Program-made: the position numbers and the translations under genes
Notes under the pieces: model-generated
Seen by the model: only the letters and a program-made list of their open reading frames with translations
Database searches by the model: none
What the model was told of the DNA's origin: nothing
Assembly: GCA_013298595.1 (NCBI GenBank)
Contig: JAAFIG010000007.1
Coordinates: forward strand, 65,574 to 129,573
Direction of reading: 5' to 3'
From: Deinococcales bacterium
GTDB taxonomy: Bacteria; Deinococcota; Deinococci; Deinococcales; JAAFIG01
DNA length: 64,000 nt
Part shown: one piece after another, positions 1 to 64,000 of the stretch
Layout of the letters: each line of letters opens with the position of its first letter
How positions within the stretch are numbered: position 1 is the first letter of the stretch

Positions 1-313
1 GCCGTGTTAAAAAATCTCGAACCCGTCTGCCTACAGGGAAAATCGGATATGCCACCAATTGCCCTAACCCATGATAGGTTGCTGTACCACCACGTTCGGT
101 GCTAATCACTTCGATACCCAGTTTTGCTAAGGTCTCGAGTGGTGTGACAATATTGGTGGTTTCGGTATCTTTGCGTCCATGGGTTATCACTCGTGGGTGC
201 TCGAGTAATAATAATTCGGGGGTACTTCCCGCCACAACTTTGGCATGTGTTTGCAGTTGCAGAGCATACGCTTGTTGGTATGGCATGACCCCAAGGTCTC
301 GAGTGAGAAACAT
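1..313 (-). CDS. lipB: Octanoyltransferase LipB, partial (C-terminal part beyond window start)
   Basis: LipB transfers octanoate from acyl carrier protein to the lipoyl domains of 2-oxoacid dehydrogenases and the glycine cleavage H protein, the first step of lipoate synthesis in the cytoplasm. The visible 104 codons start at ATG 311-313 with MFLTRDLG. They show family landmarks: the early LG-x-MPY-x-x-A segment, LLLLEHPRVITHGR, and the active-site region RGGTATYHGLGQLVAYP. The catalytic Cys and Lys of the C-terminal half lie outside the window. The gene is divergent from the sugar dehydrogenase, with only about 60 bp between them. Three CTCGAG sites fall in this short stretch. Confidence 0.9.
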   Translation of the reverse strand, partial: MFLTRDLGVMPYQQAYALQLQTHAKVVAGSTPELLLLEHPRVITHGRKDTETTNIVTPLETLAKLGIEVISTERGGTATYHGLGQLVAYPIFPVGRRVRDFLTR

Positions 314-375
314 GATGACAATTGTACTCTGTTTACGTATAGAACGCGATTTTTCTTACGGTTTTAATAAGCATT

Positions 376-1497
376 ATGCGCCATAGTAAGATCATGAAAA
401 ATACTTGGTTGTGGTTATTAGGCATCAGTGCAACATTGGCGGCATGTGCAATGGCATTGCCACAAAATGCCAATTGGAAAATCGAAACTGTCAAAACAGG
501 TCTGGAACGCCCGTGGAGTTTACATTTTGCACCTGATGGTCGGATGTTATTGACCACACGCTACACTGGACAACTGATGAGCTTAGATATCTCGAGTGGC
601 GCAACAACCACGCTGACAACAACGCTGCCTAATTTTCGTCCCGATGGTGAAGGTGGCATGATGGGTATGGAACTCGATTCACAATTTGCCACAAACAACA
701 AGGTTTATATCTGCTATTCGTATTGGAAAGGTGGCACTCAAACCGATGCCAATAAACGCAATCGTCTCTCGAGTTTTGTACTCAGCAGCACAGCAGTAAG
801 CAAAGAAAAGATTTTACTTGATGATATGCCTGGTTGGTGGAATCATAATGGTTGCCGTGTGATTCTTAGCCCCGATTCGCAGTACTTATTTTTCAGTATG
901 GGTGATGCCGCAGGGCAAGGCAGTGGACCGCAAAAAGCCCAAGATTTAAGTAGTTTAGGTGGCAAGATTTTCCGTATTAAAACCGATGGCAGTATCCCTA
1001 CAGATAATCCATTCCCTAATAGCCCTATATGGAGTTTAGGACATCGCAATCCACAAGGTTTGGCATTCTCACCTGTCACAGGAGCATTATGGAGCACCGA
1101 GCACGGACCAGAAGTCAAAGACGAACTCAACGTCATTAAACGTGGCAAAAATTATGGCTGGCCAACCTGCCAAGGCGTTGTTGCCACTTGCACAGTCAGC
1201 AATTATCAAGCAGCCATTAAAGAGTATGACACCACTGGCACTGTAGCTGCAAGCGATATGGTTTTTTACACAGGTAATGCTTTCCCAGCTTGGAAAAATA
1301 ATTTATTTTTTGTCACCTTAAAAACAGGGCGTTTATATCGTCTCGAGTTAGATAATGAACGCATTGTCAAAGAAGAAATTCTGATCAATAATGACTTTGG
1401 GCGTTTACGTGATGTCACTGTTGGCACAGATGGCTTTTTATACATCAGCACCGATGCAAGTGTAGACTCGAGGATTTTTCGTATCAGACCAAAATAA
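376..1497 (+). CDS. PQQ-dependent sugar dehydrogenase (YliI/GSDH family), probable lipoprotein
   Basis: A soluble aldose-sugar dehydrogenase-type beta-propeller of 373 residues. The family oxidises sugars with pyrroloquinoline quinone outside the cytoplasm. The N-terminus is a signal peptide with a possible lipobox (LAAC, about residues 21-24), so it may be membrane-anchored. Family motifs are clear: ERPWSLHFAPDGRML near the start, HRNPQGLAFSP, and EHGPEVKDELNVIKRGKNYGWP, which contains residues typical of the PQQ/calcium site. Neither ATG 376 nor the in-frame ATG 394 has a strong ribosome binding site; 394 gives a more typical signal peptide. A hairpin terminator follows the stop. The substrate cannot be told from sequence. 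Confidence 0.88.
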   Translation: MRHSKIMKNTWLWLLGISATLAACAMALPQNANWKIETVKTGLERPWSLHFAPDGRMLLTTRYTGQLMSLDISSGATTTLTTTLPNFRPDGEGGMMGMELDSQFATNNKVYICYSYWKGGTQTDANKRNRLSSFVLSSTAVSKEKILLDDMPGWWNHNGCRVILSPDSQYLFFSMGDAAGQGSGPQKAQDLSSLGGKIFRIKTDGSIPTDNPFPNSPIWSLGHRNPQGLAFSPVTGALWSTEHGPEVKDELNVIKRGKNYGWPTCQGVVATCTVSNYQAAIKEYDTTGTVAASDMVFYTGNAFPAWKNNLFFVTLKTGRLYRLELDNERIVKEEILINNDFGRLRDVTVGTDGFLYISTDASVDSRIFRIRPK

Positions 1498-1510
1498 GCC
1501 TACTTTATGA

Positions 1511-1554
1511 AATCTCTGCTTGGTGCGGATTTTTGCCAAGCAGAGATTATTTTT
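1511..1554 (+). terminator. Rho-independent terminator of the sugar dehydrogenase gene
   Basis: A 13-bp perfect stem (AATCTCTGCTTGG at 1511-1523 with CCAAGCAGAGATT at 1536-1548) is followed by a T-rich run, 14 bp after the stop codon. Confidence 0.85.
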
Positions 1555-1646
1555 GATGCTATGCTGCAAAGTATCAGAGGTATTGAGTGGTTGCCTGAAC
1601 AGCAATTGTTGTGCCCTATTTCTTAGAATGCTTGAGGTTAATGAAA

Positions 1647-2087
1647 ATGAAACCAGTCTCTTTTTTACTTGCTATTACTTTCGTTATTTTTGCTAAACCC
1701 TTGGTTATGACAGGCAATGCTCGTCCTGCTTATAACGCGATTATGACGTATCAGTATCATTTACGCGAAGACGTAGAGTTACGCAGCACTTGTAAGTATT
1801 GTCATATCGAAGCCGATGGTGGAGATGTTTGGAATTCTTTTGGTGTTTTAATGCGAGAAGTATTTTTTGCTGAAGGTAAGCGTTTAGTTCCCGAAACCTT
1901 ATATGAAACCTTAAAGCGCGATAAAGATAGTGATAAAGATGGTTTCCGCGATATTCTCGAGGTAGTTGGTAAATCTTTACCTGGAGACCCTAAATCTGTA
2001 CCTGAGGCATCTTTAGCAGAACTCGAGGCTAAATTAAAAAGTTTAGGTGGGGTTGATTATTTCAAACCCATTGTTGCTCGGCAGTAA
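1647..2087 (+). CDS. Exported CXXCH (single haem c-like) protein
   Basis: About 146 residues from ATG 1647, chosen because GAGG lies nine bases upstream; longer in-frame starts at 1611 and 1641 lack this. An N-terminal hydrophobic signal segment (MKPVSFLLAITFVIFAKPL) is followed by CKYCH, a canonical CXXCH haem c attachment motif. After that come an Asp-rich calcium-binding-like stretch (RDKDSDKDGFRDILE) and a proline-containing C-terminal tail. I do not recognise a named family. It is probably a small periplasmic or surface cytochrome-like protein; no second haem ligand can be assigned with confidence. It sits alone between two terminators, so it is its own transcription unit. Confidence 0.7.
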   Translation: MKPVSFLLAITFVIFAKPLVMTGNARPAYNAIMTYQYHLREDVELRSTCKYCHIEADGGDVWNSFGVLMREVFFAEGKRLVPETLYETLKRDKDSDKDGFRDILEVVGKSLPGDPKSVPEASLAELEAKLKSLGGVDYFKPIVARQ

Positions 2088-2105
2088 TTTTGATGGGTTT
2101 GTTTT

Positions 2106-2131
2106 AGGGGCGCATTTCGCGCCTCTTTTTT
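2106..2131 (+). terminator. Rho-independent terminator before cinA
   Basis: AGGGGCGC (2106-2113) pairs with GCGCCTCT (2119-2126, one G·T pair) around a 5-base loop, with a run of T directly after. It closes the CXXCH gene. Confidence 0.8.
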
Positions 2132-2160
2132 ATGGTTCATTGTTTTTCTTGATAGACTCT

Positions 2161-2189
2161 TTGACAAAGCCCCGTTTGTCTGGTATAAA
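2161..2189 (+). promoter_or_regulatory. Sigma-70-type promoter of cinA–recA
   Basis: A perfect -35 box TTGACA (2161-2166) is separated by exactly 17 bp from TATAAA (2184-2189). The predicted transcript would start near 2196, only about a dozen bases before the TTG start at 2209 and next to the AAGGAG ribosome binding site (2195-2200), giving an extremely short leader. No SOS-type operator palindrome was recognised by eye. Confidence 0.75.
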
Positions 2190-2208
2190 ATAAGAAGGAG
2201 TGATTACG

Positions 2209-3444
2209 TTGTTAGCAGAAATAATTAGTGTTGGTACAGAACTGCTGATGGGCGAAATCGTTGACTCCAACGCAGCTTACCTTGCCCAAGAACTGAAAAA
2301 CCGAGGTGTCTTCATGCACTGGAAAACCACTGTTGGTGATAACCTCGAGCGAATCCAAGAAGCCATTGCACGCGCAATAACACGTTCTGACCTGATTATC
2401 CTTGGTGGCGGACTTGGACCAACCGACGACGACTTAACCAGAGAAGGCATCCTTGCCTGTATCAACGAAAAAGCCGTTATAGACGAAACATACCTTGCTA
2501 AACTCCGCAGCTGGTTTGAAGCTCGAGGGCGCAGTTTCCCCGAGCAAAACATCAAACAAGCTTGGGTTTCCAAAAGCGCCGAAGCCATTGCCAACCCAGT
2601 TGGCACTGCTCCAGGTTGGTTTGTTCGCGTACCAAACACAAAAAAAGTGATCGTTGCTATGCCCGGACCACCTCGAGAAATGAAACGCATGTGGGCAGAA
2701 CAAGTCTTGCCACGCCTTGAATTACCGCAAAGTGGTTTCTACTTCAAAACGTTTCGTACTGTTGGCATTGGCGAAAGCCACCTTGCCGAACGCTTAGGCG
2801 AACTGACCCAACTCGAGAACCCCAGCATTGGCACTTACGCCCGCCGCGATGGAGTCCATGTTCGAGTGGCAGCCAGTGCCAGCACCCTCGAGGCAGCCAC
2901 AACTTTAGCCCAAAGCAGCGAAGACGCTGTCCAAGAAAAACTACGAGGTTTTATTTACGGCACCGACGAACAAACCCTGCCTGAAATTATTCTCGAGCAA
3001 CTTCGGTATAAAAACCAAACCCTTGGTGTGATCGAAAGCATCTCAGGTGGCATTATTGCCGATGAACTCAGCAACCCCAAAGGTTCAAGTGACCGCTTCC
3101 AAGGGGGCACAATCGCCTACTCAAGCCAAGCCAAAATCCAACTTGGTGTTAACCCAGAAATGATATCCCAACACGGCGCAATCAGTGCCGAAACCAGCAA
3201 AGCCCTGGCTAGTTTAGCCCGCAGCAGTTTTGCTGCCGACTGGGGACTTGCTTGCACAGGCGCAGCCGACAATACCTTCGGCGATTCGATGCCCGCTGGT
3301 ACATTATTTGTTGCTATTGCCACCCCAAACGGAGAAATCCTCGAGCAACAATTGGTCGTTGCAGGAGATCGCCGTTCTATGAAAGAACGAGCTGCCTTTA
3401 GCGCGCTTGGAATGCTCTGGAGGACAATGAACAAAGACAATTAA
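2209..3444 (+). CDS. cinA: CinA family protein (competence/damage-inducible, nicotinamide-nucleotide amidase)
   Basis: Two-domain CinA of about 411 residues. The N-terminal MoCF/MoaB-like domain begins LAEIISVGTELLMGEIVDSN and carries GGLGPTDDDLTREG, as in molybdopterin-binding and ADP-ribose pyrophosphatase-like domains. The C-terminal CinA domain (SISGGIIADELS, ACTGAAD) is the pyridine-nucleotide (NMN) deamidase type. The TTG at 2209 is preferred over GTG 2200: it leaves AAGGAG at a normal distance and matches the family N-terminus (LAEII.VGTELL). It is 80 bp upstream of recA on the same strand, an order known from Gram-positives and Deinococcus, where CinA is tied to recombination and transformation. 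Seven CTCGAG sites occur in the gene. Confidence 0.93.
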   Translation: MLAEIISVGTELLMGEIVDSNAAYLAQELKNRGVFMHWKTTVGDNLERIQEAIARAITRSDLIILGGGLGPTDDDLTREGILACINEKAVIDETYLAKLRSWFEARGRSFPEQNIKQAWVSKSAEAIANPVGTAPGWFVRVPNTKKVIVAMPGPPREMKRMWAEQVLPRLELPQSGFYFKTFRTVGIGESHLAERLGELTQLENPSIGTYARRDGVHVRVAASASTLEAATTLAQSSEDAVQEKLRGFIYGTDEQTLPEIILEQLRYKNQTLGVIESISGGIIADELSNPKGSSDRFQGGTIAYSSQAKIQLGVNPEMISQHGAISAETSKALASLARSSFAADWGLACTGAADNTFGDSMPAGTLFVAIATPNGEILEQQLVVAGDRRSMKERAAFSALGMLWRTMNKDN

Positions 3445-3524
3445 CGCTAAAATTCAGATAAGACCACACGCAAAAAAGCCCAAGCAGCACCCACTCAGCC
3501 TAGCGCCCGAAAGGAACAACCATC

Positions 3525-4619
3525 ATGGCAGTTACTAAGAAAAAAGAAACCGATTTTGATCACGACGACATGAACGCCACTCAACTCACCGCTCATCGCA
3601 AAAAAGCCCTCGAGAGCGCCATGAGTCAAATCGAAAAGGCATTCGGTAAGAACGCCATCATGAAACTCGATGCCTCGAGCAAATTACAAGTCGAAGTCAT
3701 TCCCACAGGCAGCATGAGCTTAGACCTTGCCCTCGGCGTTGGTGGCGTACCCAAAGGTCGGATCATCGAAATATACGGACCCGAAAGCGGTGGTAAAACC
3801 ACCTTAACCCTCACCATTGCCGCACAGTGCCAAAAAATGGGTGGTACAGTTGCTTTCATTGATGCCGAACACGCCCTCGACCCTGTCTACGCCAAAGCCC
3901 TTGGTGTCAACACTGACGAATTACTGGTTTCACAACCAGACACAGGCGAACAAGCCCTCGAGATTGCTGAATTACTGGTTCGTAGCGGCGCAGTGGACAT
4001 GATTGTCATTGATAGTGTGGCTGCTTTGGTTCCTCGAGCCGAAATCGAAGGCGAAATGGGTGACAGCCTGCCTGGTTTACAAGCCCGTTTGATGAGCCAA
4101 GCCTTACGTAAACTGACCGCAATTTTGCATAAATCTAACACCACCATGATTTTCATTAACCAAGTACGCGAAAAAATCGGTGTGATGTATGGCAACCCAG
4201 AAACCACCACAGGTGGCAAAGCCCTCAAATTCTACGCCAGCGTCCGCTTAGATATTCGCCGCATCGGGCAACCGATTAAAGTTGGCAACGATGCCGTAGG
4301 CAACAACGTCAAAATCAAAGTGGTCAAAAACAAAGTCGCACCGCCTTTCAAAGAAGTCGAAATTCAAATTTACTTCGGCAAAGGCATAGACCAACTCAAC
4401 GACCTTGTTAACTTATCCTCGAGTCTCGAGATTGTCGAAAAAGCAGGCAGTTGGTTCAGTTACAACGGCGAACGAATCGGGCAAGGTAAAGAAAAAGTTG
4501 TTGAATTTATCAAAGCCCGCCCAGCCCTTGAAGAAGAACTTCGCGCCAAAGTGTTTGAAGCTATTCGTAGTGGCAAAGGCGATAACCTTGTAGTAGTTGC
4601 CAGCCCAGCCGAAGATTAA
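3525..4619 (+). CDS. recA: Recombinase RecA
   Basis: Full-length RecA of 364 residues, catalysing ATP-dependent strand exchange and LexA-type co-proteolysis. Visible landmarks are Walker [10 protein letters not shown] (about residues 85-93), the [10 protein letters not shown] segment, Walker B MIVIDSV, and the L1/L2 DNA-binding stretch with [27 protein letters not shown] basic, Gly-rich C-terminus follows. AAAGGAAC lies upstream of the ATG. It is probably co-transcribed with cinA and ends at a strong terminator. Of its 28 Glu codons only three are GAG, and all three sit inside CTCGAG. Confidence 0.99.
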
Positions 4620-4636
4620 AAAATGAGATGCTCGAG

Positions 4637-4666
4637 AAAAGGCGAACCATATGGTTCGCCTTTTTT
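4637..4666 (+). terminator. recA terminator
   Basis: GGCGAACCAT (4641-4650) and ATGGTTCGCC (4651-4660) form a perfect stem flanked by AAAA and TTTTTT, 20 bp after the recA stop. The remaining spacer up to 4790 holds nothing else I recognise. Confidence 0.92.
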
Positions 4667-4790
4667 ATATCAAAGCTTCTTGTGTGTCTTACAAGGCTAT
4701 AGACAACATTTTACCAAGAATCTCGAGGCTTCTTGAGTATTTTTCTAACTCCAAGTTCTGTTATGCCTAATTTTTAATAGCAAATTTTCT

Positions 4791-4829
4791 CAACTAAAAA
4801 ACAACTAAAATTAGACAAAAAAACAACTA
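4791..4829 (+). promoter_or_regulatory. Candidate antitoxin operator: three CAACTA direct repeats
   Basis: CAACTA occurs at 4791-4796, 4802-4807 and 4824-4829, at start-to-start spacings of 11 and 22 bp. All copies therefore fall on one face of the helix, just upstream of the toxin–antitoxin operon. Direct repeats of this kind often bind an autoregulating Xre antitoxin; that role is inferred. Confidence 0.45.
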
Positions 4830-4859
4830 TATGCTAACCTCAAGAGCAAGAGGTCTATT

Positions 4860-5246
4860 ATGTCTTTAGCCATTAAAACCAAACCACTCATTGCCCATAT
4901 TATTCACGAAGCCCAAGAACTTAATACAGGACGTTTTGATGGCTTAAAACTTGCAGCAGCTTTAGGGCTGAGCATTACTGAAATGGCACGTTACTTAGGT
5001 GTGACTGATAGCGCATTACGTAAAACACCAAACTCGAGTCAGCATCAAAAAAAGTTTATGCAATTATCTGTTATCGCGCAGCGCCTCAAGCAATTACTGG
5101 ATAACTCACTTGAGTACACCCGAATTTGGTTGCGTGCACCTCACCCAGATTTGGATTATCAAGCACCGATGGATTGTATTTTAGAAGGTGATATTGCTTC
5201 TGTGAACGATTTGCTCGAGATGTTTGAGCGAGGACAAACCGCATGA
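4860..5246 (+). CDS. Xre/MbcA/ParS-type antitoxin (DUF2384)
   Basis: A 128-residue protein with an N-terminal Xre-like helix-turn-helix (about residues 29-55, LAAALGLSITEMARYLGVTDSALRK) and a C-terminal DUF2384-like toxin-binding region ending with the typical MDCILEGDIASVNDLLEMFERG. In the family this tail inserts into the RES toxin active site, and the protein represses its own operon. The gene overlaps the next one by 4 bp (ATGA), giving translational coupling. The AT-rich spacer upstream contains phased repeats that could be its operator. Confidence 0.88.
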   Translation: MSLAIKTKPLIAHIIHEAQELNTGRFDGLKLAAALGLSITEMARYLGVTDSALRKTPNSSQHQKKFMQLSVIAQRLKQLLDNSLEYTRIWLRAPHPDLDYQAPMDCILEGDIASVNDLLEMFERGQTA

Positions 5247-5833
5247 ATACAGCCAAGCAATTGGTTAAAGTCTTAAAGAAATTATTAGCACAAACAACGC
5301 CCAAAGATTATCGTAGTTTCCGTAGCACCAATCTCAAATATGTGGACAATCCACTGAGCGCTTTAGGCAGCGCCATTGTTGGCGGGCGTTTTAATCCCAA
5401 AAAACTCGAGGCGTTGTACACCAGTCTCGAAATTGAAACCATGATTGCTGAAATGCAGCATTACGCCCACACCGACCCTCGATTGGCAGGACGTTTTCGT
5501 CCTTCGAGTATTCTGACTTTGGAAAGTAGTGGTTTACGAGCACTTGATATGAGCAATAACCATGTTCAAGCTGCTCTTGGCACCAATGCCCAAGAATTAA
5601 GTGGCAATTTTATTCGTATGCAAAACCGTGGTCTTGAGTCACCAACCCAGATTTTAGGACGAGTCAATATCGAACAACATTTTTTTGATGCCTTTATTGT
5701 TGAAAGCGCAAGACACGAAAATGGCAAAAACTTAGTGATTTTTCCGAGTATCGCCGAGCAACACAATTGCACTTTGACTTTGTTTGACCCTGAAAATGTT
5801 TTACCAACTATTCAGATTTTGCCAAAACCGTAA
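5243..5833 (+). CDS. RES-domain toxin (NAD+-degrading)
   Basis: A 196-residue RES-domain protein, the toxin of the RES-Xre type II module. Characterised members (MbcT, Res) stop growth by breaking down cellular NAD+. The order of conserved residues is visible: YRSFRSTNLKYVDNP, GGRFNPKKLEALYTSLEIETMIAEMQHYA (the family R-x-N, alYts and AExxxh segments), and a late acidic/hydrophobic core. It starts within the antitoxin stop codon and ends 3 bp from the convergent GNAT gene. The domain looks full length, so it is probably active and held in check by the upstream antitoxin. Confidence 0.87.
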   Translation: MNTAKQLVKVLKKLLAQTTPKDYRSFRSTNLKYVDNPLSALGSAIVGGRFNPKKLEALYTSLEIETMIAEMQHYAHTDPRLAGRFRPSSILTLESSGLRALDMSNNHVQAALGTNAQELSGNFIRMQNRGLESPTQILGRVNIEQHFFDAFIVESARHENGKNLVIFPSIAEQHNCTLTLFDPENVLPTIQILPKP

Positions 5834-5836
5834 AAG

Positions 5837-6313
5837 TTACGCATTCGGGCTGAGAATTTTCTCGAGACAGTATGTGATGTGCTCCTTGTTGTTCCAAGTA
5901 AAGGTACTATTTTTAAAAGTCTGCCAACCCATTTTTTGGTAAAACTGGACAGCAGGCGTGTTATCGGGTTCGACCATCAACGTTAAACGCGTAAAACCTT
6001 CTTGCACAGCGTATTGCTCGAGTTTTCGCATCAGGGCTTGGGCAATACCTTGTTTGCGGTACTCCTGATGTACTTCCAGTGCTTCGACATAGGCACTCGA
6101 GGTATTGGCTAAATCTGGGTCGGTATGTTGAAAATACAAAGTGACAGTGCCAATCAGCTGATTATCTGGAGCAAAAGCCAAAAAAATTTGATTTTTCCCT
6201 TGCTCGAGTTCAGTCCAGATTCGCCGAATCGCATTTTGCATAGCCTCTGAATACCCACGCCATTGCAGCATCAACTCGAGATCGGGTTGCATTGCCAGTC
6301 GGATGTTCAACAT
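5837..6313 (-). CDS. GNAT family N-acetyltransferase
   Basis: A 158-residue single-domain GNAT enzyme that moves an acetyl group from acetyl-CoA to an amine. The acetyl-CoA-binding motif A is clear (VEALEVHQEYRKQGIAQALMRKLEQYA), followed by motif B (FTRLTLMVEPDNTPAVQFYQKMGW). The ATG lies one base after the stop of the ABC permease gene, so it is the last gene of that operon. The substrate is unknown. Its position after an oligopeptide-type importer suggests a peptide or amino-acid-related amine, but this is only inference. Confidence 0.87.
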   Translation of the reverse strand: MLNIRLAMQPDLELMLQWRGYSEAMQNAIRRIWTELEQGKNQIFLAFAPDNQLIGTVTLYFQHTDPDLANTSSAYVEALEVHQEYRKQGIAQALMRKLEQYAVQEGFTRLTLMVEPDNTPAVQFYQKMGWQTFKNSTFTWNNKEHITYCLEKILSPNA

Positions 6314-6314
6314 T

Positions 6315-7187
6315 TTAATTCACGGCTCGAGGGTCGAGCACATCGCGCAGACCATCGCCCAACAAGTTGTATCCCAACACTGACACCAGAATGGCTAAAC
6401 CTGGAAAAATGGTTGTCCACGGAGCACTGTCCCAGTACGCACCACGAAAAGCATCAGCAATCATCGTGCCCCACTCGGGGGTTGGTGGTTGCGCTCCTAA
6501 GCCCAGAAAGCCCAGCGCGGCTGTCTCGAGAGTGGCTGTGGCAACCGATAAAGTGGCTTGGACAATTAATGGCGTTAAGGCATTGGGTACAAGATGCTTG
6601 AATAACACCCGAAAACGATTCGCCCCCAGAGCATTCGCTGCTTGAACATACTCGAGATCCCGTAAACCAATCACACTACCTCGAGCTAGCCGAATATAAA
6701 TTGGGATTTGCACAATACTAATTGCCAGCAAAGTGTTTTCTAAACTGGGTTTTGGGCTGATTGCCACAATACCGATTGCCAGTAATGTCCCCGGAAATGC
6801 CAGCATTAAATCGGTTAGCCAACCAATAATCGTGTCAAACCAACCACCAAAAAAACCAGCCAGAAAACCAACAAAACTTCCAACCAGTAAAGCAATCGAA
6901 ACCGAGATCACACCGACCCGTAAACTGATTTGTGCGCCATGCCAGACCCGAACAGCAATATCCCGACCAAGATCATCGGTACCCATCAGGTGTTGCAAGC
7001 TTGGGGCTTGGAATTTTTGCTCGAGGTTCCCATCTAAACTGGCATCGTAAGGGCGTAAAACAGGGGCAAGCAACGCCAAAGCAATAAATAAAATAGTTAA
7101 AACCAAACCCATTTTACCTGGTGCAGATTTGCGAAACCGACGACGAATAATGTTAAACGGAGTTTCAATTTTATTACTGGCGGTCAT
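6315..7187 (-). CDS. ABC transporter permease, DppC/OppC type
   Basis: A 290-residue inner-membrane permease of the dipeptide/oligopeptide/nickel ABC family. A cytoplasmic N-terminus with the OppC-type segment precedes the first membrane helix. LMGTDDLGRDIAVRVWHGAQISL is the signature of this subfamily, and the EAA loop (AANALGANRFRVLFKHLVPNAL) that docks the ATPase is present. It works with the DppB-like permease upstream and the binding protein. No ATPase gene is present in the operon, so ATPase subunits must be encoded elsewhere. Confidence 0.93.
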   Translation of the reverse strand: MTASNKIETPFNIIRRRFRKSAPGKMGLVLTILFIALALLAPVLRPYDASLDGNLEQKFQAPSLQHLMGTDDLGRDIAVRVWHGAQISLRVGVISVSIALLVGSFVGFLAGFFGGWFDTIIGWLTDLMLAFPGTLLAIGIVAISPKPSLENTLLAISIVQIPIYIRLARGSVIGLRDLEYVQAANALGANRFRVLFKHLVPNALTPLIVQATLSVATATLETAALGFLGLGAQPPTPEWGTMIADAFRGAYWDSAPWTTIFPGLAILVSVLGYNLLGDGLRDVLDPRAVN

Positions 7188-7284
7188 TTTTAGCTCCTAG
7201 CGTTTAGCTTCTAGCTTCTGACTAAAAACGTAAAGCTTTTTTCTTTGTACTCGAGACTGACAAACAATAAATCCAACTACTGAT

Positions 7285-8295
7285 TTATCTGTACTGAATT
7301 CTTGGATCAAATAAGGCATACGATAAATCCACAATCAAATTGACAACCACAAACACCAAACTGACCAGCAAAACCCCACTTTGCACCACAGGGTAATCGC
7401 GTTGAAAGATACCTTCATAAATCCAGCTTCCAATACCACTCCAAGCAAAAATGGTTTCGGTTAAAACAGCGCCACTGAGCAAACCACCAAACGACAAACC
7501 AACCACGGTAATCACAGGTAACATGGCGTTTCGCAGAGCATGTTTCCAAATCACTGTGCGTTGCACCAAGCCTTTGGCTCTGGCAGTACGAATGTAATCT
7601 TGGCTTAATACCTCCACCATACTCGAGCGGGTCATACGGGCAATAATTGCCATTGGAATGGTACCAAGGGCAATGGCGGGCATCACAAGATGCAATAAGC
7701 CATCCCAGACAACCGTGGCATTGAAACGCAACAAACCATCGAGTACGTACATATTGGTAATCGGTTCAAAACCAAACGATAAAACATCCGAAATGCGGGC
7801 AGACGGTGGAAAAATCTTGGTCTGAATCGAAAAAAGGTATTTCATAATCATACCCAGCCAAAAAACAGGCATCGAAACACCAATCAATGCCACTGCCATC
7901 GCCACATTATCCACCATGGTATTGCGTCGCACAGCCGCTAAAATACCCAAAGGAATCCCGACCAGCAAAGCAAAAAGCATCGCAGCAATACTCAGTTCAA
8001 AGGTGGCAGGAAAACGACGTTTCATATCCTCGGTGACAGGGATTTGCGAAAAAATACTGGTACCCAAATCACCTCGAGCAATCCCACCGATATACTTAAA
8101 ATACTGCTCGAGCACAGGACGATCCAAACCCATATCAGCTCGGATTTTCAGTACTGCTTCTTCAGTGGCACGCTCCCCCAACATGACTCGAGCAGGATCG
8201 CCTGGAATAGCGCGAACAAAAGCAAAAACAAGGATACTAATACCAAATAATACTGGGATTAAACCAAGTAAGCGACGCAAAAAATAAGCAGTCAA
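7285..8295 (-). CDS. ABC transporter permease, DppB/OppB type
   Basis: A 336-residue permease starting MTAYFLRRLLGLIPVLFGISILVFAFVRAIPGDPA, the typical N-terminus of the DppB family, with about six membrane helices. The EAA loop (TARAKGLVQRTVIWKHALRNAMLP) is near residue 230. It is the second gene after the solute-binding protein; a hairpin lies in the gap. It pairs with the DppC-like gene downstream to form the membrane channel. Confidence 0.94.
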   Translation of the reverse strand: MTAYFLRRLLGLIPVLFGISILVFAFVRAIPGDPARVMLGERATEEAVLKIRADMGLDRPVLEQYFKYIGGIARGDLGTSIFSQIPVTEDMKRRFPATFELSIAAMLFALLVGIPLGILAAVRRNTMVDNVAMAVALIGVSMPVFWLGMIMKYLFSIQTKIFPPSARISDVLSFGFEPITNMYVLDGLLRFNATVVWDGLLHLVMPAIALGTIPMAIIARMTRSSMVEVLSQDYIRTARAKGLVQRTVIWKHALRNAMLPVITVVGLSFGGLLSGAVLTETIFAWSGIGSWIYEGIFQRDYPVVQSGVLLVSLVFVVVNLIVDLSYALFDPRIQYR

Positions 8296-8316
8296 AAGAA
8301 ATCCTTTTTTATAGAA

Positions 8317-8348
8317 CGGATAAGGGCGAGAAGCCTCGCCCTTATCCG
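8317..8348 (-). other. Intercistronic hairpin between binding-protein and permease genes
   Basis: A perfect 14-bp stem (CGGATAAGGGCGAG at 8317-8330 and its complement at 8335-8348) with a 4-base loop. In the direction of transcription it is not followed by a T run, so it is more like an mRNA-stabilising REP-type hairpin than a terminator. The GGGCGAG/CTCGCCC core resembles the REP palindromes elsewhere in the window. Confidence 0.65.
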
Positions 8349-8359
8349 AAAAAACAGTC

Positions 8360-9958
8360 TTACTTAACGGTTACATCAATCAGTGGTTCGCTACCCAAAG
8401 GACCGGGAACCCAACCCTCGAGAGCGGCACGTTGAGCGAGTAATGGGCGGCTATGCACGATTGGCATTTTGACAATATCCTCGAAGAGAATTTCGGCAAC
8501 TTGTCCGTACAATTCAGCTTTTTTGGCTTTGGTGGTGGCTTTACGAGCCTCGTCTAACAATGCAAAGAGTTTAGGATTGTTGTACCCTGTTTCTTTGCTG
8601 GTACCTGGTCCAATTAACGGGGTGTAGAAGTTGTCTGGGTCGGCATAATCGCCTGTCCAACCGAGCATGTAAGCTTGGAATTTACCAGCGTCTACATCAT
8701 CAAGGTACGCACCCCAATCTTTGGATTTCAATTCAACTTTGATACCAACAGCACCAAGGTCTTTTGCCATGGTTTCAGCCAAAGGCTTAGCATTTGGGAA
8801 GTACGGACGGCTGACAGGCATGTACCAGAGTTCCATGCTAAAGCCATTTGGGTAACCAGCATCGGCAAGTAATTTTTTAGCAGCTTCTGGGTTAAAGACA
8901 TAATCTTTTTGGTTCTTAGGGTAGCTCCAGCTCATGGTCAGTGGTGGTAAGTAGGCATTGGTCACACCGTACTCGCCGTAGAAGCTTTCGACCAAAGCTT
9001 TTTTGTTAATGGCACTCGCCACAGCCAAACGCACTTTTTGATTTGCCAATGGGTTTTTAGCACCATTAAATTCTGCCACTTGGTTCATGGCTAAGTAACC
9101 AACATTAAAGCCAGGACGGAACACAGCTTTGACATTGGGGTCAGCTTTAATGGCTGGCAGTGTATCGTAAGGCAAAGCACCCGTTGGAATCATATCAATG
9201 TTCCCAGCCCGTAAATCGGCAACTCGAGCCGAGGCATCCGAGATAAAACGCACAATCATACCCGGAGCTTTTGGTAAACCTTTTTTCCAGTAGCTCTTGT
9301 TTGCCTCGAGCAAAATACGGTCGCCTGTTTGCCAGCTTTTAACCACAAACGGTCCTGTACCACTGGCTAAGGTATTGGCTGTACCATACTTATCTTCGCC
9401 TGCTTTTTTAATCGCAGTTGGGCTGGCAATGCCAAAGTAACCCGTGGCAAAGACTTCGTCGAGGTTCGCAAATGGCGAATTCATCGTCACACGCACTTGC
9501 AAGTTATTGACCACGTCAACACTTTTAATTAGGCTTTTGCTGGTTTTGTAGCCTTCAAAAATATCTGGAACGATACTATTACCACTCTTAAAGAATGTGG
9601 CACGGCTATCATCCCACCAGTAATCGAAGTTGAATTTGACCGCAGCAGCATCAAAGCTACTGCCATCATGGAATTTCACACCACCACGCAAAGTAAACAA
9701 CCACGAAGTGGCATCCTTGTTTGGACGTGCCGACAAAGCCAACGCAGGCATGACTTCGGTCGTACCTGGCTTAAAATCGAGCAAACGATCATAAATTTGT
9801 TGTTGCACAAAAATACTATTACCATCCGAGATTTTACCTGAAGCCAACGAAACGGGTTGACCCACAGAACCAACCACAATCGGTTTGCTGCTTTGCGCGA
9901 CAGCGGCAATCAATGCACCACTACCCAGCAAAGTCAAAGCCATTGCTACTTTCTTCAT
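8360..9958 (-). CDS. ABC transporter substrate-binding protein, family 5 (peptide type)
   Basis: A 532-residue extracytoplasmic binding protein of the DppA/OppA family. A signal peptide (MKKVAMALTLLGSGALIAAVAQS) is followed by the family region around residues 60-110 (QQQIYDRLLDF, TSWLFTLRGGVKFHDGSSFDAAAVKFNFD). There is no lipobox Cys, so it is likely secreted or otherwise tethered. As the first gene of the operon, ahead of a stabilising hairpin, it would be made in excess over the permeases. The ligand is a peptide or similar small molecule and cannot be narrowed. Confidence 0.93.
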   Translation of the reverse strand: MKKVAMALTLLGSGALIAAVAQSSKPIVVGSVGQPVSLASGKISDGNSIFVQQQIYDRLLDFKPGTTEVMPALALSARPNKDATSWLFTLRGGVKFHDGSSFDAAAVKFNFDYWWDDSRATFFKSGNSIVPDIFEGYKTSKSLIKSVDVVNNLQVRVTMNSPFANLDEVFATGYFGIASPTAIKKAGEDKYGTANTLASGTGPFVVKSWQTGDRILLEANKSYWKKGLPKAPGMIVRFISDASARVADLRAGNIDMIPTGALPYDTLPAIKADPNVKAVFRPGFNVGYLAMNQVAEFNGAKNPLANQKVRLAVASAINKKALVESFYGEYGVTNAYLPPLTMSWSYPKNQKDYVFNPEAAKKLLADAGYPNGFSMELWYMPVSRPYFPNAKPLAETMAKDLGAVGIKVELKSKDWGAYLDDVDAGKFQAYMLGWTGDYADPDNFYTPLIGPGTSKETGYNNPKLFALLDEARKATTKAKKAELYGQVAEILFEDIVKMPIVHSRPLLAQRAALEGWVPGPLGSEPLIDVTVK

Positions 9959-10062
9959 AAATTCCTCCTCCGCTCGAGCGGAATAGTAACGAGCGAGGTG
10001 AGGATTCTAACAATCTAAGTGCAAGGTGTCGAGGGGTACGTCGCAAAACTGTAACAAACCTA

Positions 10063-11259
10063 TTACGCAGTAAAACGAATCTCAAACACGGCACCACCAC
10101 TGGGCGCATTGAACGCCCGAATCTGAAAATTATGCGCCTCGAGAATTGCTTTAACAATGGCTAAACCCAAACCGCTCCCACCTGTGGCTCGAGCCCGAGA
10201 TTCATCCACACGGTAAAACCGATCAAAAATACGCTGCAAATCGGCACTAGGAATACCAACACCATCATCGGCAACGGTCAGGATAACCAAGTTATCTTGA
10301 GTGGCTAAGTGCACCCAAATTTCTTTTTTAGCGTACTTGCCAGCATTTTCGATTAAATTACTCAGCACTTGTCGCATCCGATCAGGGTCGGCAAAAACAG
10401 TGGCAGGCAGCAACTCGAGCACCAAGGCTTTATTACCCAAACGCGGCTTAAACTGCATCGCCACAGCTTCGACCAAACTTTTTAAATCTGTCTGCACCCG
10501 CTCGAGCGGCAAACGCTGCGTATCGGCAAGAGTCAGAATCCGTAAATCCTCAACCAACCGCGCCAAGAACTTATTTTGCGAACTCAGATTCTGAATTTCA
10601 GCAATACTCAGTTCGTTGACACCATCCTCGAGCGCATCCAAACGAAACTGCATGACCGTAATAGGGGTACGAAGCTCATGGGCAATATCGGCAATTAACT
10701 GCTTACGCTCGAGCTGATTCTGCTCGAGCTGAGCAGCCATTTGATTAAAACTAAACGCCAAACTCGAGAGTTCATCGCCCTGCTTAGACTGCCTACCACG
10801 CAAATGCGCTCGAGCACTGAAATTGCCCAACGCAATCTCCTCGGCAGCATTGGCAACAGCCCGCACAGGCGTTGTGATGTACCAAGCAAACAACAAAGCA
10901 ATAGCAATCGATAGCACCACCGCAATCCCAGTGCCAAGCTGCAAAGCAGGAGCAACCCATTCCAACTGATTAAACGGATTGGGAATTTGGTTCCCCTTAA
11001 AACCAAACATATCACCTTTTTGCAATGGCGGCATATTTTCTTTCAGTGCCGCACAAGGAATTTCGGGATACTTCTTCGGGTTCTTACAAATCTCTGACAT
11101 CTGCACAATCGCAGCAAAAAGTTCACGCTGCTTAGAATTCGGATTCCGCAACTGATCCTCGGTAGCACGCAACACCAACACCGCAGGAATAACAGCATTA
11201 ATCAGCATAATCAGCAGCAAACCCAGCAGCATTTGCACCGCCAAGGAATTAAGTTTCAC
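10063..11259 (-). CDS. Sensor histidine kinase (HAMP-containing, OmpR-partner type)
   Basis: A membrane histidine kinase. The first helix is near the N-terminus, an extracytoplasmic region of about 80 residues contains two Cys (SEICKNPKKYPEIPCAALK), then come a second helix and a HAMP domain (TTPVRAVANAAEEIALGNF). The catalytic core shows the H-box DIAHELRTPITVMQ, the N-box QVLSNLIENAGKYA, DDGVGIP and GGSGLGLAIVK. GTG 11259 is chosen because it overlaps the response-regulator stop by 4 bp (GTGA); an in-frame TTG lies at 11271. The signal is unknown; the two Cys in the sensor loop might form a disulfide. Confidence 0.92.
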   Translation of the reverse strand: MKLNSLAVQMLLGLLLIMLINAVIPAVLVLRATEDQLRNPNSKQRELFAAIVQMSEICKNPKKYPEIPCAALKENMPPLQKGDMFGFKGNQIPNPFNQLEWVAPALQLGTGIAVVLSIAIALLFAWYITTPVRAVANAAEEIALGNFSARAHLRGRQSKQGDELSSLAFSFNQMAAQLEQNQLERKQLIADIAHELRTPITVMQFRLDALEDGVNELSIAEIQNLSSQNKFLARLVEDLRILTLADTQRLPLERVQTDLKSLVEAVAMQFKPRLGNKALVLELLPATVFADPDRMRQVLSNLIENAGKYAKKEIWVHLATQDNLVILTVADDGVGIPSADLQRIFDRFYRVDESRARATGGSGLGLAIVKAILEAHNFQIRAFNAPSGGAVFEIRFTA

Positions 11260-11945
11260 ACCCCACTCCAAAGCCGATACCCCGTCCCACGCACCGTCTC
11301 GAGCATCTCACCAACATGGCAATCATCGAGTTTACGGCGCAAATTTTTTAAATGCGTATCCACTGCCCGCTCGAGCGCATCCGAATCGGGCAACGCCACC
11401 TCCAACAACTCCGCCCTTGAAAAAGCCCGAGCAGGATGCCGAATCAGCACCTCGAGCAAACGATACTCGGTCGGTGTTAAATCCAAACGCTCCGCACCAA
11501 TACGAGCAATTTGCGCCCGAGCATCCACCTCGAGACTAACCCCACTACGATGCGCCAAGCGAAACACCTGACGCTCCTCGGCAGGTTGCAAACGCCGCAA
11601 CACCGCCTTCACTCGAGCCACCACCTCACGTGGCGACACAGGCTTCACCACATAATCATCCGCACCCAATTCCAAGCCAAGCAACCGATCAATATCCTCA
11701 GCTCGAGCCGTAACAATAATCACCGCTGTATTAGAAGCCGCCCGAACCTTCCGCAACACCTCGAGACCATCAGGCGCAGGAATTTGCAAATCCAGCACAA
11801 TCAAATCAGGCTTAAACGCCCGCCAATACTCGAGCGCCCGAGCACCATTCTCGGCACGTTCCGTCTGCATACCCTCACGACGCAAATAAGACTCGAGAAC
11901 CTCCGCGATTTGCGTTTCATCTTCAACAATTAAAACCCGTGACAT
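11256..11945 (-). CDS. Response regulator, OmpR/PhoB family
   Basis: A 229-residue regulator with a receiver domain (acidic pocket VEDE; phosphoacceptor Asp in LIVLDLQIPAPDG, about residue 52; Lys in ADDYVVKP) and a C-terminal winged helix (LTPTEYRLLEVLIRHPARAFSRAELL, then RAVDTHLKNLRRKL). It is the first gene of a two-gene operon with the histidine kinase. The gene is unusually dense in CTCGAG. Target genes are unknown; the adjacent ABC importer operon on the same strand is a reasonable guess. Confidence 0.94.
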   Translation of the reverse strand: MSRVLIVEDETQIAEVLESYLRREGMQTERAENGARALEYWRAFKPDLIVLDLQIPAPDGLEVLRKVRAASNTAVIIVTARAEDIDRLLGLELGADDYVVKPVSPREVVARVKAVLRRLQPAEERQVFRLAHRSGVSLEVDARAQIARIGAERLDLTPTEYRLLEVLIRHPARAFSRAELLEVALPDSDALERAVDTHLKNLRRKLDDCHVGEMLETVRGTGYRLWSGV

Positions 11946-12052
11946 AGCAATAGTTTACGCGGTTTGATGGAGAAATAAGGTTGGTATTGTGTAGATTTGG
12001 TGTGGATGCTCGAGACTCGAGGCAACGGAAAATAAAATATCATTGATGGTCA

Positions 12053-12124
12053 AGGGTGAGGCAAGCCCCACCCCTACGGCTGGAAAGCACGTTTTTGTCG
12101 TAGGGGCTGGGCTTGCCTAGCCCC
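12053..12124. repeat. Pair of REP-like palindromes in inverted arrangement
   Basis: Two REP-family palindromes (12,053-12,080 and 12,098-12,124) face each other with the GTAGGGG/CCCCTAC ends inward, like a BIME. They lie at the left border of the CTCGAG-free island. Confidence 0.8.
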
Positions 12125-12163
12125 GTGGGAGGTTATTTACACAGCGAACCACCAACTGCAAGT

Positions 12164-12367
12164 TCAATTGCTTGAGCAGCAAAAAAGATTAAGTTGCGTG
12201 ACATCCGAAAAAATAGGAATGTTCAAGCCCTTTTGCCCCAGCCAATGCGACAAGGTTTTAATGGCAGGAGGGTCTATTCTGGCAATTACCAATAGCGTGA
12301 AACCATCTTGGAAGACACCACTATCCAAGCCGCCACAACCACTGAGAAGAGAAAGAGGTTTAAGCAT
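12164..12367 (-). pseudogene. Remnant of a DNA C5-cytosine methyltransferase (N-terminus only)
   Basis: A 67-codon open frame whose first 25 residues are a textbook motif I of C5-cytosine methyltransferases (SLLSGCGGLDSGVFQDGF, the S-adenosylmethionine-binding loop). A motif II/III-like segment follows (RIDPPAIKTLSHWL, IPIFSDVTQL). The frame stops before motif IV (the PCQ catalytic loop), so it cannot be active. It lies 18 bp downstream of the HEPN gene on the same strand, at the island edge. It is best read as the debris of an earlier restriction–modification gene truncated by rearrangement. Confidence 0.7.
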
Positions 12368-12385
12368 AAGAGCCTGTGTTTTGAG

Positions 12386-13078
12386 TCAATGACGAACAAA
12401 CTCATCATTGTTGATGGATTCTGAAACAAAGAAAACTATTGAATCAACAATATGCAAAACCTCATCTTCTAGAATTTGGTAGTCCGCTTTTCCAATTCCA
12501 TCTTTACGAGAACCATGTGCAACATCATTTCTAAATTTTAGTAATTTTTCTATCTTCCCAGACCAATCATCTACTTTTTCATACTTAAAACCTAATAGGT
12601 ATAAAACTTTTTTTAACACAAAAGGTTTGATGTTAGATTCTAAATCAACAATTTCTTTCTCATCTAAACTAACCTTATTAGATAAAATTAACGAAAAATT
12701 TTCTACAAATTCTTTTTGGCGAGCAAATCTATGTAATTTTTCATCATTGGGGAGTACAGATTTAAAATATTTATTCTTTGTATCAGAATTTAGAGCTTTA
12801 AAGACTGGCGCGAAAGAGCTGGCTAAGAGTGACCAAGCTACCTGAGAATTTTGCAGTTCTAGTTTATTGAGGTGGTGTATATAAGAAGTGAAAATAAATT
12901 TACACATTCCTTCAAAATAGGCATATAACATGACTATGAGAGCCTTGCGTAATATTTTTTGTTCCCCAAAATCTTCAATATTAGCTATATTATTCTTTAA
13001 AAGTCTAATTTCTGATTCTCGCCATAACCGCTCTTGCTCCACTTCTTCTCGAAACGACAAAACATCTATGAGAGGCAT
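12386..13078 (-). CDS. HEPN-domain protein (MAE_28990/MAE_18760-like), putative RNase
   Basis: A 230-residue mostly helical protein. Near residues 183-188 it carries RNDVAH, fitting the R-x4-6-H catalytic signature of HEPN ribonucleases, just after LLKF as in MAE_28990-type HEPN proteins. The N-terminal half has the aromatic helix LRKALIVMLYAYFEGMCKFIF, also typical of that group. ATG 13078 is preferred over TTG 13090. The gene overlaps the end of the DUF262 gene, so it is the third gene of a coupled operon with a methyltransferase. HEPN toxins in defence loci usually cleave RNA once activated; that role here is inferred. Confidence 0.75.
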   Translation of the reverse strand: MPLIDVLSFREEVEQERLWRESEIRLLKNNIANIEDFGEQKILRKALIVMLYAYFEGMCKFIFTSYIHHLNKLELQNSQVAWSLLASSFAPVFKALNSDTKNKYFKSVLPNDEKLHRFARQKEFVENFSLILSNKVSLDEKEIVDLESNIKPFVLKKVLYLLGFKYEKVDDWSGKIEKLLKFRNDVAHGSRKDGIGKADYQILEDEVLHIVDSIVFFVSESINNDEFVRH

Positions 13079-14217
13079 TTTGAAAACCAATCATCTACGA
13101 ATTTTATTCTTCTCTCAAGAGCCGCCGAATAATTCTTACCGCCGCCTTTAGTAAGTGTTTGAAAATTAGTATCCTTTTTTAGAGAAATAAAGAAGTCCTT
13201 AATTTTTTCTGAATCCGACTGGATTAGACTTTTTATTTTTTCTAGGTGAGTTTGAATGCCAATAGTTATCGAATCAAAACTCAAAGAAGAGAAATTACCC
13301 TGCGAATTACCTCGTTGATTAAACCCAGAAAATGGCAAGTCGCCTAGAATTTCGTATAAAACCTTAAAGGTTGTGATAAATATATTTTTTTCGCTTTCGT
13401 AATCAAAACTAATGTGGTTTTTTGATTGACTGTCAGAAATTGCCTCCATGTATTCTGTGAGGAAATCCCCGACGTTCTTAACATATTTCGTTCTGTAATT
13501 TTTTACAGAAAAAAACCTCAAAGCATATTCTTCTAAGTACATTTGTTTTTGTTTTTCTTCAGTTAGACCACTCATACATAATTTATAGTTAGTGTCTTTC
13601 ACGATACTTTTTAAGAATTCATTGAAAGTATTATCAAGAAGTCTAATTGTACAATTTCTAATTTCCTGCTCACTGAGTTTCTCGCCTCCAGTATTTAGGC
13701 GTTTAAACATATGATATTTTAATCGAACATCACTTTCCCGCCTTAAAACTTCCATTCTAATAAAATGTCGCTTTAATTTTATTTGAATTGCCGAAGGCAA
13801 ATCCTTATAAGTTAAACCATTTAAACTTTCTATTATATCACACCCAGTAAGCATTAAATATTCATTTTCTAAATATCCTGAAAAATCACCATTTTCTTCA
13901 TTTATTGATGCTTTAATTCCTCTAAAGTGAAAATAGGAAGATATTCTTTGCAGCCCGTCAATAAGCTCATAGACTCCATTATCAACTTCCATCACATAGA
14001 TTGGAGGAATGGGTAGCTCAAGTATTAGAGATTCTATGAATTGGGACTGCTTAGCTTCACTCCATCTAAAAAGCCTTTGAAAATCAGGTGAAATTTTAAG
14101 TTCTTCTGACTTAAACATATCAAAAAGCTCATTAAAAGAAACGTCTAAAGTCCTCGTTCTAGCTTTTATTGTAGTTGAATCAACATTTTCAATCAATTCT
14201 ATGAATTTCTCACTCAT
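13066..14217 (-). CDS. DUF262 (GmrS-like, ParB/Srx-fold) protein
   Basis: A 383-residue DUF262 protein. Diagnostic segments are PDFQRLFRW (about residues 44-52), IDGLQR (86-91), the ParB-like DGxQR motif that in GmrSD and related systems binds or hydrolyses nucleotide, and FKRLNTGG (171-178). The DUF1524 HNH nuclease domain found in GmrSD fusions is not visible, so cleavage, if any, would depend on a partner such as the HEPN protein. Its ATG shares one base with the methyltransferase stop (TAATG) and its end overlaps the HEPN gene: the middle gene of a tightly coupled operon. Confidence 0.88.
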   Translation of the reverse strand: MSEKFIELIENVDSTTIKARTRTLDVSFNELFDMFKSEELKISPDFQRLFRWSEAKQSQFIESLILELPIPPIYVMEVDNGVYELIDGLQRISSYFHFRGIKASINEENGDFSGYLENEYLMLTGCDIIESLNGLTYKDLPSAIQIKLKRHFIRMEVLRRESDVRLKYHMFKRLNTGGEKLSEQEIRNCTIRLLDNTFNEFLKSIVKDTNYKLCMSGLTEEKQKQMYLEEYALRFFSVKNYRTKYVKNVGDFLTEYMEAISDSQSKNHISFDYESEKNIFITTFKVLYEILGDLPFSGFNQRGNSQGNFSSLSFDSITIGIQTHLEKIKSLIQSDSEKIKDFFISLKKDTNFQTLTKGGGKNYSAALERRIKFVDDWFSKCLS

Positions 14218-15506
14218 TAAATCCTCCTTATATGCAAAACTGACTCTTTTTGCATACTTTCAAGCGATCTATAAGGCAAAGACTTTACGTTAATTTGCGA
14301 TAAAGAATGGCTTATTAAATTTTCAGAAATAATTTCGACAGAATAACCAATATTTTCAAACATTTCTTTATATAAAGAGGGAAGATCAACATAAATTTCC
14401 TTATAAAACGATCCTTGTACTACAAAAAAAATATTGCAATCATCTTTACAAACTCGATCTATTTCATTGATAGACTCATGACAATCAGAAAAATAATTCC
14501 AATACGTTTTATAATAATACGAACTTGATGCCTTACTAGGATGATTTTTGATTTGATTTAAGATTTTTTTGACTGAATTTACCCAAATTTCTTTAGGCTC
14601 ATATATTTTAAGTGGTCTTACTAAAGGCGCTCCCATTATTTCTCGCCTAAATTCTTTAAAGTCTTTATGCTTTATATCTATCGATAAAGCACATAACTCA
14701 AATGAAGTACTAATCGCATAATCAATTCTAGTGCAATATGGAGGTGAGGTTAAAACAAAATCAATCGAATTATCCTCAAGTGGGATTTTTCTTGAGTCAC
14801 CAATTAAAATTTGTGAATCTAAAGCTTTATTTAAGGTAGATACTGGTATATCTTGAGCCATAGAAATTACAAATGATAGCCATAAATCTGCAAGATCACC
14901 TATATTGTTTTTGAATTTTGTTTTTTTCACCCATGTTGGGTTAGAGCCTGATGGTATAGCAGCTAGTTCTTTAGCAGCACGTATCAAAGCAAATACTAAA
15001 AATGATGCAAGATTAGATATTTTCCCTGAGCTAGGAGTAAAAGTTATTTTTTCTCCTGTTGTTGCGAGATGTTTTAAAATTTCGCCTTCAAGAAATCGAT
15101 ACTGAGCTACCATTTTTTTATTCAACCAATTATCTAATGGATCATATTGTTTTTTAATTTTTAGTTTTTTCTCTTTTAGCCTTCCACAAATTTCATATAC
15201 CAAACCTGCTATTTGGTTAGCATCATCAAATCTGACGAGCTTTGCTTTAGCAATTAAGATTGCGACAGGATTTAAGTCAACTCCAATAGACAAATAACCT
15301 AGTTCATTTGCTATGTGTGTTGTGGTACCACTCCCGTTCCAAGGATCAAGAATAATCGAGTCAGGGTTTAGGTCTGCATAGCGTATAACATCTTTTGCAA
15401 ATCGCGCAGAGTAACCTGCGTAATATTGACACCAATTTTCAATCTTTTCCTGACTCGAAAAGTTGCGCTTAGCATCATAATTCAGAACATTTTTACCATT
15501 ATTCAT
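14217..15506 (-). CDS. DNA methyltransferase (amino-group, TSPPY type)
   Basis: A class I AdoMet-dependent DNA methyltransferase of about 429 residues. The cofactor loop DPWNGSGTT (about residues 54-62) precedes GVDLNP, and the catalytic motif IV is TSPPYCTRIDY (about 254-264). SPPY favours N4-cytosine, though N6-adenine cannot be excluded. The long segment between the motifs (about 80-250) probably holds the target-recognition region. ATG 15506 is chosen over GTG 15515 because GGAG lies eight bases upstream. It is the first gene of the operon. The target sequence is unknown, and the gene contains no CTCGAG. Confidence 0.88.
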   Translation of the reverse strand: MNNGKNVLNYDAKRNFSSQEKIENWCQYYAGYSARFAKDVIRYADLNPDSIILDPWNGSGTTTHIANELGYLSIGVDLNPVAILIAKAKLVRFDDANQIAGLVYEICGRLKEKKLKIKKQYDPLDNWLNKKMVAQYRFLEGEILKHLATTGEKITFTPSSGKISNLASFLVFALIRAAKELAAIPSGSNPTWVKKTKFKNNIGDLADLWLSFVISMAQDIPVSTLNKALDSQILIGDSRKIPLEDNSIDFVLTSPPYCTRIDYAISTSFELCALSIDIKHKDFKEFRREIMGAPLVRPLKIYEPKEIWVNSVKKILNQIKNHPSKASSSYYYKTYWNYFSDCHESINEIDRVCKDDCNIFFVVQGSFYKEIYVDLPSLYKEMFENIGYSVEIISENLISHSLSQINVKSLPYRSLESMQKESVLHIRRI

Positions 15507-15584
15507 TACTAACACTCCAAAAAAATGCTTGTATAATTTAAATGACGCTATACGTATTTCAAATACTTAAAGACTCGAGCCTTA

Positions 15585-15637
15585 GCGTTTAGCACAAGGC
15601 TGCACGCAAAATTCTACCACGCTTTCTCGAGTGCTTA
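15585..15637. repeat. Spacer repeat, copy 1 (downstream of xisI)
   Basis: A stretch of about 53 bp, sharing the run GGCTGCACGCAAAAT and a TTTCTCGAG end with 16,380-16,438. The two copies lie on either side of the xisH–xisI pair in the same orientation, with scattered differences. Confidence 0.7.
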
Positions 15638-15958
15638 CCTTACAAACTCGAGCTTCTGCTTCTGGCTCGGCATCATGTACGCCAACACGATTTTATTTTC
15701 TGGAATTCCAAGACGCATCAGTTCGTTTGCCACACCAATATCTGTTCCATCTTCTTGCACCCAAATCAGGTTATCTCGAATGTCCATTTGTGCCACAATG
15801 CCATGCACACGCTTATGCTGCTGCCAACCACTGACCAGAAGTTGATACTGATGCTTTTCTTTATCCGCCAGCAGCGAATACTCGAGTCCATTGCTGCTGC
15901 GTGGTGTGATGCTGTTCAGCACCTCGAGAATGGCTTGTTCTGCTTGTTTTATGTCCAT
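15635..15958 (-). CDS. xisI: XisI family protein (fdxN element excision controlling factor)
   Basis: A 107-residue XisI homologue. The hallmark segments are present: an N-terminal helix (IKQAEQAILEVLNSI), YQLLVSGWQQHKRVHGIVAQMDIRDNLIWVQEDGTDIGVANELMRLGIPENKIVLAYMMPS. In heterocystous cyanobacteria XisH and XisI are needed for excision of the fdxN element. Outside that setting they form a widespread pair of unknown function, and no excisable element is evident here. It overlaps xisH by 10 bp and contains several CTCGAG sites, so it is an older resident than the neighbouring island. Confidence 0.9.
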   Translation of the reverse strand: MDIKQAEQAILEVLNSITPRSSNGLEYSLLADKEKHQYQLLVSGWQQHKRVHGIVAQMDIRDNLIWVQEDGTDIGVANELMRLGIPENKIVLAYMMPSQKQKLEFVR

Positions 15959-16362
15959 GCCTCAATCACCTCTTCTTCTGTATTGTAGACCAATGATCGA
16001 ACATTGTGGCGTTTCAATGCAGCTTGTACAAGGTCACGCTCGAGAATTCTGGCATAAGTGGTATTTGGTAATGCAAGGTATAAAACGCGAGTTGGTTCGT
16101 TGGTCTCGAGTGCCATTTGATAATTTAAGTATTGCCCGAGTGCAGCATGAAAATCGTGGAGAATACTTGGGTTGTTAAAACTCTTTATCTCAACCGCAAT
16201 TTTTTGATTGTTCCGTTCTGCCGCAATGGTGTGTTCTGCCGCTAAGTCTATAGCTATCACATCTCGCCCAAAGCCAAGATAGTATGGGTCTGCGGTAATT
16301 TTCCAGCCTTCTTTCTCGAGGGCTGTTCGGACAGTATCATGGTAGTTATCACGGGCAGGCAT
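15949..16362 (-). CDS. xisH: XisH family protein (restriction-endonuclease-like fold)
   Basis: A 137-residue XisH homologue. It begins ARDNYHDTVRTALEKEGWKITADPY and contains DLAAEHTIAAERNNQKIAVEIKSF, whose D…E-x-K pattern is the PD-(D/E)xK nuclease core reported for this family. It is co-transcribed with xisI, which it precedes. The pair may act as a nuclease module or in genome rearrangement; nothing in the sequence decides which. Confidence 0.9.
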   Translation of the reverse strand: MPARDNYHDTVRTALEKEGWKITADPYYLGFGRDVIAIDLAAEHTIAAERNNQKIAVEIKSFNNPSILHDFHAALGQYLNYQMALETNEPTRVLYLALPNTTYARILERDLVQAALKRHNVRSLVYNTEEEVIEAWT

Positions 16363-16379
16363 AGCTGTATTCTACTCGT

Positions 16380-16438
16380 GTTTAGCATAGGGCTGCACGC
16401 AAAATCTTACCATGCTTTAAGCTTTCTCGAGCGCCTTA
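16380..16438. repeat. Spacer repeat, copy 2 (upstream of xisH)
   Basis: Partner of 15,585-15,637, slightly longer because of a small insertion before TTTCTCGAG. The copies bracket xisHI. Confidence 0.7.
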
Positions 16439-16942
16439 GTTAAAAGCTGTCGAAATCGCTTTTGGAAATTCCGTGACCAATTCGGATTGCTCGAGTAAAC
16501 CATCTGCATTAAAAAACTGCATATTGCCATTCTGGTCGCATTCCCAAACTTCTTTCGCACCTGCTGCAAAGTACAAGCCGCGTTTCTCGAGGAATTCTTC
16601 TTTGGTGTTGCTGTTACTCCAAACTTCCACGCAGATGCTTGGGGCGAGTGTGAATACATCGTCTTGTTCTTCATGAAAATGCGTTTCGAGCGCCCATGCA
16701 ACATCTGCCACGCGTACACCTTTACTGGTGAGAATACTGACTTCTTGGAGTGCATAACCACCTGTTAATAGTTGCTCGAGGTGCTTTGCGATGAGGTATT
16801 GCAAAAAGGTGTGGCGTTTGGTGACTGGACTGAGCAGTAATTGTCCTCTTTCGTTCAGTTCGATTTTATAAGGTAAGTCGTGTAGCGAAGGATTCTCGAG
16901 TACCTCTTGCCATTGCTTTTTGATTGAATTGGCTTGGGTCAT
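16436..16942 (-). CDS. Uma2 family protein (DUF820, PD-(D/E)xK-like)
   Basis: A 168-residue DUF820/Uma2 protein. Family elements are the early WQEVLENPSLHDLPYKIELNERGQLLLSP, the KGVRVADVAWA strand with its catalytic-type Asp, and PSICVEVWSNSNTKEEFLEKRGLYFAAGAKEVWECD with the E-x-x…K-x-x-Y-x-x-x-G-x-x-E-V-W pattern. ATG 16942 has AGGAG five bases upstream, so a longer frame from 16963 is unlikely. These proteins have a nuclease-like fold, and their role is unknown; they multiply in cyanobacteria and similar bacteria. A paralogue sits at 38,369. Confidence 0.88.
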   Translation of the reverse strand: MTQANSIKKQWQEVLENPSLHDLPYKIELNERGQLLLSPVTKRHTFLQYLIAKHLEQLLTGGYALQEVSILTSKGVRVADVAWALETHFHEEQDDVFTLAPSICVEVWSNSNTKEEFLEKRGLYFAAGAKEVWECDQNGNMQFFNADGLLEQSELVTEFPKAISTAFN

Positions 16943-17042
16943 AAAACTCCTAATTGGCTGCATTGTAGCAAATGCTTTTACCTCGAGTTTCCCACGCTTG
17001 GTGCAGGTTTTTACTTTGACTCGAGCGCGTATTGTTCAATGC

Positions 17043-17393
17043 TTAGCGCATGATTTTATCAAGGGTTTTGCCTTTTGCCAGTTCGTCAATCAGTTTATCC
17101 AAGAATCGTACTTTTTGCACCAAAGGATTCTCGATTTCTTCGACTCTTACACCACAAATCATGCCTTTTATCAGCGAGCTATTTGGATGAATCTGGGGAG
17201 CTTGGGCAAAGAATGTTTCAAAGCTGCTTTCTTGGTCTATGTGTTGTTGTAATCCTGATTGGTTGTAACCAGTCAACCAGCAAATAACTTGATCTACTTC
17301 TTCTTTGCTACGGTTTTTACGTGCGGCTTTGGCGATATATAACGGGTAGACTTTTGAGAATTTCATCGTTGCGAAGCGGTAGTCAAATTTCAT
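17043..17393 (-). CDS. DUF2200 family protein
   Basis: A 116-residue DUF2200 protein. FATMKFSKVYPLYIAKAARKNRSKEEVDQVICWLTGY is the conserved core of the family. ATG 17393 is chosen because GGAG lies six bases upstream and it matches family length; an earlier in-frame start at 17450 would add 19 atypical residues. The function is unknown. It is divergent from the TolC-like gene. Confidence 0.85.
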   Translation of the reverse strand: MKFDYRFATMKFSKVYPLYIAKAARKNRSKEEVDQVICWLTGYNQSGLQQHIDQESSFETFFAQAPQIHPNSSLIKGMICGVRVEEIENPLVQKVRFLDKLIDELAKGKTLDKIMR

Positions 17394-17558
17394 GGATTCT
17401 CCGTGGTGCTCATACCCAAAGTTTATCACGTATGCGTTTCTGGCAAGCATTTTGAGGATAAATCTCGAGCTGTTCCTCGAGCCTTGGTAATACCATCAAC
17501 ACAGAATCTACACAATTCGCACCTCGAGTCAACACAAACAACTTGCAAACTTGAGGAC

Positions 17559-18938
17559 ATGAGAAACGGTTCACCCAAAAAACGCATCAGTATCAAAATT
17601 ATTCAAGGCATTATTTACCGCAGCCTCATTTGTGGGTCGTTGGTTTTTGCCCAAGCACAAAATTATAGTCTCGAGAATGCTTACGCTGCCCTGCCAAACG
17701 CTCTCGAGTGGCAAAACGCCGACCTAACGTACCAAAGCGCCGAACAAAGCCTTGCCAGTGCTCGAGCCGCCGCTGGAATCAGCAGTAATGTTGGCGCGGA
17801 TGCCAACCTGACCCAACCGCTCAGTGGCACAGCCAGTACCAATACCACTGTCACAATTAAAGCTAGTGCCAGCTTACCTGTGCTCCCTTGGGCAGCCCAA
17901 TTTGATCAAATCCGCAGTGCCGAACGCGCCTTAACTCGAGCTACCCTCGATAGACGCGACAGCCGCAACACCTTAGATATTACGGTGACACAACAATACT
18001 TTGTAGCTCGAGTAGCGGCTCTTGACCTCGAGAATAACCAGTTCAGCCAAAATATCGCTGCACAACAATTACAAAATGCCGAAAAACAATTTGCTAACGG
18101 GCAACTCAGCAAAGACAGCTTAGAAACCACTCGTCGCAATTTTGAAAACAGCAAAGTTAATGTGCTTCAAGCCCAACAAACCCTCGAGATCAACCGTTTA
18201 CAACTCTGGACAACCCTCAGTACCAACCCAAGCAACGCCGAACTCAGCAGCGCCCCACAAAAACGCAACACGGAAAGCACCCTCGAGCAAATGCTTAGCA
18301 ACCTCGAGAACCGCTCCGATGTCCAAAAAGCCAAATCCCGCGTTGTCGATGCCGAAGATAACCTTGCCATCGCCACTCGAGACCGCGCTATTCCCAGCAC
18401 CACCATCAGCGCAGGTGTGAGCCAACAAGGCGGAGCCAGCCTCAACTCGAGCCTCAATATCGGCACAGGCGCACTATCAGTCAACGGTGCCTTACCTGTT
18501 GTCGGCGGGAACACCAGCACAGGTGGCACCACCAACCCCACCAACCTCAGCGTTGGAATTAGTCTCAGCATTCCCATTACCGCACCTAGCAACGACAGCA
18601 AAATAGATACCGCCAAAGCCAACCTCAACACTGCCAAAGCCAACCTCGAGACCACACGCCGCAGCGCCAAACTCGACATTCAACAAAAATATAACGACTT
18701 CCAACTACAAACCCGCCGCATAGAACTTGCCGAAAAAACCCTCGAGAACGCCAAAAACAACTTAGAAACCAACAAACAACGCCTTGCCCTTGGCAGTGTC
18801 ACAACACTCGACGTACAAAATGCCGAACAAACCCAACGCCAAGCCAACCGCGACCTCGAGAACCAAATCGCCACACAACAGATCAGTTACATGAAACTCG
18901 AGAATGCACTTGGGAAGGTGGTGGTGAAACGTCCATAG
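17559..18938 (+). CDS. TolC-like outer-membrane efflux protein (first copy)
   Basis: About 459 residues from ATG 17559, with a signal peptide ending near VFAQAQN. Two long alpha-helical coiled-coil regions carry the TolC/OEP repeat pattern (for example NAEKQFANGQLSKDSLETTRRNFENSK, and near the C-terminus ENNKQRLALGSVTTLDVQNAEQT-like heptads). Such proteins trimerise as the outer-membrane channel of tripartite exporters; the MacAB-like pump follows downstream. Codons are strongly C-ending, in contrast to the next TolC-like gene. A longer frame from 17403 is unlikely because it lacks a signal peptide. Confidence 0.88.
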   Translation: MRNGSPKKRISIKIIQGIIYRSLICGSLVFAQAQNYSLENAYAALPNALEWQNADLTYQSAEQSLASARAAAGISSNVGADANLTQPLSGTASTNTTVTIKASASLPVLPWAAQFDQIRSAERALTRATLDRRDSRNTLDITVTQQYFVARVAALDLENNQFSQNIAAQQLQNAEKQFANGQLSKDSLETTRRNFENSKVNVLQAQQTLEINRLQLWTTLSTNPSNAELSSAPQKRNTESTLEQMLSNLENRSDVQKAKSRVVDAEDNLAIATRDRAIPSTTISAGVSQQGGASLNSSLNIGTGALSVNGALPVVGGNTSTGGTTNPTNLSVGISLSIPITAPSNDSKIDTAKANLNTAKANLETTRRSAKLDIQQKYNDFQLQTRRIELAEKTLENAKNNLETNKQRLALGSVTTLDVQNAEQTQRQANRDLENQIATQQISYMKLENALGKVVVKRP

Positions 18939-18963
18939 CCACGCAAACCGCTTGCAAAAAACC

Positions 18964-19187
18964 GTAGGGGCGAGGCGTGCCTCGCCCACCACACAACGAA
19001 CAAGACACGGGCATACGAAAAATCATTCGTTGGTCACAGGGCGAATACAAGATTCGCCCCTACGGGCAAAAGAAAAATCGTTGATCGTCTCGGCATCACA
19101 AAAACGCAAAATTTATTGATTTTTGCAGCATCACAGCAATACAAAATTCATTGGTTATCTTGGGCGAGGCGTGCCTCGCCCCTACGG
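18964..19187. repeat. Three REP-like palindromes between the TolC genes
   Basis: Palindromes at 18,964-18,987 (GTAGGGGCGAGGC…), 19,039-19,065 (…ATTCGCCCCTACGG) and 19,162-19,187 (…CTCGCCCCTACGG) fill most of the 266-bp spacer. The first is opposite in orientation to the other two. Confidence 0.85.
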
Positions 19188-19204
19188 AAAGTTAGGAGTT
19201 CATT

Positions 19205-20266
19205 ATGAAAAATCGTACAGTTATTTCTTTCACCGCTTTGTTTATTCTCTCGAGCCTTTCAATTGCTCAAAACGCTACTCAGACCCTCGAAACTTCGATT
19301 AAACAAGCACTCGAGCGTGGTTCTGAAATTGCTAATAGTCGGGCGAGTTTGGAGACAGCTCAGGCAGATTTGCGGGTGAAAAAATCGGATCCGACAACAT
19401 TGGCGGCTCAGCTTTTGAGTGCGAATCAGAGTGTGGATTTAGAGGAGGTTCGTTTCTCGAGTAAGCGTATTGAAGTGCTGGGGAATGTTTCTAATGCGTA
19501 TTTTAATTTGTTTGAAGCTCAGGAAAACATTGAGGTTTTACAAGCGCAGTTGGCGTTGGATGTGCGTAATCTGGATGTTGCTCAAGCGAAATTGGCGCAG
19601 AAAAATGGTACGGATTTGGATGTTCGTAAAGCCCAGAATACGGTTGCCAGTAGTAAACAAAATTTGGCAAATGCAATGGCGCAATTACCAACGTTAAGTA
19701 ATAAACTCGAGGTTTTGATTGGTTTGAACTTAAAAGGTGATTTACGGGTGGCGAATCCGCCAAAGTTTGCCGAGTTGAAATTTGATTTAGCTGCGCTGGA
19801 AGCTGGTTTAGAAAAGAATGTGATCAGTGTTTTACAAGCGGCGCAGAGTGTGGACACCCAAGAATTAAATGTGCGTTTAGCCGATAATGATTACACCGCC
19901 GCTAATATCTTGCGCGATGCGAAAACCAATCTCGAGACTGCGCGGCGTAACTTTGAAACCAGTAAGAAAAATGCGATTACCAATTTGCGCGATGCGGCTC
20001 GTAATGTGAATAATTCGCTCGAGACAGTCAAATTACGCAGTGTGGATTTGCAAAATGATGCTGATGGTTTAAAGCAAGATCAGCAACGCTTTAAGAATGG
20101 CACGATTAGTCGTGTGACATTGCAACAAAGTGAAGTCAGCGCTAAGCGTAGCGAGTACAACTTAGCCACGGCTCAAAACACTTATTTCAAATCAATCAAC
20201 AGCCTCTCGAGCGCGGCTGGGATTGATGTTAGCAAGATGCTCGAGAAAGTTGGTGATGCCAAATGA
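19205..20266 (+). CDS. TolC-like outer-membrane efflux protein (second, short copy)
   Basis: A 353-residue protein with a signal peptide (MKNRTVISFTALFILSSLSIAQ) and OEP-type coiled-coil segments (FEAQENIEVLQAQLALDVRNLDVAQAKLAQKNGTDLDVRKAQN; QDQQRFKNGTISRVTLQQSEVSAKRSEYNLA). It is about 100 residues shorter than its neighbour, and standard TolC proteins are 420-480. Part of the beta-barrel repeat may therefore be missing, or the protein may be a specialised form. Codons end mostly in G or T, unlike the first copy. It overlaps the adaptor gene by 4 bp (ATGA), tying it to the MacAB-like pump. Confidence 0.83.
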   Translation: MKNRTVISFTALFILSSLSIAQNATQTLETSIKQALERGSEIANSRASLETAQADLRVKKSDPTTLAAQLLSANQSVDLEEVRFSSKRIEVLGNVSNAYFNLFEAQENIEVLQAQLALDVRNLDVAQAKLAQKNGTDLDVRKAQNTVASSKQNLANAMAQLPTLSNKLEVLIGLNLKGDLRVANPPKFAELKFDLAALEAGLEKNVISVLQAAQSVDTQELNVRLADNDYTAANILRDAKTNLETARRNFETSKKNAITNLRDAARNVNNSLETVKLRSVDLQNDADGLKQDQQRFKNGTISRVTLQQSEVSAKRSEYNLATAQNTYFKSINSLSSAAGIDVSKMLEKVGDAK

Positions 20267-21591
20267 CCGTTGCTGCTAAACGTTTGCGAATTTCGCCTTG
20301 GTGGGGTTTGCTTGTTATACCAATCAGCTTGTTTACATTGATTAGCACAGGGGTGATTAAACCACCCAGACCGCCAGGAGCACCTGCCCAAGCAACTTCG
20401 AGTATTGAATTGGCGGCTGTGGAAAAAAGTAATTTCCGAATTTCTGTCACAGGTCCAGGAACCCTCGAAGCCAGCAATGCTGTGGATGCAAAAGCCAGTA
20501 TTAGCGGTGTTGTTCTCGAGTTGCCCAAGGTTGGTCAGCGGGTACAAAAAGGTGTTTTGGTGGCTCGTTTAGACCCAGAAGGTTTTGAGCGTACTTTAGA
20601 AAATGCCTTGCTGAGTTTGCAAAAAGCTCAAGCGCAATTTGCCAGTAGCAAAGCCAGTCAACGCAGTGCTCGAGGTTCGCAACAACAAACGGTGGCAAGT
20701 AATCAAAGCCAAGTACAAAATGCACAACGGACTTTGGTCAGTGCACAAACCACCTTAAATAACGCGCAAAGTCTGTATAACGTTGGTGGTGGCACCATGC
20801 AAGCTGTGCGTGATGCCCAAAAAGCGGTGGCAGATGCAAGCAGTAATTTAAACAGTGCCCGTGTTGCCTTAGAAACTGCCCAGAATGCAATTGGTTTAAA
20901 AGCCGATTCGGATGCTCAAGACTTAAACAATCTCGAGTTAGCGGTGCGTCAAACTGCAATCAGTGTTAAAAATGCACGTACCGACCTTGGCAAAACCAAG
21001 ATTTATGCGGCTAAAACAGGGGTGATCTCGAGTGTTCCTGCGCAGATTGGCTCGAGTGTTAGTAGCCAAAATGTTTTATTTGTGATTCTCGAGGATCAAG
21101 TTGTGCATTTGCCTGTGCAAATTGATGAGACTGAAATTGGTAAAGTCAAGCTAAAACAAACAGCCGAAATCACGTTGGATGCGATTAAAAACCAAAGCTT
21201 TACGGGCACAGTCACCCGTATCGCTCCGCAAGCTCGAGTGGTGAGTAACATCGCTATTTTTGATGTGACGGTCAGCATTGTTAATACCAATTTACAACTC
21301 CGTCCGGGGATGAGTGCCGAAGCCGAAATTGTTGCTCAAGAATTACCAGATGTGCTGAGTATTCCATCTCGAGCAATTGAAACGGTGGGTGGTAAAGCTT
21401 TTGTTAAAACTGCTACCAGCACCGATCCTAAACTCGAGCCAACCATTGTGCGTACACCGATTGAAATTGGGGCATCAGATAACAGCCGTACAGTTGTTGT
21501 CAGTGGTTTACGGGCAGGTCAACAAATCGTCATGCCAGCCAAAGGCAAAAAAGCTGTTCAGAGCGGTAGTTTGTTACCGCCAGCCAATTAA
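20263..21591 (+). CDS. Efflux adaptor (membrane fusion protein, MacA-like)
   Basis: A 442-residue periplasmic adaptor: an N-terminal membrane anchor (WWGLLVIPISLFTLISTGVI), the first half of the lipoyl domain (VDAKASISGVVLELPKVGQRVQKGVLVARLD), a long alpha-hairpin (about 110-230, very rich in Gln, Ser and Ala), the second lipoyl half (IYAAKTGVISSVPAQIGSSVS), and a beta-barrel/proximal domain (QIDETEIGKVKLKQTAEIT). In MacA the hairpin docks to TolC and the barrel stimulates MacB ATPase. Its gene lies between TolC and MacB genes with ATGA coupling upstream. Confidence 0.92.
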   Translation: MTVAAKRLRISPWWGLLVIPISLFTLISTGVIKPPRPPGAPAQATSSIELAAVEKSNFRISVTGPGTLEASNAVDAKASISGVVLELPKVGQRVQKGVLVARLDPEGFERTLENALLSLQKAQAQFASSKASQRSARGSQQQTVASNQSQVQNAQRTLVSAQTTLNNAQSLYNVGGGTMQAVRDAQKAVADASSNLNSARVALETAQNAIGLKADSDAQDLNNLELAVRQTAISVKNARTDLGKTKIYAAKTGVISSVPAQIGSSVSSQNVLFVILEDQVVHLPVQIDETEIGKVKLKQTAEITLDAIKNQSFTGTVTRIAPQARVVSNIAIFDVTVSIVNTNLQLRPGMSAEAEIVAQELPDVLSIPSRAIETVGGKAFVKTATSTDPKLEPTIVRTPIEIGASDNSRTVVVSGLRAGQQIVMPAKGKKAVQSGSLLPPAN

Positions 21592-21599
21592 GGAATTTT

Positions 21600-22355
21600 A
21601 TGACCATACTTCGACTGAGCGATATCAGCAAAACCTACAAAATGGGCGACCTTGATTTCCAAGCTTTAAAAGGGGTCAACCTCGAGATTGATGCTGGTGA
21701 AATGGTTGCCCTGATGGGACCCAGCGGTAGCGGCAAAACCACCTTAATGCAGATCATTGGTTTACTGGATCGTGCCAGCAGTGGTTCGTACTGGCTGCGA
21801 GGACGCGACATTACAACCTTATCCGAAAATGAACGTTCAGAAGCCCGCAATAGCGAAATTGGTTTTGTTTTCCAAGCCTTTCATTTGCTGTCTAGGCAAA
21901 GCATCCTCGAGAATGTCGAAGTGCCTTTGATGTACGCAGGCTTTACTGCCAAAGAACGCCGTGAACGGGCTTTTGCTATGCTCGAGAAAGTTGGGCTTGC
22001 CGATAAATGGCGCAACTTACCAACCCAGATCAGTGGTGGGCAAAAGCAACGGGTGGCAGTGGCTCGAGCGTTAACCATGACCCCAGCGATTCTACTTGCC
22101 GACGAACCCACAGGTAATTTGGACAGCCGTACCAGTATCGAAATCATGGCATTGTTCCAAGAACTTAACGACGAAGGTACAACCGTGATTATTGTCACGC
22201 ACGAACCCGACATTGGCGATCATTGCAAACGGGTTGTTCGGTTGCGCGACGGTTTGAACGAATCAGATCGGCTTAACCCCAACCAACACCGTGCCATTGC
22301 GGTTGGTATGAACGCACCCAATGCCAGTGCTGCCTTACGAGGAGCCGCATTATGA
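21600..22355 (+). CDS. ABC transporter ATPase, MacB/LolD type
   Basis: A 251-residue ATPase. Walker A is GPSGSGKTT (about residues 40-48), the ABC signature is ISGGQKQRVAVARAL, Walker B is ILLADEPTGNLDS, and the H-loop is VTHEP. MacB-type exporters couple this domain to a four-helix permease; here the two halves are separate genes overlapping by 4 bp. AAGGAATTTT precedes the ATG. It powers export of lipoproteins, peptides or macrolide-like compounds. Confidence 0.95.
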   Translation: MTILRLSDISKTYKMGDLDFQALKGVNLEIDAGEMVALMGPSGSGKTTLMQIIGLLDRASSGSYWLRGRDITTLSENERSEARNSEIGFVFQAFHLLSRQSILENVEVPLMYAGFTAKERRERAFAMLEKVGLADKWRNLPTQISGGQKQRVAVARALTMTPAILLADEPTGNLDSRTSIEIMALFQELNDEGTTVIIVTHEPDIGDHCKRVVRLRDGLNESDRLNPNQHRAIAVGMNAPNASAALRGAAL

Positions 22356-23644
22356 CCAGTATTGTCCGCACAGCCACACCAGAAAAACCTCGAGCCAAAC
22401 GCAGCGGATTAAGCCTGCCCCAAACTTTTACCATCGCTTGGCGTGCCATTCTTGCTAACCCAATGCGAAGCGTACTGACTGCCCTCGGTGTGATTATTGG
22501 GGTTGGCGCGGTGGTTGCTTTAACCAGTTTAGGTGGTGGGGCAACAGGCAGTATCACCTCGAGTTTATCTGACTTAGGCACCAATTTATTAACCGTCTCG
22601 AGCGGAGGTGGGCGCAATGCAGGACCACCCGGCTTGGTTCGCACAGGTGTCAAACAAACCATCACCATGGGCGATGTCGAAGCCATTGCAGCCATTGCTG
22701 GCATCGAAGGGATTGCTCCAACCATGCAAAAAAGTTTGCAAAGTAAATTCGCCTCGGAAAACTCGGGCGTGACCGTTGTCGGCACTACACCCGAATACGA
22801 AACCGTGCGGAACAGCCCCGTCGAAACTGGTGCATGGTTTACCGAATCCGATATGCTTGGCAGAAAACGGGTGGCGATTATTGGTTACCAAGTAGGACAA
22901 GATTTATTCGGTAACGCCAGCCCACTCGAGCAAAAAATCAAACTCGGCAATCAAAACTTCACCATTATTGGTGTGATGCCCGACAAAGGCGCCAGTGGCT
23001 TCTCGAGTCCAAACAGCCAAGTGTTTATTCCACTCAGTACCTATCAGCAACGCATTACCTCGGAACTCAGTGCCACTGGAGAACAAACAGTGAATAGCGT
23101 ATCGGTTCAAGGCAGCAGTAAAGAAGGATTAACCGAGGTACAAACCAAGATTACCGAATTACTCGCCCAGCGCCATAAAATCGAAGATGCCAACGAATAC
23201 GATTTTAGTGTCCAAAACCAAGCCGATTTACTCAAAAGTCTGAACCAAATCACCGCGATTTTGCAAGTTTTTCTTGGTGGTGTGGCAGGCATTAGCTTAC
23301 TTGTTGGTGGTATCGGCATTATGAATATCATGCTGGTATCGGTCACCGAACGCACCAAAGAAATTGGTATCCGCAAAGCCTTAGGAGCAAAACCCAAAGA
23401 TATCCTGACCCAATTTTTGGTCGAAGCGATTGTCTTATCCGTCGGTGGGGGCTTCCTCGGTATTCTAAGCGGACTGAGCCTTGCTTATGGTGTTGGCAGC
23501 TTATTAAACATCACACCAATAGTCACTGCCTCGAGTATTGTGCTGGCATTTTCATTTAGTGCAGTGGTTGGTGTATTTTTTGGTTACTACCCAGCTTCAA
23601 GAGCAGCTAAGCTCGACCCAGTGGATAGTTTACGGTACGAGTAA
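22352..23644 (+). CDS. ABC transporter permease, MacB/FtsX type
   Basis: A 430-residue permease with the MacB topology: helix 1 near residues 30-55 (RSVLTALGVIIGVGAVVAL), a large periplasmic domain (MacB_PCD, about 60-280), and three C-terminal helices beginning VFLGGVAGISLLVGGIGIMNIMLVSVTERTKEIGIRKALGA, the FtsX-family signature. It forms the membrane part of the pump with the preceding ATPase and adaptor. The C-terminal SRAAKLDPVDSLRYE is typical. Confidence 0.95.
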   Translation: MTSIVRTATPEKPRAKRSGLSLPQTFTIAWRAILANPMRSVLTALGVIIGVGAVVALTSLGGGATGSITSSLSDLGTNLLTVSSGGGRNAGPPGLVRTGVKQTITMGDVEAIAAIAGIEGIAPTMQKSLQSKFASENSGVTVVGTTPEYETVRNSPVETGAWFTESDMLGRKRVAIIGYQVGQDLFGNASPLEQKIKLGNQNFTIIGVMPDKGASGFSSPNSQVFIPLSTYQQRITSELSATGEQTVNSVSVQGSSKEGLTEVQTKITELLAQRHKIEDANEYDFSVQNQADLLKSLNQITAILQVFLGGVAGISLLVGGIGIMNIMLVSVTERTKEIGIRKALGAKPKDILTQFLVEAIVLSVGGGFLGILSGLSLAYGVGSLLNITPIVTASSIVLAFSFSAVVGVFFGYYPASRAAKLDPVDSLRYE

Positions 23645-23725
23645 CGCCGTTAAAGACAAGGTTTTTCTCGAGCAGCAAGCCATTTGCCGATAGATGGTTT
23701 AGAATAAATCTATTCGGAGGTTGCT

Positions 23726-24337
23726 ATGAAAAAAATACTTGGCGTATCCGCCCTATTAGCCTTGATTCTGGTTGCTTGCCCAGGTGGTAACACAAACCCC
23801 AATCTGATTACTGGGCAAATCACACCGTACAGCACGGGTGCAGGTGTGGTGAAACTGATCAAAATTTTTGCCACCACACCATTAACCACAGGTACCATAG
23901 ATGCCAATGGGAATTTTTCAATCACACTGCCCGATAACACCACCATGGATGCTGTTGCCACCACCGTGCAACTCGACAGTGGTTGCACCGCCACACCAGC
24001 TGATCTGAAAATCGCTTCGACATACGCAGGAATTTATGCCAATGCAAGCTCGAGCACGCAGCTTGGTTCTATTGTTTATGGTGCTGTGTTACCGACAAAT
24101 ACAACACCATTTCCAACCACATTAAAACAAGTAATGCGCTATTATGCCGACAAAGACGCAACCATCACAGGTACATGTGCCAACGAAACCTACAACCTAA
24201 ATCTCAAACGAGGCTGGAACAAAATTTATCGCACCGTGGTAACCCCGCAAGTGGGTAACTCCAACAGCACCTACACCATGAACCCAGCCGACCCAGACAT
24301 GATCTGGCGATTCAGTCCAAGCACCCTGTTTTTCTGA
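23726..24337 (+). CDS. Hypothetical lipoprotein
   Basis: A 203-residue protein with a lipoprotein signal peptide (MKKILGVSALLALILVAC, lipobox LVAC, Cys 18) followed by a Thr/Asn-rich domain with GTIDANGNFSITLPDNTT, resembling a carboxypeptidase-regulatory-like beta-sandwich strand. I recognise no family. Its stop codon abuts the stop of the convergent VWA gene. It has its own ribosome binding site (GGAGG) and may be a separate unit from the exporter operon. Confidence 0.8.
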   Translation: MKKILGVSALLALILVACPGGNTNPNLITGQITPYSTGAGVVKLIKIFATTPLTTGTIDANGNFSITLPDNTTMDAVATTVQLDSGCTATPADLKIASTYAGIYANASSSTQLGSIVYGAVLPTNTTPFPTTLKQVMRYYADKDATITGTCANETYNLNLKRGWNKIYRTVVTPQVGNSNSTYTMNPADPDMIWRFSPSTLFF

Positions 24338-25522
24338 TTACGCCCTTGTAGTAACAATATCCACACTGGCAGCCCACTGACTAATATCACGGCGTTGAAT
24401 AGCCGCTGCCATCATGTCTGGAAACAAATCTGGTGTACAAGCAAACACAGGCACACCCATTTTGGCGAGTGCTGCACCATTTTGCACATCGTAACTGGGT
24501 CTGCCATCATCAGACAGCGCCAGCAAAGAAATGACCGTCACACCCGCAGCCACAAATGCCTCGAGTTTAGACAACATGGCAGCACTACCGCCACCTTCGT
24601 AAAGGTCAGAAATCAAAATAAAAATCGTATCCTCGGGTTTCTCGAGCAACCCCGCACAGTAATCCAGTGCTCGAGGGGTATCGTTACCACCACCGAGTTG
24701 CGTACCAAATAAGACATCCACAGGGTCGTGTAACTCGGCAGTTAAATCCACCACACTGGTGTCGTACACCACCACCCGTGTTCGCACTGCTGGTAGGCTT
24801 GCCAGCACCGCACCAAACACACCTGCGTACACCACACTTGATCCCATCGAACCACTTTGATCCAAGCACAAAATAATGTCACGCAGACTCGAGCGTTTGC
24901 GACCAAAACCAATTTTGGTTTCAGGCACAATACTCTGATAATCGGGTTGGTAATGCTTTAAGTTTGCCCGAATAGTCCGATTCCAATCCATTTCGGTGTG
25001 CTTAGGACGACGATTACGAATGGCACGATTCAGACTACCAACCACAGCTTCTCTGGTTTTCTCGGCTAATTTACGCTCGAGTTCCTCGACCACTTTACGC
25101 ACAATTAACCGCGCTGTTTCTTTGGCTTTGGCAGGCATGACATTCTTTAAGGAAAGTAATGTACTGACCATATGCACATCTGGCGTGACTGCCTCCATCA
25201 TCTCAGGCTCGAGCAGCATTCGTTTTAAGCCAAGCCGATCAAAGGCATCACGCTGCATCACTCGCACCACACTCGAGGGAAAAAACTCGCGGATATCACC
25301 AAGCCAACGTGCCACTTTCGGTTGCGATTTACCTTTTCCAACATTGTTACGGTTGCGTTCTTTATCCTCGGGCGACATGGGTTTACTCTCCCCATCGCCA
25401 TACAAAGACTCGAGCGCCATATCTAAACGCTGATCGGATGCACCACACGAACCACATGAATCATCGGCGGCACTGCCTAGCAGCAAACGCCAACGCCGAA
25501 AACGCTCTACCTCGAGACTCAT
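24338..25522 (-). CDS. VWA domain protein (CoxE/YehP-like) of the MoxR cluster
   Basis: A 394-residue cytoplasmic protein. The von Willebrand A domain (about residues 210-390) has an intact MIDAS site: LDQSGSM, a downstream Thr in GGGNDTPRAL, and an Asp in ILISDLYE. The N-terminal part is helical and charged, with a CGSCGASDQ segment near residue 23 that may bind metal. MoxR-type AAA ATPases typically act with a VWA partner to remodel or load metal onto targets, and the MoxR gene lies upstream in the same operon. It overlaps ung by 4 bp. It resembles E. coli YehP. Confidence 0.88.
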   Translation of the reverse strand: MSLEVERFRRWRLLLGSAADDSCGSCGASDQRLDMALESLYGDGESKPMSPEDKERNRNNVGKGKSQPKVARWLGDIREFFPSSVVRVMQRDAFDRLGLKRMLLEPEMMEAVTPDVHMVSTLLSLKNVMPAKAKETARLIVRKVVEELERKLAEKTREAVVGSLNRAIRNRRPKHTEMDWNRTIRANLKHYQPDYQSIVPETKIGFGRKRSSLRDIILCLDQSGSMGSSVVYAGVFGAVLASLPAVRTRVVVYDTSVVDLTAELHDPVDVLFGTQLGGGNDTPRALDYCAGLLEKPEDTIFILISDLYEGGGSAAMLSKLEAFVAAGVTVISLLALSDDGRPSYDVQNGAALAKMGVPVFACTPDLFPDMMAAAIQRRDISQWAASVDIVTTRA

Positions 25523-26184
25523 TCAAGACTCCAATCAATTGGGCTTTGCAATGCCGCATTGATCTTAGAAAAAGGCTTTGAACCAAAAAAACCATTACTA
25601 GCCGATAGCGGCGAAGGATGAGCGCTTTGAATCACTGTGTGCTTGGTCGTATCAATCAGCTCGAGTTTCTTTTGGGCATGAGCGCCCCACAAAACAAACA
25701 CCACAGGTTCGCCCTTGGCACTGACTGCCCTGATAATTGCATCGGTAAAATCCTCCCAACCACGTTTCTTATGCGAAGCTGGTTCGTGCGCTCGAACAGT
25801 TAAAACAGTATTCAACAGCAACACACCCTGCCGCGCCCAAGACTCGAGAAACCCATGCTTAGCACGTGGCACACCCAAATCCGACTCGAGTTCCTTGTAC
25901 ATATTAACCAAACTCGGCGGAACTTTGATGCCACGTTGCACACTAAACGCAAGCCCATGCGCCTGACCATCATCATGGTACGGGTCTTGCCCAACCACCA
26001 GCACCCGCACAGCATGAAACGGTGTGAACTCGAGTGCCGAAAACACTTCAGATTCAGGTGGGAAAACCTGATGCGCTTTACGTTCCGCTTCGAGAAAAGC
26101 CTCGAGTTTAGGCATGTATGGTTTAGAAAATTCAGACTCGAGCACGGTTTGCCAAGAAGCTGGGATTTGGGATTTCAGGGACAT
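25519..26184 (-). CDS. ung: Uracil-DNA glycosylase (family 1)
   Basis: A 221-residue Ung that removes uracil from DNA. Motifs are the water-activating loop GQDPYHDDGQAHGLAFSV (about residues 64-81, catalytic Asp), the Asn-containing LLLNTVLTVRAHEPASH, and HPSPLSASNGFFGSKPFSKIN with the Leu-intercalation His loop. The gene is complete. It lies in the middle of the MoxR/VWA operon: its stop overlaps the VWA start (ATGA), and upstream it is separated from DUF4240 by REP palindromes. Confidence 0.96.
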   Translation of the reverse strand: MSLKSQIPASWQTVLESEFSKPYMPKLEAFLEAERKAHQVFPPESEVFSALEFTPFHAVRVLVVGQDPYHDDGQAHGLAFSVQRGIKVPPSLVNMYKELESDLGVPRAKHGFLESWARQGVLLLNTVLTVRAHEPASHKKRGWEDFTDAIIRAVSAKGEPVVFVLWGAHAQKKLELIDTTKHTVIQSAHPSPLSASNGFFGSKPFSKINAALQSPIDWSLE

Positions 26185-26203
26185 GGGTTTCTCCTTTTTC
26201 TTT

Positions 26204-26265
26204 AGGTGAGGCGTGCCTCACCGTTATGGTTGGACAAAGCAAGGCGAGGCATGCCTCGCCCCTAG
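26204..26265. repeat. Two REP-like palindromes between DUF4240 and ung
   Basis: Palindromes at 26,204-26,229 (GGTGAGGC…GCCTCACC) and 26,242-26,265 (GGCGAGGC…GCCTCGCCCC). The first shows compensatory T/A changes that keep the stem. Confidence 0.85.
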
Positions 26266-26269
26266 AGGT

Positions 26270-26800
26270 TTAGTCTTCGTTTTGACTCATCAGGGCGAAC
26301 AGGTTTGGGAAATGCTCTTGGTAAAAATCATCATCATCTTCATTCCACATCTCACCAAATTGATGATTCGCATCTCGAGGTGGGAACGGTGGATACTGAT
26401 CGGTGCGGGCTTGGTAGACATCAGAAGCCACGGATAACATATCTTCAAACTCGAGTTCTTCGTAGGGTTCCCAGTCAGGAATTTGCGGCAAATAATCCGC
26501 TAAAGAATCAGGGTTCTCGAGGGCTGCAAAAAACACGGTTTTACCTTGGGCAACAAGCCAACCACGAAAATAATCAAAACCATCATCGGAGCAACCACCA
26601 TTTATCAGGTACGCAGCTGCCCACAGTTTTGAGAGATACGAACGGTTAAGAAAAGTCCAAATCCAACCATGTAATGCCACCAATTCATCGTTTGATAAGG
26701 TTTCGGCTTGCACAGAAAATTGTTCTCGTAAAGCCTCGAGATCATGACCAGCCACAGCTCTTGCATTCGCAATAAAATCCCAGAATTGATCTTCGGTCAT
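26270..26800 (-). CDS. DUF4240 domain protein
   Basis: A 176-residue protein beginning MTEDQFWDFIANARA, the start typical of DUF4240. Characteristic WTFLNRSYLSKLWAAAYLINGGCSDDGFDYFRGWLVAQGKTVFFAALENPDSLADYL and a late acidic tail (WNEDDDDFYQEHFPNL) follow. The family is uncharacterised; some members resemble WGR-/ADP-ribose-associated regulators, which I do not claim here. It lies within the MoxR operon but is flanked on both sides by REP palindromes, suggesting it arrived as a separate cassette. Confidence 0.88.
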   Translation of the reverse strand: MTEDQFWDFIANARAVAGHDLEALREQFSVQAETLSNDELVALHGWIWTFLNRSYLSKLWAAAYLINGGCSDDGFDYFRGWLVAQGKTVFFAALENPDSLADYLPQIPDWEPYEELEFEDMLSVASDVYQARTDQYPPFPPRDANHQFGEMWNEDDDDFYQEHFPNLFALMSQNED

Positions 26801-26832
26801 GATGATGCTCCTTTATGGTTAGTTAGAACGGC

Positions 26833-26859
26833 AAGGCGAGGCATACCTCGCCCCTACGG
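26833..26859. repeat. REP-like palindrome between DUF5682 and DUF4240
   Basis: One palindrome (GGCGAGGC…CCTCGCCCCTACGG) fills the gap directly after the DUF5682 stop codon. Confidence 0.8.
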
Positions 26860-26860
26860 T

Positions 26861-29119
26861 TTAGGACGGAATTCCTAGCATTTGCGAAATTAATGGCACA
26901 ACTTGTTCGGCTCGAGCATTATCCACGTTTTGATTGGCTCGAGTAACACTGATTGGCTTTGGGGTTTTAACTTTTTGTCCGATGTCACGGCGTTCGGCAG
27001 GTTCAAAACTCGAGAATGTACGCCGCAACAATGGCAGCACAGCAATAAAAGCTTCGGGTGTCAGGTACTGCACCCAAGAATCAAGCACACCAAACAAGGC
27101 ATCATCGTGCACCAAAACCAAACCACTGCCACGCAAAAAACCATCCAACCAAGCAGCCACTTCGTTAGGGTCAGAGGCAATACTTGCCACATACGACAAA
27201 CGATTGGCAGTGTCCTCGGCAGTAAACACACCTTGCTCGAGCAGCAATCTTGAAGCACGACCCGCAATCAAACCATGCAACCCAAGTTGTTTAGCCAGCA
27301 CTTGCAACACATCACGCCAAGCCTCGAGTAAACTGGGTTGCTCGAGGGTTTGAATAGCGCTGTGTAACTCGAGAAAATGCGGATAAAGATCAAGTGCAGC
27401 CTCATCGGATAAACTGGCGGTGGCATTAGGTAAACCAATACAGACACGCAACACCAAACCAGACACCACATGTTCCAACATTTTCGTATCGAGTTGCCGC
27501 ACACTGCCGTACCGCTGCACTCGAGCCAATGGCGGAATCGCTTGCATCAAATGATTGATATCAGCATCCTGAGCTGCCGCCGCCTCGAGCCGAGCCATAA
27601 CCAGTTGCGCCGCATTGGGCAAATTCGACAGCAAGACATCATCCAGTAAACCCGTTAAGGTTGGTAAATGACTGGTTAAACTCGAAATTTCCAGAACCTT
27701 CTGTGTTGCTGCTTCAAGCACACTCGAGCCAAACATCGCCGCTTCGATCAAACGCACTGCAAACTCAGGATGCCACTGCACCCGCCATGCCTCTTTGAAC
27801 GTACCCTTGCCACTCGAGCCAACACTTTCGCCCCACGGTACACCCAGCAACCGCAACCGATGCAACAACACACTGCGCTCGAGATCATTGGGTTGACGCA
27901 AATCGAATTCCACATTTTTAGCAGTTGCATCAGGCTTAAACCGCAAACGTTTTTGCTCCGCCTCGAGATCACGCACCAACGGCACCGTCGGTGTTTCCGC
28001 GGGCACGGCACCAAGGGTTTCTGCCAGAATCAACTTATCGCTAATCAGTGCAAGTGGCAAATCAGAATCCCAAGCAAACAATGCCCGCGAAACCTCATTC
28101 ATTTCGTCTAACCCCGGCATCGGCGAACCACGCAAGGCTGCCAGCGTCTCGGCTAAACGCACCGCTTCGATAATACTGGCACTCGAAGCAGGTAAATCCT
28201 CAGCTCGCAACAAATGCGCCACCTTGGTCAACCAATGCGACACCACATTGCGCGAAGACGAATCCTGCAAATCCCACAAATGCGCGTACCAACCTGGGCT
28301 GGTCACACCCGCACCATAGCCACTCGAGCGAGCTAAACGACCAAACGTCCACGGAATCCACGTACTCGAAACAGCGACCTTTGGTAAATTCTCCAGCAAC
28401 TTCGCATCGGCTTTGGCATCCGCCACCTCGAGATTCAACGCAGGTGAATGCCACGCACCACAAACCACTGCGATACGCTGAAAACCATCCTTTTGCGCCT
28501 GACGAATGGTTTGTCGCATAAAGGCTTCACGCAACGCCTCACGCGGCTCGAGCATCTTCGACTCAAGCCTCAGCGCCGTCATTGCCTCGAGAATCGCTGC
28601 GAAGACATCCTCATCCGAACGGCGCTGCTCGACCAAATACTCCCAGTAACGCTCACCATCAGAAAAACCAGCAGCTCGAGCCAACCAACCCAACGGGTCA
28701 GCTGCAACATCATCAGATTCAGCATTAGCATCGCTCGAGGCATCAGATTCGGTTTCGGCATTGGGCGAGGCATGCCTCGCCCCTACGAGTTCGGTAGGAT
28801 CAGCAAGCAATTGATGGGCTTGCGGTAAATCCATAAAACGCACCGAAGCATTATTCTCGAGCGCAAAACGAATTGCTTGAAACTCAGGCGAAAACGCAGC
28901 AAACGGATAATACACAGCCTTCGACGGATCATCCTTAGCATGCAACAACAACGCAATAGGCGGTTTCATATCCACATGCCCAAGCAACGGCAACAAATCA
29001 TTAGCATCAGGCGGACCCTCCACCAACACACAATCAGGCTCGAGCACCCGCAACGCCCGCAACAACGAACGCGCCCCACCAGGACCATGATGACGCACAC
29101 CAAACAAATGCACACTCAT
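26861..29119 (-). CDS. DUF5682 family protein (YehM-like)
   Basis: A 752-residue DUF5682 protein. The N-terminal signature MSVHLFGVRHHGPGGARSLLRAL, then VLVEGPPDANDLLPLL and later IAVVCGAWHSPAL, resembles the active-site-like His and Glu layout of TraB/EreA-type folds; whether it is an enzyme is not known. The C-terminal half is Leu/Ala-rich helical repeats. It is encoded next to MoxR and VWA genes throughout bacteria. A REP palindrome at 28,763-28,787 is translated in frame (VGARHASPN near residue 114). Its ATG overlaps the transposase stop. Confidence 0.9.
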   Translation of the reverse strand: MSVHLFGVRHHGPGGARSLLRALRVLEPDCVLVEGPPDANDLLPLLGHVDMKPPIALLLHAKDDPSKAVYYPFAAFSPEFQAIRFALENNASVRFMDLPQAHQLLADPTELVGARHASPNAETESDASSDANAESDDVAADPLGWLARAAGFSDGERYWEYLVEQRRSDEDVFAAILEAMTALRLESKMLEPREALREAFMRQTIRQAQKDGFQRIAVVCGAWHSPALNLEVADAKADAKLLENLPKVAVSSTWIPWTFGRLARSSGYGAGVTSPGWYAHLWDLQDSSSRNVVSHWLTKVAHLLRAEDLPASSASIIEAVRLAETLAALRGSPMPGLDEMNEVSRALFAWDSDLPLALISDKLILAETLGAVPAETPTVPLVRDLEAEQKRLRFKPDATAKNVEFDLRQPNDLERSVLLHRLRLLGVPWGESVGSSGKGTFKEAWRVQWHPEFAVRLIEAAMFGSSVLEAATQKVLEISSLTSHLPTLTGLLDDVLLSNLPNAAQLVMARLEAAAAQDADINHLMQAIPPLARVQRYGSVRQLDTKMLEHVVSGLVLRVCIGLPNATASLSDEAALDLYPHFLELHSAIQTLEQPSLLEAWRDVLQVLAKQLGLHGLIAGRASRLLLEQGVFTAEDTANRLSYVASIASDPNEVAAWLDGFLRGSGLVLVHDDALFGVLDSWVQYLTPEAFIAVLPLLRRTFSSFEPAERRDIGQKVKTPKPISVTRANQNVDNARAEQVVPLISQMLGIPS
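28763..28787. repeat. REP-like palindrome inside the DUF5682 coding sequence
   Basis: GGGCGAGGC…GCCTCGCCCCTAC lies within the gene without breaking the frame. It encodes VGARHASPN in a Ser/Asp/Ala-rich linker. Confidence 0.85.
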
Positions 29120-29745
29120 ACCAACACCTCGAGCCTTGCAAAAACCAAATCATGCAACACCAAATCAGATTTCGCCTCGAGATCAAACAACCAACTCGAG
29201 GGATTGACTTTGATGTAATCACGAACAGCCTGTAATTCGTGGTTGTTACGTAAAACACGTTCAAAATAATTGCGCTGCCAAACAACCAAATTTGGATTAT
29301 CAAAACGAACCCGAGCAACTCGAGAAACTGCTGACTTAAAACCACCAATAATTGCCCCCAATGAATTGGCTGATGCGTTCATTGGGGGGTCGGCGGTCTT
29401 GGTTTGTGATAAAAACAATTCTTTTCGTGCAGCGGCTAACTGTATTGATGCGTTTGCCATTGGCAAATTGGGCGAGGCAAGCCCCGCCCCTACGGCTGGT
29501 TGAATGCAAACAATCGCATGAATGTGATTTGGCATGACAATAAATTCGTCTAAAACAATATTTTCACGCAACTGCCCCATCCGATGCCATTCCTCGAGAA
29601 TAATTTTCCCTAATTCATTTAATTGCATTTTTTGATCATCAATTGAACCAAAAATCTGTTCTCGCTGATAACTACAAATCGTAATGAAATACGCACCGCT
29701 CGAGGTGTAATCAAAATTGCGTAATCGAATGCTGTTGCGTTCCAT
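29116..29745 (-). CDS. REP-associated tyrosine transposase (RAYT, TnpA_REP/IS200-like)
   Basis: A Y1 HUH-type transposase of about 209 residues from ATG 29745 (MERNSIRLRNFDYTSSGAYFITIC). The HUH motif is PNHIHAIV, and the catalytic Tyr lies in RDYIKVNPSSW near the C-terminus; VWQRNYFERVLRN is typical of the RAYT group. An in-frame extension to TTG 29880 (254 residues) overlaps the MoxR stop by 4 bp, but it translates a 30-bp tandem repeat and a REP. The stop overlaps the DUF5682 ATG, so the gene is embedded in the operon. A second REP (29,470-29,496) is translated inside it. Confidence 0.9.
   Translation of the reverse strand: MERNSIRLRNFDYTSSGAYFITICSYQREQIFGSIDDQKMQLNELGKIILEEWHRMGQLRENIVLDEFIVMPNHIHAIVCIQPAVGAGLASPNLPMANASIQLAAARKELFLSQTKTADPPMNASANSLGAIIGGFKSAVSRVARVRFDNPNLVVWQRNYFERVLRNNHELQAVRDYIKVNPSSWLFDLEAKSDLVLHDLVFARLEVLV
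29470..29496. repeat. REP-like palindrome inside the RAYT coding sequence
   Basis: GGGCGAGGCAAGCCCCGCCCCTACGG is translated as part of PAVGAGLASPN, between the HUH motif and the C-terminal domain. The frame is kept. Confidence 0.85.
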
Positions 29746-29771
29746 AAAACCCCAAAATCCCTGTCCTAAAC

Positions 29772-29796
29772 CGTAGGGGCGGGGCTTGCCTCGCCC
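29772..29796. repeat. REP-like palindrome in the RAYT leader
   Basis: CCGTAGGGGCGGGGCTTGCC… lies just upstream of the likely RAYT start. In the extended frame it encodes GRGKPRPYG. Confidence 0.8.
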
Positions 29797-29855
29797 TTGC
29801 CCGTAACGATGCTGATCCATCCTGACTTGCCCGTAACGATGCTGATCCATCCTGA
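29796..29855. repeat. Two perfect 30-bp tandem repeats in the RAYT leader
   Basis: The unit beginning CTTGCCCGTAACGATGCTGA occurs at 29,796-29,825 and again at 29,826-29,855, identical. Its length is a multiple of three. On the minus strand it encodes a repeated RMDQHRYGQ block, so the frame from the MoxR stop to the RAYT stays open. Confidence 0.95.
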
Positions 29856-29876
29856 CCCATAAACAAAACAAATCCT

Positions 29877-30956
29877 TCAAACCACGTCACGACAAGCCCG
29901 ATAAACGTCTTTCCATCCGTCGCGTTCTTTGACCACTGTCTCGAGGTACTCAAGCATGACTACTCTGTCTTGGATTGGGTCTTTGATGATTGCACCTATG
30001 AGGCTTGAGGCGACATCGTTAGCGCGGAGGATGCCATCGCCAAAGTGGGCTGCGAGGGCAAGTCCTTGGTTGATAACGCCGATGGCTTCAGCGGTGCTAA
30101 GTGTGCCGCTTGGGCTTTTCAGTTTGGTTTTTCCGTCGAGTGTTTTGCCGTCGCGGAGTTCGCGGAAGACTTGGACAACCCGACGGATTTCTTCGAGTGC
30201 GGGTGGTTCGGCGGGTAGCTCGAGAGCGCGTCCAAGATCGGCTACGCGAGTTTGCACAATACGAATTTCTTCGTTGAGGTCGTCTGGTACGGGTAAAATA
30301 ACAGTGTTGAAGCGGCGTTTGAGGGCGCTCGAGAGTTCGTTGACTCCTCGGTCTTTGTTGTTGGCGGTGGCGATCATGTTGAAGCCTTTTTGGGCTTGGA
30401 CTTCGCTATTAAGTTCGGGGATGGGCAGTGTTTTTTCGGATAGCACGGTAATCAGTGCGTCTTGAACATCGGATGGGATGCGGGTGAGTTCCTCGAGTCG
30501 AGCAATAGCGCCTGTTTTCATGGCGCGAATGATTGGGCTTTCGACGATGGCTTTGACGCTGGGTCCTTTGGAGAGCAGTTCGGCGTAATTCCAACCGTAA
30601 CGAATGGCTTCTTCGGATGTGCCAGCGGTGCCTTGAACCAGTAAGGTGCTATCGCCACTGATGGCGGCGGCTAAGTGTTCGGATACCCAACTTTTGGCTG
30701 TGCCCGGCACGCCAAGTAATAACAGTGCGCGGTCGGTGGCAAGGGTTGCCACGGCGATTTCCATCAGGCGTTGGTTGCCGATGTATTTGGGTTTGATCTC
30801 GAGTTTGCTAACCTTGCCACCCATCAGGTATTGAATCACTGCCCACGGGCTGAGTTTCCAGTTGGGTGGTCTGGGTTTGTCGTCGAGTTTGGCGAGTGCC
30901 TCGAGTTCTTCTGCGAATTGTTGTTCGGCGTGTTGACGGAGGGCATTTTCGCTCAT
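29877..30956 (-). CDS. MoxR-family AAA ATPase (YehL-like)
   Basis: A 359-residue AAA+ ATPase from ATG 30956, which overlaps the DUF5691 stop by 4 bp. Walker A is LGVPGTAKSW, Walker B/sensor region ARLEELTRIPSDVQDALITVLSE, and sensor 1/arginine-finger segment IATANNKDRGVNELSSALKRRFN. The C-terminal lid follows. MoxR proteins act with VWA partners as remodelling chaperones; the VWA, SWIM, DUF5682 and DUF5691 partners are all in this operon. A longer frame from 31043 would overlap the upstream gene by 90 bp and lacks conservation. Confidence 0.93.
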   Translation of the reverse strand: MSENALRQHAEQQFAEELEALAKLDDKPRPPNWKLSPWAVIQYLMGGKVSKLEIKPKYIGNQRLMEIAVATLATDRALLLLGVPGTAKSWVSEHLAAAISGDSTLLVQGTAGTSEEAIRYGWNYAELLSKGPSVKAIVESPIIRAMKTGAIARLEELTRIPSDVQDALITVLSEKTLPIPELNSEVQAQKGFNMIATANNKDRGVNELSSALKRRFNTVILPVPDDLNEEIRIVQTRVADLGRALELPAEPPALEEIRRVVQVFRELRDGKTLDGKTKLKSPSGTLSTAEAIGVINQGLALAAHFGDGILRANDVASSLIGAIIKDPIQDRVVMLEYLETVVKERDGWKDVYRACRDVV

Positions 30957-32506
30957 GGTTGTAGTTCCTTTCGCATTGCGTTGCGGGTCTCGAGGTGAGA
31001 GATGAGGGTTTTGATTTGCTCGAGGTGGTGTTGGATGTACCATGCTCGATTATTTTTTTCGGGGTTAAATTGGTTTGTTTGCTCGAGGAAACTTGTCCAG
31101 TTTGGGTGTTTTGTTGGGTTGTGCCAGTGCTGAATAATGTCTGGGTGGCAGTATTGGGCGATGTTTTGGATGTTGTGGTAATTGCTGGTACCTTTGAGGA
31201 TTTGTTTGCTGATATTGCCTAGCCACTCGAGGCAGTCGCGGCTGAATTCGATGTTCCATGCGTGGTTCATCCAAGCGAGCCATTGAAAATCGTGGGTTTG
31301 TTTAGCGAAGATAAAGTACCGAACGCGTTTTTCGCGTTGCTCGAGGCTTAGGGTTTTCATCAGGGTTTCGTTTTTGATTAGGTCGTTGTCGTAACTGAGT
31401 AAGGCATCTATCCATTCTGGGTTGGGGTGAATTTCGTTGGCTTGAACAAAGGCAATCAATAAGTTTTTGCGCCAATCTTTGGGTAGGCGTTTGATGATTT
31501 CTTTTGGCTCGAGATGAAAGTGTGGTTGCCATGTGCTGATGGGGATATTAGCGATGATGCTTTGCAACCAGTAGGCTTTGTCGCCGCCTGTGCCGTATGG
31601 TGTTTTTTTCTCAATACCATCGCGTCCAAGTTCGGTGTTCCATTCGGGTAATTCGATTTCAAATTCTGGTGCGCCAAGTTTCAATGCCGATTTTTTCAGT
31701 GGGATGCTCAGGATGTTTTGTCCTCGAGCAATCATGCGTTGCACCAAGGCGCTGTTGGGTAGTTTAGCCAGTAACATGGCGGCGATACTGCGGACATCTT
31801 TGCTGCGATCATCTAAGCAAGTCTCGAGGAAAGGTTCGTCGGCATCGGTTAATTTGCTTTCGAGTTCGCTTAAAAAAGTTTTGCGTTCCTCGGCAACTTC
31901 GGCTTTCCAAACACTTTGTAATAAGTCTCGGGCGGTGTCTGGTTGTTCGGTTCGGATGCTGCGAAAAGCCAGGACCCGAGCGGCTTTGGTACCTGTTTCC
32001 CATGTCTCGAGGGCATTTTCTAAGCTGCTGGTGTTACCTGTTGCCCATGACCAGTACGGGTTTTGTTGGGCTAACCAACGTCCTCTCGAGTCAAGGATTG
32101 GCATGATGGTTTCGCGGCTGGCAGTATTTTGTCTGCCGTAATCGAGCAAAGCAATAATATGGCTGTGCGGAATAGCATAATTGCTTTGCTTGACCAACTC
32201 GAGCCATTCGGGAATTAGTTCTGTTGCCGAGGCAAATAACAAATCGAGTCGTTGCATGGCTGCTTCAGAAATACGCACTCGAGTATCAGGTTCGGCTGGT
32301 GTCAGCGGTTTGCTATTGGCATTGGTTTGTTCGCCTGCTCGAGTCATGGCAAAAGCCAGTGCGGCAACGCCAAGCAGTTGTCCTGTATGGCGTTGGTCTT
32401 CTAAGTTCACTCGAGCTTTTTCAAGGGCGGGGTGCTCCAGCGTACCAAGGGGGCTGCGTTCAGTGCCGAGTAAAGCACTCGAGATGATGGCGCGAAGGTC
32501 GTTCAT
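30953..32506 (-). CDS. DUF5691 family protein
   Basis: A 517-residue protein that begins MNDLRAIISSALLGTERSPL, as DUF5691 members do. It is mainly helical, with HEAT-like segments (RDLLQSVWKAEVAEERKTFLSELESKLTDADEPFLETCLDDRSKDVRSIAAMLLAKLPNSALVQRMI) suggesting a scaffold. It is coupled to SWIM upstream and MoxR downstream by 4-bp overlaps. The molecular role is unknown; the family is essentially always found beside MoxR and SWIM genes. Confidence 0.88.
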   Translation of the reverse strand: MNDLRAIISSALLGTERSPLGTLEHPALEKARVNLEDQRHTGQLLGVAALAFAMTRAGEQTNANSKPLTPAEPDTRVRISEAAMQRLDLLFASATELIPEWLELVKQSNYAIPHSHIIALLDYGRQNTASRETIMPILDSRGRWLAQQNPYWSWATGNTSSLENALETWETGTKAARVLAFRSIRTEQPDTARDLLQSVWKAEVAEERKTFLSELESKLTDADEPFLETCLDDRSKDVRSIAAMLLAKLPNSALVQRMIARGQNILSIPLKKSALKLGAPEFEIELPEWNTELGRDGIEKKTPYGTGGDKAYWLQSIIANIPISTWQPHFHLEPKEIIKRLPKDWRKNLLIAFVQANEIHPNPEWIDALLSYDNDLIKNETLMKTLSLEQREKRVRYFIFAKQTHDFQWLAWMNHAWNIEFSRDCLEWLGNISKQILKGTSNYHNIQNIAQYCHPDIIQHWHNPTKHPNWTSFLEQTNQFNPEKNNRAWYIQHHLEQIKTLISHLETRNAMRKELQP

Positions 32507-33813
32507 GCTTGCCCTCCGATACTGTGGACTTTGCCATCGGTGAATAAAGTGATTGGTGTTAATTCTTTGCCGTCATATTCACCAAAAAGTTGTACAGGGT
32601 GTCCGCCACTCAGTGCCAGCATTTGCCAACCTCGTTCGGTGTTCAAAGGTATGGCATGGCTCGAGTCTTGCACGCGCCAATCTGTGTCATCAAAAATAAT
32701 TTGTACCGCCTCGAGACAGATGGGGTAACGTTCGAGCCAAGGCAATTTTGCAAGAGCTGCTGCGTATTTCTCGAGCGCGGTGTGGATGCTATCGGCTGGT
32801 AGTGTTGAAATATTTTCCAGCATTTTGACATCAGGTTTGAGGATGGCTCGGAGTGGCAAATTGCTCGGGTAAAACACCAGTTCGGTCTCGAGGGTCACAC
32901 CGATGGGTACGCCACCTGTCATTGGTTGATTTGCCACAGCAAAATCGAGCAGTAGTGCAGGTTCTCGAGTGTCAGCATGCTCGAGGTACGTGCGGCGAAC
33001 TCGCAGGTTGTCTTCTTGAACCAGTATTTGCCCAAGGCTATGCCAACGGCTGCGCGGTACACTGGCTTGCAGCAGTTCAGCTTTGTCTTGAGTAAAACCA
33101 ATGGCGGCACGCACATCGGCTTGCGTGGTTGCAGAAAGTGTCTCGAGACGGCTGTACGCACTAATAATTAAATGCAAACGTGCCAATGCCTCGAGTAATG
33201 CGTTGGTGCCACTGCTGGCAGCCGTAGGGAGGTCTCGTACCATGCGGGCTAACCCTGGGGCTTGAGCATCCACCAACCGAGCTGCTACGGTTTCCCAGTA
33301 ACTGTACGGCTGGCTTGGCGCGTTTGCCAAACCATTTTTAATTTGATCGTGCAACCACAAACCAAATTCCTCGATTCCTGCCGATACTTTATTTTCCCGC
33401 GAAGCCACACGTTTCGCCGCAGCTTTATCGGCTTTGGCTTGTTCTTCTGGGGTTAATTCCTTAGGTGGTGCAGTTTTAGCTTCGGCACGTTTTTGTCTTC
33501 CCTCGAGCCACGTTGTTACCCACTCGGGCGGTGTGCCCGTCTCGAGTGGTTTAGCAGCATGCAAAAGCATCAAACCAATCGCGTGTTTACACGGAAATTT
33601 CCGACTGGGGCAACTGCATTTGGCGGTGTAATCGCTTAAATCTACCCGAGTTTGATACGGGTCTTTGCCGCTGCCTTGGCATTCGCCCCACAGGGCGGTT
33701 TCGCTGGCGGCAGTACTTTTCCATTTGCTGGCATTGGCGAGTCCTTTGCCGCTCGAGGCTGAGGATGCGTCTGGGGCTAAAGCGAGGATTTGTGCGGCGT
33801 TGAGTTGCGTCAC
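32503..33813 (-). CDS. SWIM zinc-finger protein (YehQ-like)
   Basis: A 436-residue protein with an N-terminal SWIM motif C-S-C-P-S-R-K-F-P-C-K-H (about residues 71-82; CxCx6CxH) in the context DYTAKCSCPSRKFPCKHAIGLML. SWIM domains bind zinc and DNA or protein. The rest is a long helical region without a recognised domain. It is the first gene of the operon SWIM–DUF5691–MoxR–RAYT–DUF5682–DUF4240–ung–VWA. The 220-bp spacer upstream, shared with a divergent reductase gene, must hold the operon promoter, but I could not define it. Confidence 0.9.
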   Translation of the reverse strand: MTQLNAAQILALAPDASSASSGKGLANASKWKSTAASETALWGECQGSGKDPYQTRVDLSDYTAKCSCPSRKFPCKHAIGLMLLHAAKPLETGTPPEWVTTWLEGRQKRAEAKTAPPKELTPEEQAKADKAAAKRVASRENKVSAGIEEFGLWLHDQIKNGLANAPSQPYSYWETVAARLVDAQAPGLARMVRDLPTAASSGTNALLEALARLHLIISAYSRLETLSATTQADVRAAIGFTQDKAELLQASVPRSRWHSLGQILVQEDNLRVRRTYLEHADTREPALLLDFAVANQPMTGGVPIGVTLETELVFYPSNLPLRAILKPDVKMLENISTLPADSIHTALEKYAAALAKLPWLERYPICLEAVQIIFDDTDWRVQDSSHAIPLNTERGWQMLALSGGHPVQLFGEYDGKELTPITLFTDGKVHSIGGQA

Positions 33814-34033
33814 GGGCTTCCTTTACGATGTCTGGTTACGGGCTACCAGAAGAATACGTTAATAACAGAATGCTGTCAAGTCTCAGATTCACAGTCTACC
33901 TAAACAGATAACAGTTCAATGTGTGTTAATTATCTCTTTTTTTGTCCCGTTTTGGAATCAATTTTTTGATGACGAGCAAAAAGTTTCAACGTATACTTTG
34001 GCTGTATCATCAAACTAAGGCAAAGGAACACCC

Positions 34034-34588
34034 ATGAAACTGATCGTTACTGAATTCATCACCCTCGATGGAATCTATGAAGAAACCATTCCGTGGCGCA
34101 ACGATTACAACCCAGATGACAGTCAGTTCAAATACGACGAACTTTTTGCCAGCGATGCACTCTTACTAGGTTGCATAACCTACGAAGGCTTTGCCAAGTA
34201 TTGGGCAAGCGCAACTGGAAATTTTGCACAGCGAATGAATAGCTTACCCAAGTTCATTGCAACCACCACCCTGAAATCCCTCGAGTGGAACAACTCCACC
34301 ATCCTTCAAGGCGATGTGGTCGCAGCGGTTAAGGCATTAAAGCAGCAAGAAGGTCGGGATTTGCTGATGTACGGCAGCGGCACTTTCGCACAGACACTGT
34401 TACGGCACGGTCTGGTAGGCGAATTGCGCTTAATGGTTTTTCCATTGGTTCTGGGCAGTGGCAAACGCTTATTCTCGAGCGAGGACAAACTGCCATTACA
34501 ACTGGTTGCCTCGAGAAACCTCGGCGATGGCGTGATGCTACTCACTTACGAGCCTAAAACGGCGACCCAATCTGAATCTGCTCATTAA
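34034..34588 (+). CDS. Dihydrofolate reductase family protein (RibD C-terminal-like)
   Basis: A 184-residue protein of the YyaP/YwjB type. It begins MKLIVTEFITLDGIYEETIPW, followed by the NADPH-binding pattern ALLLGCITYEGFAKYW, an ATTTLKSLEWNNSTIL strand, and GSGTFAQTLLRHGLVGELRLMVFPLVLGSGKRLF, the C-terminal RibD signature. The substrate is unknown. AAAGGAACACCC precedes the ATG. It reads divergently from the SWIM operon. Confidence 0.9.
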   Translation: MKLIVTEFITLDGIYEETIPWRNDYNPDDSQFKYDELFASDALLLGCITYEGFAKYWASATGNFAQRMNSLPKFIATTTLKSLEWNNSTILQGDVVAAVKALKQQEGRDLLMYGSGTFAQTLLRHGLVGELRLMVFPLVLGSGKRLFSSEDKLPLQLVASRNLGDGVMLLTYEPKTATQSESAH

Positions 34589-34657
34589 ATTGTAATCATC
34601 AGTGGTACGAATAGACACTTAATTAAATGACTTGCCCCGAAAGTTGACGAATAGATT

Positions 34658-35161
34658 ATGCGAAAAACCACCATGATTTTACTGCTTATGGTTATTGTAA
34701 CAGCTTGTAATGTTGCAAAACCGAGTCTTGCTCGTAAGATTCAAGCTTCCAAATTTTCCATAGAAATCAAGTATTTTGAAATGGAATCTTATGAAACTAG
34801 ACCAGACGGGTTTGATTATCTCTCAAGCGGAAAATATGTCATCTCGATTGATGATAATACCAAAGCTAAGAGTTTTACTTTTTCTGCACCAAGACACCAC
34901 TTTGGTTTCATCAATTTAACTCACCCAAAAGAAAACGTTTTTTTCATTGAAGCGCCAAATACCCTTATTGTAAGTGCCAACTTTGGTCAAACTTGGCAGA
35001 TAATCCCGTTCGAGGAACTGAATAAAAAATTCCGCCCGAATTGTTCTTTCAACGAGTATTCTGTCAAAGCAACACGAATCTTTGTAAATTATGACTGTGA
35101 AAATGATCTAGCCTTGCAGATTTACTCAGAAGATTTCGGGCAACTATGGCGAATGAGATGA
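34658..35161 (+). CDS. Hypothetical lipoprotein
   Basis: A 167-residue protein with a signal peptide and lipobox (MILLLMVIVTACN, Cys near residue 17), a charged N-terminal domain, and a C-terminal part with two Cys (RPNCSFNEYS, VNYDCEND) that could pair. No family was recognised. The gene has no CTCGAG in about 500 bp and is AT-rich, so it may be a newer gene. Confidence 0.75.
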   Translation: MRKTTMILLLMVIVTACNVAKPSLARKIQASKFSIEIKYFEMESYETRPDGFDYLSSGKYVISIDDNTKAKSFTFSAPRHHFGFINLTHPKENVFFIEAPNTLIVSANFGQTWQIIPFEELNKKFRPNCSFNEYSVKATRIFVNYDCENDLALQIYSEDFGQLWRMR

Positions 35162-35361
35162 TATCTATAAACTATCCCCAAGAAACGTTATCCACCGTAT
35201 TGAACACTCAGGAAATACGATCAGGGTCTCAAGAAATTTGAAGGCTTCTAGTTTCGGATTCTCCAATATCGCATATTGTGCTGCTCGAGCCACACGAGTT
35301 TGCATTTCACCAAATTACGTCTTCAATCGTCACCCAAGCAAATTTTGCAGTAAACTAGCGT

Positions 35362-36218
35362 ATGCAATTCTCGAGCCAATTAAAACTGCAAGACATGATG
35401 ACTGGTTTTGTGGTGCCTGCCATCCTGGTTCTAAGTGCTTGTAACACACCTGTTAGCCCACCAAAACCACCACCTGACCCCGATCCAATACCGACCAGTT
35501 GTGTGATTTCTGCTCCGCCAACTGCCCTTGCTCTCTCGAGTTTTACACCAAGTATTGTTCGGTCAAAGGCATTCCGATTGTGTCAGCCTCGGTTGTACCT
35601 GATGCGGCTTTACAACGGGCTTGGAACATCATGGATAACATGTTGGCAGGTGTTTCGGCGGTTGTGATTCAAAAAATTATTGCTAACAAAACCCGTATGG
35701 GCATTATTGGGGTGCAACAAGTCACAACTGATATGCCCGAGTACGCTAGTTTAGATACCCAGTTTCCTTTACCCAATGGTGAAAGTTGGAATACTCGAGC
35801 CAGAGGTTTAGGGGCAACACCGTTTATTCCACTGACATCTGGGGCTGAGGAAAACATTTTGTGTTATCCATCGGATGTGTATAAAGGCGAAGATATTTTG
35901 TTACACGAATTTGCCCATACAATTTTGGTCATGGGTGTGGAGTTTGTGGATAGTGGTTTTCGTAATCGCTTAAATACCAAGTATCTTGCAGCCAAGCAAA
36001 AGGGTTTATGGGCGAATACCTACGCCGATGATAACGTGGATGAGTACTGGGCTGAAGGGGTTCAAAATTTTTTTGATACCAATATCCAAGCCATTCCCAG
36101 CAACGGTGTCCATAATGAAATCAATACTCGAGCTGAATTAAAAACCTACGACCCTGATTTGTATGCTTTAATCGCCGAGGTTTTTAGTGAACGAGCGTGG
36201 TCGTCTGTTTGTCCTTAA
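35362..36218 (+). pseudogene. Frameshifted lipoprotein with HExxH metallopeptidase motif
   Basis: The 5' part (from 35362 or ATG 35395) encodes a lipoprotein signal peptide (FVVPAILVLSACN) and a Pro-rich linker. From about 35541 the meaningful protein continues in another frame (FYTKYCSVKGIPIVSASVVPDAALQRAW…) and contains LLHEFAHTILVMGVEF, an HExxH zinc-protease-like motif, near its middle. The switch sits at a TTTT run right after CTCGAG (35,541-35,544). One missing T would explain it, so the gene is either a very recent pseudogene or a sequencing error. The C-terminal part remains otherwise intact to 36218. Confidence 0.75.
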
Positions 36219-36336
36219 ACCTGTCAAAAACAAGTTTTTCATAATAATCTTAGACGCAGTACAAGCAATTTTGTGGCTCGAGACGGTAGAATGAATTTGT
36301 GAAAGCGATTCCCAGCACCTCGAGAGGCAGCCGCGT

Positions 36337-37263
36337 ATGACCCTCGAGCGTTTTTTTCGGCGGCGACCCCCGCAACAAAAAGAAAACATGGCAAACGATG
36401 ATTTGCCTGATTTGTGGAGCAAATGCCCGAAATGCAATGCACAGGTCTATAACAAAGAACTCGAGCAGAATTTACGGGTTTGCCCAAAGTGTGGTTATCA
36501 TCATCGGATTCCTGTTAAACGCCGTATCGAAGGTTTGCTTGACATGGGTTCTTTCCAAGTCACCAGTGGCAAAGTCAAAGCCAAAGACCCGCTCGAGTTC
36601 GTGGATACCGATACGTATGTGGCTAAGCTCGAGCGTGCTCGTAAAAAAACAGGGCGTGAAAGTGCGGTTTACGCTGGTCGAGGTACTTTAGCAGGTTTAC
36701 CTGTGGTGGTTTGCGTTATGGATTTTGAATTTGCTGGTGGCAGCATGGGCAGCAGCGAAGGCGAAGAAATTACTCGAGCCATCGAACTTGCCAGCCAAGA
36801 AGACCGCAGCATGATATTGGTGACCGCCAGTGGCGGTGCTCGGATGATGGAAGGTGCGCTAAGCCTGATGCAAATGGCAAAAACCACGTTTGCACTCGAG
36901 CAACTTGCCGATAAGGGACTACCATACATCACTATTCTTGCCGATCCAACCACAGGTGGGGTGGCTGCCAGTTTTGCTGCCATTGGCGATATTGTCATTG
37001 GCGAACCCGATGCCTTAATTGGATTTGCTGGACAACGTGTTATTGAACAAACCGTGCGCCAAAGCCTGCCCGATGGTTTTCAACGCTCCGAGTTCTACGA
37101 GAAAAAAGGCTTCATAGACATGGTTGTGGACAGGCGGCAACACCGCGAAACCCTAGCCAATCTGATCGCAGCCCTTCGTAACCAAGCCAAACCCGAAGTT
37201 ACCGCTCTCGAGATCAAAGTGCCAGAACCACCACGCACTGGGCTTTTCGGGAGACGTAAATGA
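36337..37263 (+). CDS. accD: Acetyl-CoA carboxylase carboxyltransferase beta subunit
   Basis: A 308-residue AccD, half of the carboxyltransferase that makes malonyl-CoA for fatty acid synthesis. The four-Cys zinc ribbon is visible (SKCPKCNAQ … LRVCPKCGYHHR), then the crotonase-like core with ILVTASGGARMMEGALSLMQMAKT and ILADPTTGGVAASFAAIGDIVIGEP. accA follows after about 110 bp on the same strand, and the two subunits assemble as A2B2. The CTCGAG right after the start (MTLERFF) encodes Leu-Glu. Confidence 0.96.
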   Translation: MTLERFFRRRPPQQKENMANDDLPDLWSKCPKCNAQVYNKELEQNLRVCPKCGYHHRIPVKRRIEGLLDMGSFQVTSGKVKAKDPLEFVDTDTYVAKLERARKKTGRESAVYAGRGTLAGLPVVVCVMDFEFAGGSMGSSEGEEITRAIELASQEDRSMILVTASGGARMMEGALSLMQMAKTTFALEQLADKGLPYITILADPTTGGVAASFAAIGDIVIGEPDALIGFAGQRVIEQTVRQSLPDGFQRSEFYEKKGFIDMVVDRRQHRETLANLIAALRNQAKPEVTALEIKVPEPPRTGLFGRRK

Positions 37264-37374
37264 GTTCTCGAGAACGAAGGGCAGAGGAAGGAAACAGGAG
37301 GAAGGCAAAGAACCTTTTTTCGTCTTTCATCTTTATTCTTTTATACTTTATCCCTTATCCCGTCGGAGGCGATT

Positions 37375-38331
37375 ATGCCCGCCCTTGAATTTGAAAAACC
37401 CATCGCTGATTTAGAAACCCGAATCGAAGAACTCAAAGCCTACGGCAGCAGCAGCAATGTGGACATGACCGAAGAACTGGCTTTGCTCGAGAAACGCCTT
37501 GAGCGGTTGCGCTCGGAAACCTACGATAAACTGACGCGTTGGCAACGCGTACAATTGGCTCGAGCACCTGGTCGTCCGACGGCTTTAGATTACATTGGCA
37601 AGGTTTTTACCGATTACCAAGAATTGCATGGCGACCGAGCTTACGGCGAAGATGCTGCCATTGTTGGTGGTTTAGCCCGCTTGGATGGTCAGGCAGTGGT
37701 AATTATTGGGCAGCAAAAAGGACGCGATACCAAAGAAAATATTGCGCGGAACTTTGGCATGGCTCATCCCGAAGGTTTTCGCAAAGCCATGCGCCTAATG
37801 GATTTAGCCGATAAATTCGGTTTACCGTTAATTACATTGGTGGATACCCCCGGTGCTTACCCCGGCATTGCTGCCGAGGAACGCGGACAGGCTTGGTTAA
37901 TTGCCCAGAGTATTCAAAAAATGACTCGGCTACGCATTCCAGTGATTAGCGTTGTCATCGGCGAAGGCGGCAGTGGTGGTGCACTCGCCATCGCTGTTGG
38001 CAACCGAGTCCTAATTCTCGAGAATGCCGTGTACAGCGTTATCAGCCCAGAATCGTGTGCCGCCATAGTTTGGCGTGATGCCAAAGAAGCTGCCAAAGCC
38101 GCCGAAGCCTTGCGATTAACCGCCAAGGATTTAGCCGAATTTGATATTGTAGATGAGATTATCCCAGAACCCAAAGGTGGAGCACACAACGACCCCGCTG
38201 GCTCGAGTGACGAACTGAAAAAAGCGTTGTTAAAACATCTAGCCCAAATGCACGGCATGGATAAACCCGCCTTACTGGCATCTCGAGCTGAGCGTTTTCG
38301 TAAACTCGGTGTATTTGAAGAAATTGCTTAG
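37375..38331 (+). CDS. accA: Acetyl-CoA carboxylase carboxyltransferase alpha subunit
   Basis: A 318-residue AccA. The N-terminal coiled coil LEKPIADLETRIEELK-type region starts it, followed by DYIGKVFTDYQELHGDRAYGEDAAIVGGLARLDG, TLVDTPGAYPGIAAEERGQAWLIAQSIQKM and VVIGEGGSGGALAIAVGNRVLILENAVYSVISPESCAAI. It partners AccD encoded upstream. GGAGGCGATT precedes the ATG. It is probably co-transcribed with accD. Confidence 0.97.
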   Translation: MPALEFEKPIADLETRIEELKAYGSSSNVDMTEELALLEKRLERLRSETYDKLTRWQRVQLARAPGRPTALDYIGKVFTDYQELHGDRAYGEDAAIVGGLARLDGQAVVIIGQQKGRDTKENIARNFGMAHPEGFRKAMRLMDLADKFGLPLITLVDTPGAYPGIAAEERGQAWLIAQSIQKMTRLRIPVISVVIGEGGSGGALAIAVGNRVLILENAVYSVISPESCAAIVWRDAKEAAKAAEALRLTAKDLAEFDIVDEIIPEPKGGAHNDPAGSSDELKKALLKHLAQMHGMDKPALLASRAERFRKLGVFEEIA

Positions 38332-38368
38332 TGTTTCGCACCTTGGATTTTTGTACTAGGATACCTGT

Positions 38369-38863
38369 ATGACTTGGCGTGAAGTGATTGAAAATCCTGC
38401 ACTAACGAATTTGCCATTCAAAATCGAAACCAACGAGTATGGGCAGGTGGTTATGAGTCCAGCGAAGGCTGTACATGGCTTATTCCAAGGTGTGATTCAA
38501 AATTTGTTGAACTTGTCATTCAGCGCAGGTCAAACCATGCCTGAAGCACCCATCGAAACCCGTAAAGGTGTCAAAGTTGCTGATGTTGCATGGTTATCCT
38601 TCGATTTTCTCGAGCGTCACATCGAAGAAGACGCTTTTTCAGCAGCTCCTGAATTATGTATCGAAGTGATCTCACTAACCAATACTCAAAAAGAAATCCT
38701 TGAGAAATGTGCATTGTATTTAGAAGCAGGCGCACTCGAGGTTTGGACTTGCGATCTCAAAGGACAAATTCGGTTCTTTGACAACTCAGGCGAACTAAGC
38801 GTGAGTACATTGGCGCCACGTTTTCCTAAGCAAATCAGTATCATTAGCCAAAAAGCCTCTTGA
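38369..38863 (+). CDS. Uma2 family protein (second copy)
   Basis: A 164-residue DUF820/Uma2 protein, paralogous to the one at 16.4-16.9 kb. It shares TWREVIENPALTNLPFKIETNEYGQVVMSP, KGVKVADVAWLSFDF and ELCIEVISLTNTQKEILEKCALYLEAGALEVWTCDLKGQIRFF. The catalytic-type Asp and Glu of the PD-(D/E)xK-like fold are present. It is inserted between accA and rpsP. Function unknown. Confidence 0.88.
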   Translation: MTWREVIENPALTNLPFKIETNEYGQVVMSPAKAVHGLFQGVIQNLLNLSFSAGQTMPEAPIETRKGVKVADVAWLSFDFLERHIEEDAFSAAPELCIEVISLTNTQKEILEKCALYLEAGALEVWTCDLKGQIRFFDNSGELSVSTLAPRFPKQISIISQKAS

Positions 38864-38996
38864 GAAAACCCGACTGAGGTGCTAGTGTCTTGAAGCTAAT
38901 GATAGGACGCATGGCTGCTGGACTATCAAAAGTTTTGTTGCGCTCCGTCGCGCAGCACCTCGAGCATCAATCACTCGTGTAGGAGAGTAAAAGCAA

Positions 38997-39248
38997 ATGG
39001 TCAAAATTCGTTTAACTCGTTTGGGTAACACCCACAACCCGCATTACCGCCTTGTCGTGGTCGATGCAAAGCACAAACGCGACGGTGGATACATCGAAAA
39101 CCTTGGTCATTACGACCCACGTAAAACCACTGAAAACTACTTGAGTGTAGACATCGAACGTGCCAAGTACTGGCTTGGTGTTGGCGCTCAAGCCAGCGAT
39201 ACCGCTCGTCGTATCATGAAACAAGCAGGCGTTTACAAAACCGCATAA
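38997..39248 (+). CDS. rpsP: Ribosomal protein bS16
   Basis: A complete 83-residue bS16 ([42 protein letters not shown]), a small-subunit protein needed for 16S rRNA folding. GGAGAGT lies upstream. It is the first gene of the rpsP–khpA–rimM–trmD block, separated from khpA by a terminator built from two CTCGAG sites. Confidence 0.98.
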
Positions 39249-39264
39249 CCTTGTGTCACATCAA

Positions 39265-39290
39265 CCCCTCGAGAATCTCGAGGGGTTTTT
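39265..39290 (+). terminator. rpsP terminator/attenuator made of two CTCGAG copies
   Basis: CCCCTCGAG (39,265-39,273), an AAT loop, CTCGAGGGG (39,277-39,285) and TTTTT (39,286-39,290). Each arm carries one CTCGAG, so the iterated palindrome itself supplies most of the stem. It would partly separate rpsP output from khpA–rimM–trmD. Confidence 0.88.
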
Positions 39291-39324
39291 CTATTCCTTG
39301 AAATTTAATGATAAACTACCTTTT

Positions 39325-39561
39325 ATGACAAAAGAACTCGTGGCATACCTTGCCAGCAAAGTTGTAGACAACGCCGAAGCGGTGAAAGTCGAAGCTAACG
39401 GCGACAACTACATTATTCATTGCGCCGCAGGCGAAGAAGGACGTGTTATTGGTCGTCAAGGACGCGTTATCCAAGCCATTCGTACCATTGCCCGAGCCGC
39501 CGCAGGACCTCGAGAACGTGTGCAAGTGGATGTGGCTGGAGCCTCGAGCAAACCAGAATGA
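39325..39561 (+). CDS. khpA: KH-domain RNA-binding protein KhpA
   Basis: A 78-residue KH-domain protein starting at ATG 39325 (MTKELVAYLASKVVDNAEAVKVEA), which matches the family N-terminus; a longer frame from 39253 is not conserved. The GxxG loop is GRQG in EEGRVIGRQGRVIQAIRTIARAAA. Members bind RNA and, with KhpB, affect cell division and translation in Gram-positive bacteria. It overlaps rimM by 4 bp. Confidence 0.94.
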   Translation: MTKELVAYLASKVVDNAEAVKVEANGDNYIIHCAAGEEGRVIGRQGRVIQAIRTIARAAAGPRERVQVDVAGASSKPE

Positions 39562-40067
39562 ACCCAGAAATACCAGAACAACCTACCGATCTGGTCTCGA
39601 TTGGTAAACTCACCCAAGCCTTTGGACGCGACGGCGCGATTAAACTCCGCACCAGTGGCGACCCAACCCATTTACGGGGCATCAAACAAGTCTGGGTCGA
39701 AAATAAAGGCTGGTTAGCAGTTCGCAAACTCGAGATTCACAATGCCGTCACCATTATTAAACTTGGCGAGATTTATCACCGCCCACAAACCGATGAATTT
39801 CGCGGACTCGAGGTTTTTGCGGCAAAAGAAGCGATTAAACTTCCCACAGGCGTGCATTTTTACCACGACCTGATTGGTTTACCTGTGGTTGCCCCAGATG
39901 GCTCGAGTTTAGGGGTCTTAAAAAGCATTATGGATTCAGGTTTTGCCGATATTCTCGTGGTCAAATACCAAAACAAAGAAGTGCTGGTGCCATTACAAGC
40001 ACCATATGTTCGTATTCTCGAGAACAGTATCGAAATTGAACCAATTACAGGTTTATTCGATAGCTAA
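39558..40067 (+). CDS. rimM: Ribosome maturation factor RimM
   Basis: A 169-residue RimM, which helps mature the 30S 3' domain around uS19. The N-terminal beta-barrel (LVSIGKLTQAFGRDGAIKLRTSGDP) and the PRC-barrel C-terminus (FYHDLIGLPVVAPDGSSLGVLKSIMDSGFADILVV… VLVPLQAPYVRILE) are both present. ATG 39558 overlaps the khpA stop (ATGA). Confidence 0.95.
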   Translation: MNPEIPEQPTDLVSIGKLTQAFGRDGAIKLRTSGDPTHLRGIKQVWVENKGWLAVRKLEIHNAVTIIKLGEIYHRPQTDEFRGLEVFAAKEAIKLPTGVHFYHDLIGLPVVAPDGSSLGVLKSIMDSGFADILVVKYQNKEVLVPLQAPYVRILENSIEIEPITGLFDS

Positions 40068-40185
40068 GTTTTGCGCTACACTAACCTATAATTCAAGTAA
40101 ACTTTTTTGGTTGAACAATGCAGGAAACAACACTATGAATACTGGATATGGCGTAAAAACGTTGGCGGACAAGCCAGTGCAGATT

Positions 40186-40254
40186 GGGCGAACATGAAGT
40201 TCGCCCCTACGTTAAAAATTGTTTCTTGTAGGGGCGATCCTTGTGATCGCCCTG
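40186..40254. repeat. Pair of REP-like palindromes between rimM and trmD
   Basis: GGGCGAAC…GTTCGCCCCTACG (40,186-40,211) faces GTAGGGGCGATC…GATCGCCC (40,228-40,254) in inverted arrangement. They occupy the middle of a 266-bp gene-free spacer; nothing else is recognised there. Confidence 0.85.
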
Positions 40255-40333
40255 CACAAAAGCTAAACGTTCAATCGTGCCGATCAACGAGTTTGCCGAC
40301 TTTGCTTGTCAAAGAGGGTTTTGAGTTACTGCC

Positions 40334-41113
40334 ATGAAATTTAGTCTGCTGACCTTGTTCCCGCAATTACTGATCCCTTGGACTCAAGAAGCCATTCTCG
40401 GCAAAGCCATTGAAAAAGGTTTACTCGAGGTGGATATCCGCGATATTCGTGATGTCACAACCGATAAGCATCGCACAGTGGATGACTCACCTTATGGTGG
40501 TGGTGCTGGGATGGTTTTGCGGGTGGATGTGCTTGCGAAAGCACTCGAGGGTGTAGAAGCTGATGAGATTATTCTGCTTTCACCAGCAGGGCAGCGGTTT
40601 GATCAGAAAATGGCGGAGGAACTCTCGAGTAAGCAGCATATTGCGGTGCTGTGTGGGCGGTACGAGGGTTTTGATGCTCGAGTTGAACAATTGGTCACTC
40701 GAGAAGTCAGCCTTGGTGATTTTGTGATGATGGGTGGTGAAGCCGCTGCTGCTTGTCTGCTCGAGGCGGTTACTCGTTTAATTCCTGGGGTGCTAGGCGA
40801 TGCTGCTTCGCATCAGGAGGACAGTTTCTCGAGTGGCATTCTTGATTACCCAGAGTTCACGCGTCCGCTCGAGTGGCAAGGCAGGAGCGTTCCTGAGGTG
40901 CTGCGTGGTGGTAACCATGCAGCCATTGCGCGTTGGCGTAGACTCGAGGCACTCAGACGCACCTTGGCGCGTCGTCCAGATTTAATTCCAGCAGGTTTAC
41001 GTGCCGATGATGCGGCATTGCTACTTGAGCTTGGTGTTTCGGAAGTGCAAGTGAGCCTTTGGGGTTTGGCTTTGCCGAAAAAGAAACGTCAACGATCTGT
41101 GAAAATAGCGTAA
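40334..41113 (+). CDS. trmD: tRNA (guanine-N1)-methyltransferase TrmD
   Basis: A 259-residue SPOUT methyltransferase making m1G37 in tRNA. It carries the early [78 protein letters not shown] (the AdoMet trefoil knot), and [37 protein letters not shown] (catalytic Asp). A basic tail follows. Confidence 0.97.
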
Positions 41114-41177
41114 GCCACTCAGCCGATTTGGCTAGGGTTCTCTCGAGTTAAGCTGATGCCGAAAGCGAGAGGGTTGT

Positions 41178-42212
41178 ATGGCACAACGAATGGTCGTTAA
41201 AGCACTGGCAAAATTATTTCCGCATATGGGTGCGGAACGGCTTGAGCTGTGCAAAGTCGGTCCGTTTCAATTGGTGGTGCAAAAAGGTTTGTATAGCGAA
41301 GGTGATGTGATTATTGTTGCCCCTGAAAAATCTTTATTGCCGCCTCATTTAGCAGCTCGGTATGTCAATGCGGATACGGGTATTTCGTATTTGCATGGCG
41401 AAGAAAAAAACAGGGTTGGTGTGATTCGTTTGCGTGGTGAAATCTCACAAGGTGTGATTATTCCCAATACGGGTTTTGAAGATTTACCTTTCGATGAGGA
41501 TATTTCTCAAGCCTTAGGCATTACATTTTACGAAGCGCCGATTCCGTCGCATTTAGCAGGTGAAGTCGAGAATTTAGCCGCTAAAACCACAGCTTTATTT
41601 ACCAACCACGATGTTGAACAATTTGGTATTTACCAAAACGAATTTATTAGCGGCGAAGAAGTGCTTATCACCGAAAAAATTCATGGTTCACAAGGTGTCT
41701 ACTACCGCAATGCCAACCTCGAGTGGGTTGTGACTTCCAAAGGCTTAGCGCAAAAAGGGTTGGGTTTACTTGAGAGTGCAGGTAACACGTACTGGCAAGC
41801 AGCCCATAACGCTGGTTTGCTCGAAGCGATCAACCAAGTCTTTGCCGATGGCGAAGTGCAAGTGTTTGCTGAGGTTTTGCCAGTACAAAAAGGGTTTTCT
41901 TATGGTTTTCAAAAACCGGGTTTGAAAATTTTTAAACTTATTCGTAATGGCGAAATTCTCGAGTACGATGCATTGCCAACGTGGTGCAAAGACAACTTTG
42001 TGCCTATTTTGTATCGTGGCGCTTTTGAACTCGAGAAAATCCTGCCACTCAAAGACGGACTCGAGACTGTTTCGGGCAAGGGTTTACACATTCGTGAAGG
42101 GGTGGTGCTGACCCCAGCTAAACCACGTTTGAACGCCGATCATCACGATTTAGCGGTTAAATTGATTTCCGAGAAGTATGCCAAAAAAGAAACTGGCGAC
42201 GAACTTAGTTAA
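41178..42212 (+). CDS. RNA ligase, DRB0094 (Rnl5) family
   Basis: A 344-residue ATP-dependent RNA ligase. As in Deinococcus radiodurans DRB0094, an N-terminal OB-fold (FQLVVQKGLYSEGDVIIVAPEKSLLP, … GVIRLRGEISQGVII) precedes the nucleotidyltransferase domain, whose motif I lysine lies in ITEKIHGSQGVYYR (about residue 168). Motif IV-like EVQVFAEVLPVQKG and motif V-like LHIREGVVLTPAKPR follow. DraRnl seals nicks with the 3'-OH in RNA, implying RNA repair. Its end overlaps the convergent kinase-like gene by 8 bp. Confidence 0.9.
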   Translation: MAQRMVVKALAKLFPHMGAERLELCKVGPFQLVVQKGLYSEGDVIIVAPEKSLLPPHLAARYVNADTGISYLHGEEKNRVGVIRLRGEISQGVIIPNTGFEDLPFDEDISQALGITFYEAPIPSHLAGEVENLAAKTTALFTNHDVEQFGIYQNEFISGEEVLITEKIHGSQGVYYRNANLEWVVTSKGLAQKGLGLLESAGNTYWQAAHNAGLLEAINQVFADGEVQVFAEVLPVQKGFSYGFQKPGLKIFKLIRNGEILEYDALPTWCKDNFVPILYRGAFELEKILPLKDGLETVSGKGLHIREGVVLTPAKPRLNADHHDLAVKLISEKYAKKETGDELS

Positions 42213-42738
42213 GTAAAGCCTTGATTTGCTTGGCACAAACCACTGCTTCGGTACTGGTGGTGTCCACAGTCAAATCGTAATCAATACCAATATGTACCAA
42301 ATCAGCTTGCTGCACAGCCATACCAATGTTTCTATCACCTCGTAATTGCTCTCGAGCGGCAGCAACTTCGGCAGCGCAATACACACCAACCCATAGCACC
42401 TCGAGACCTTGCAGTGCTTCGCGCCAACGTTGTTGTGAAATAACACCACTCAGGAAACCATCGGTAATAATAATTTTTGCATTGGCTCTGCTCATGGCGG
42501 CAACACCTTGCATCCAACATAATTCTAAGCGCGTAAATTCGTGGCTTAAACCAATTTGTCCATCGGTTTGAAACTCTATTCCTTGTTCAGAAGCAAACAA
42601 ACGAGTTGGTAACATAGCAATGAATGTATCCACACCCAAGGATAACCACGGTTCTGGTAGCAAATCTTGTAAACACGAAGCAATCGAAGTTTTACCAGAA
42701 CTCGAACCACCATTCAAAATAACAACTGTTGCCGACAT
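42205..42738 (-). CDS. Chloramphenicol phosphotransferase-like P-loop kinase
   Basis: A 177-residue protein from ATG 42738 (MSATVVILNGGSSSGKTSIA), with Walker A GGSSSGKTS. The rest matches the CPT family: SLGVDTFIAMLP, a central ITDGFLSGV, and VLWVGVYCAAEVAAAREQLRGDRNIGMAVQQADLVHIGIDYDLTVDTTSTEAVVCAKQI. CPT phosphorylates the 3'-OH of chloramphenicol in Streptomyces; most relatives have other, unknown small-molecule substrates. An upstream in-frame extension to 42963 lies on the divergent gene and is not conserved. Confidence 0.87.
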   Translation of the reverse strand: MSATVVILNGGSSSGKTSIASCLQDLLPEPWLSLGVDTFIAMLPTRLFASEQGIEFQTDGQIGLSHEFTRLELCWMQGVAAMSRANAKIIITDGFLSGVISQQRWREALQGLEVLWVGVYCAAEVAAAREQLRGDRNIGMAVQQADLVHIGIDYDLTVDTTSTEAVVCAKQIKALLN

Positions 42739-42802
42739 ACCGTAGCCTAACAAATAACCAAAGACTGTTGAAGCCTCGAGTGTCTGGTGTATTGTGGCAG
42801 TT

Positions 42803-43051
42803 ATGAATCCTCCGACCCCAGCCGATTTTCTCAAAGCCTGCGCTATGCCAGTCAAAGGGGCGCGGGCATACGCTCGAGTTCGACTTGAAGCAGGGCTTGA
42901 ACTTGCCTTTATTCGCACCAATGGTCGGCGTAATGAACCACTCGAGGCTTGGTATATCACCAATGGTGCGGATACTTTGCGACTCGAGGAGAATCAAGTT
43001 GTGCCGCTGTTAAAACTGTGGGATGGCGCAGAGATCTCGACGATTCGTTAA
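42803..43051 (+). CDS. Hypothetical protein
   Basis: A short frame of 82 residues from ATG 42803 (MNPPTPADFLKACAMPVKGARAYARVRLEAGLELAF…), divergent from the kinase-like gene and ending 4 bp before the DUF3885 gene, so it is probably co-transcribed with it. No family or motif was recognised; there is no signal peptide. The residue pattern looks like a real small globular protein, but support is modest. Confidence 0.55.
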   Translation: MNPPTPADFLKACAMPVKGARAYARVRLEAGLELAFIRTNGRRNEPLEAWYITNGADTLRLEENQVVPLLKLWDGAEISTIR

Positions 43052-43055
43052 AACA

Positions 43056-43688
43056 ATGACCATTCGTCAGCGTATCGAAACACAATTTGCTGGTTTAGCG
43101 TTTGCACGCCCATTGTTTTATCAGTACCCAATAGGCTTGCGTTTTGAGTTGTCAGCTGGTGAAAGTGTGCTCGAGCAATTCTTAACAGCGTTGCGTAAAG
43201 CCAAAGAAATTTGCAACGAAGTCTTTGCCAACACCGAAAATATCACGGTGTGTTTACGGGTTTATACTTGGCATGAACACAATCAATTCTCGTACCGAGA
43301 CACCTTACAAAAACTCAAAACCGCAGGAGTTATCATTCCCAAGCAACACGAAATTTGGCTCGAGCCTTTAAATAGCCAAGATTGGTTTGATAATACCGTC
43401 CCCATGTGGTGGCTAAATCTGGCATTTGAACTCCCGAAAAAACAATTGCAGAATTTACTTTGGTGCGCTTTGGCTCGAGATTTTACGGCAATTCAACCCA
43501 ATCCTGGTTGCCTGATTTACTTATTTAACTTGCCAAGTGATCTGATGGTCTGGGCATACGATGACCGAGGTATGGATGTGGTCGGTGCAAATAAACAAGC
43601 CCTAGGCGCGTTGTACCAGAAATTCTTCAGCTATTTACTCGAGTACGACCGAGCTAAGATGGATGCAAATTTTGCATCAGGGTTTTAG
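43056..43688 (+). CDS. DUF3885 domain protein
   Basis: A 210-residue protein from ATG 43056. It has YQYPIGLRFEL at the start, then VPMWWLNLAFELPKKQLQNLLWCALARDFTAIQPNPGCLIYLFNLPSDLMVWAYDDRGMDVVGANKQALGALYQKF, the conserved C-terminal part of DUF3885. The function is unknown; some relatives occur in toxin-immunity neighbourhoods, which is not evident here. Its end overlaps the convergent EEP gene by 12 bp. Confidence 0.83.
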   Translation: MTIRQRIETQFAGLAFARPLFYQYPIGLRFELSAGESVLEQFLTALRKAKEICNEVFANTENITVCLRVYTWHEHNQFSYRDTLQKLKTAGVIIPKQHEIWLEPLNSQDWFDNTVPMWWLNLAFELPKKQLQNLLWCALARDFTAIQPNPGCLIYLFNLPSDLMVWAYDDRGMDVVGANKQALGALYQKFFSYLLEYDRAKMDANFASGF

Positions 43689-44612
43689 CACTAAATCAGC
43701 AATCATTGGGCGATGATCCGATGCTCGAGTATCAGGAACAAACGCGTTTGAAACAGGTAAATTTGTGAACACATAATCTATGCGAAGCAATGCTAAATCC
43801 GAGCGATACGAAAAACCAAAACCATTTCCTACCACAGCGAAGGCATCGGTGAGCACACTCGAGAAAGCCTTGTATAAACTGCCTCGAGGTGGTGTATTGA
43901 AATCTCCACAGAGAATAACTGGTTCGGTACTTTGCCTTATACGCTCGAGTAAGGCGTTGGTAATCTCCCAACGATACCCCGAAAACCGTGAAACTCGAGC
44001 CTCCATGCTATCTTTGGCATTACGCCCCTGAATGTTCAGCGTTAGAAAATGCACGTTCAGCACCCGCAAACGCTGCCCTCGAATCTCGAGAATATGCTCC
44101 GCCCAAACCCGTTTAGAATTGGGTACTCGAAAGGTTTTTGTTTCGAGAATGGGGTACTTGGAAAACAGCGTTAACTCATCGGTGTTAGCAGTTTGATAGG
44201 TTGGTAATTGCTTTTTTAATCTGTCATACAAACCTTCTAAGTCACGCGATTCTTGCAGGCAAATAACATCGGCATTTAAGGATTGCAAATATCTTGCAGC
44301 GTCCGAAGCACCACGGATGTTGTACGAGACAACTCGAATATTTTCGGCATTGCTGGCTCGAGGTAGATTAATTTTGAAGCCCATAAAAGCAAACAGTACT
44401 AAGCCAATCGAACAAATATTGATTGCACTAGCTCGAGCATCACGGCAAAAAGCTGTCCAGACTAAAAGCAGCATTGGTAGCAGTAGCAAACCATGCTGTG
44501 GGATATACGCCAGCACAGTCAGCCACCAGATTTGTTCCGCAAGGCTTTCAGAAAGCAAAAACCAAAGCATACAACAACCAAGAACAACACTCGAGACGAT
44601 CAAACGACGCAT
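43677..44612 (-). CDS. Endonuclease/exonuclease/phosphatase (EEP) family membrane protein
   Basis: A 311-residue protein with three predicted N-terminal membrane helices (residues about 1-85) followed by an EEP domain: VVSYNIRG, DVICLQESRD (metal-binding Glu), VLNVHFLTLN, ILCGDFNTPPRGSLYKAF and DTRASDHRPMIADLVL (catalytic Asp-His). The domain probably faces the extracytoplasmic side, like other YafD-type proteins. The substrate could be DNA, phosphodiesters or lipids; it is not decidable. Confidence 0.9.
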   Translation of the reverse strand: MRRLIVSSVVLGCCMLWFLLSESLAEQIWWLTVLAYIPQHGLLLLPMLLLVWTAFCRDARASAINICSIGLVLFAFMGFKINLPRASNAENIRVVSYNIRGASDAARYLQSLNADVICLQESRDLEGLYDRLKKQLPTYQTANTDELTLFSKYPILETKTFRVPNSKRVWAEHILEIRGQRLRVLNVHFLTLNIQGRNAKDSMEARVSRFSGYRWEITNALLERIRQSTEPVILCGDFNTPPRGSLYKAFSSVLTDAFAVVGNGFGFSYRSDLALLRIDYVFTNLPVSNAFVPDTRASDHRPMIADLVLKP

Positions 44613-44647
44613 GGTTTTATCATCTCAAACTCGAGATGAGCGCAAAC

Positions 44648-45247
44648 TCACTTTTTATATGCCATACCTGTTAATAACAACTCGAGCAGCCCTTCAAGCC
44701 GAGCAGTTTGGACTTGTGCTGCGTTCTCAAGAACCAATTGTGGGTGATGAAACATCAGTGTGGCAGTGAATAAAGTTTGTGCCAGTATTTCAGGCGAATT
44801 CGTTTGCCATTCGCCTAATTGCATACCTGCTTTGATTATACTCACCAGTTGCTGTGTGGTGGTTTGTAAATGCTTTTTAACAAAAGGTTTTGCCTTGGCT
44901 GCCGAGTAATTAAAAGCGGAATACAACTCGGGGTCGTTCAGAACTTTTTGGCGTTTTAAGTTGTGCAGTGTTAAAAACCATTGTTTTAATTTGACTCGAG
45001 GTGTTTTCTTTGAGTTAGTGATGGTCTCGAGTGCCATGTCTATATGATCTAACCAACGCTCAGAAACCGCATCCATGAGTGCGTCTTTATCGGCAAAAAT
45101 TCGGTACAACATGGCGTGGTTGACACCGACACTTTTAGCCACATCCACCAAACGTGTTTTTTCGATACCAAATCGTCGGATAGTGCTTTCAGTAGCATCC
45201 AATACCGTGATGCGTAATTCTTCTTGGCTTAAACCAGTGCGTGGCAT
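44648..45247 (-). CDS. TetR family transcriptional regulator
   Basis: A 199-residue TetR protein. The helix-turn-helix lies at about residues 15-60 (TIRRFGIEKTRLVDVAKSVGVNHAMLYRIFADKDALMDAV), followed by a divergent ligand-binding domain containing the TetR_C-like PEILAQTLFTATLMFHHPQLV. It is 15 bp downstream of the aldo/keto reductase gene on the same strand, so it is co-transcribed with it. The 31-bp palindrome upstream of the reductase is a plausible binding site. Confidence 0.9.
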   Translation of the reverse strand: MPRTGLSQEELRITVLDATESTIRRFGIEKTRLVDVAKSVGVNHAMLYRIFADKDALMDAVSERWLDHIDMALETITNSKKTPRVKLKQWFLTLHNLKRQKVLNDPELYSAFNYSAAKAKPFVKKHLQTTTQQLVSIIKAGMQLGEWQTNSPEILAQTLFTATLMFHHPQLVLENAAQVQTARLEGLLELLLTGMAYKK

Positions 45248-45262
45248 TACAAAAGACTACGT

Positions 45263-46255
45263 TTAATGAGGTACAGCTTGCAACTGCTGCGCGGCGTAAC
45301 GCTCGCCTGCCATTGCCCCGTGGGCAAATACAGTCTCGAGTTCAAGCAAATCGGCAGATGTGATACTGATTTCAAGTGCGGCTATATTCTCGAGTAAACG
45401 GCTGGTTTTGCTCGTGCCAATAATTGGAATAATATCTTGTCCTCGAGATAACACCCAAGCAATTGCCATCTGAGCAGCTGTTTTATTGTACTTGGCTGCG
45501 ATGTTTTTTAACTGCTCGACCCGCTCGAGGTTTTTGGTTAAATTTTCGCCTGTAAATCGTGGTGAGTGCGCCCTAAAATCAGTTGACTCGAGTGTCGGCA
45601 TCGCACCTGTTAATAATCCTCTCGAGGTTGTGCCATATGCCACAATACCAATACCGAGTTCTCGAGCAGTGGGTAGGATTTCGGCTTCGATGATTCGACT
45701 GGCTAGGGAATATTCGATTTGTAAAGCCGTTACGGGATGGATTGCATGGGCACGGCGTAATTGGTCAGCACCCACTTCAGACATTCCCAAATGCCGCACA
45801 TACCCTGCCTGGATCAGTTCGGACACTGCGCCAACTGTATCCTCGAGAGGCACATTTGGGTCTATCCGAGCAGGTTGGTACAAATCTATGACCTCGAGTC
45901 CGAGGCGTTGTAACGAGTAAGCAGCGAAGTTCTTAATCGCGGCTGGGCGACCATCAAAACCAATAAAACCACCGTCTGGTGAGCGCAGTGCACCGAACTT
46001 TAGGCTGACAAAGGCATTCTCGAGTTGATTTTTTGGTGCGCTGGCAAAGGCTTTAGCCAGCAAGCTTTCGTTATGACCAACGCCATAAAAATCAGCGGTG
46101 TCAAAAAGTGTGATACCTGCTTCGAGTGCTGCATGAATGGTTTTGATGCTTTCGTTGTCATCTCGAGTGGCTTTTGAGCCGTAAAAATCGCTCATGCCCA
46201 TCAGTCCGAGTCCGATTGCCGAGAGGGTGGTGGTGCCAAGGGTTCTGGTTTGCAT
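45263..46255 (-). CDS. Aldo/keto reductase
   Basis: A 330-residue NADPH-dependent aldo/keto reductase (YajO/YakC-type): LGLMGMSDFYG, DTADFYGVGHNESLLAKAF (catalytic Asp and Tyr), SLKFGALRSPDG (catalytic Lys), VIDLYQPARIDPNVPLEDTVGAV. The usual catalytic His (LYYxHR) is replaced by Pro-Ala in LYQPARID, as in some close relatives. ATG 46255 has AAGGAG upstream; a longer frame from 46285 is unlikely. It is probably controlled by the TetR encoded downstream. Confidence 0.93.
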   Translation of the reverse strand: MQTRTLGTTTLSAIGLGLMGMSDFYGSKATRDDNESIKTIHAALEAGITLFDTADFYGVGHNESLLAKAFASAPKNQLENAFVSLKFGALRSPDGGFIGFDGRPAAIKNFAAYSLQRLGLEVIDLYQPARIDPNVPLEDTVGAVSELIQAGYVRHLGMSEVGADQLRRAHAIHPVTALQIEYSLASRIIEAEILPTARELGIGIVAYGTTSRGLLTGAMPTLESTDFRAHSPRFTGENLTKNLERVEQLKNIAAKYNKTAAQMAIAWVLSRGQDIIPIIGTSKTSRLLENIAALEISITSADLLELETVFAHGAMAGERYAAQQLQAVPH

Positions 46256-46271
46256 GGGTTGCTCCTTATTT

Positions 46272-46302
46272 GTCACAAGTAACAATATATATTATTTGTG
46301 AC
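46272..46302. promoter_or_regulatory. Probable TetR operator of the aldo/keto reductase operon
   Basis: An imperfect 31-bp palindrome with perfect ends GTCACAA (46,272-46,278) and TTGTGAC (46,296-46,302) and an AT-rich centre, directly upstream of the reductase ribosome binding site. The rest of the spacer to 46545 holds no other feature I recognise. Confidence 0.6.
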
Positions 46303-46545
46303 TTTAATGGTGAGGCTATCATGAAAGCGTCCCACATAACCGATTCGAGAATGATCAATTCGATAAAATAGGCTCCTCGAGCCGACCAAAAAGTAGAAAT
46401 TTTGACCCCTATTTGAGGTTAAAATTTGGCAATACGCTATCGAAAGCATCATCTACAATTTTCAAAGCGTTTTTCTAACCCCAATTAGGCTTTGGACAAC
46501 AACTGACCATATTTGTGCTTGAATAATTCCCAAAAGGAGCCAATT

Positions 46546-48204
46546 TTGAATCCAGATTTATATACCATCGGTGTTGATTTCGGAACTGCCAGCGGACGCG
46601 CTGTCATTGTCCGAGTTCACGACGGACTCGAGTTAGCCAGTGCTACTCACGAATACACAGATGGTGTGATAGATAAACACTTGCCCAATTCGACTGTACC
46701 ACTGCCTTTTGAATGGGCGTTGCAAAACCCAGATGATTACCTCGAAGTTTTCAAAAATGCTGTGCCGAAAGTCCTCGAGTTGAGTGGGATAGACCCTAAG
46801 AAGATTATTGGTATTGGTATTGATTTTACGGCATGTACGATTCTTCCAACCTTATCTGATGGTACACCACTGTGTCGGCTGACTGAATTTCGCGCTGTGC
46901 CGCACGCTTGGGTCAAGCTCTGGAAGCACCATGCCGCCCAATCTCAAGCTGACCGTATCAACGCACTAGCACTCGAGCGCAACGAATTTTGGTTGCCGCG
47001 TTTTGGTGGCAAAATATCTTCCGAATGGTTTTTTGCTAAAGCCCTGCAACTGCTTGAGGAAGCTCCCGAGGTTTACGCAGCTTCAGAGCGAATTCTCGAG
47101 GCTGCCGATTGGGTGGTCTGGCAATTGTGTGGCATCGAGACCCGCAACGCTTGCACAGCGGGTTACAAAGCAATTTACCAAGATGGTCAGTATCCGAGTG
47201 CCGAATTTCTGGGCGCACTCAATCCTGCCTTTGCCGATATTGTCCAAACCCGCATGAATGCCCCAATCTCGAGCCTTGGCGATAAGGCAGGCGAATTAAC
47301 CCAGCAAGCTGCCACTTGGATGGGTTTACCTGCTGGCATAGCCGTGGCTGTCGGCAATGTAGACGCTCACGTGACTGTACCTGCAGCTGGTGTGACCCAA
47401 ACAGGGCGTATGGTTGCGATTATGGGCACAAGCACTTGTCATATTCTCAATGGGCAGCAGCAAAACGTTGTGCCAGGAATGTGCGGCGTGGTGGACGGCG
47501 GTGTGATCCCCGATCTGTATGGATACGAAGCTGGGCAAAGCGGGGTTGGTGATATTTTCGGTTGGTTTGTCAAAAATGGTGTTCCAGCCGAATACACCCA
47601 ACGTGCAACTCAGGAAAACAAAAGCGTTCATGCGATCCTCGAGGCAGAAGCTGCCACACAACACCCAGGCGAACATGGTTTATTAGCACTTGATTGGCAC
47701 AATGGCAACCGCAGTGTGTTAGTGGACACCGAACTCAGTGGTTTGATGCTCGGGGCGACATTGCAAACCACAGCCACCGATATGTACCGCGCCCTGATTG
47801 AATCCACGGCTTTTGGCGCTCGAGTAATTATTGATAATTTTGATCAGTTTGGTGTGCCAGTCAATGAACTGGTAATTGCAGGTGGGTTGCAAAAAAACAA
47901 GATGCTGATGCAAATTTATGCCGATATTACAGGCAGACCTCTGAGCATCGTGGACAGTGACCAAGCCCCAGCCCTTGGCAGTGCAATTCATGCGGCAGTG
48001 GCGGCTGAGGCGTACTCGAGCATCACTGAGGCAGCTGAGAAAATGGGCAAAATCAGGCAGAATGTATACACGCCAATTGCTAGTCATCAAAGAATTTACG
48101 ACCAAATATTTACCGAATACCAAAGCCTGCACGATTACTTTGGACGTGGTACGAATAACGTTATGAAAACCCTGAAACGCATTCGCAATGTAGAAAAAAC
48201 ATGA
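46546..48204 (+). CDS. araB: Ribulokinase
   Basis: A FGGY-family kinase of about 552 residues that phosphorylates L-ribulose (arabinose catabolism). The phosphate-1 loop is GVDFGTASGRAVIV; VDFTACTILP, GNVDAHVTVPAAG, MGTSTCHI and AGGLQKNKMLMQIYADITG follow, all AraB-like. The TTG at 46546 is chosen because AAAAGGAG lies six bases upstream and the next residues start the first beta strand; another TTG at 46513 has no such site. No other arabinose gene is nearby, so its pathway partners must be elsewhere. Confidence 0.93.
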   Translation: MNPDLYTIGVDFGTASGRAVIVRVHDGLELASATHEYTDGVIDKHLPNSTVPLPFEWALQNPDDYLEVFKNAVPKVLELSGIDPKKIIGIGIDFTACTILPTLSDGTPLCRLTEFRAVPHAWVKLWKHHAAQSQADRINALALERNEFWLPRFGGKISSEWFFAKALQLLEEAPEVYAASERILEAADWVVWQLCGIETRNACTAGYKAIYQDGQYPSAEFLGALNPAFADIVQTRMNAPISSLGDKAGELTQQAATWMGLPAGIAVAVGNVDAHVTVPAAGVTQTGRMVAIMGTSTCHILNGQQQNVVPGMCGVVDGGVIPDLYGYEAGQSGVGDIFGWFVKNGVPAEYTQRATQENKSVHAILEAEAATQHPGEHGLLALDWHNGNRSVLVDTELSGLMLGATLQTTATDMYRALIESTAFGARVIIDNFDQFGVPVNELVIAGGLQKNKMLMQIYADITGRPLSIVDSDQAPALGSAIHAAVAAEAYSSITEAAEKMGKIRQNVYTPIASHQRIYDQIFTEYQSLHDYFGRGTNNVMKTLKRIRNVEKT

Positions 48205-48213
48205 TTGGCTGCA

Positions 48214-49797
48214 TCAGCTCACCACACGGTTGCGCCCTTCGCGCTTAGCGGTGTACAAGTGCTGGTCGGCTTGCTCGAGTAGTGTTTCCACTCCTACATC
48301 TTTTTCTGCCAACACCACACCAAGGCTGATCGTGACCCGCAAATCCGAGTGAATTTCCGCCCAATTGTAGTTCTGCACTTCAAGTCGCACCCGCTCGGCA
48401 TTATCAAAAGCTGTATTGAGGTATTTTATTTGGTGCAAAATCACCACAAATTCCTCGCCACCAAAACGGGTCACAAGGTCGGTTTGGCGCATACTTTGAC
48501 GCAACAGTATCGCTACACGCTGCAAAACCAAATCGCCTGTGGCATGCGAAAAAGTGTCATTGACTTTTTTGAAGTGGTCTATATCAATCACCAACAGCGC
48601 AAACTCAGCATTGGGATGCTGCACAAACCACGCCTCAAAAGCGCGGCGGTTGCCAAGACCCGTTAAAGCATCCTCGAATGCCATGCGCCCAAGTGTGGCT
48701 TGACGTTCGTGCAGGTCGCGGTTTTCTGAAGCAACTTGCTCGATTTCTTGGCGCAACGCCAGTTGTTGTAACTTTTTTTGTGTCTCGAGTTGTTGCATAT
48801 CAAGTGCCAATTGATGAAAGCGCTTAAAGGCAAGCAGTGCGTTTTTGTAATCCCCATGTTGCTCAAACACCCGCGTTTGCAACTCGAGCAGTTTGCGCTC
48901 ATGGTCGAGTAAATCGTGCTGCCCAACGATTTTGGCGGCTTGGGCAAGGAGCGCCAAAGCTTCTGGCAAATCGTCCTGCTCGAGCCGAATTTCGCCAAGG
49001 TTGGTCAAGGCATCCACTATGCCCCGTGGCAGGTTCAGTTCGCGGTAGGCAGCAAGAGCAGCTTGGGTGGCTTGAGCAGCTGGCTCGAGTTGGTGCTGCA
49101 CGCGCAACAAATCACCCCGTGAATTGCAAAGTGCTGCTTTAACAAAAACACTGTCCAAAGTTTGGTTGATGCGCTCTGCCTCGAGCAAGAAATTACCCGC
49201 TTGTGTAACCAGAAAAGCTGTATCAGTACCTTTGTTTTGGGCAATGGCAATTTGCCGTGTGCGGATGATCGCTAGGTTATTCCACAGATGACATTCGGTG
49301 GCTTGGTTACCAATCTCGCTGTAATACGCAAGCGCATGAACATAAGCATCCTCGGCTTGTTCAAAATCGCCAAGTTGGGTGCAAGAAATACCAATTGCGC
49401 CATAGCAAAAAGCTTCTTGCCCAAGGTCTTGGTGTTCGGGTCTGGACAGCAGCGCCAATGCCTCGTGGTAAACATCAAGTGCACGGTTGTGGTCGCCCAT
49501 ATCGCCCAGCACCATGCCCTGAATCACCAAAGCTCGAGCCAAGGCTTGGTGATTGGTTTTTTTCAGGTGACGAATTGCCAAACCTGCTGCCTGAAATGCC
49601 TGCATAGTGTTTGGCACATAGCGGTGCAAGTCGGCTAACTCGAGGTTAGCTTGGGCAATTAGGTCTTCGTTACCAAAGTTATTTGCCCATGCAAGGGCTG
49701 CTTCGGCAGCTAAAATCGCTTCGGACAAACGGTCTTCGCGCCGCATCTGAGCAGCGTTTTGCAGGTGCGTGGTAAAAGTCGAAGTATCAGTGTTCAT
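48214..49797 (-). CDS. TPR-repeat diguanylate cyclase (GGDEF)
   Basis: A 527-residue cytoplasmic protein. The N-terminal two-thirds are TPR-like helical repeats (for example GDMGDHNRALDVYHEALALL, AYSEIGNQATECHLWNNLAII-type units), then a short coiled coil, then a GGDEF domain with an intact active site GGEEF (in RFGGEEFVVI) and an inhibitory I-site RQTD five residues before it. It should make cyclic-di-GMP and be product-inhibited. It is transcribed convergently toward araB. No membrane segment is present. Confidence 0.93.
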   Translation of the reverse strand: MNTDTSTFTTHLQNAAQMRREDRLSEAILAAEAALAWANNFGNEDLIAQANLELADLHRYVPNTMQAFQAAGLAIRHLKKTNHQALARALVIQGMVLGDMGDHNRALDVYHEALALLSRPEHQDLGQEAFCYGAIGISCTQLGDFEQAEDAYVHALAYYSEIGNQATECHLWNNLAIIRTRQIAIAQNKGTDTAFLVTQAGNFLLEAERINQTLDSVFVKAALCNSRGDLLRVQHQLEPAAQATQAALAAYRELNLPRGIVDALTNLGEIRLEQDDLPEALALLAQAAKIVGQHDLLDHERKLLELQTRVFEQHGDYKNALLAFKRFHQLALDMQQLETQKKLQQLALRQEIEQVASENRDLHERQATLGRMAFEDALTGLGNRRAFEAWFVQHPNAEFALLVIDIDHFKKVNDTFSHATGDLVLQRVAILLRQSMRQTDLVTRFGGEEFVVILHQIKYLNTAFDNAERVRLEVQNYNWAEIHSDLRVTISLGVVLAEKDVGVETLLEQADQHLYTAKREGRNRVVS

Positions 49798-49806
49798 GGC
49801 TGGACA

Positions 49807-51171
49807 TTACACCGCCCGAAGCACAATCTGAAAGGTCGTACCTTGGTTCAAGGCACTCTGCGCTGAAACTGCCCCACCGTGTAGCTCAACTAATGCCTTA
49901 ACAATGGCTAAGCCCAATCCAGAACCACCTTTTTCGTGGTTACGGTGTTCGTCAGCACGGTAAAAACGGTCAAAAATATAAGGCAGTTTTTCAGCAGCAA
50001 TCCCCTGCCCTGTATCCATCACTTGCAGCACAGGCTGCCCTTGCTCGAGTTTGGCAATCAGACGCAGTTCTCCGCCGTGTGATGTGTGGCGAATAGCATT
50101 GCTGACCAAATTACCTAAAACGCGACGTAGACGTTCAGGGTCTACCAGCAACATTGGGTTGCTCTCGAGATGTACCACCAAATTCAAACCCGCTTGCTTA
50201 GCGCGTTCGATAAAGGCTTGCTGTACCCCCTCGAGCAGTTGCTTGGCATAGATTTTTTCTTGAACAAGGGTGAGTTGTTTGCTTTCGGCAAGTGAGAGCA
50301 GGCGCAGGTCTTCGATTAAATTTTGTAGCAGCCCAAGTTCGGTATAAACTGTCTCGAAACGCTCCTTGGTGACAGGCAATCTGCCATCTTTCATGGCTTG
50401 GACATAGCCCGAAACCACGGTTAAAGGCGTACCGAGGTCGTGGGCGATATCGGCGGTCAATTGGCGGCGCTGACGATCAGCCGTCTCGAGGTCGGCGCTC
50501 ATTTGATTAAAGGCTTGGGTCAGTTGCCCAATTTCATCGCTCGAGGTGATGGGCAATGTGAGGGCAGGTTTCCCCAAACCAACTTGGCTGCTGGCGTGGG
50601 TCAGGCGCAACAATGGCTTAGTCAAACGCCCACTGAGCCAGACTGCTAACATAACCGCCAGCAATAACCCTAGCGCGACAGCACCCCAAAGCGTTCTCGA
50701 GATGGTCAGCACAAAGGCTTGCTCGGATGGCGATAGTTCTCGAGCCTCGGCTCGAACGGCTGTCCCGACCTGCTGGTTATCCACCACAACAGGCATTTGA
50801 ATAAAGCCTGTTGTGTCAACCAGATCACCCACTTTGTAGTCCATAAATTTGGTCACTGCACGGTTTTGCAGATCCAAAACACCATTGCGTTTTAGCGGTG
50901 GTCTGGAATCACTTTGGGCTGGCTTTGATTGCCTAGGTTCGTTGGGTAATGGCGGCGGTGGCGAAGGCAGCTTTGCTTCGACCCCTTGCAGTGTTCCTGT
51001 TTGCTGGTAGTGTTGGATGCAAATTTTAACAAATCCACCTAAACTAGCTTCGTCAAGGTAGCCACGAAAGGCGGCAAAAGTCAGGCTTTGGGTTAAAAAT
51101 GCTGCCGAAAAAATAGCCAATAAACTGGAAGCCGCGAAGCCCAAAATCAGCTTGACTCTGAGTGATTTCAT
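49807..51171 (-). CDS. Sensor histidine kinase (second system)
   Basis: A 454-residue kinase with two membrane helices flanking a Pro-rich extracytoplasmic segment (KLPSPPPPLPNEPRQSKPAQ), a HAMP domain, and a kinase core: DIAHDLGTPLTVV (Gly where Arg is common in the H-box), RVLGNLVSNAIRHT, DTGQGIAAEKL and GGSGLGLAIVK. ATG 51171 overlaps the response-regulator stop by 4 bp. It is paralogous to the kinase at 10-11.3 kb. Confidence 0.93.
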   Translation of the reverse strand: MKSLRVKLILGFAASSLLAIFSAAFLTQSLTFAAFRGYLDEASLGGFVKICIQHYQQTGTLQGVEAKLPSPPPPLPNEPRQSKPAQSDSRPPLKRNGVLDLQNRAVTKFMDYKVGDLVDTTGFIQMPVVVDNQQVGTAVRAEARELSPSEQAFVLTISRTLWGAVALGLLLAVMLAVWLSGRLTKPLLRLTHASSQVGLGKPALTLPITSSDEIGQLTQAFNQMSADLETADRQRRQLTADIAHDLGTPLTVVSGYVQAMKDGRLPVTKERFETVYTELGLLQNLIEDLRLLSLAESKQLTLVQEKIYAKQLLEGVQQAFIERAKQAGLNLVVHLESNPMLLVDPERLRRVLGNLVSNAIRHTSHGGELRLIAKLEQGQPVLQVMDTGQGIAAEKLPYIFDRFYRADEHRNHEKGGSGLGLAIVKALVELHGGAVSAQSALNQGTTFQIVLRAV

Positions 51172-51848
51172 GGTTCGACCAACCTGTAACCCATACCAAA
51201 AACAGTCTCGAGACAACGCGGCTGAGCAGGATTATCTTCGATTTTCATGCGGATTTTGCGAATGTGAACATCCACCGTGCGTTCCAGACTTTCGCTTAAA
51301 CCGCCCTCGATGCACTCGAGCAAATCCAGACGGCTAAAAACTTTGTTGGGGTAAGTCATCAAACGCTCGAGAATCGCAAATTCGGATGGGGTGAATTTTA
51401 AGACCTCACCGTTTTTATGCACCAAGCGCGACTCAGCATCGAGTTCCAAATCAGCAAAGCGCAGCACCGTTTTGGGGGCAGGAGCAAGCTCGCTGCGCCG
51501 CAAAATTGCGCGGATACGTGCCAGCAATTCGTTTAAATCAAAAGGTTTGACCACATAATCGTCTGCCCCCGCCTCGAGTCCGATAACGGCATTTTCTTTA
51601 CCACCTCGGCTGGTCAAAATCATCACTGGTGTGTGCGATTCTTGACGGTAAGCGTGCATGAATTCATAACCATCCATCTCGGGCATCATCAAATCCAATA
51701 AAATCAAATCCGGCTTGCTGTGGCGTGCAGTGTAAAGGGCATTACGCCCATTATCCGCAACGATGGTACGAAAGCCTTCAGCAGCCAAGAAGTCTTGGAG
51801 CATTCTGGTTAAGCTGATTTTATCATCCACAATCAGGATTGTTTTCAT
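51168..51848 (-). CDS. Response regulator, OmpR/PhoB family (second system)
   Basis: A 226-residue regulator from ATG 51848 (MKTILIVDDKISLTRMLQDFL). Phosphoacceptor Asp in LILLDLMMPEMDGYEF (about residue 51), Lys in GADDYVVKPF, and a C-terminal winged helix (FTPSEFAILERLMTYPNKVFSRLDLL). An upstream in-frame extension to 51914 is not conserved. It is coupled to the following kinase gene. Confidence 0.95.
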   Translation of the reverse strand: MKTILIVDDKISLTRMLQDFLAAEGFRTIVADNGRNALYTARHSKPDLILLDLMMPEMDGYEFMHAYRQESHTPVMILTSRGGKENAVIGLEAGADDYVVKPFDLNELLARIRAILRRSELAPAPKTVLRFADLELDAESRLVHKNGEVLKFTPSEFAILERLMTYPNKVFSRLDLLECIEGGLSESLERTVDVHIRKIRMKIEDNPAQPRCLETVFGMGYRLVEP

Positions 51849-51910
51849 GCGTCCCTCGAGTTTGAGAGCTTGTGATGCAGGTTGCGATCTTTGCCACCAC
51901 CAGAGCATAT

Positions 51911-53623
51911 TCACCTCAACTGAGGTGGATTGGTCAGGAGAATTTCGCCAATTTTATTCTGATCATGTTCATTGGCTTGAGTATGCAGGGTTTGCGATGT
52001 GGTGGAAAATGTAGTTGGTGTATAAGCATCTGCATAAGCAAAATTAACGCCATAGCCAATATCTTTGAGGCTGGCGATTGTCAAGCGACTGAGTTTTGAG
52101 TTGGCATCGTAAATACCAGACATGATTTCGGTTTCAAAATTGATTTCACGCCAATGTCCTTCACACGTCCCAACCCCATACAAGCGCTCGAGTGGCACAT
52201 TACCTGTGCCACCAAAAGTTGCCCATTCAACCACACCTTGCGTGCCTGTGTAGCGTGGGTCAGCATCGCAACTCGAGTCAGAGGTATTAGCAGTGGTCAC
52301 ACCTTTATTACCCCAGATTGTGCCAATACCCAACACATGCCCCATTTCATGCAAAATCGTGTCACGGGATTGGGTGTTGTTGCCAAAGTCGCTCGAGTCC
52401 AGTTTCATCACACCAACCACAGGCAAACCAGCATTTGTGCCACTGCCACGAGTACCACACGGACCTGCCACAGCCAAAGTACCGCTGACACCATCAATCG
52501 CAGTGATATTGACAAAAATAAGCACATCATCCACGCTTGAAACACCGCTAAATCCACTAGAAGTATTCCCGCCACATATGGATGTGGGGTCAATGGTTGC
52601 GTTAAAATTGCTGATGTCGGCGGTGATGATTTCTTGCCATTTGTTAGCGGCATACTCAAACATCGGTTTATAGATTGCAAGATCGGTACTCGAGATGGCA
52701 CTGTTGTACTGCAAAGTAATGGTAAAAGGCGAAATTAAATAATTGGGCGTGGTGCTGGTTTGTAAGTTACTTAAACGAATTGCACCTGTAGTGGTCTCGG
52801 TGTCCGAACCAATCAACATCACTTGAGTTGCGCCAAATAATGTGGCTCGAGCCGCAGCATTGGTGGTAGTTTCTTCGACACTACGAGTCACTCGAGTGGT
52901 ACTTTCGGTTGACAAAACAAAGGTAGCCGTAAACTTATAACTGGTGTTGACACTGGCGTTTGGTAATTTATAAGCAATTGTCACCCGTCCTGTCTGCCCT
53001 GCGGGGATGCTGCGCGACCAAGTGGGGTTAGCACTACTGCAATTGGCGGTACAATACCGTGCCACATACCCATACTCGAGAACCGTATCACTGTTGCTCA
53101 TCACGCCGTTGCTGACAGCTGTGGTTTTGATACTCGAGAGTTCACTGGATTGGAACGCCTGAAAATCCTCTTGCCCAGAAGTGAGCGTACTCGAGTTGGT
53201 CATGCCGTGCGTAGGTTTGATGGCTTGGGCGCTGTCGGTGCTGCTGGTTGTGCCAACAAAATTGGTTAGGGTTCGCATTCCTGTCCCACCAAGGTTGGCA
53301 CTGGAGCGATTAAAAGCATAAAGCGTTAAGTTTGAAATGGTATTGGCAGTGTTGTTGGTAACTGGATAAATCGCTTTGAGATAACGGGTGTTGGTGGTCG
53401 TGTCGGTGGTATCGGTAAAGGTGGCAGTGCCAAAGGTGACGCTGCTTTCGGCAATCACGCCTTGGGTATTCAGTTGCCCGTAAGCAGTTTTGCTACCTGC
53501 ATCAAAAGTGGCTTCAAATCCACCAAGCATAGGGGTCTGGTTGAGGTTGGAGTTCTGTCCACACCCCACTAGCACAGCCAAAGCGCAGGGTAGGGCGAGC
53601 AAAAATTTATTGACGGTTTTCAT
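51911..53623 (-). CDS. Leishmanolysin-like metallopeptidase lipoprotein (M8-like)
   Basis: A 570-residue lipoprotein (lipobox LVGC, Cys about 21). The N-terminal half is beta-rich and Ser/Thr-rich. The catalytic part has the metzincin motif HEMGHVLGIGTIW, followed by YTGTQGVVEWATFGGTGNVPLE, the third His in HWREINFETEIMSGIYDANSKLSRLTIASLKDIGYGV, and Met, all as in bacterial leishmanolysin-related proteins. ATG 53623 has GAGG upstream. It is upstream of, and on the same strand as, the two-component genes. It probably degrades extracellular protein. Confidence 0.88.
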   Translation of the reverse strand: MKTVNKFLLALPCALAVLVGCGQNSNLNQTPMLGGFEATFDAGSKTAYGQLNTQGVIAESSVTFGTATFTDTTDTTTNTRYLKAIYPVTNNTANTISNLTLYAFNRSSANLGGTGMRTLTNFVGTTSSTDSAQAIKPTHGMTNSSTLTSGQEDFQAFQSSELSSIKTTAVSNGVMSNSDTVLEYGYVARYCTANCSSANPTWSRSIPAGQTGRVTIAYKLPNASVNTSYKFTATFVLSTESTTRVTRSVEETTTNAAARATLFGATQVMLIGSDTETTTGAIRLSNLQTSTTPNYLISPFTITLQYNSAISSTDLAIYKPMFEYAANKWQEIITADISNFNATIDPTSICGGNTSSGFSGVSSVDDVLIFVNITAIDGVSGTLAVAGPCGTRGSGTNAGLPVVGVMKLDSSDFGNNTQSRDTILHEMGHVLGIGTIWGNKGVTTANTSDSSCDADPRYTGTQGVVEWATFGGTGNVPLERLYGVGTCEGHWREINFETEIMSGIYDANSKLSRLTIASLKDIGYGVNFAYADAYTPTTFSTTSQTLHTQANEHDQNKIGEILLTNPPQLR

Positions 53624-54047
53624 ATTTATAGCCTCATTCAATCTAGGAGGAAGTACAACGAAGAGTTATTTTATTGGGGCAAACATTGTTGGCTGTGTAA
53701 AAAATCCACATCAGGATACAAAAAAATCACAGCGAAAAACTACTTGCACTGTCGCGCACAGATACGCTTTGGCTGGTGGCAGTAGCAACACTGTTGCCCA
53801 TATCTTTCTCAAAACCCCAACAATACCCCAAAGAGGCAGCAGGTGTTTCACTGCGCCTCCTCGAGAAAATCGCTCAAGGGTTCAAATGTAGTGCCAATCG
53901 GCAAGCTTACACCTGTAATAACAGAAAAGACTTGTTGCTGCTCGAGTTTTGGGGGTATATATGCCGTCTTTTTGGTTGGGAGGATCGTTTCCACACCCAA
54001 AAGGTATGAAGAAGTTGTTAAGAAGTTGTTAATATAAGAATCATTAC

Positions 54048-54121
54048 TATCCCACCAATTGCCGTAACAAAATCGGGTCTTGAATTTCAGAATCTTTTGC
54101 CAACATCAGTACCTTAGCAAT
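54048..54121 (-). repeat. 74-bp duplicate of the 3' end of the DUF4132 gene (copy A)
   Basis: Identical at 72 of 74 positions to 57,733-57,806. On the minus strand it still reads IAKVLMLAKDSEIQDPILLRQLVG and a stop (TAG here, TAA in the gene), with only synonymous changes. Homology ends abruptly upstream. The rest of the 53,642-54,257 spacer shows no gene or named element. Confidence 0.92.
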
Positions 54122-54257
54122 TTTAGTTATTTCAATTAAGGTGCAAACTGTTCCCAATGACCTTCGGAGACCACCTTGACAATTAAAATGGCTCAAGGCT
54201 AATTGCTGCATTTATGATTGGCATAAAAAAAGTTTGTCTTAGCGTGTTTTTGCGGGC

Positions 54258-54306
54258 TTGACATTTTAGAGTAAATGCTCTATTATTTTTTAGAGCATTT
54301 ACTCTA
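54258..54306 (+). promoter_or_regulatory. Autoregulated promoter: -35/-10 embedded in a double TetR operator
   Basis: TTGACA (54,258-54,263) lies 17 bp before TATTAT (54,281-54,286). Overlapping this are two arms TAGAGTAAATGCTCTA (54,267-54,282) and its exact reverse complement TAGAGCATTTACTCTA (54,291-54,306), with an 8-bp spacer; each arm is itself a dyad with TAGAG/CTCTA ends. Binding would block the promoter, so the downstream TetR likely represses itself. Confidence 0.85.
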
Positions 54307-54321
54307 TTCGGAGATTATCCT

Positions 54322-54888
54322 GTGAATACCAAACAAAAAATCCTTGAAACCGCCCTTGTATTATTTAACCAAGAAAGCATAAACCAAGTCACCACCAACC
54401 ACATCGCTGCCACCCTTGGTATCAGCCCAGGCAACCTTTACTACCATTACCGCAATAAAGAAGATATTATCCGAGCTTTATTCAACGATTTTGACCAACG
54501 CACCGAAGCAATTTTTGTGCTTCCAGAAGATAGACTCCCAAACCTAAGCGACCTCGAGAGTCTTATTGAAGCTAATTTTGAAATCCAATGGCAATACCGT
54601 TTTTTATTCCGTGACCTGCTTGGTTTGCTGCGCCGCGACCCAGAACTCGAGATGACTTACCGACAGCATCGGCAAAGAGGGTTTGAAGGCAACCGTGAAC
54701 TGATTCGCATTTTTGCTGCCAATGGAGTGATTGCTCCAATCAAAGACGATAATGACCTTGATGTATTAACCCGCCTGATTTGGTTGGTCAGCGACTTCTG
54801 GATATCCTCGCTTGAACTTGGAGGCGAGCCAATCACCCAAAAAACATTTCAACTCGGTGTGGCTTTACTGCGTCGCATTGCACAATAA
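54322..54888 (+). CDS. TetR/AcrR family transcriptional regulator
   Basis: A 188-residue TetR protein with a GTG start and GGAG eight bases upstream. Helix-turn-helix: INQVTTNHIAATLGISPGNLYYHYRNKEDIIRALF (about residues 20-55). The ligand domain contains FLFRDLLGLLRRDPELEMTYRQHR, as in a subgroup linked to membrane or fatty-acid stress. It sits at the head of an operon with DUF4386-like membrane proteins and an epimerase-like protein. Confidence 0.93.
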   Translation: MNTKQKILETALVLFNQESINQVTTNHIAATLGISPGNLYYHYRNKEDIIRALFNDFDQRTEAIFVLPEDRLPNLSDLESLIEANFEIQWQYRFLFRDLLGLLRRDPELEMTYRQHRQRGFEGNRELIRIFAANGVIAPIKDDNDLDVLTRLIWLVSDFWISSLELGGEPITQKTFQLGVALLRRIAQ

Positions 54889-54993
54889 GTAAAACAACCA
54901 GAATCTTTTGATCATCCATGTGGCTCTAACCAGACCATAGCAGTTACCCCATTGTTTCTTTCGCCCTCTCAAAGCACAAAAAGGAGTGAACAG

Positions 54994-55731
54994 ATGCAAA
55001 ATTTAACCCAACCCGCCTTGCCAATCCCCCGCCCAAATCTTCAAACTGCGCCAATCACCGCTGTTTTGCTGATTTTAATACCCATTACTTTTACACTGGT
55101 TTTTACTCTGCTTAGTACAAGTTTTGAATACCCAGATATTTTGCGTAAACCTGTCCCCTATGTTCTCGAGCGATTTACAGCTGGCGGAGCAGGTCTGATA
55201 GCCTTATGGTACGGAATGTTTGTTTCTGCCTTGGCGTTTATTGGCATTCCGCTTTTAACCCGTCGGTTATTTCCCCAACCAAACCTGCTGCTTGACCTAG
55301 GCACGATTTTTGGTGTGTTGGCAGGCTTAGTACAAGCCCTTGGTTTTGCTCGATGGATTTTTCTTGTACCTGCACTGGCATCTGCCCATATAAACCCAAG
55401 CTCGAGTGATGCGACCAAAGCCGCCATTGCCGTTGTCTTTGATGCTTTTAATCATTATGCAGGCATTGGTATTGGTGAGCATCTTGGGTACTTATTCACA
55501 GCCCTCTGGACACTCTCCATTTGCACTGCACTGGTGTCGCGTTCAAAGTGGCTTGGTTTTTCAGGTGCTATCTTTGCCATTGGCATTCTTGCAGGGTTGC
55601 TCGAGCCAATCGGCTTTGCTTGGGCAGGCACAATCAATGCGCTTTCCTACATTGCATGGTCGGTTTGGATGGTGGTTTTTGGCATCACCATCTGGCGAAT
55701 CAAACGACCAAACTTAGGGGCAACTTCATGA
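54994..55731 (+). CDS. DUF4386-like membrane protein
   Basis: A 245-residue integral membrane protein from ATG 54994 (AAAGGAGTGAACAG upstream), with about six to seven helices. It resembles DUF4386 proteins in layout: GIPLLTRRLF, GLVQALGFARWIFLVPALA, a FNHYAGIGIGEHLGYLFTALWT helix and a C-terminal LAGLLEPIGFAW segment. The function is unknown. Coupled to the next gene by ATGA at 55728. Confidence 0.8.
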   Translation: MQNLTQPALPIPRPNLQTAPITAVLLILIPITFTLVFTLLSTSFEYPDILRKPVPYVLERFTAGGAGLIALWYGMFVSALAFIGIPLLTRRLFPQPNLLLDLGTIFGVLAGLVQALGFARWIFLVPALASAHINPSSSDATKAAIAVVFDAFNHYAGIGIGEHLGYLFTALWTLSICTALVSRSKWLGFSGAIFAIGILAGLLEPIGFAWAGTINALSYIAWSVWMVVFGITIWRIKRPNLGATS

Positions 55732-56120
55732 ACTGGTTTGTGGCTAATTTCAAATGGATCATGCTAATTTCAGGCATCCTTACCGCCACCATGATATACG
55801 CTGTGATTGCCCCTCAAGCCGCCCTTAATTCCACCTTTGGCGCAAGCCTCGAAGATTCACTTGCCGAGATTGTTGTTCGCAATTGGGGCGCATTGATTAC
55901 CCTGATTGGCGCATCCCTGATGTACGGTGCGTTTGCTCTAAAATACCGTCCGTTAATACTGGTCATGGCAGGAGTCAGCAAACTTGTTTTTATCACGCTG
56001 GTTTTGACGTATGGAACGGCTTACCTTGGTCAACAAGCAGGTTTTATCATTGGTCTTGATGCTTTGATGGTTGTGCTTTACACAGTTTATTTGCTCAATG
56101 CTCGAGTAGAGCCATCATGA
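55728..56120 (+). CDS. Small four-helix membrane protein
   Basis: A 130-residue protein starting in the stop codon of the previous gene (MNWFVANFKWIMLISGILTATMIYAVIAP), with about four hydrophobic helices. No family was recognised. It overlaps the next gene by 4 bp (ATGA at 56117). Confidence 0.75.
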   Translation: MNWFVANFKWIMLISGILTATMIYAVIAPQAALNSTFGASLEDSLAEIVVRNWGALITLIGASLMYGAFALKYRPLILVMAGVSKLVFITLVLTYGTAYLGQQAGFIIGLDALMVVLYTVYLLNARVEPS

Positions 56121-56683
56121 ATACCATTCAGGCTTTTCCAAACTGGCAGTTCTGGCTGATATGGTTTCTAGCTTTCTTGGCTTTCCCAATCGGTGGGGTA
56201 CTTGCTAAAGCCTTGGTAGGCGCAATCAATAATCCAGTAGCGGCTTTGTTCGGTGGTTTACTGATGGGCTTGGTTCTTGGACTGGCACAATGGCTGGTGC
56301 TGAGGCAACAATTCTCCATCTCCTTCATTTGGGTTCTGGCAACAGGGTTTGGCATGGCAATCGGGCTTTTCTTGAGTCAGATTTTTTTGGGCAGCCAAAC
56401 AATAGGTCAGGATTTACTTTGGCGCGGTTTGATCACTGGTTTAGCCCTTGGATTAGCCCAAGGTTTGGTGCTTTACAACCTCGAGTTCCCACTTTTTCAC
56501 AGCCTGATTTGGGTTATCACGATTGGTCTGAGTTGGAGTCTGGGGTGGTTCATCACCCGTGCTGTTGGAGTTGACTTAACGCCACAATGGACGGTTTTTG
56601 GTTCGACTGGCGCATGGGCATTTCAAATCATCACTGGATTGCTGATGTACTGGCAAATTCTAAGTACACAAGGAGCAAAATGA
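56117..56683 (+). CDS. Hypothetical membrane protein with internal repeat
   Basis: A 188-residue protein of about five to six helices. Two similar helices (GLVLGLAQWLVLRQQF and GLALGLAQGLVLYNLE) suggest an internal duplication. No family was recognised. Coupled to the next gene by ATGA at 56680. Confidence 0.75.
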   Translation: MNTIQAFPNWQFWLIWFLAFLAFPIGGVLAKALVGAINNPVAALFGGLLMGLVLGLAQWLVLRQQFSISFIWVLATGFGMAIGLFLSQIFLGSQTIGQDLLWRGLITGLALGLAQGLVLYNLEFPLFHSLIWVITIGLSWSLGWFITRAVGVDLTPQWTVFGSTGAWAFQIITGLLMYWQILSTQGAK

Positions 56684-57639
56684 TTTCCTCAAAACAACCA
56701 GAACTGCACGTTATTTTTGGTACAGGACCACTCGGCAGATGGACAGCCCATGAATTACTCGCAATGGGTCATCAAGTTCGGATGATTAACCGCAGTGGTC
56801 AAGCAAAAGCCATACCAATTGGTGCTCAAATACAAAAAGGGGATGCTTATGATGCCCTGAAAAACATTGAAATGACCCAAGGGGCAAGTGCCATTTACCT
56901 TTGCGCCCAACCAGAATATCACCAATGGGAAGGTAATTTTCCAAGGTTGCAAGCCGCGATTTTACAAGCAGCAATAACCAATCGGGCAAAACTCATTGCT
57001 GCTGAAAATCTGTATATGTACGGCAACACCCACGGGGAAATCATTCACGAAGTCTTGCCTCACAATGCCAAAACCAAAAAAGGGCAGATTCGTCAAACCA
57101 TGACCCAAAGTCTTTTTGCAGCCCATCAAGCGGGTCAGGCTCGAGTTGCGGCTGTGCGCGGTTCGGATTTCTTTGGACCTAATGACCGAATTTATGGCGA
57201 TAACATTTTTGCACCTGCCTTAGCGGGTAAATCAATCAATGCCATTGGCAGTTTAGATCAACCACACACATTTACTTACACTGTTGATTTTGGCAAAACC
57301 CTTGCTGTGGCTGGAACAAACGATGCTGCCCTCGGGCAAGTCTGGCACGTGCCGAGTAACCCTGCTATCACTCAACGCAATTTCATCAACCTGATTGCCG
57401 AAGAAATTCAAAAACCCATCAAGACCATTTTGGCTACACCCCTGATGGTTCGTGCGCTCGGGCTGTTCAATCCTGGTCTGCGCGAAATGAACGAAATGAT
57501 GTACCAGTTTACCCAACCATTTGTTTTAGATAGCAACAAGATGACCCAGGCTTTTGGTTTACGAGCCACTCCATTACAACAAATCCAAGAAACAATCACA
57601 TGGGTATTAGCAAACACGGGTAAAACAGCCACTACTTGA
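56680..57639 (+). CDS. NAD(P)-binding epimerase/NmrA-like protein
   Basis: A 319-residue Rossmann-fold protein. The dinucleotide-binding loop is VIFGTGPLGRWTAHEL near residue 12, followed by RMINRSG and AENLYMYGNTHGEI. The YxxxK site of short-chain enzymes is not clear, so it may be an NmrA-type sensor or atypical reductase. Last gene of the TetR operon; a hairpin follows. Confidence 0.85.
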   Translation: MISSKQPELHVIFGTGPLGRWTAHELLAMGHQVRMINRSGQAKAIPIGAQIQKGDAYDALKNIEMTQGASAIYLCAQPEYHQWEGNFPRLQAAILQAAITNRAKLIAAENLYMYGNTHGEIIHEVLPHNAKTKKGQIRQTMTQSLFAAHQAGQARVAAVRGSDFFGPNDRIYGDNIFAPALAGKSINAIGSLDQPHTFTYTVDFGKTLAVAGTNDAALGQVWHVPSNPAITQRNFINLIAEEIQKPIKTILATPLMVRALGLFNPGLREMNEMMYQFTQPFVLDSNKMTQAFGLRATPLQQIQETITWVLANTGKTATT

Positions 57640-57665
57640 GAATTTCCAAACTATTTTTGCTTTGT

Positions 57666-57717
57666 ATTTTGCATACTTCCGACCTAACCACATCATTTAG
57701 GCGGAAGTATGCAAAAT
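57666..57717. terminator. Long inverted repeat between convergent genes (probable bidirectional terminator)
   Basis: ATTTTGCATACTTCCG (57,666-57,681) and its exact complement (57,702-57,717), with a further CCTAA/TTAGG pairing inside. T-rich and A-rich edges allow termination from both sides, between the epimerase-like gene and the DUF4132 gene. Confidence 0.75.
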
Positions 57718-57731
57718 CTTTGACTTGGTTT

Positions 57732-60700
57732 TTATCCCACGAGTTGCCGTAACAAAATCGGGTCTTGAATTTCAGAATCTTTTGCCAACATCAGTACCTT
57801 AGCAATCACCTCTGCGGTGCGTGGGTCAGAATCCGCGAACGGCAAGAAAATCCGTCCTCGAGCCTGATTCGGCACTGCCACCAAGCAAATCGCGCCGCCT
57901 GGTTGCTGATGCACCACAGCACTGCCAAGATGCACGCTGTACCGTCCAATTTGCCCTTCGATGAGTGCCACTGATTTCTCGAGTTTGACATTGCTGATTT
58001 TGAGTAATCGCAGTGTCTCGAGCAACAGCGCTGCTCGCATTTCAGTGGTGCTTTGTGAGGCTTCGGGGTCTACGCCGCCAACATGCGCCACTGAAACCAC
58101 CAAGTCAATGTCGCGCATGATTTCCGAGTACAAACGCTTTGGCATACTCTCGAGAGCAAGCGATTCGTAATCGCCGCGTTTGGTGAAATACACTGTGTCA
58201 AGGGCGGGTGCTTCGATTTCGGCTGGTGTTGTCCAACCTTGTTTGCTACTGACATGGGCGGTAATGCCTTCAGCAAAGAATGTACGGCTGGCATCACCTT
58301 CATAAGCATTGACCACCCAGCCTCTCGAGCCAAGCAATGCAGCACTTTGGCGTTGGTTGATCTGATGTCCTGCGTAACGACTGGACTTGGTTTTCTCGAG
58401 TTTTTCAGCATCGGTTAAGAGGTAGAGTTCCCGAAAAATCTGTTTGAATGGTTGCTGGCGTTTGGCACTAAAAAACGCTCCTTGGAATTCACTCCATTTT
58501 TTGCTCTCAAGTAAATCCACTGGGTGTGCAAGGCGTAAACTCGAGGCTTGAATACCAAGCAATTCGCCAGCCGCACTGACCAAGTTTTTACCATCAGCAC
58601 TTAAAAACCCCATTTGTTTTTCGTCTATAAAAACCAGTTGCTCGAGCATCGGTTTAACAATTGGGTGCTTGGTTAAATCTCGTAATTCCTTAGCAGTAAA
58701 TTCATCACCGTGAATCATGGCACGCTCGAGTGAAACTCGCATTCGACTGCGTTGCGTCTCGAGTTCTTTTCGTCTGGCACGAATTTCGATAACGGCTTCG
58801 TCTTTTTTTAGATTCGCAGGAATATCTTTGAGGGTCTTACCTGCTTTTTGAATCTCGAGCAGTGGTTCGCCATCAGCGGTGACCGATAAAATCAGTTCAA
58901 TATCGCCTTTTTTCAGAGTCACAGCGCCTTTAGATAAATCTGCTACGGCTTTTAATTCCATTGCCCACTCAAGCCGCATCGGGTCTGGGTAGCCAGCCGT
59001 GCGTGCCAAATTCTCGAGTCCGATTCGGCTGGCAAGCCGTTCAGATTCTTTGCGTTGTGAACCAAATTGTTTACTTTGTTTTAAGAAGGTTTGTATCACT
59101 TCGTAACGTGCTAAAAGCGCAGCATCTTTGGCTTTGGGCAGTGGTAACAACCCAAGAGCACGCACACTATCTTGATGGCGTTTACTGGTGATACGGGTGA
59201 TCACTTCCGATTCAACAAGTTTCCCGAGCATGGCATCGGCAAATTGCTTAGCTCTGGCATGACCCGTACCAGAAGTGATGTACTTGGCAGCATCATAAAT
59301 TTGTGTCCAATGTTCAGCGCCTAAGTCCTTATACACCCGATTAAACCATGCCACATCCACAGCACCATCCATTAAATCCTCGGTGGTCAGTGGGGTTAAT
59401 TGTGCCATCTCGAGTTTCCAATTTTCCCCTTCGGAATCGGTGCTAAAGCCACCTTCTTTGGTATGCGCCCGCAACCAATACATGCCTTCGGATAAGCCTT
59501 TCCAGCCAATGGTTTTAGCAACAAATTGTGTCCATTGTGGTGCAAACAAACCAAGCTCGAGTAAGCGTTGCTCGAGGATACCAGCTTTTTTCATGGCTTT
59601 AGCAAAATCGGTTTGCGTATCTGTTTTAGCTGGGTAAACAGCTTGTAAAAGGTCTGAAAATACATTCATACGTGGTGCTTCGCCACTATAATAATACCCA
59701 CTACCACGTGAAATATTATCCTTACCAATGGTGGTTAGAATCTGCATTAAACGCGGTAAGCCCTCTAAGAAACGAATGCGACTGGCTGCACCTGTGGCAG
59801 CGGTTGGTAAATCGCCTCGAGCCAATTCGATCTCGAGAACCCGATTAGCGCATTGCTCGAGTAATGGTTGTAATTGTGGGTAGGTTTTGACTAAATCAGA
59901 AGGGGTTTTGAGTAAATGCTCGGTAAAACCATTGTTGCATTTGACATCTTTTACTGGACGCAGATTCTCCGTACCAATCAGGGCTTCCATGACATCGGTT
60001 TGGTTAGCAATGCCTGCTGCCCAAGCTGGCATTAAGTAATCAAGATTGATAGTACGACGATAATTCCACCATAAACGCAATCCCATACTATGCTCGAGTT
60101 GCCAAGTCCGAATTTTTTGTGCATTGGTCAATTCAGCTTGACTGGTCGCAATTTTAAGAATAATTGGATTGAGTTTTTTAAATGCCAAATAGGTTTTGTC
60201 TTTTTGCAATTTTTCTTCATCAGGAAGTTCAGCTCCTGCTACAACAAATTTCTTAAAGCCTTGCTCGAGCATTGGAATACTTTGCGCCAATTGATCCTCT
60301 AAAATATCCAAGGCAAAATCGTGCTCGTTAGCGGCTGGGTAGAGTTCTTTGAACCAGTGCAGGATTTGCACCAAATGACTCTCGAGGTTTGCATCGGCTT
60401 CTTTGCGTTTTTTTGGTTTTAAACTCGAGAAATACGTTTTTTGCAACTCGGTATTGGTGATGCCAGGATCATCATTATCGGGGTCGAGATCGTAAACAAA
60501 ATCTTCGTCGTAATAATCATCGTCATCATCGGTATCAGACTTAAACATAAACGAACGAATCGCAATTGCCCGTAGCACCTCGAGTCCATCGCTATCACGT
60601 TCTTTAGCAGTACGATTCAGAAACCAAGTTGACCACATTTCAGATAATGGAAATTTCTGCCATTGCTCGAGTAGTGTTTCTTCTTTGTTGTGCGTATTTG

Positions 60701-62609
60701 GCGAACGTAAATACGCATTCTCAAATGGTTTTTGTTCAACAGTATTACTCCAATTGATTGCATCCACAACCGTTAAACGTTCTTGCCAAATAATTTTCTC
60801 GAGCGAAGCTAAAAATGCCAGTGTGGCAGGTGTGACCAATTCGATTTTTTGTCGCTTAAAAGCAAAAGCTGGGGTACGTAATTGTGGGTCAAACAAACCA
60901 AAACCATCTTTTGGACTCGGTGCGTTTTCCTCGAGCCGCACACGCTCAAGTGCTTTTGCAATTTCCTCGCCCGCTTTTTTCTGTTCGGGGGTTTTAGCCA
61001 CTTTTAAGCGAGTTGCGCTGGCACTGGCAAATTCGGCAGGTTGTGCCAAAATTAAACTAATCGTATCTTTACGCACCGAAGCTGTTTTGCGACTTAATTG
61101 TTTCTCGAGCGCAGGAAACTCGTTTTCCTCGAGTAAAACTTTACTTTTTTGCATTGCCTGAAACGCTCTTTCACGCAAGTAATTATCCTTATGGATTAAG
61201 GCTGCAACTACCATATCCCTAGTTTCAGTATCCCAAGGAGTTTTTTCGGTTAATGCCTCAATCATGCGACGCAAATACCACGGATCGAGTTGATCTTTAT
61301 AAGGCAGCATCAAACGCACATCTTGCCCCGAAAGCAAATCAAACATTTGCCGAGTAATTTCGCTCGGTTCAACCGAAACATCGCCCAACCATGTTTCTGG
61401 GGCTTTACACTTGGTAGCAACTGCAAAACGCTCGAGATAACGCTGCATGGTTTTAAACGAAGCACTGCTTTGCTCGGAAGTTTCGTGAGGTAACACCACA
61501 ACTTGCCGAGCCTTGATTGCCACAGCATCATCGGTATCAAAAAGGGCTGCCAGAATATCTGGGTGTGTGTTCAAATCAAAAGTACGCAATAACTCGAGAG
61601 CCAGAAAACGGTACTTTGCCTCTTTGTGCTTCAGCCACGGCAGCGCCAGTGATTGTGCCTCTTCGAGATTCTGCACTGCCAAGGCATAAATAGCCAAATA
61701 CAACTCGAGCAAGGTTGGAGTGCCTTTGAGATTTTTGGCAATTGTCTGATTAGCCTTTGGATTCTCGAGCCGTGCAATAAAATCCTTTAAGGCATTCTCA
61801 AGCACCTTTGGCGTTGGTTCTGGTGGTAAGGCAGGTAAATACCCAACTGCCCATTGCACACTCGAGGAAAAACGCAGCAGATCCTCTTTTAGAATAAGTT
61901 TAAGCATCCGTAATAACGCAGTTGGATGTGCAACACCGATTTTATTAAAAATACTTTGCCGCAAACCTTCTTGGCGTTGCGCGGCAAGCAAGATTTTCTC
62001 GAGCAAATCCCAACCTTCAACGCGGTTAGACCGAATCAACACTTGAATCACATGATCGCCCATGATTGCCACAGGATGCTCGTTCTTAGCCGCCGCCATC
62101 ATGATCTGAAAAACAGCATCATTGCCCGCATCCACCGCTGCTGTATAAACACCAACACAGTAGTACTGAAAAGACCACTCGTAGGCTGCATACTCGGCGA
62201 ACCATTCAAGTGGTTGATCAAAAGCACCAAGGTACTCGAACCACCCTTTGGCTTGTTCGGCTTGCACGGCAATGCTAGGAGGGGTACTCGAGTGAAAACG
62301 ATACGTTTCTGGTGTTTGCACCGCTGCTAGTACTTCGGTATGAAAGCGCGGAAACCATGCAGTCAGTACCAAAGCAAAATCTTGACTCGAGATTTGAGCA
62401 AACGCATTTTGGGCAGCCAGAACAAATTTGTTACGTAACTCGTAATCATCAAAGTGCAAATCTTCGCCTTTAGCATCAAGGCTAAGATAATCCAAAGTAA
62501 CTTGCACCAAATGCTTAGGCAATTTTTGTATCCGCTGAGCCACCAGCGCATCAGCGTTTTTGATCCGAGCAGCTTCAACGATTTTCTGTGCATCTTCGCG
62601 CTTGAGCAT
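57732..62609 (-). CDS. Giant DUF4132 protein (MolR/YehI-like)
   Basis: A 1,625-residue protein. The N-terminal ~1,000 residues are helical and HEAT-like (for example LSRKTASVRKDTISLILAQPAEF), with an acidic Asp-rich loop around residues 695-715. The DUF4132 region lies near residue 1,240 onward: MEWAMELKAVADLSKGAVTLKKGDIELILSVTADGEPLLEIQKAGKTLKDIPANLKKDEAVIEIRARRKELETQRSRMRVSLERAMIHGDEFTAKELRDLTKHPIVKPMLEQLVF matches the family well. E. coli YehI/MolR is the nearest named relative; function is unknown. It is translated directly after its small partner (TAA followed at once by ATG). Confidence 0.88.
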   Translation of the reverse strand: MLKREDAQKIVEAARIKNADALVAQRIQKLPKHLVQVTLDYLSLDAKGEDLHFDDYELRNKFVLAAQNAFAQISSQDFALVLTAWFPRFHTEVLAAVQTPETYRFHSSTPPSIAVQAEQAKGWFEYLGAFDQPLEWFAEYAAYEWSFQYYCVGVYTAAVDAGNDAVFQIMMAAAKNEHPVAIMGDHVIQVLIRSNRVEGWDLLEKILLAAQRQEGLRQSIFNKIGVAHPTALLRMLKLILKEDLLRFSSSVQWAVGYLPALPPEPTPKVLENALKDFIARLENPKANQTIAKNLKGTPTLLELYLAIYALAVQNLEEAQSLALPWLKHKEAKYRFLALELLRTFDLNTHPDILAALFDTDDAVAIKARQVVVLPHETSEQSSASFKTMQRYLERFAVATKCKAPETWLGDVSVEPSEITRQMFDLLSGQDVRLMLPYKDQLDPWYLRRMIEALTEKTPWDTETRDMVVAALIHKDNYLRERAFQAMQKSKVLLEENEFPALEKQLSRKTASVRKDTISLILAQPAEFASASATRLKVAKTPEQKKAGEEIAKALERVRLEENAPSPKDGFGLFDPQLRTPAFAFKRQKIELVTPATLAFLASLEKIIWQERLTVVDAINWSNTVEQKPFENAYLRSPNTHNKEETLLEQWQKFPLSEMWSTWFLNRTAKERDSDGLEVLRAIAIRSFMFKSDTDDDDDYYDEDFVYDLDPDNDDPGITNTELQKTYFSSLKPKKRKEADANLESHLVQILHWFKELYPAANEHDFALDILEDQLAQSIPMLEQGFKKFVVAGAELPDEEKLQKDKTYLAFKKLNPIILKIATSQAELTNAQKIRTWQLEHSMGLRLWWNYRRTINLDYLMPAWAAGIANQTDVMEALIGTENLRPVKDVKCNNGFTEHLLKTPSDLVKTYPQLQPLLEQCANRVLEIELARGDLPTAATGAASRIRFLEGLPRLMQILTTIGKDNISRGSGYYYSGEAPRMNVFSDLLQAVYPAKTDTQTDFAKAMKKAGILEQRLLELGLFAPQWTQFVAKTIGWKGLSEGMYWLRAHTKEGGFSTDSEGENWKLEMAQLTPLTTEDLMDGAVDVAWFNRVYKDLGAEHWTQIYDAAKYITSGTGHARAKQFADAMLGKLVESEVITRITSKRHQDSVRALGLLPLPKAKDAALLARYEVIQTFLKQSKQFGSQRKESERLASRIGLENLARTAGYPDPMRLEWAMELKAVADLSKGAVTLKKGDIELILSVTADGEPLLEIQKAGKTLKDIPANLKKDEAVIEIRARRKELETQRSRMRVSLERAMIHGDEFTAKELRDLTKHPIVKPMLEQLVFIDEKQMGFLSADGKNLVSAAGELLGIQASSLRLAHPVDLLESKKWSEFQGAFFSAKRQQPFKQIFRELYLLTDAEKLEKTKSSRYAGHQINQRQSAALLGSRGWVVNAYEGDASRTFFAEGITAHVSSKQGWTTPAEIEAPALDTVYFTKRGDYESLALESMPKRLYSEIMRDIDLVVSVAHVGGVDPEASQSTTEMRAALLLETLRLLKISNVKLEKSVALIEGQIGRYSVHLGSAVVHQQPGGAICLVAVPNQARGRIFLPFADSDPRTAEVIAKVLMLAKDSEIQDPILLRQLVG
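57733..57806 (-). repeat. 3' end of the DUF4132 gene, duplicated at 54,048 (copy B)
   Basis: Intact copy within the DUF4132 gene. The two copies are in direct orientation 3,685 bp apart and enclose the TetR operon. Confidence 0.92.
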
Positions 62610-63050
62610 TTAGCCTCCCGCCAACGCCACAAGGCGTAGGAACATGATTTCTTGGTTGTACTCGAGATTGACCACATCGGTTAAACGCTCGATTTGGTTA
62701 TCACCATAAAAGGCGTAATACAAACCATCGGCAAACGCCTGAATTGCTACTTGAATCGCCTCATCAGTATTCACGTCTTGCTTAAATTCTTGCCCACCCA
62801 AACTGATTTTGCCAGTCTCGGCAGCCTCGAGTAATTGGTTTTCGGTTAACACCCGTAAAAACTGATTATCAGTTTGGCGAGTGCGAAAAGCATCCACCTC
62901 AAGCGCCACAATGCGTTCAATCAGTTCTTGTAAGGTTGGTTGCATTGAAAAATTGCCAATGCTGTATTCGCGTGTCGTGAGGGCTTTTTTGCGACCAAGT
63001 TGTTTGACGGTCAGCGTTAAGTTGACAGTAATCCCAGTTGATAAGTCCAT
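62610..63050 (-). CDS. Small partner of the DUF4132 protein (uncharacterised)
   Basis: A 146-residue protein from ATG 63050, preceded by AGGA. It starts MDLSTGITVNLTLTVKQLGRKKALTTREYSIGNF and has a C-terminal VNLEYNQEIMFLRLVALAGG. No family was recognised. Its stop codon touches the DUF4132 ATG, and GGAGG for the downstream gene lies within its end, so the two are made together, probably as a complex. Confidence 0.78.
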   Translation of the reverse strand: MDLSTGITVNLTLTVKQLGRKKALTTREYSIGNFSMQPTLQELIERIVALEVDAFRTRQTDNQFLRVLTENQLLEAAETGKISLGGQEFKQDVNTDEAIQVAIQAFADGLYYAFYGDNQIERLTDVVNLEYNQEIMFLRLVALAGG

Positions 63051-63110
63051 AATCATATCCTAGCTGTCCATGATGAGTCTAACGTTGGGACGAGTTGGGG
63101 TAAAAATATA

Positions 63111-63136
63111 AACACTGCCCTAAAGAAAGCAGTGTT
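63111..63136 (-). other. Hairpin in the DUF4132 operon upstream spacer
   Basis: AACACTGC (63,111-63,118) and GCAGTGTT (63,129-63,136) form a perfect 8-bp stem. It is the only structure I see in the 360-bp spacer 63,051-63,413, apart from one CTCGAG; it could be a regulatory leader element or a terminator. Confidence 0.5.
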
Positions 63137-63413
63137 CACAAGTTTTTTCATTGTTCACCTCGAGAAAAATAAGAATTGGGGTTAAATGGCGATTAGCGGA
63201 TGGTCGAGAAGTGATGTAGCTCGAGAATTATGCTTACAGCTAAATTATAGAGCTTGGTTTATTATTTGTCAAATTGGGTGTAGAGGCGAGGTACACGAGA
63301 CCCAATTTGGGTATTTCAAAAGTTCTTGGGTAAAAAAACAATCTATTAAGAGTTCAAACATAATCAGATTTAATAACTTGCAATGTAAACAAAAGTAAAA
63401 TATATTAAATACC

Positions 63414-63884
63414 ATGTTTTCAAAAGAAATTAACCTAGATCACCTTGATATACTCGTTCTCAAGAGCCTAGTAACCGATGCTCGAGTGACATGGGCAGAA
63501 CTGGCTAAACGCCTTGGATTATCCGCCCCAGCCATTGCTGAACGTGTACGGAAACTCGAGGAAAACGGTGTGATACAAGGGCATTACACCCATATCAACC
63601 CCGAAGCCATTGGGCAACACTTGCTGGCATTTATTTCTCTGGCACTGCATAACCCTGCCGAACGCAAAGCCCTCGAGAAAGTCATGCTCAAACATCCCAG
63701 TATTCTCGAGTGTCATCACACCACAGGCAGCGATGATTACTTCTTAAAAGCTCGAGTGGCGAACCCCAGTGCGCTCGAGGAACTTATTAGTAACGAGTTA
63801 AAACGCGTCGCTCCAAGTATCCGTACCCACACCACCATTGCTCTCTCGAGCCTCAAAGAAACCGTTATGCAGGTTAGCCCGTGA
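63414..63884 (+). CDS. Lrp/AsnC family transcriptional regulator
   Basis: A 156-residue regulator: N-terminal helix-turn-helix (DILVLKSLVTDARVTWAELAKRLGLSAPAIAERVRKLEENGVIQGHYTHINPEAIG), then an AsnC/RAM ligand domain with LECHHTTGSDDYFLKARV. Such proteins sense amino acids. It overlaps the LysE-type exporter by 4 bp (GTGA), a common pair in which the Lrp homologue controls export of the same amino acid. Confidence 0.95.
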   Translation: MFSKEINLDHLDILVLKSLVTDARVTWAELAKRLGLSAPAIAERVRKLEENGVIQGHYTHINPEAIGQHLLAFISLALHNPAERKALEKVMLKHPSILECHHTTGSDDYFLKARVANPSALEELISNELKRVAPSIRTHTTIALSSLKETVMQVSP

Positions 63885-64000
63885 ACACACTCGAGGTATT
63901 GGCACAAAGTTTTTTATTGGGTTTGGGTATTGCCATGCCTGTCAGACCAATTGGTGTGCTGATTATTCGTCGCAGCCTGACCGAAGGACGAAATTTCGGT
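63881..64000 (+). CDS. LysE family amino-acid exporter, partial
   Basis: The first 40 codons of a LysE/RhtB-type transporter, with GTG start overlapping the regulator's stop. The first membrane helix FLLGLGIAMPVRPIGVLIIRRSLTEGRNFG matches the family N-terminus (the usual MPVGP appears as MPVRP). The rest lies beyond the window. Confidence 0.88.
   Translation, partial: MNTLEVLAQSFLLGLGIAMPVRPIGVLIIRRSLTEGRNFG

Follow-up and report, generated by a model that had tools for sequence, protein, structure and literature searches.

The DUF262 sensor fold is common to GmrSD, BrxU, SspE, Menshen and PD-T4-2, and the question that it raises is how one fold links the sensing of DNA to different effectors. 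In BrxU, NTP hydrolysis resides in the DUF262 part of the protein and DNA cleavage in its HNH part, where D474 and H475 are the nuclease residues (PMC8565348). PD-T4-2, which came out of a functional selection in E. coli and protects its native strain against T4 (Vassallo et al. 2022; PMC9519451), consists of a DUF262 protein and a HEPN protein of family PF18735 (PMC10952713). An arrangement with a third gene was recorded by Anantharaman et al. (2013), whose Table 1 gives the MAE_28990 HEPN family as ‘in operon with a ParB nuclease and DNA methylase genes’ (PMC3710099). Those authors class DUF262 as ParB, and they propose that HEPN RNases encoded in restriction-modification (R-M) operons serve as a second line, like PrrC (PMC3710099).

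We analysed a 64,000-nucleotide stretch of DNA from a Deinococcales bacterium (hereafter ‘the window’), in which a MAE_28990 HEPN gene, a ParB-fold gene and a DNA methylase gene occur together in one operon, the combination named in that 2013 table. A first-pass annotation, made from the letters alone, had put these three genes forward as an undescribed defence system. That description does not hold, since the operon type appears in Table 1 of the 2013 work (PMC3710099) and a DUF262 protein with a HEPN partner is the architecture of PD-T4-2. In a library of open-access papers, where only two name DUF262 together with HEPN and only one names MAE_28990, we found neither a name nor a mechanism for the trio.

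The three genes and their products

The trio lies on the minus strand and is transcribed in the order methyltransferase (MTase), DUF262 protein, HEPN protein. The genes and their principal motifs are:

14217–15515, minus strand: DNA amino-methyltransferase (N4-cytosine or N6-adenine); Pfam N6_N4_Mtase 4.8e-14, PADLOC MTase_II 2.9e-26
15321–15347, minus strand: SAM-binding motif DPWNGSGTT of the MTase, residues 57–65, read from the sequence
14736–14750, minus strand: catalytic motif TSPPY of the MTase, residues 256–260 (GTG numbering), read from the sequence
13066–14217, minus strand: DUF262/GmrSD_N ParB-Srx-fold protein, 383 aa; Pfam GmrSD_N 7.5e-28
13945–13959, minus strand: nucleotide-pocket motif DGLQR (D87–R91) of the DUF262 protein, the counterpart of DGQQR in BrxU, GmrSD and SspE
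12386–13090, minus strand: MAE_28990/RiboL-PSP-type HEPN protein; Pfam HEPN_RiboL-PSP 2e-31 and HEPN_MAE_28990 2e-26, above gathering scores
12515–12532, minus strand: catalytic motif RNDVAH of the HEPN protein (R187, N188 and H192 counted from the TTG; R183/H188 from the ATG)

The MTase stop overlaps the DUF262 start by 1 bp (TAATG), and the DUF262 and HEPN genes overlap by 13 bp if the HEPN gene begins at its ATG (13078; 230 aa) or by 25 bp if it begins at the TTG (13090; 234 aa). The MTase is 432 aa long from a GTG at 15515 and 429 aa from an ATG at 15506, the latter matching the span of 12386–15506 that was first assigned to the cluster. All three proteins score above curated Pfam cut-offs (93.8 bits for the HEPN protein against the MAE_28990 family PF18737, where the cut-off is 26.8), and the catalytic motifs of the trio are intact, with TSPPY, DPWNGSGTT, DGLQR and RNDVAH nearly invariant among relatives. 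Positions that do not vary at all include D57, P58, W59, G61, G63, T65 and S257-P258-P259-Y260 of the MTase (28 trio relatives), D87, G88, Q90 and R91 of the DUF262 protein (66 relatives), and R187, N188, H192 and G193 of the HEPN protein (64 relatives), in which an R-x4-H active site is present. The initial call of three overlapping minus-strand genes is thus confirmed by open reading frames, Pfam matches and motifs.

The HEPN protein is a probable endoRNase effector. The solved folds nearest to its AlphaFold2 model (pLDDT 95.3) are those of HEPN proteins (2hsb, Z 8.0; a HEPN-MNT toxin, Z 7.7; Csm6, Z 6.8).

The DUF262 protein is, by analogy with its characterized kin, a probable NTP-dependent sensor or regulator. 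No HNH domain had been visible in it at first reading, and the closer analysis agrees: Pfam detects neither a DUF1524 nor an HNH domain in the protein, the DHxxP signature is missing from all 126 related DUF262 proteins, and in an AlphaFold2 model built from 63 relatives (mean pLDDT 91.8; two rows from plasmid records were left out of the structure-prediction input) an alpha/beta N-terminal domain is joined to a C-terminal half that is all but wholly helical. The solved structure that best matches this model in VIA-align is BrxU (Z 8.1); SspE (Z 6.9) and folds of the ParB/Srx type come next. The alignment covers BrxU residues 1–419 and ends 55 residues before the BrxU nuclease motif, and the protein would therefore correspond to BrxU without its nuclease, a kinship that the structure supports and does not prove. 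We reject a hidden HNH domain on three grounds: the missing signature, the helical C-terminus and the end of the alignment at residue 419. The rmsd of the BrxU match is 13.4 over 287 residues, which probably reflects shifted domains, and the family relation is independently established by the Pfam match.

These structural matches come from VIA-align, with modest Z values of a kind that common arrangements can produce, though the families in the top rows are the expected ones. Foldseek matched neither the DUF262 nor the HEPN model at an E of 0.001 or below, and sequence searches of solved structures returned nothing for either protein. A type II R-M system would need a cognate endonuclease that cuts the unmethylated MTase target; no known DNase domain was found.

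The trio core has a GC content of 31–33% vs 44–52% in most flanking bins, and this AT-richness suggests that the region was gained horizontally. The trio is absent from 110 other genomes of the phylum, and one genome of the same family has a two-gene DUF262-HEPN locus. Promoter and terminator scans of the region gave no excess over shuffles.

The genes flanking the trio are XisI/XisH and a response regulator. The XisI and XisH genes lie directly upstream (15635–16362, minus strand; Pfam 1e-27 and 4e-52) and are followed by a Uma2-family gene (16436–16963); an XisI-like ORF, recognized by sequence likeness, also comes after the DUF262-HEPN pair of a related genome (L002:3584-3919). Further along the window (24338–31043, minus strand), VWA_CoxE, DUF4240, DUF5682 and AAA_5/MoxR-like genes, between which an IS200-like transposase-domain protein is encoded, look like a MoxR-vWA-type gene cluster, possibly another conflict system.

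Related loci and the cohesion of the operon

A single-sequence query of genome contigs gave no match, and an alignment query retrieved DUF262 relatives. These came from genome contigs (80) and viral contigs (50), and their neighbours were scored with purpose-built profiles. Counted among the 137 loci surveyed are the window, a single locus from a related genome and several plasmid records; the selection favours relatives of the window, and the counts below are not population frequencies. A HEPN gene lies directly downstream of the DUF262 gene in 128 of the 137. An MTase gene of the same family stands directly upstream in 34 (the window included) and is absent from that position in 92, the remaining 11 being unjudgeable at a contig end. 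The order MTase-DUF262-HEPN is kept in all 34 trios, whose spacings, with few exceptions, lie between −28 and +25 bp. The named phyla that hold them number at least nine (Pseudomonadota, Bacillota, Myxococcota, Planctomycetota, Bacteroidota, Acidobacteriota, Actinomycetota, Cloacimonadota and Nitrospirota), and phage contigs carry trios as well. Conserved co-occurrence, which had been suggested as a check on the cluster, is therefore borne out.

In a tree of the DUF262 proteins, one group of 51 rows (support 97) holds 31 of the 33 distinct trios together with a pair-only clade, mostly from Clostridia. Across 29 trios the Mantel r between pairwise protein distances was 0.57 for MTase and DUF262, 0.63 for MTase and HEPN, and 0.75 for DUF262 and HEPN (0 of 5000 permutations in each case), values that shared species history can raise. 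Because the distances are correlated and horizontal transfer has apparently carried the loci across phyla, joint transfer of the three genes is the simplest reading of the sequences. An MTase that is merely nearby by chance was rejected, given the recurring order and the correlated protein distances. No other neighbour family occurs in more than two of about 23 loci; the unit is therefore one of three genes, and an obligate fourth gene was likewise rejected.

The converse search, begun from the MTase family, covered 738 genomes of two orders that, except for two centre genomes, had not been selected for DUF262. It gave seven matches, six of which adjoin a DUF262 gene (L165, L166, L167, L168, L169 and L171, where L165 and L168 correspond to survey loci L014 and L021); the rate is low, at about 0.8% of the genomes covered. 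The gene order at L169 is DUF262-HEPN-MTase, and at L171 the MTase lies beside a DUF262 protein carrying an HNH domain. At L170 (359-2787) the neighbour is a SIR2-like gene (SIR2_2, 6.5e-8); L170 and L171 are two MTase copies of one genome. The arrangement at L171 suggests that the HEPN protein occupies a place that an HNH nuclease can take, and judging from these neighbourhoods the effectors that partner trio-family MTases may be interchangeable.

On phage contigs, two orphan MTases of this family have no DUF262 neighbour, one beside a terminase gene (L143:4959-6299) and one near a baseplate gene (L148:4105-5391). Phages are known to escape restriction by carrying a copy of a system's methylase. 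The two orphans fit a protective mark, with the qualifications that there are only two and that orphan phage methylases are common, and counter-defence by self-methylation is possible. A further phage contig (L151:2046-5064) carries a trio-family MTase with a divergent DUF262 protein (GmrSD_N 7e-18), and there the HEPN position holds a 216-aa protein without a Pfam match.

Methylation and the candidate mechanism

The operon, which is widespread, is probably an anti-phage defence; its kinship with PD-T4-2 and the occurrence of such loci on phage contigs and on plasmids bear on this indirectly. We see roughly even chances that it is, specifically, a mobile anti-phage operon in which the MTase marks self DNA, the DUF262 protein is an NTP-dependent sensor and the HEPN protein is an RNase effector, a division of labour that is reasonable by analogy. 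In such an operon the MTase would modify host DNA at its target, and recognition of self would be lowered or prevented. The DUF262 protein, like BrxU, SspE and GmrS, would bind NTP and sense foreign or unmodified DNA, and it would switch a separate HEPN RNase instead of an attached HNH nuclease. The HEPN protein would then cut RNA, and translation and phage growth would most likely cease, through growth arrest or abortive infection. The DUF262-HEPN pair would form an autonomous core, as in PD-T4-2, and the MTase a conserved module on which one large lineage would depend and without which others would manage.

The main weakness of the model as first proposed, with methylation as the self-mark, is the existence of pairs that lack the MTase. 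The DUF262-HEPN pair alone is the commoner form in the survey (92 loci, to 34 for the trio), and in 85 of the 92 pair loci no ORF within 400 bp is MTase-like. The pair-only clade near the trios comprises 16 rows, mostly Clostridia, and a genome-wide search for each of these 16 loci found no close copy of the MTase (E below 1e-40; best 3e-30). We therefore reject an MTase acting in trans in these Clostridia genomes, where only such distant MTases are present. With a clade of this kind inside the trio group, the effector pair cannot in general require methylation. The abundance of MTase-less pairs, this close clade included, argues against a sensor that simply reads the absence of the MTase's methylation, and the statement that unmethylated DNA triggers the HEPN protein is not established. 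Either the pair senses something besides the MTase's methylation, or target recognition changed upon loss of the MTase.

At five viral loci (L120, L131, L132, L133 and L134) a DUF262-HEPN pair has a different amino-MTase gene, convergent and within about 50 bp, which is an independent association with methylation. In a Lachnospiraceae locus (L041:3212-9822) a pair is apparently inserted between mutS-like and mutL-like genes, identified by eye.

A more specific proposal is a restriction-like immune type in which DNA methylation licenses an RNase and not a DNase: the DUF262 protein would read the methylation state of a specific site, an unmethylated site would render the HEPN protein active, and the related MTase-less pairs would be derived forms responding to another signal. 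We regard this as possible and advance it tentatively. If it is true, restriction extends beyond DNA cutting.

The 2013 work points to a different role for the RNase, having proposed for HEPN genes in R-M operons generally a multi-pronged, PrrC-like scheme (Anantharaman et al. 2013; PMC3710099). Applied here, the MTase and the DUF262 ‘ParB nuclease’ would make up an R-M unit that cuts unmodified DNA, and the HEPN protein would be held inactive by this unit and freed as a last resort when a phage disables restriction. Nuclease activity in ParB/Srx proteins is possible according to the literature, and the MTase with DUF262-HNH at L171 resembles ordinary R-M. However, DNA cleavage by BrxU sits in the HNH part (PMC8565348), which is missing from the DUF262 protein of the window, and a DNA-cutting DUF262 protein should be lethal at the many MTase-less loci unless the host lacks its target; we consider the scheme unlikely.

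It appears quite improbable that the locus is a toxin-antitoxin or abortive-infection pair with a regulatory methylase, in which the DUF262 protein would restrain the HEPN protein, the MTase would methylate the operon promoter or a guarded site, and loss of methylation or nucleotide changes during infection would free the toxin. The HEPN fold is indeed closest to HEPN toxins and Csm6, many loci do without the MTase, and pairs are found on plasmids and phage contigs. Against this, promoters in the region are no more frequent than in shuffles, the DUF262 gene precedes the HEPN gene and its product is kin to nucleic-acid sensors and not to known antitoxins, and the long co-inheritance of the MTase exceeds what a regulatory role needs. 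A passenger reading, in which the MTase would be an orphan methylase gene that became fixed beside a PD-T4-2-like pair and has no mechanistic part, draws on the occurrence of its family without DUF262 (the phage orphans L143 and L148, and L170 with its SIR2-like neighbour), but is made very improbable by the near-constant overlap or close spacing, the correlated distances and the DUF262 gene beside six of seven independent MTase matches.

Together these loci form a natural matched set: the DUF262-HEPN core with the MTase (the trio) and without it (the Clostridia clade), and the same MTase family with DUF262-HNH (L171) or a SIR2-like gene (L170). Their side-by-side comparison bears on methylation as a self-signal and on the interchangeability of effectors.

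Comparison with known systems

PrrC-EcoprrI, in which an R-M system guards a HEPN anticodon nuclease, resembles the trio in tying a HEPN RNase to DNA modification genes; PrrC, however, comes with an ABC-type NTPase of its own and a type I R-M partner, and the partners are not homologous. GmrSD, BrxU and SspE share with the window the DUF262 ParB/Srx fold and the nucleotide motif (DGQQR in those proteins, DGLQR here), but each has its own C-terminal DUF1524 HNH nuclease where the window has a separate HEPN gene. The DUF1524 HNH motif of GmrSD-type IV restriction (DHIYP) is not found in the DUF262 protein of the window.

Among PADLOC models, the DUF262 protein matches both NsnA (PDLC03877; 8.8e-61) and the PD-T4-2_A component (PDLC04027; 8.4e-42), the NsnA model scoring higher. 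We infer that Nsn in PADLOC (NsnABC) is Menshen; in the literature we found only unrelated uses of the letters ‘NsnA’ and ‘NsnB’. Menshen has a DUF262 protein of the same type, without HNH, but pairs it with an OLD-type nuclease/ATPase, and none adjoins the DUF262 gene of the window: neither the NsnB nuclease/ATPase nor NsnC is next to it, its neighbours being the HEPN and MTase genes. The NsnB model matches in all control genomes, the behaviour expected of an ATPase family.

PD-T4-2 has an HNH-less DUF262 protein of similar length with a HEPN gene directly after it, and the window DUF262 protein is 28% identical over residues 26–371 to a PADLOC-matched PD-T4-2 relative whose locus has the same layout. 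In contrast to the trio, PD-T4-2 has no MTase, and its HEPN protein is shorter (about 168 aa) and of a weakly related family. The PD-T4-2_B model matches neither the window HEPN protein at E 0.1 nor its relatives, a HEPN protein of another subfamily occupying the place.

The MAE_28990 operon of 2013 comprises the same three families, and its HEPN protein is predicted there to be active; the entry in that table is a single line, with no named system, mechanism or test beside it (PMC3710099). The operon type had thus already been recorded by comparative genomics, the pair of genes at its core resembles the validated PD-T4-2, and the window holds a new copy. What is new here is the breadth and cohesion of the operon, the absence of the HNH domain at the structural level, and the natural variants that make the role of methylation testable.

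Follow-up and report, generated by a model that had tools for sequence, protein, structure and literature searches.

The operon at positions 24338 to 33813 of the window (the whole 64,000-nucleotide stretch of a Deinococcales genome analyzed here) contains SWIM, DUF5691, MoxR, DUF5682 and VWA genes, which together are one widespread unit, with E. coli yehLMPQ as a variant, and its promoter carries a predicted operator for DdrO. The interpretation favored here, with a probability of roughly 0.57, is that the operon specifies a damage-induced, DdrO-controlled MoxR–VWA machine that acts on a TraB-like hydrolase during recovery from DNA damage. If true, this would constitute a new class of AAA+ machine in the DNA-damage tolerance of radiation-resistant bacteria, and the combination of a damage operator with a predicted enzymatic part provides a first testable function for a long-uncharacterized E. 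coli cluster. A literature search found no paper mentioning DUF5682 or DUF5691, and nothing on the function of the system.

Gene Content and Conservation of the Operon

Pfam and NCBIfam searches of the window's ORFs recovered all seven genes of the original prediction exactly inside 24338 to 33813, each on the minus strand. The first gene encodes a 436-aa SWIM zinc-finger protein (32503 to 33813; PF04434, E = 1.7e-7) and is followed by those for a 517-aa DUF5691 protein (30953 to 32506; PF18944, E = 1e-115), a 359-aa YehL-like MoxR-type AAA+ ATPase (AAA_5; 29877 to 30956; PF07728, E = 1.6e-37), a 752-aa DUF5682 protein (26861 to 29119; PF18934, E = 4.9e-262), a 176-aa DUF4240 protein (26270 to 26800; PF14024, E = 4e-36), the family 1 uracil-DNA glycosylase ung (25519 to 26184; NF003589, E = 5e-96), and a 394-aa VWA_CoxE protein, the partner of MoxR (24338 to 25522; PF05762, E = 1e-44). 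An additional gene between MoxR and DUF5682, overlooked at first, encodes an IS200-like REP-associated tyrosine transposase, RAYT (29116 to 29745, minus strand; PF01797 and NF047646 on the mechanical ORF 29880 to 29116). The proposed linkage by overlapping genes was confirmed at four ATGA-type stop/start junctions, namely SWIM/DUF5691, DUF5691/MoxR, RAYT/DUF5682, and ung/VWA. As to internal terminators that might split the operon, REP-type palindromes occupy two of the gaps, and strong T-runs are absent there. In the window, the operon is flanked by transporter and acetyl-CoA carboxylase genes.

The system occurs in E. coli K-12 and many bacterial phyla. All five core genes were found together in 66 of 80 DUF5682 loci fetched independently from many phyla, so their association exceeds chance; the members are tightly linked rather than scattered. 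Across the fetched loci, the order SWIM–DUF5691–MoxR–DUF5682–VWA is nearly invariable, with SWIM and DUF5691 fused into one gene in several of them.

A Candidate DdrO Operator in the Operon Promoter

The best-scoring promoter-like site of the region, a sigma-70-type TTGACA-17-TATTCT (33851 to 33879, minus strand), lies before the SWIM gene, and its −35/−10 spacer contains an RDRM, the predicted DdrO operator TTCTGTTATTAACGTAT (33854 to 33870, minus strand). The PWM score of this site, 16.9, exceeds the median of 15.7 (lower quartile 13.4) for the validated D. radiodurans sites that served as the reference. An RDRM precedes the operon in six of the seven Deinococcota with DdrO (D. taeanensis according to the literature), scoring from 13.7 to 17.9 in G000, G001, G002, G008, D. 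taeanensis, and G063, and each score is reached by 0 to 3 of 500 shuffles. In genome G001, the site has the same sequence and a near-identical position, within a promoter of identical −35 and −10 hexamers; four further lineages also have sites. DdrO itself is encoded in the window's genome (ORF L167 against PDB DdrOC structures, E = 5e-65), with an identity of at least 89% within the family, 77% in G008, and 69% in G063. Four Trueperaceae operons carry no RDRM, and the Trueperaceae genomes tested contain no full-length DdrO; in G003, DdrO is present, the operon is split, and the RDRM is absent.

The sole other equally strong site in the window, an RDRM-like one at 2204 to 2220 (PWM score 16.8), lies at cinA-recA (2200 to 4619, plus strand; NCBIfam CinA and RecA). 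Further strong sites precede ligA and recQ, as well as a polB-like gene, and ddrO has a site scoring 14.6 upstream. The operon resembles the known DdrO/RDRM regulon in having a 17-bp palindrome in its promoter and in sharing its genome with DdrO and with RDRM-bearing cinA-recA and ligA. Since the RDRM is the same switch by which recA is induced upon damage, the operon is probably an uncharacterized part of the DNA-damage response in the Deinococcus group. In contrast, the D. radiodurans regulon table names no MoxR, VWA, SWIM, DUF5691, or DUF5682 gene; its related entries are DUF4132 and WGR genes, among them DRA0166 (DUF4132) and DR2173 (WGR), which are induced by MMC in an IrrE-dependent manner (PMC8533742).

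Across the genome, degenerate matches to the RDRM show no enrichment over the reversed pattern, and one of ten shuffled windows contained a site of 16.7, so a single site is weak proof; the case for the predicted operator is nevertheless well supported, by its conservation and its position. Many phyla have the system without an RDRM, so its control by DNA damage in Deinococcota may be a local feature.

Predicted Machine and Alternative Explanations

In the favored interpretation, the MoxR ATPase and its VWA adaptor would remodel or switch on DUF5682, a TraB/TIKI-like and presumably metal-dependent hydrolase, and SWIM together with a helical-repeat scaffold (DUF5691, or DUF4132 in other branches) would probably bind the substrate or DNA. 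Where Deinococcota have DdrO, this repressor would act on the operon through the promoter RDRM until DNA damage releases the repression in vivo; an operon derepressed in this way would most likely serve damage recovery, e.g., by taking apart or processing complexes of proteins or nucleoproteins.

Motif conservation suggests that MoxR and VWA form an active ATPase/adaptor pair: in MoxR, 83 relatives show no variation at the P-loop Gly/Lys, at R214/R215, or at the two glutamates E155/E156, and in VWA the MIDAS DQSGS and D306 are invariant in 82. The SWIM zinc ligands C66, C68, C75, and H77 are likewise invariant in 32 aligned sequences. DUF5691 is predicted to be an all-helical HEAT/ARM-like solenoid (AlphaFold2 pLDDT 91), for which the best Foldseek rows are helical-repeat proteins, all with E above 0.001.

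The hydrolase part of the model comes from the N-terminal domain of DUF5682 (approximately residues 1 to 280), which appears to be a remote relative of TraB and is followed by C-terminal helical repeats (AlphaFold2 pLDDT 88.6 for the protein). Its motifs are RHH at 9 to 11, E34, E198, and H224; in the alignment, R9-H11, E34, E198, M201, G221, and H224 are invariant or nearly so, fitting the TraB pattern GxxH...E...RxxxM...GxxH. In common with the TraB/TIKI/ChaN superfamily, the domain has GxxH, E, RExxM, and GxxH motifs in colinear order; the protein differs from that superfamily in its long helical-repeat tail and in having RHH as the first motif and GAWH as the last. Comparison of DUF5682 with TraB by hhalign gave two colinear motif alignments (P of about 0.009 each) and a score of 28.2 versus 13.8 ± 2.2 for column shuffles. 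The top VIA match of residues 1 to 237, a domain modeled as part of the full protein, is the TraB family protein 7w5z_E, with a modest Z of 9.3 (rmsd 4.7, 184 residues aligned). In Pfam, single DUF5682 members match TraB at an E of no better than about 0.13 and ChaN at about 0.16, and searching PDB sequences with a profile of DUF5682 returned chance-level matches only. Foldseek with the full model retrieved mostly helical-repeat proteins, a bias due to the dominant tail. A literature search for MoxR together with TraB/Tiki found nothing.

RavA-ViaA, NorQ-NorD, and CoxD-CoxE likewise have a MoxR ATPase gene next to that of a VWA (MIDAS) adaptor; none is known to have a SWIM, DUF5691, or DUF5682 partner or a DNA-damage operator. 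By analogy with these pairs, the operon could encode a maturation chaperone that loads or assembles a metalloenzyme, either DUF5682 or an unlinked client, with damage control as a local adoption in Deinococcota. Characterized MoxR-VWA pairs do assemble or activate protein complexes (PMC3893208), the VWA protein is of the CoxE type, and the PDB relatives of MoxR are midasin and NorQ, of which NorQ is the nearest among the small MoxR proteins found with a solved structure; the absence of the RDRM from operons outside Deinococcota also agrees with this explanation. However, clustering of the neighbors showed no recurrent metalloenzyme or cofactor gene, with a minority of the clusters identified, and the recurrent partners SWIM, DUF5691, and DUF4132 are not enzymes of this kind. 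With DUF4132/WGR genes also included in the damage regulons of two phyla, a chaperone role is rather unlikely, although it fares best among the alternatives.

A more improbable alternative, related to the "conflict" role raised in the original prediction, is an anti-phage or other conflict system whose effector, DUF5682, is released by MoxR-VWA. Damage-linked induction is known for some defense genes, and the system is patchily distributed (11 of 111 genomes of the class Deinococci) and also found on plasmids. MoxR-vWA cores are present in predicted conflict systems (PMC7159879), and the ternary systems described there also combine an AAA+ MoxR and a vWA core with a large third protein. In those systems, the third part is VMAP, iSTAND, FtsH, or a beta-propeller protein and the effectors vary, whereas in the present loci DUF5682 and the order of the genes stay the same. 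Neither VMAP, iSTAND, or FtsH nor variable effector domains occur among the Pfam matches of the operon proteins (Pfam models only), and the window's MoxR scored 25.6 bits against the model of bpMoxR, the beta-propeller subtype, which is under its cut-off of 27. A PADLOC scan of ten proteins, including all eight operon ORFs, gave no match at E 0.01, and viral contigs scanned with DUF5691 and MoxR yielded no relatives, although this test is weak, as it reaches close relatives only. The transporter and carboxylase neighbors in the window also speak against this alternative, and the searches yielded no positive evidence for it.

Finally, that the RDRM is a chance or non-functional match before an ordinary housekeeping unit is very improbable: promoters with the motif are often unbound by DdrO (PMC8533742) and G003 lacks it, but the site recurs identically in G001 and, in forms rare among shuffles, in four further lineages, whereas 65 operon upstreams from other phyla score at most 13.0, with none reaching the operon-site level, and about 0.8% of 200-bp tiles attain it.

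Relation to the E. coli yeh Cluster

The likeness to E. coli that had been proposed held for the four genes yehL, yehM, yehP, and yehQ. In tblastn comparisons with this cluster, whose YehL represents a MoxR subfamily, MoxR (39% identity), DUF5682 (26%), and VWA (35%) matched over nearly their full length; the cluster also has a SWIM protein, and its MoxR and VWA motifs are those of the window's proteins. In contrast to the window operon, where SWIM is first, SWIM is last in E. coli; DUF4132 genes (the pseudogene yehH and yehI) lie upstream, and no DUF5691 is annotated. DUF4132 lies upstream of yehL in E. coli, within the operon in Allorhizobium, and sixth in the operon in six Chitinophagaceae-type loci. 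The window operon has DUF5691 in place of DUF4132, and the Chitinophagaceae-type loci have both. The operon itself contains no DUF4132 gene; one encoding 1625 aa (57732 to 62609, minus strand; PF13569) lies 24 kb away, with no strong RDRM upstream (score 9.5).

MolR appears as LexA-regulated in E. coli (PMC3978071), and yehF is preceded, at a distance of about 10 bp, by a LexA-box-like sequence, CTGGATAAAATTACAG. The stretch examined there shows no enrichment of one-mismatch LexA patterns (11 found versus 6.8 expected), so LexA control in E. coli is taken from the published work. A broader hypothesis, put forward tentatively and judged possible yet doubtful, is that E. coli (yehF to yehQ, under LexA) and Deinococcota (under DdrO) share a damage-response machine of a new kind, in which a MoxR-VWA motor would drive the TraB/TIKI-like hydrolase and SWIM with WGR/DUF4132 or DUF5691 would guide it in clearing damaged or crosslinked nucleoprotein.

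Accessory Genes

The original prediction had counted ung and DUF4240 with the set, as hints to its function. Among the loci scanned, ung occurs beside the system only in G000, G001, and G003, all from the window's family (it adjoins VWA in the two relatives G001 and G003 as well), and DUF4240 in the window's locus only. Since the other loci lack both, they are poor functional clues; neither is a core gene, and both were rejected as definers of function because they are lineage-local. The suggested nucleic-acid link therefore does not stand through ung and DUF4240, and it is retained through the conserved RDRM and the DUF4132/WGR partners in damage regulons.

RAYT was also considered as a general component and rejected, as it occupies the site between MoxR and DUF5682 in five Deinococcota genomes only and falls outside the wider core. 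The ORFs at its place elsewhere (203 aa and 78 aa, L009 and L008; 241 aa, L044) lack a match in Pfam, and no similarity to RAYT was seen for them. In the window's RAYT, the HUH and Tyr motifs are intact.

Conservation of the operon

All genes named in the original prediction were found by Pfam and NCBIfam as a minus-strand operon of ~9 kb at positions 24338-33813, with stop/start overlaps at four junctions. One gene had been overlooked, an IS200-like REP-associated tyrosine transposase (RAYT) located between MoxR and DUF5682. Genome contigs were scanned with a DUF5682 alignment, yielding at least 574 confirmed relatives, from which 80 loci were kept for neighbourhood analysis and searched for core genes with profiles made from the window's own proteins. 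The full set of SWIM, DUF5691, MoxR, DUF5682, and VWA occurs at 66 of these loci, with few departures from this order; the loci come from Cyanobacteria, Chloroflexi, Planctomycetes, Bacteroidota, Actinomycetota, Proteobacteria, Verrucomicrobia, and Deinococcota. Contig ends truncate several of the remaining 14. At several loci, SWIM and DUF5691 are fused in a single protein, and among ten relatives, the six genomes found to carry DUF5682 are also the six with DUF5691. Across the loci scanned, ung adjoins the system in no more than three genomes, all of the window's family, and DUF4240 is confined to the window, so both genes are poor guides to function.

The proposed likeness to E. coli holds in part: yehL, yehM, and yehP are homologous to MoxR, DUF5682, and VWA, and yehQ encodes a SWIM protein, whereas the window's DUF5691 is replaced there by DUF4132 (yehI and the yehH pseudogene). 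Since six Chitinophagaceae-type loci have DUF4132 as their sixth operon gene, and the Allorhizobium operon also contains it, this family is common to the E. coli and window-type branches. HEAT repeats occur in the one DUF4132 member scanned. Systems of the MoxR-VWA type have been described before, and the yehLMPQ cluster is known though uncharacterised. Within the reach of the searches, three features are new: a conserved five-gene core with an exchange between DUF5691 and DUF4132, the assignment of DUF5682 as TraB-like, and the candidate damage operator.

A predicted DdrO operator upstream of the operon

The promoter upstream of SWIM (TTGACA-17-TATTCT) contains TTCTGTTATTAACGTAT, which begins within the spacer, extends into the -10 element, and resembles the RDRM, the 17-bp site bound by the damage-response repressor DdrO, for which a consensus and D. 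radiodurans sites are available (PMC8533742). Scored with a symmetrised matrix from those sites, it reaches 16.9, versus a median of 15.7 for known sites. An identical site precedes the operon in a second genome of the family (G001), and others score 16.2 (G002), 14.5 (G008), 17.9 (D. taeanensis), and 13.7 (G063), none lying more than 114 bp from the start of SWIM and each attained by 0-3 of 500 shuffles. No score above 13.0 was obtained for 65 operon upstream regions from other phyla. In DdrO-bearing genomes, ~0.8% of 200-bp tiles attain 13.7, and four of seven such tiles are promoters of this operon; degenerate RDRM matches show no genome-wide enrichment. Six genomes (G000, G001, G002, G003, G008, and G063) encode full-length DdrO, while G104, G105, G058, and G092, of a family taken to be Trueperaceae, gave weak partial matches or none; D. 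taeanensis was counted as DdrO-bearing because the pair to which DdrO belongs is reported to be highly conserved in Deinococcus (PMC8533742). The RDRM is present in six of seven operons in DdrO-bearing genomes versus none of four distinct operons in genomes where no full-length DdrO was found (two in G104, one each in G105 and G058; locus L045, from a Trueperaceae MAG and identical to one G104 operon, counted once), giving a hand-calculated Fisher p of ~0.015 that ignores kinship among genomes and is also 0.015 with L045 separate. The exception, G003, is DdrO-bearing but has a split operon with no site. On these sequence comparisons, a DdrO operator before the operon is well supported.

Only one other site in the window is as strong. 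It is located where cinA begins; recA comes next, and cinA-recA is a canonical DdrO-regulon operon in D. radiodurans (PMC8533742). Strong RDRM sites also precede ligA, recQ, and a polB-like gene, and a site of 14.6 precedes ddrO; these sites suggest that the DdrO regulon is live in this genome. Links to DNA damage have been reported for D. radiodurans DRA0166 (DUF4132) and DR2173 (WGR), both mitomycin C-induced and IrrE-dependent (PMC8533742), and E. coli MolR has been described as LexA-regulated (PMC3978071).

Several further sites were noted. A DUF4132 gene (1625 aa, positions 57732-62609, minus strand), 24 kb from the operon, has a weak RDRM-like site upstream (9.5). The highest-scoring RDRM-like site encountered, TTATGCTCTTAACAGAA (19.2; L109:12345, contig C40 of G003), directly precedes a 127-aa ORF that by eye resembles a glyoxalase; it lies immediately downstream of the segment of the split operon with DUF5682, ung, and VWA. 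A RecQ-like ORF is convergent to ddrO (G000:C35 near 18067, locus L167), and a second recQ, at locus L125, has a strong RDRM (18.1), which suggests two RecQ-type helicases in this genome.

Core proteins and proposed mechanism

The P-loop, glutamate-pair, and arginine positions of MoxR and the MIDAS aspartate and serine positions of VWA are invariant in 82-83 relatives. At VWA residues 277-283, the MIDAS threonine position is Asn in the window's lineage (GGGND) and Thr in E. coli and Allorhizobium. The AlphaFold2 model of DUF5682 (mean pLDDT 88.6) comprises an alpha/beta domain of ~280 residues and a helical-repeat tail, and its conserved motifs RHH, E34, RExxM, and GAWH fit the TraB/TIKI pattern. 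In two hhalign profile comparisons, the first and last motifs were colinear with TraB (P ~0.009 each), the last-motif alignment scoring 28.2 versus a mean of 13.8 and a maximum of 20.0 in 60 column shuffles. The best-matching structure for residues 1-237 was 7w5z_E (Z 9.3), a TraB family protein (PMC10060162); Pfam alone gave E 0.13 against TraB and 0.16 against ChaN. DUF5691 is modeled as an all-helical solenoid (pLDDT 91).

Characterised MoxR-VWA pairs mature or activate protein complexes (PMC3893208), and by analogy with them we infer the activity and target of the machine: VWA would dock targets via its MIDAS, MoxR would remodel them with ATP, and DUF5682 would be a hydrolase activated or fed by MoxR-VWA, with SWIM and the helical-repeat proteins selecting targets. 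In DdrO-bearing bacteria, the set would be made after DNA damage. It is possible that the operon instead encodes a cofactor-maturation chaperone. A conflict system, as originally hinted, is also possible, but PADLOC, searches for close relatives in viral contigs, and flanking genes provided no evidence favouring defence: flank PADLOC matches to an ABC-transporter ATPase and a MacB-like permease are read as generic, the others being a carboxylase zinc finger (weak) and a Uma2-type protein at 38369.

RAYT and REP palindromes

Five genomes from two families have RAYT at the junction between MoxR and DUF5682, either immediately following the first or immediately preceding the second (window 29116-29745, minus strand; L015:10001-10639; L016:5870-6484; L110:7531-8034; L159:6494-7012). 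The G003 operon breaks just beyond it, and the G002 contig ends at that point. HUH and Tyr motifs are intact in all three ORFs read, and at 37-51% identity the proteins diverge far faster than neighbouring genes. The window contains nine REP-type palindromes, versus none in shuffles. Three of the five RAYT ORFs carry one in frame, its stem sequence varying by genome; in-frame copies in coding sequence (window 28762-28783 and 29469-29490; L015:10960) encode peptides such as VGARHASP, in a low-confidence loop of DUF5682, and are reminiscent of Rickettsia palindromic elements.

Follow-up and report, generated by a model that had tools for sequence, protein, structure and literature searches.

REP-associated tyrosine transposases (RAYTs, or TnpA_REP) are regarded, in the available part of PMC8049555, as transposases that have been domesticated and are inherited vertically, with an unknown benefit, and REPtrons are said, in the available part of PMC6006769, not to seem to transpose as a unit. 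MoxR-VWA systems, including RavA-ViaA and NorQ-NorD, carry a MoxR AAA+ protein and a CoxE-like VWA protein in one operon. Our analysis of a 64,000-nt stretch of a Deinococcales genome (G000, contig JAAFIG010000007.1; hereafter the window) reveals a RAYT within a MoxR-VWA operon. This operon, which is widespread in bacteria, differs from RavA-ViaA and NorQ-NorD in also having SWIM, DUF5691 and DUF5682 genes, and its conserved order is SWIM-DUF5691-MoxR-DUF5682-VWA. Specifically, the minus strand encodes a SWIM zinc-finger protein (32503-33813), DUF5691 (30953-32506), a MoxR AAA+ ATPase (29877-30956), the RAYT (29116-29745), DUF5682 (26861-29119), a uracil-DNA glycosylase (25519-26184), and, as the final conserved gene, the CoxE-like VWA protein (24338-25522). 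ATGA overlaps connect SWIM with DUF5691, the DUF5691 stop with the MoxR start, and the glycosylase stop with VWA; the glycosylase gene lies between DUF5682 and VWA in G000, G001, and G003. The bpMoxR profile score of MoxR is just under its cut-off, and among the records listed by our literature searches on DUF5682/MoxR and yehL/yehM/yehP there was no account of the operon's function.

The RAYT (209 aa) is a genuine REP-associated tyrosine transposase, as the first-pass annotation, which had called it an IS200-like REP transposase, proposed. In particular, it scores 28.5 bits against Pfam Y1_Tnp (cut-off 23), identifying a Y1 HUH transposase domain, with the HUH motif at residues 74-76 and the catalytic-type tyrosine at residue 177. 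H74, H76, and Y177 are invariant in all 29 intact RAYTs aligned, and all five MoxR-linked copies have these motifs and an intact frame. The sole NCBIfam match is REP_Tyr_transpos (E 4e-15, 55.9 bits), which is under the cut-off of 80, a name-giving threshold rather than a biological feature. In a model search, the AlphaFold model of the RAYT resembles TnpA of IS608/ISDra2 and 4ER8, whose Y115 we take to be the catalytic tyrosine.

Four-base-pair overlaps had been proposed at both ends of the gene; the overlap with the DUF5682 start stands, and the overlap with the MoxR stop does not. The latter depends on a longer open frame (29116-29880, minus strand, 254 aa) with a TTG start, and the homology of every relative's RAYT starts at the ATG at 29745, not at the upstream TTG. 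We judge the in-frame 5' extension from TTG 29880 (29746-29880, minus strand) to be non-genuine. The MoxR stop is separated from ATG 29745 by 131 nt, which contain one REP and a 30-nt unit repeated twice in tandem; this segment is missing in G001 and G003, where MoxR and RAYT are 1 nt and 2 nt apart, respectively. A TTGA overlap as designed 5' coupling to MoxR is ruled out, since the spacer is REP-derived and the relatives lack the overlap.

At the 3' end, the RAYT stop and the DUF5682 start overlap in an ATGA (29116-29119, minus strand) preceded, 5 nt upstream, by GAGGTG. The ATGA is retained in four of the five genomes with a MoxR-linked RAYT (G000, G001, G002, and G063), with RAYT tails of varying length; the Shine-Dalgarno-like stretch that the RAYT 3' end also supplies is missing in G002. 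Overlaps of this length are ordinary in operons; in 50 kb of a plasmid from Thermus, a genetically tractable genus, 8 of the 35 co-directional gene pairs have one. The recurrence of the ATGA in G001, G002, and G063 speaks for more than chance, but one 4-bp overlap by itself is commonplace. Judging from the sequence, DUF5682 would be translated by means of a ribosome-binding site and ATGA within the last codons of the RAYT, an arrangement that fits the earlier suggestion of an insertion tuned to keep downstream translation.

Five REPs cluster within 3.5 kb at the locus, where 0.086 are expected given 111 copies in the genome (0 in the control). They comprise an exact 26-base match between MoxR and RAYT (29771-29796, plus strand), a copy within the RAYT gene (29470-29495, minus strand), a copy within DUF5682 (28763-28788, minus strand), a copy downstream of DUF5682 with one mismatch to the pattern (26840-26857, minus strand), and a REP-like copy downstream of DUF4240, also with one mismatch (26248-26265, minus strand). 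REPs thus both flank the RAYT gene and are dispersed through the genome, the pattern by which RAYT/TnpA_REP genes are recognized. The internal copy is in frame and encodes a loop between the HUH and Tyr motifs (residues 88-120, modelled at low confidence), and the internal REPs of the MoxR-linked RAYTs match the genome's REP set. Of 27 RAYTs, 18 have a hairpin with arms of at least 9 in this loop; the copy in the window falls short of that threshold. The window RAYT appears to be of the kind that carries REPs within its own gene, like subclass 2.4 in the available part of PMC6006769; we dropped the internal REP as a new discovery, since it is already described there.

MoxR and RAYT are adjacent in all four genomes examined from the family (G000-G003, three genera) and in G063, from another family. 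In G002, the MoxR and RAYT contigs both terminate in the same REP-like array, and adjacency is inferred across the contig break; in G003, the operon is broken, and the RAYT has stayed with MoxR and is separated from DUF5682. The closest relatives all have the RAYT, and loci without it occur only outside the RAYT-bearing lineages. By tblastn, no RAYT is present at the 15 other MoxR-DUF5682 loci (G008, G058, G092, two in G104, G105, and L046-L054), indicating that the RAYT at MoxR is an old insertion. None of the phylum's loci without a RAYT shows an ancestral ATGA between MoxR and DUF5682; their gaps are 1 to 270 nt. Between G000 and G001, dN/dS of the RAYT is 0.175, and omega = 1 is rejected (2dlnL 61); the gene is kept under purifying selection.

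A tree of MoxR plus DUF5682 recovers the family as a clade of four (100/99) and groups G063 with the RAYT-less G104a (97/94), so that a single insertion needs a later loss, or else there were two insertions. It is possible, at somewhat less than even odds, that the RAYT inserted twice at the same junction (in family f1 and in G063) or that a RAYT-bearing operon was transferred between families, a matter of history only that is compatible with our preferred explanation. The patchy distribution of DUF5682 (above cut-off in 10 of 111 genomes of the phylum) also favours such a history, but a single clade is not rejected in the MoxR plus DUF5682 tree (AU p 0.059). In the RAYT tree (32 places taken, five without a full frame dropped), a single clade of operon RAYTs is neither resolved nor rejected (AU p 0.062, or 0.219 with G002_C91), and a branch (84/97) unites the G063 RAYT with G002_C91 and the family's operon copies, to the exclusion of 19 other RAYTs in the tree, which argues against two insertions or transfer.

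RAYTs occupy other operon junctions in the same phylum: HsdS/HsdR, trpE/trpS, FAD oxidoreductase or permease/DUF4127, and junctions involving GNAT, methyltransferase, and hydrolase genes. G000 itself carries three RAYT-like genes. We took 31 RAYT places for a junction census and left out two without an intact frame; among the 29 counted, in which loci recurring in related species are not independent, 4-bp overlaps are present at the 5' side in 9, at the 3' side in 9, at both in 3, and at either in 15. RAYTs being usually lone genes, as the first-pass annotation had it, does not hold in this phylum. The per-side overlap rate (18/58) is not clearly above that of native neighbours (8/35). The RAYT stop lies within (A/G)TGA in 20/29, vs 17/46 plasmid genes (p 0.009) and 36/125 long ORFs at these loci (p 9e-5). 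Plasmids from other phyla gave two RAYT matches, and in neither case was a neighbour in the same orientation tightly coupled to the gene.

Two HsdS/HsdR sites lacking a RAYT, in G007 and G086, both show a bare ATGA (ten HsdR loci; G077 was left out, and the gene upstream is a different one or unclear in G084, G067, and G087); the G007 HsdR start is an ATG 6 nt upstream of a TTG. Empty DUF4127 sites read TAG directly followed by ATG in G062 and TAG-CC-ATG in G059, neither being ATGA (19 loci, 13 without a start motif left out). The DUF4127 sites give no support to a strict ATGA target everywhere, and none is seen at MoxR/DUF5682 either. G000_C2 and its nearest G001 relative differ in downstream sequence. 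The matching empty sites at the one junction, HsdS/HsdR, and the cousins in other operons suggest that RAYT genes themselves moved, and precisely. A stronger form of this idea, which we consider rather doubtful, is that some RAYTs are gene-only mobile elements, in which the open frame itself moves and is aimed at (A/G)TGA overlaps of operons. The upstream tetranucleotide would end the upstream gene and start the RAYT, and the last four bases of the RAYT would both terminate it and let the next gene start again, aided by a ribosome-binding site that its final codons contain, making the insertion seamless for both neighbours.

Domestication into a functional component of the MoxR system, perhaps a nuclease or a sensor of nucleic acids under MoxR/VWA/DUF5682 control, would account for the conserved adjacency, for the purifying selection, and for the RAYT having remained beside MoxR after the operon was split in G003. 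However, the RAYT is missing from the 15 other loci of the system, same-kind RAYTs are found in unrelated operons, DUF5682 is unlinked from it in G003, none of the six proteins scanned matched PADLOC, and its identity between G000 and G001 (56%) is far below that of MoxR (94%) or DUF5682 (83%). We regard domestication as quite improbable: conservation alone does not make the RAYT a MoxR partner, and we set this reading aside as first choice because same-kind RAYTs occupy other operons. An immobile RAYT that drifted in by chance, with a protein useless to host and REPs, and that persists because its removal would upset DUF5682, is also unlikely. Elsewhere RAYTs do decay while the junction is retained, as in the stop-broken copy before trpS in G003, the N-terminal remnant before HsdR in G080, and the short remnants preceding DUF4127 in G061 and G063; but the five MoxR-linked copies keep frame and catalytic residues, dN/dS is well under 1, and the internal REPs match those of the genome.

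We favour, with a probability of roughly two in three, an explanation in which the RAYT inserted at the moxR/DUF5682 junction, was kept as a coupled, REP-handling cistron, and is one case of a junction habit. A RAYT with internal REPs would have entered at this junction before the family's three genera diverged, and would have persisted as an intact cistron co-read with the operon. Its likely work is REP handling: it would cleave the genome's REPs, which cluster at the locus, as single strands and copy them. The junction position may allow the RAYT to be expressed without harm to the operon, and the RAYT would be hard to delete cleanly, since the downstream start is now part of it. A RAYT lodged in an operon for the lifetime of the family, with cousins likewise lodged elsewhere, points to a simple route of persistence, namely expression and protection by translational coupling. 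From their sequence contexts, we read the RAYTs of this phylum as lodging at operon stop/start junctions, where they would be translated by coupling, rather than as MoxR partners; we found no published account of this habit.

The RAYT resembles three described groups. The available part of the subclass 2.4 account (Quentin et al. 2018, PMC6006769) describes TnpA_REP/RAYT genes with in-frame REPs between the HuH and Y motifs, "double-foot" GTAG...CTAC REPs, REPs nearby, and intact HuH and Tyr, all as here, and does not mention placement in an operon stop/start overlap. TnpA of IS608/ISDra2 (IS200/IS605) shares the fold, matching the model with E 3e-6; no IS ends or TnpB were noted around 29116-29880, and G000 has three RAYT-like genes. 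The E. coli RAYT (PDB 4ER8) aligns with the window RAYT by sequence at HxH and Tyr and has a similar fold, and in the E. coli REPtron, as here, REPs cluster round the gene. REPtron genes are described as REP-flanked, whereas the window RAYT appears to sit as a coupled cistron within an operon foreign to it.

The genes on the minus strand of the window are ordered SWIM–DUF5691–MoxR–RAYT–DUF5682–(DUF4240)–UDG–VWA, with ATGA overlaps at four junctions: SWIM/DUF5691, DUF5691/MoxR, RAYT/DUF5682, and UDG/VWA. The RAYT gene (REP-associated tyrosine transposase; 29116–29745, minus strand) encodes 209 aa from an ATG at 29745. Between DUF5682 and VWA lie two further minus-strand genes, a DUF4240 gene (26270–26800) and a uracil-DNA glycosylase (UDG) gene (25519–26184), the latter also present in G001 and G003, two other genomes of the window's family. 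The first-pass annotation had RAYT locked into the operon by 4-bp overlaps at both ends. The ATGA overlap with DUF5682 is indeed present; the overlap with MoxR falls away, since the longer TTG frame it requires (29116–29880) contains a segment missing from relatives (MoxR and RAYT lie 1 nt apart in G001, 2 nt apart in G003) and is open solely because a REP-bearing spacer chances to be open. The window's genome (G000; 4.58 Mb in 68 contigs) has Deinococcales MAGs as its closest named relatives. Separately, CTCGAG is hyperabundant in the window (384 sites per 64 kb vs 7.2 expected from shuffles). Across the family's loci (G000–G003) its density is 5.6–8.7 per kb, compared with 5.3 in G008 and 0.9 in Thermus pTT27, and GAGCTC is absent from the family loci read; CTCGAG resembles a HIP1-type palindrome, here outside cyanobacteria.

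The RAYT protein matches Pfam Y1_Tnp above cut-off, and its sole NCBIfam match is the REP transposase profile, below that profile's cut-off. Its HxH motif and Tyr align with those of the E. coli RAYT 4ER8 and are unchanged in all 29 intact RAYTs aligned. Its AlphaFold model, with a mean pLDDT of 79.9 and values below 50 at residues 88–120, matches IS608, ISDra2, and 4ER8; the REP-encoded residues overlap the low-confidence stretch.

RAYT adjoins MoxR in 4/4 family genomes compared (G000–G003; three genera), in G002 presumably so: there the contig ending at MoxR and the contig ending at RAYT both lead into one tandem array. This REP-like array between the two genes (ends of L040 and L070) broke the assembly. 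The MoxR–RAYT–DUF5682 order that the first pass suggested looking for in relatives holds in part: RAYT stands beside MoxR throughout the family and in G063, a genome of another family with MoxR–RAYT–DUF5682 and ATGA, but in G003 RAYT is followed by truB (identified by eye) and DUF5682 lies on a separate contig behind another gene. The RAYT/DUF5682 ATGA is present in four of the five RAYT-bearing loci. The closest relatives, the family's other three genomes, do not lack RAYT; by tblastn it is absent from six more phylum loci (G008, G058, G092, two in G104, and G105) and from nine loci in other phyla (L046–L054). The SWIM–DUF5691–MoxR–DUF5682–VWA order is retained in nearly all RAYT-less loci (the G092 contig begins inside MoxR). 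RAYT is thus the newcomer to the operon.

In MoxR+DUF5682 trees, the four family members form one clade (100/99) and G063 is sister to the RAYT-less G104a (97/94); an AU test does not reject a topology that unites all five loci with RAYT (p 0.059). In the RAYT tree, midpoint-rooted with two G058 copies falling across the root, the five operon RAYTs plus G002_C91, a copy elsewhere in G002, separate from 19 other phylum RAYTs (84/97); branching order within the operon copies is not settled, and the data do not reject a single clade for all five (p 0.062). There may have been one old insertion with later loss, two insertions, or transfer. Between G000 and G001, RAYT has a dN/dS of 0.175, with omega = 1 rejected (2ΔlnL 61); the ratio is 0.157 for DUF5691, 0.093 for SWIM, 0.085 for DUF5682, and 0.022 for MoxR. 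These values are rough, as dS runs high across the five genes (about 1.4–2.8). RAYT is under constraint yet fast-evolving.

RAYTs were detected in 25 of 111 phylum genomes, and 31 RAYT places, 29 with an intact frame, were read for their junctions. An upstream ATGA or GTGA overlap is present in 9/29, a downstream 4-bp overlap (counted only onto ORFs of at least 150 aa) in 9/29, an overlap on at least one side in 15/29, and overlaps on both sides in 3/29: HsdS/HsdR in G085, FAD oxidoreductase/DUF4127 in G064, and GNAT/unknown for G002_C91. Pfam-named neighbours comprise HsdS, HsdR, TrpE, TrpS, ABC permease, DUF4127, FAD oxidoreductase, GNAT, N6-methylase, hydrolase, and HIT. The RAYT stop lies in [AG]TGA in 20/29, vs 17/46 genes in a Thermus plasmid stretch (p 0.009) and 36/125 long ORFs from the same loci (p 9e-5), both p values being optimistic because related species have loci in common. 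Native gene pairs of the Thermus stretch overlap by 4 bp in 8/35 cases; RAYT is therefore joined as a native operon gene would be, not clearly more tightly, and such joining is an odd feature for a transposase. A Shine-Dalgarno-like stretch (at least 4 bases) lies 5 to 11 nt 5′ of the ATGA in 8 of 12 ATGA-ending RAYTs (the operon copies of G000, G001, and G063, and G085, G037_C9, G007, G103_C16, and G064) and is lacking in the G002 operon copy. In G037_C9, G007, and G103_C16 the ATGA-opened frame is short (53, 56, and 25 codons), and the downstream gene is putative. Among the papers listed by literature searches on IS200/REPtron/RAYT, operon overlap, coupling, and type I restriction, none dealt with this junction habit, and PMC8266576 contains none of the six terms looked for in it.

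Most likely, as read from sequence, a REP-handling RAYT that is active, or was until recently, entered the operon at the MoxR/DUF5682 junction, where the operon would drive its expression and it would hand ribosomes on to DUF5682; its persistence would reflect constraint on RAYT, perhaps via REP functions, together with a downstream start lying inside it. From the operon's other junctions, we infer that the ancestral MoxR/DUF5682 junction was probably ATGA; ATGA is absent there in every RAYT-less phylum locus. Under a bolder reading, which we consider unlikely, RAYT would be a gene-only element that targets [AG]TGA. Its support comes from two clean empty sites (the same junction without RAYT) at a single locus and from the three loci with both-side overlaps, against one locus whose empty site disagrees. 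Without RAYT, the HsdS/HsdR overlap is ATGA in two genomes (G007, G086) and TGATG in a third (G063), and HsdS–RAYT–HsdR in G085 has ATGA on both sides; DUF4127 empty sites have no ATGA. In G080 (L151), an N-terminal RAYT piece is retained with ATGA onto HsdR, and in G003 C18 (L098/L174), an in-frame TAG interrupts the RAYT upstream of trpS, which nonetheless keeps its terminal ATGA overlap onto trpS. Short RAYT remnants bridge the upstream gene and DUF4127 (L203 in G063 and L205 in G061, matched by eye to the RAYT 3′ end) or HsdR (L151).

Matches to the REP pattern number 111 in G000, where the reversed-pattern control gives 0, and 174 in G001, where it gives 7. The signal is weak in G002 (92 vs 56 for the control), and in G003, whose REPs differ, the pattern is no commoner than control (11 vs 10). 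Five copies lie within 26248–29796, vs 0.086 expected. A REP sits at a similar position inside DUF5682 in G000 (28763–28788), G001 (L039, ~5961), and G002 (L040, ~7147), with a different sequence in each, as if the REPs had been swapped in place. Intragenic GTAG REPs in general are already known (PMC3733652). A hairpin lies in the HuH–Tyr loop of 18/27 phylum RAYTs, with perfect arms of at least 14 in 12. PMC6006769 describes this feature as unique to RAYT subclass 2.4.

Follow-up and report, generated by a model that had tools for sequence, protein, structure and literature searches.

The duplicated gene end and the operon between its copies

The window analysed here is a stretch of 64,000 nucleotides from a Deinococcales bacterium. 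It carries an intact DUF5724-DUF4132-DUF7737 gene on the minus strand (57732..62609, 1625 aa; domains from Pfam), with orthologues in two genomes of the same family, G001 (also of the same genus) and G003. Directly upstream of this locus lies a 148-aa gene (62610..63056, minus strand), which is conserved at the same place in G001 and G003 and provides an anchor for synteny. The 3′ end of the DUF4132 gene occurs twice. Positions 54048-54121 and 57733-57806 form a direct repeat, 72/74 identical at a spacing of 3685 bp, which is the top-scoring direct repeat of the window (E 6e-29). Copy B (57732..57806, minus strand) is the end of the intact gene, while copy A (54047..54121, minus strand) is an orphan 3′ end that holds the last 24 codons of a DUF4132-family gene and a TAG stop. 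Copy A has the orientation of a tandem partner and ends at the native stop codon. Searches of its flanks and of either side of the operon returned no further DUF4132 similarity. We scanned 436 kb of the same genome, by stretches, for direct repeats of at least 45 bp and at least 85% identity within 15 kb; only copies A and B and a tandem array that opens contig C66 passed these thresholds. A chance origin of the repeat is excluded. Elsewhere in the window, at 26239-29802 and 12048-19186, there are several dispersed repeats of 26-39 bp in both orientations (87-100% identity), which may belong to one small repeat family.

Each copy codes for the final 24 residues and stop of the 1625-aa protein, reading …IAKVLMLAKDSEIQDPILLRQLVG-stop, with TTG and TAG in copy A and CTC and TAA in copy B. 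Over the full 75 bp, up to and including the stop, the copies differ at three positions, all within the last 15 bp (0/60 followed by 3/15), a clustering with a chance probability of 0.007. Two of the three amount to a double change in one codon, the CTC of the functional gene. The leucine codon concerned is TTG in every relative and in copy A, and CTC is found only in the intact gene; it is the intact gene that deviates, and copy A keeps the codon of its relatives. The first-pass annotation had described the repeats, their 3.6-kb spacing, and a copy A with unchanged protein sequence, synonymous change only and a different stop codon. All of this holds, with the emphasis corrected in that the TTG of copy A is the codon shared by all relatives. 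The same pattern bears on a simple physical origin, in which a staggered DNA break at the 3′ end of the gene was filled in and the operon captured, leaving a 75-bp target duplication. Such an event would yield flanking direct repeats without a recombinase, and the repeat is indeed exact over 60 bp, but it leaves unexplained why all three later differences should fall in the last 15 bp, two of them as a double change in one codon of a functional gene. We consider this origin improbable.

The 3.6 kb between the copies contain five genes, all on the plus strand, for a TetR repressor, three membrane proteins and an NAD-epimerase. The left inner flank of the insert (54122..54321) was characterised by promoter scan, inverted self-match and sequence inspection, and carries the TetR promoter (TTGACA-17-TATTAT, 54258-54286) together with paired AGAGNNNNNNCTCT repeats. 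The two AGAGNNNNNNCTCT palindromes, at 54264-54312, are mutually inverted and overlap the promoter, and they are likely to form a TetR autoregulatory operator. The TetR-family gene itself (54322..54888; PF13972 and PF00440) encodes a protein 48% identical to a TetR protein adjoining a DUF4386 gene in another Deinococcales genome. It is followed by a DUF4386-like membrane protein (54994..55731), which has no Pfam match above cut-off and is 33% identical to an annotated DUF4386 protein of a Deinococcus aetherius plasmid, a small membrane protein that is weakly DUF4345-like (55728..56120; E 0.0018, below the Pfam cut-off), a membrane protein without a family match in Pfam (56117..56683), and a protein of the NAD-dependent epimerase/dehydratase type (56680..57639; PF01370), whose best relatives are 38-51% identical. 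A strong hairpin (57666..57717; RNA fold z-score -5.6) separates the operon from the convergent DUF4132 gene and is probably a bidirectional terminator that ends transcription from both sides.

The operon looks horizontally acquired, since it is absent from close relatives and related clusters stand in distant or mobile contexts. We did not find the DUF4386-like gene in three genomes of the family (G001, G002 and G003), and TetR matches in all three are weak. The epimerase has no match in G001, and the other two genomes hold only relatives of 41-51% identity at other places. A TetR-DUF4386 pair is present in another Deinococcales genome, and a TetR-cupin-DUF4386-epimerase cluster lies between IS elements on the D. 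aetherius plasmid pDAETH-1. As in the insert, TetR, DUF4386 and NAD-epimerase genes run in one direction there; unlike the insert, the plasmid cluster includes a cupin gene and has no counterparts of the two additional membrane genes, and the 8.5 kb inspected contain no annotated DUF4132 gene.

The palindrome CTCGAG is highly iterated in this Deinococcales family: the whole window has 384 sites (about 6 per kb), and the loci read from G001, G002 and G003 have 7-8 per kb. A reduced density in the 3.6-kb insert, claimed from the first reading of the window, was borne out at 2.2 per kb versus 6.2 per kb elsewhere in the window, and only 2.8% of 3.6-kb stretches are as CTCGAG-poor. Dinucleotide composition, however, predicts 0.21 sites in the insert (0.06 per kb) versus the eight found. 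With this roughly 40-fold excess the insert is no newcomer to a CTCGAG-rich genome, and a long residence in such genomes is suggested.

DUF4132 loci in the family and in Chryseobacterium

In G003 a single DUF4132 gene is followed by a MeaB-like GTPase gene (annotated by eye), with no insert. G001 has two DUF4132 genes head-to-tail on one contig, 15 bp apart, the upstream one cut by the contig end. It holds at least three different DUF4132 3′ ends (L014 1-5292, L019 1-4741), the third of them on the contig that carries the 148-aa gene, though G001 is a fragmented MAG and its assembly does not span an array of three genes. An exact join of the two contigs was tried and rejected: the sequences fail to join, which leaves the third 3′ end as a separate one. 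This third copy, on G001 contig C441, is strongly diverged in its N-terminal half and close in its 3′ part. Over about 100 bp it matches one of the others (copy 2) without an apparent difference, inside a surrounding 505 bp at 88% identity, and homogenisation among the G001 copies is therefore likely.

Directly after the DUF4132 genes of G001 stand HTH_17 and PIN-domain genes (L014 5333-6396), a possible toxin-antitoxin pair; with these genes there, the place downstream of DUF4132 differs in every relative examined. The downstream neighbours in the window (metalloprotease and two-component genes) were looked for in G001 and G003 and their synteny is not conserved, so this family offers no true empty site. 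The finding that would have spoken against an insertion, relatives that all carry the insert and have no second repeat, was not made, as no family relative examined has the insert here.

Chryseobacterium provides what, by sequence comparison, is an independent parallel, in which gene, cargo and a short DUF4132 3′-end stub lie in a row and other species have empty sites. The DUF4132 C-terminus has a match in 58 of 173 Chryseobacterium genomes. Seven inspected genomes show the empty site, a DUF4132 gene followed by a convergent 111-aa gene; in one of them (G277) the DUF4132 gene is frameshifted near its end. In G111 (Leaf201) and G159, a secreted FG-GAP protein gene and then a DUF4132 3′-end stub are placed between the gene and the 111-aa gene, with the same cargo and the same left junction in both. 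The cargo protein is T9SS-sorted and the stub lies downstream of it (L016 8985-11389; L125). The G111 stub is 98% identical to its own gene. The G159 stub has a frameshift and is closer to the normal gene end of G182 (91% identity) than to its own gene (79%); it is the stub that resembles the genus norm here, and the end of the intact gene that is the outlier. On the simplest reading, the G111 stub was apparently overwritten by its own intact gene while its sister in G159 decayed.

Further genomes of the genus vary. In G118 the cargo is again the same and the stub has decayed, on a contig that ends before any gene, and G250 has a stub with no gene found. In G115 and G270, different genes separate DUF4132 from the 111-aa gene and no stub was detected, so that cargo is not always accompanied by a stub. 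No stub was seen in about 20 Flavobacterium genomes with the long gene; a 62-residue candidate in Flavobacterium G331 was rejected as an artefact, ending 2 bp from the contig end. DUF4132 3′ stubs are thus real but rare, with about two events in Chryseobacterium.

Comparison with integrative elements

The arrangement invites comparison with e14, which restores the 3′ end of icd and leaves a displaced copy of 163 bp (PMC6379469). As with e14 or a phage at icd, a foreign block lies downstream of a gene whose end is intact, direct repeats of the gene's 3′ end stand at both ends of the block, and the displaced second 3′ end lies beyond it. Unlike e14, the 3.6 kb here consist of ordinary operon genes without an integrase, and there is no element family with these ends. 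The first-pass annotation had noted the missing integrase, and Pfam confirms it, detecting no recombinase domain in any of the five insert genes. A genome-wide search for tyrosine recombinases detected one (Phage_integrase family), on another contig. The repeat has no match in the phages, plasmids and viral contigs searched, and the left terminal region of the insert has no second occurrence in the genome. We also tried the right-end hairpin as a repeated element terminus and rejected it, as it too is unique in the genome. Related elements, or the same site in use elsewhere, were not found.

These results leave weakly supported the proposal, made from the first reading, that a site-specific insertion restored the end of the gene. 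A non-autonomous integrative element that used the DUF4132 3′ end as attachment site, with the recombinase acting in trans, would account for a layout matching that of e14 in icd, and DUF4132 3′ stubs do stand beside cargo in Chryseobacterium as well. Against it are the lack of a recombinase in the insert and the single Phage_integrase-family gene detected in the genome, the uniqueness of both insert ends, and a site that appears in no mobile carrier searched; we regard such an element as very improbable. We would give an equally slim chance to the broader idea that, across distant phyla, a recombination process yet to be described repeatedly uses the 3′ end of genes of this DUF4132 subfamily as a docking site for cargo and leaves short gene tips behind.

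Origin of the second gene end

The other alternative raised from the first reading, by which copy A is what is left of a tandem DUF4132 gene, is the better of the two, and draws support from the tandem and multi-copy 3′ ends of G001 and from the Chryseobacterium stubs beside cargo. Our best explanation, to which we give roughly even chances, takes copy A for the remaining tip of a second DUF4132 gene that lost its body at the arrival of the operon, a tip kept similar to the intact gene by conversion or crossover. This second gene would once have followed immediately after the intact one, read in the same direction, with copy A as its last 75 bp. Its body would have been lost when, or after, the foreign TetR-regulated five-gene operon arrived there, leaving the 3′ tip. 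About 60 bp would then have been made identical by gene conversion, or by a crossover within the 3′ end common to both genes, whereas the last 15 bp lay beyond the tract and in copy A would represent older sequence. We infer both that a complete second copy existed here and the order of these events.

Several observations fit this account. A close relative, G001, carries tandem DUF4132 copies. The Chryseobacterium stubs, one of them apparently converted by its own gene, show the same layout, and copy A has its TTG codon in common with all relatives. The edge of a conversion tract fits the distribution of differences (0/60 then 3/15, p 0.007), and the apparently perfect stretch of about 100 bp in the G001 C441 copy is what conversion would leave. 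Long residence, as suggested by the CTCGAG content of the insert (8 sites versus 0.21 expected), sits badly with a very recent duplication, except with a close relative as donor. The layout is also that of a truncated tandem paralogue subject to gene conversion, in its orientation, its near-identical 3′ tip, its multi-copy family in a sister species and its tract edges; unlike the usual case, only 75 bp are left and a foreign operon fills the gap. On the other side, there is no further trace of a second gene on either side of the operon, G003 is single-copy, the G001 3′ ends come from a fragmented MAG, and the near-identity of the copies needs conversion or a very recent event. We know of no strain with a full second DUF4132 copy and the operon. 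The missing traces of the body are no defining failure of the stub reading, since their absence is expected if the body was deleted.

The main and close rival of a lost second gene is that the operon came with its donor's own DUF4132 3′ end and terminator, so that after recombination copy B is the new tip of the gene and copy A the resident's old one. We hold this to be possible but doubtful. Were copy A the resident end, it should have the ancestral codon and copy B the deviant one, and this is what we see; similarly, the G159 stub follows the genus norm and the intact end is the outlier, and Chryseobacterium relatives have true empty sites. The import might, with similar reservation, have proceeded by homology-facilitated illegitimate recombination or a single crossover. 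One-sided homologous integration is described as a process in PMC3240628, and in transformation one homologous and one non-homologous joint would give the layout seen here. What it needs, however, is a donor with the operon already beside a near-identical DUF4132 end, and none was found. Both a lost second gene and an imported donor end predict a copy A that looks older, as found; they differ on whether a complete second gene ever stood here.

Uncommon as it is, copy A most likely reflects ordinary gene turnover next to an acquired operon and not the passage of a mobile element. When a duplicated gene end flanks foreign genes, then, it need not mark an integration site. The G111 and G159 pair suggests that a gene can overwrite its own stub, and for that reason the identity of the repeats does not date the insertion. 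Should stubs at the DUF4132 end turn out to recur, the gain and loss of genes could be tracked there step by step.
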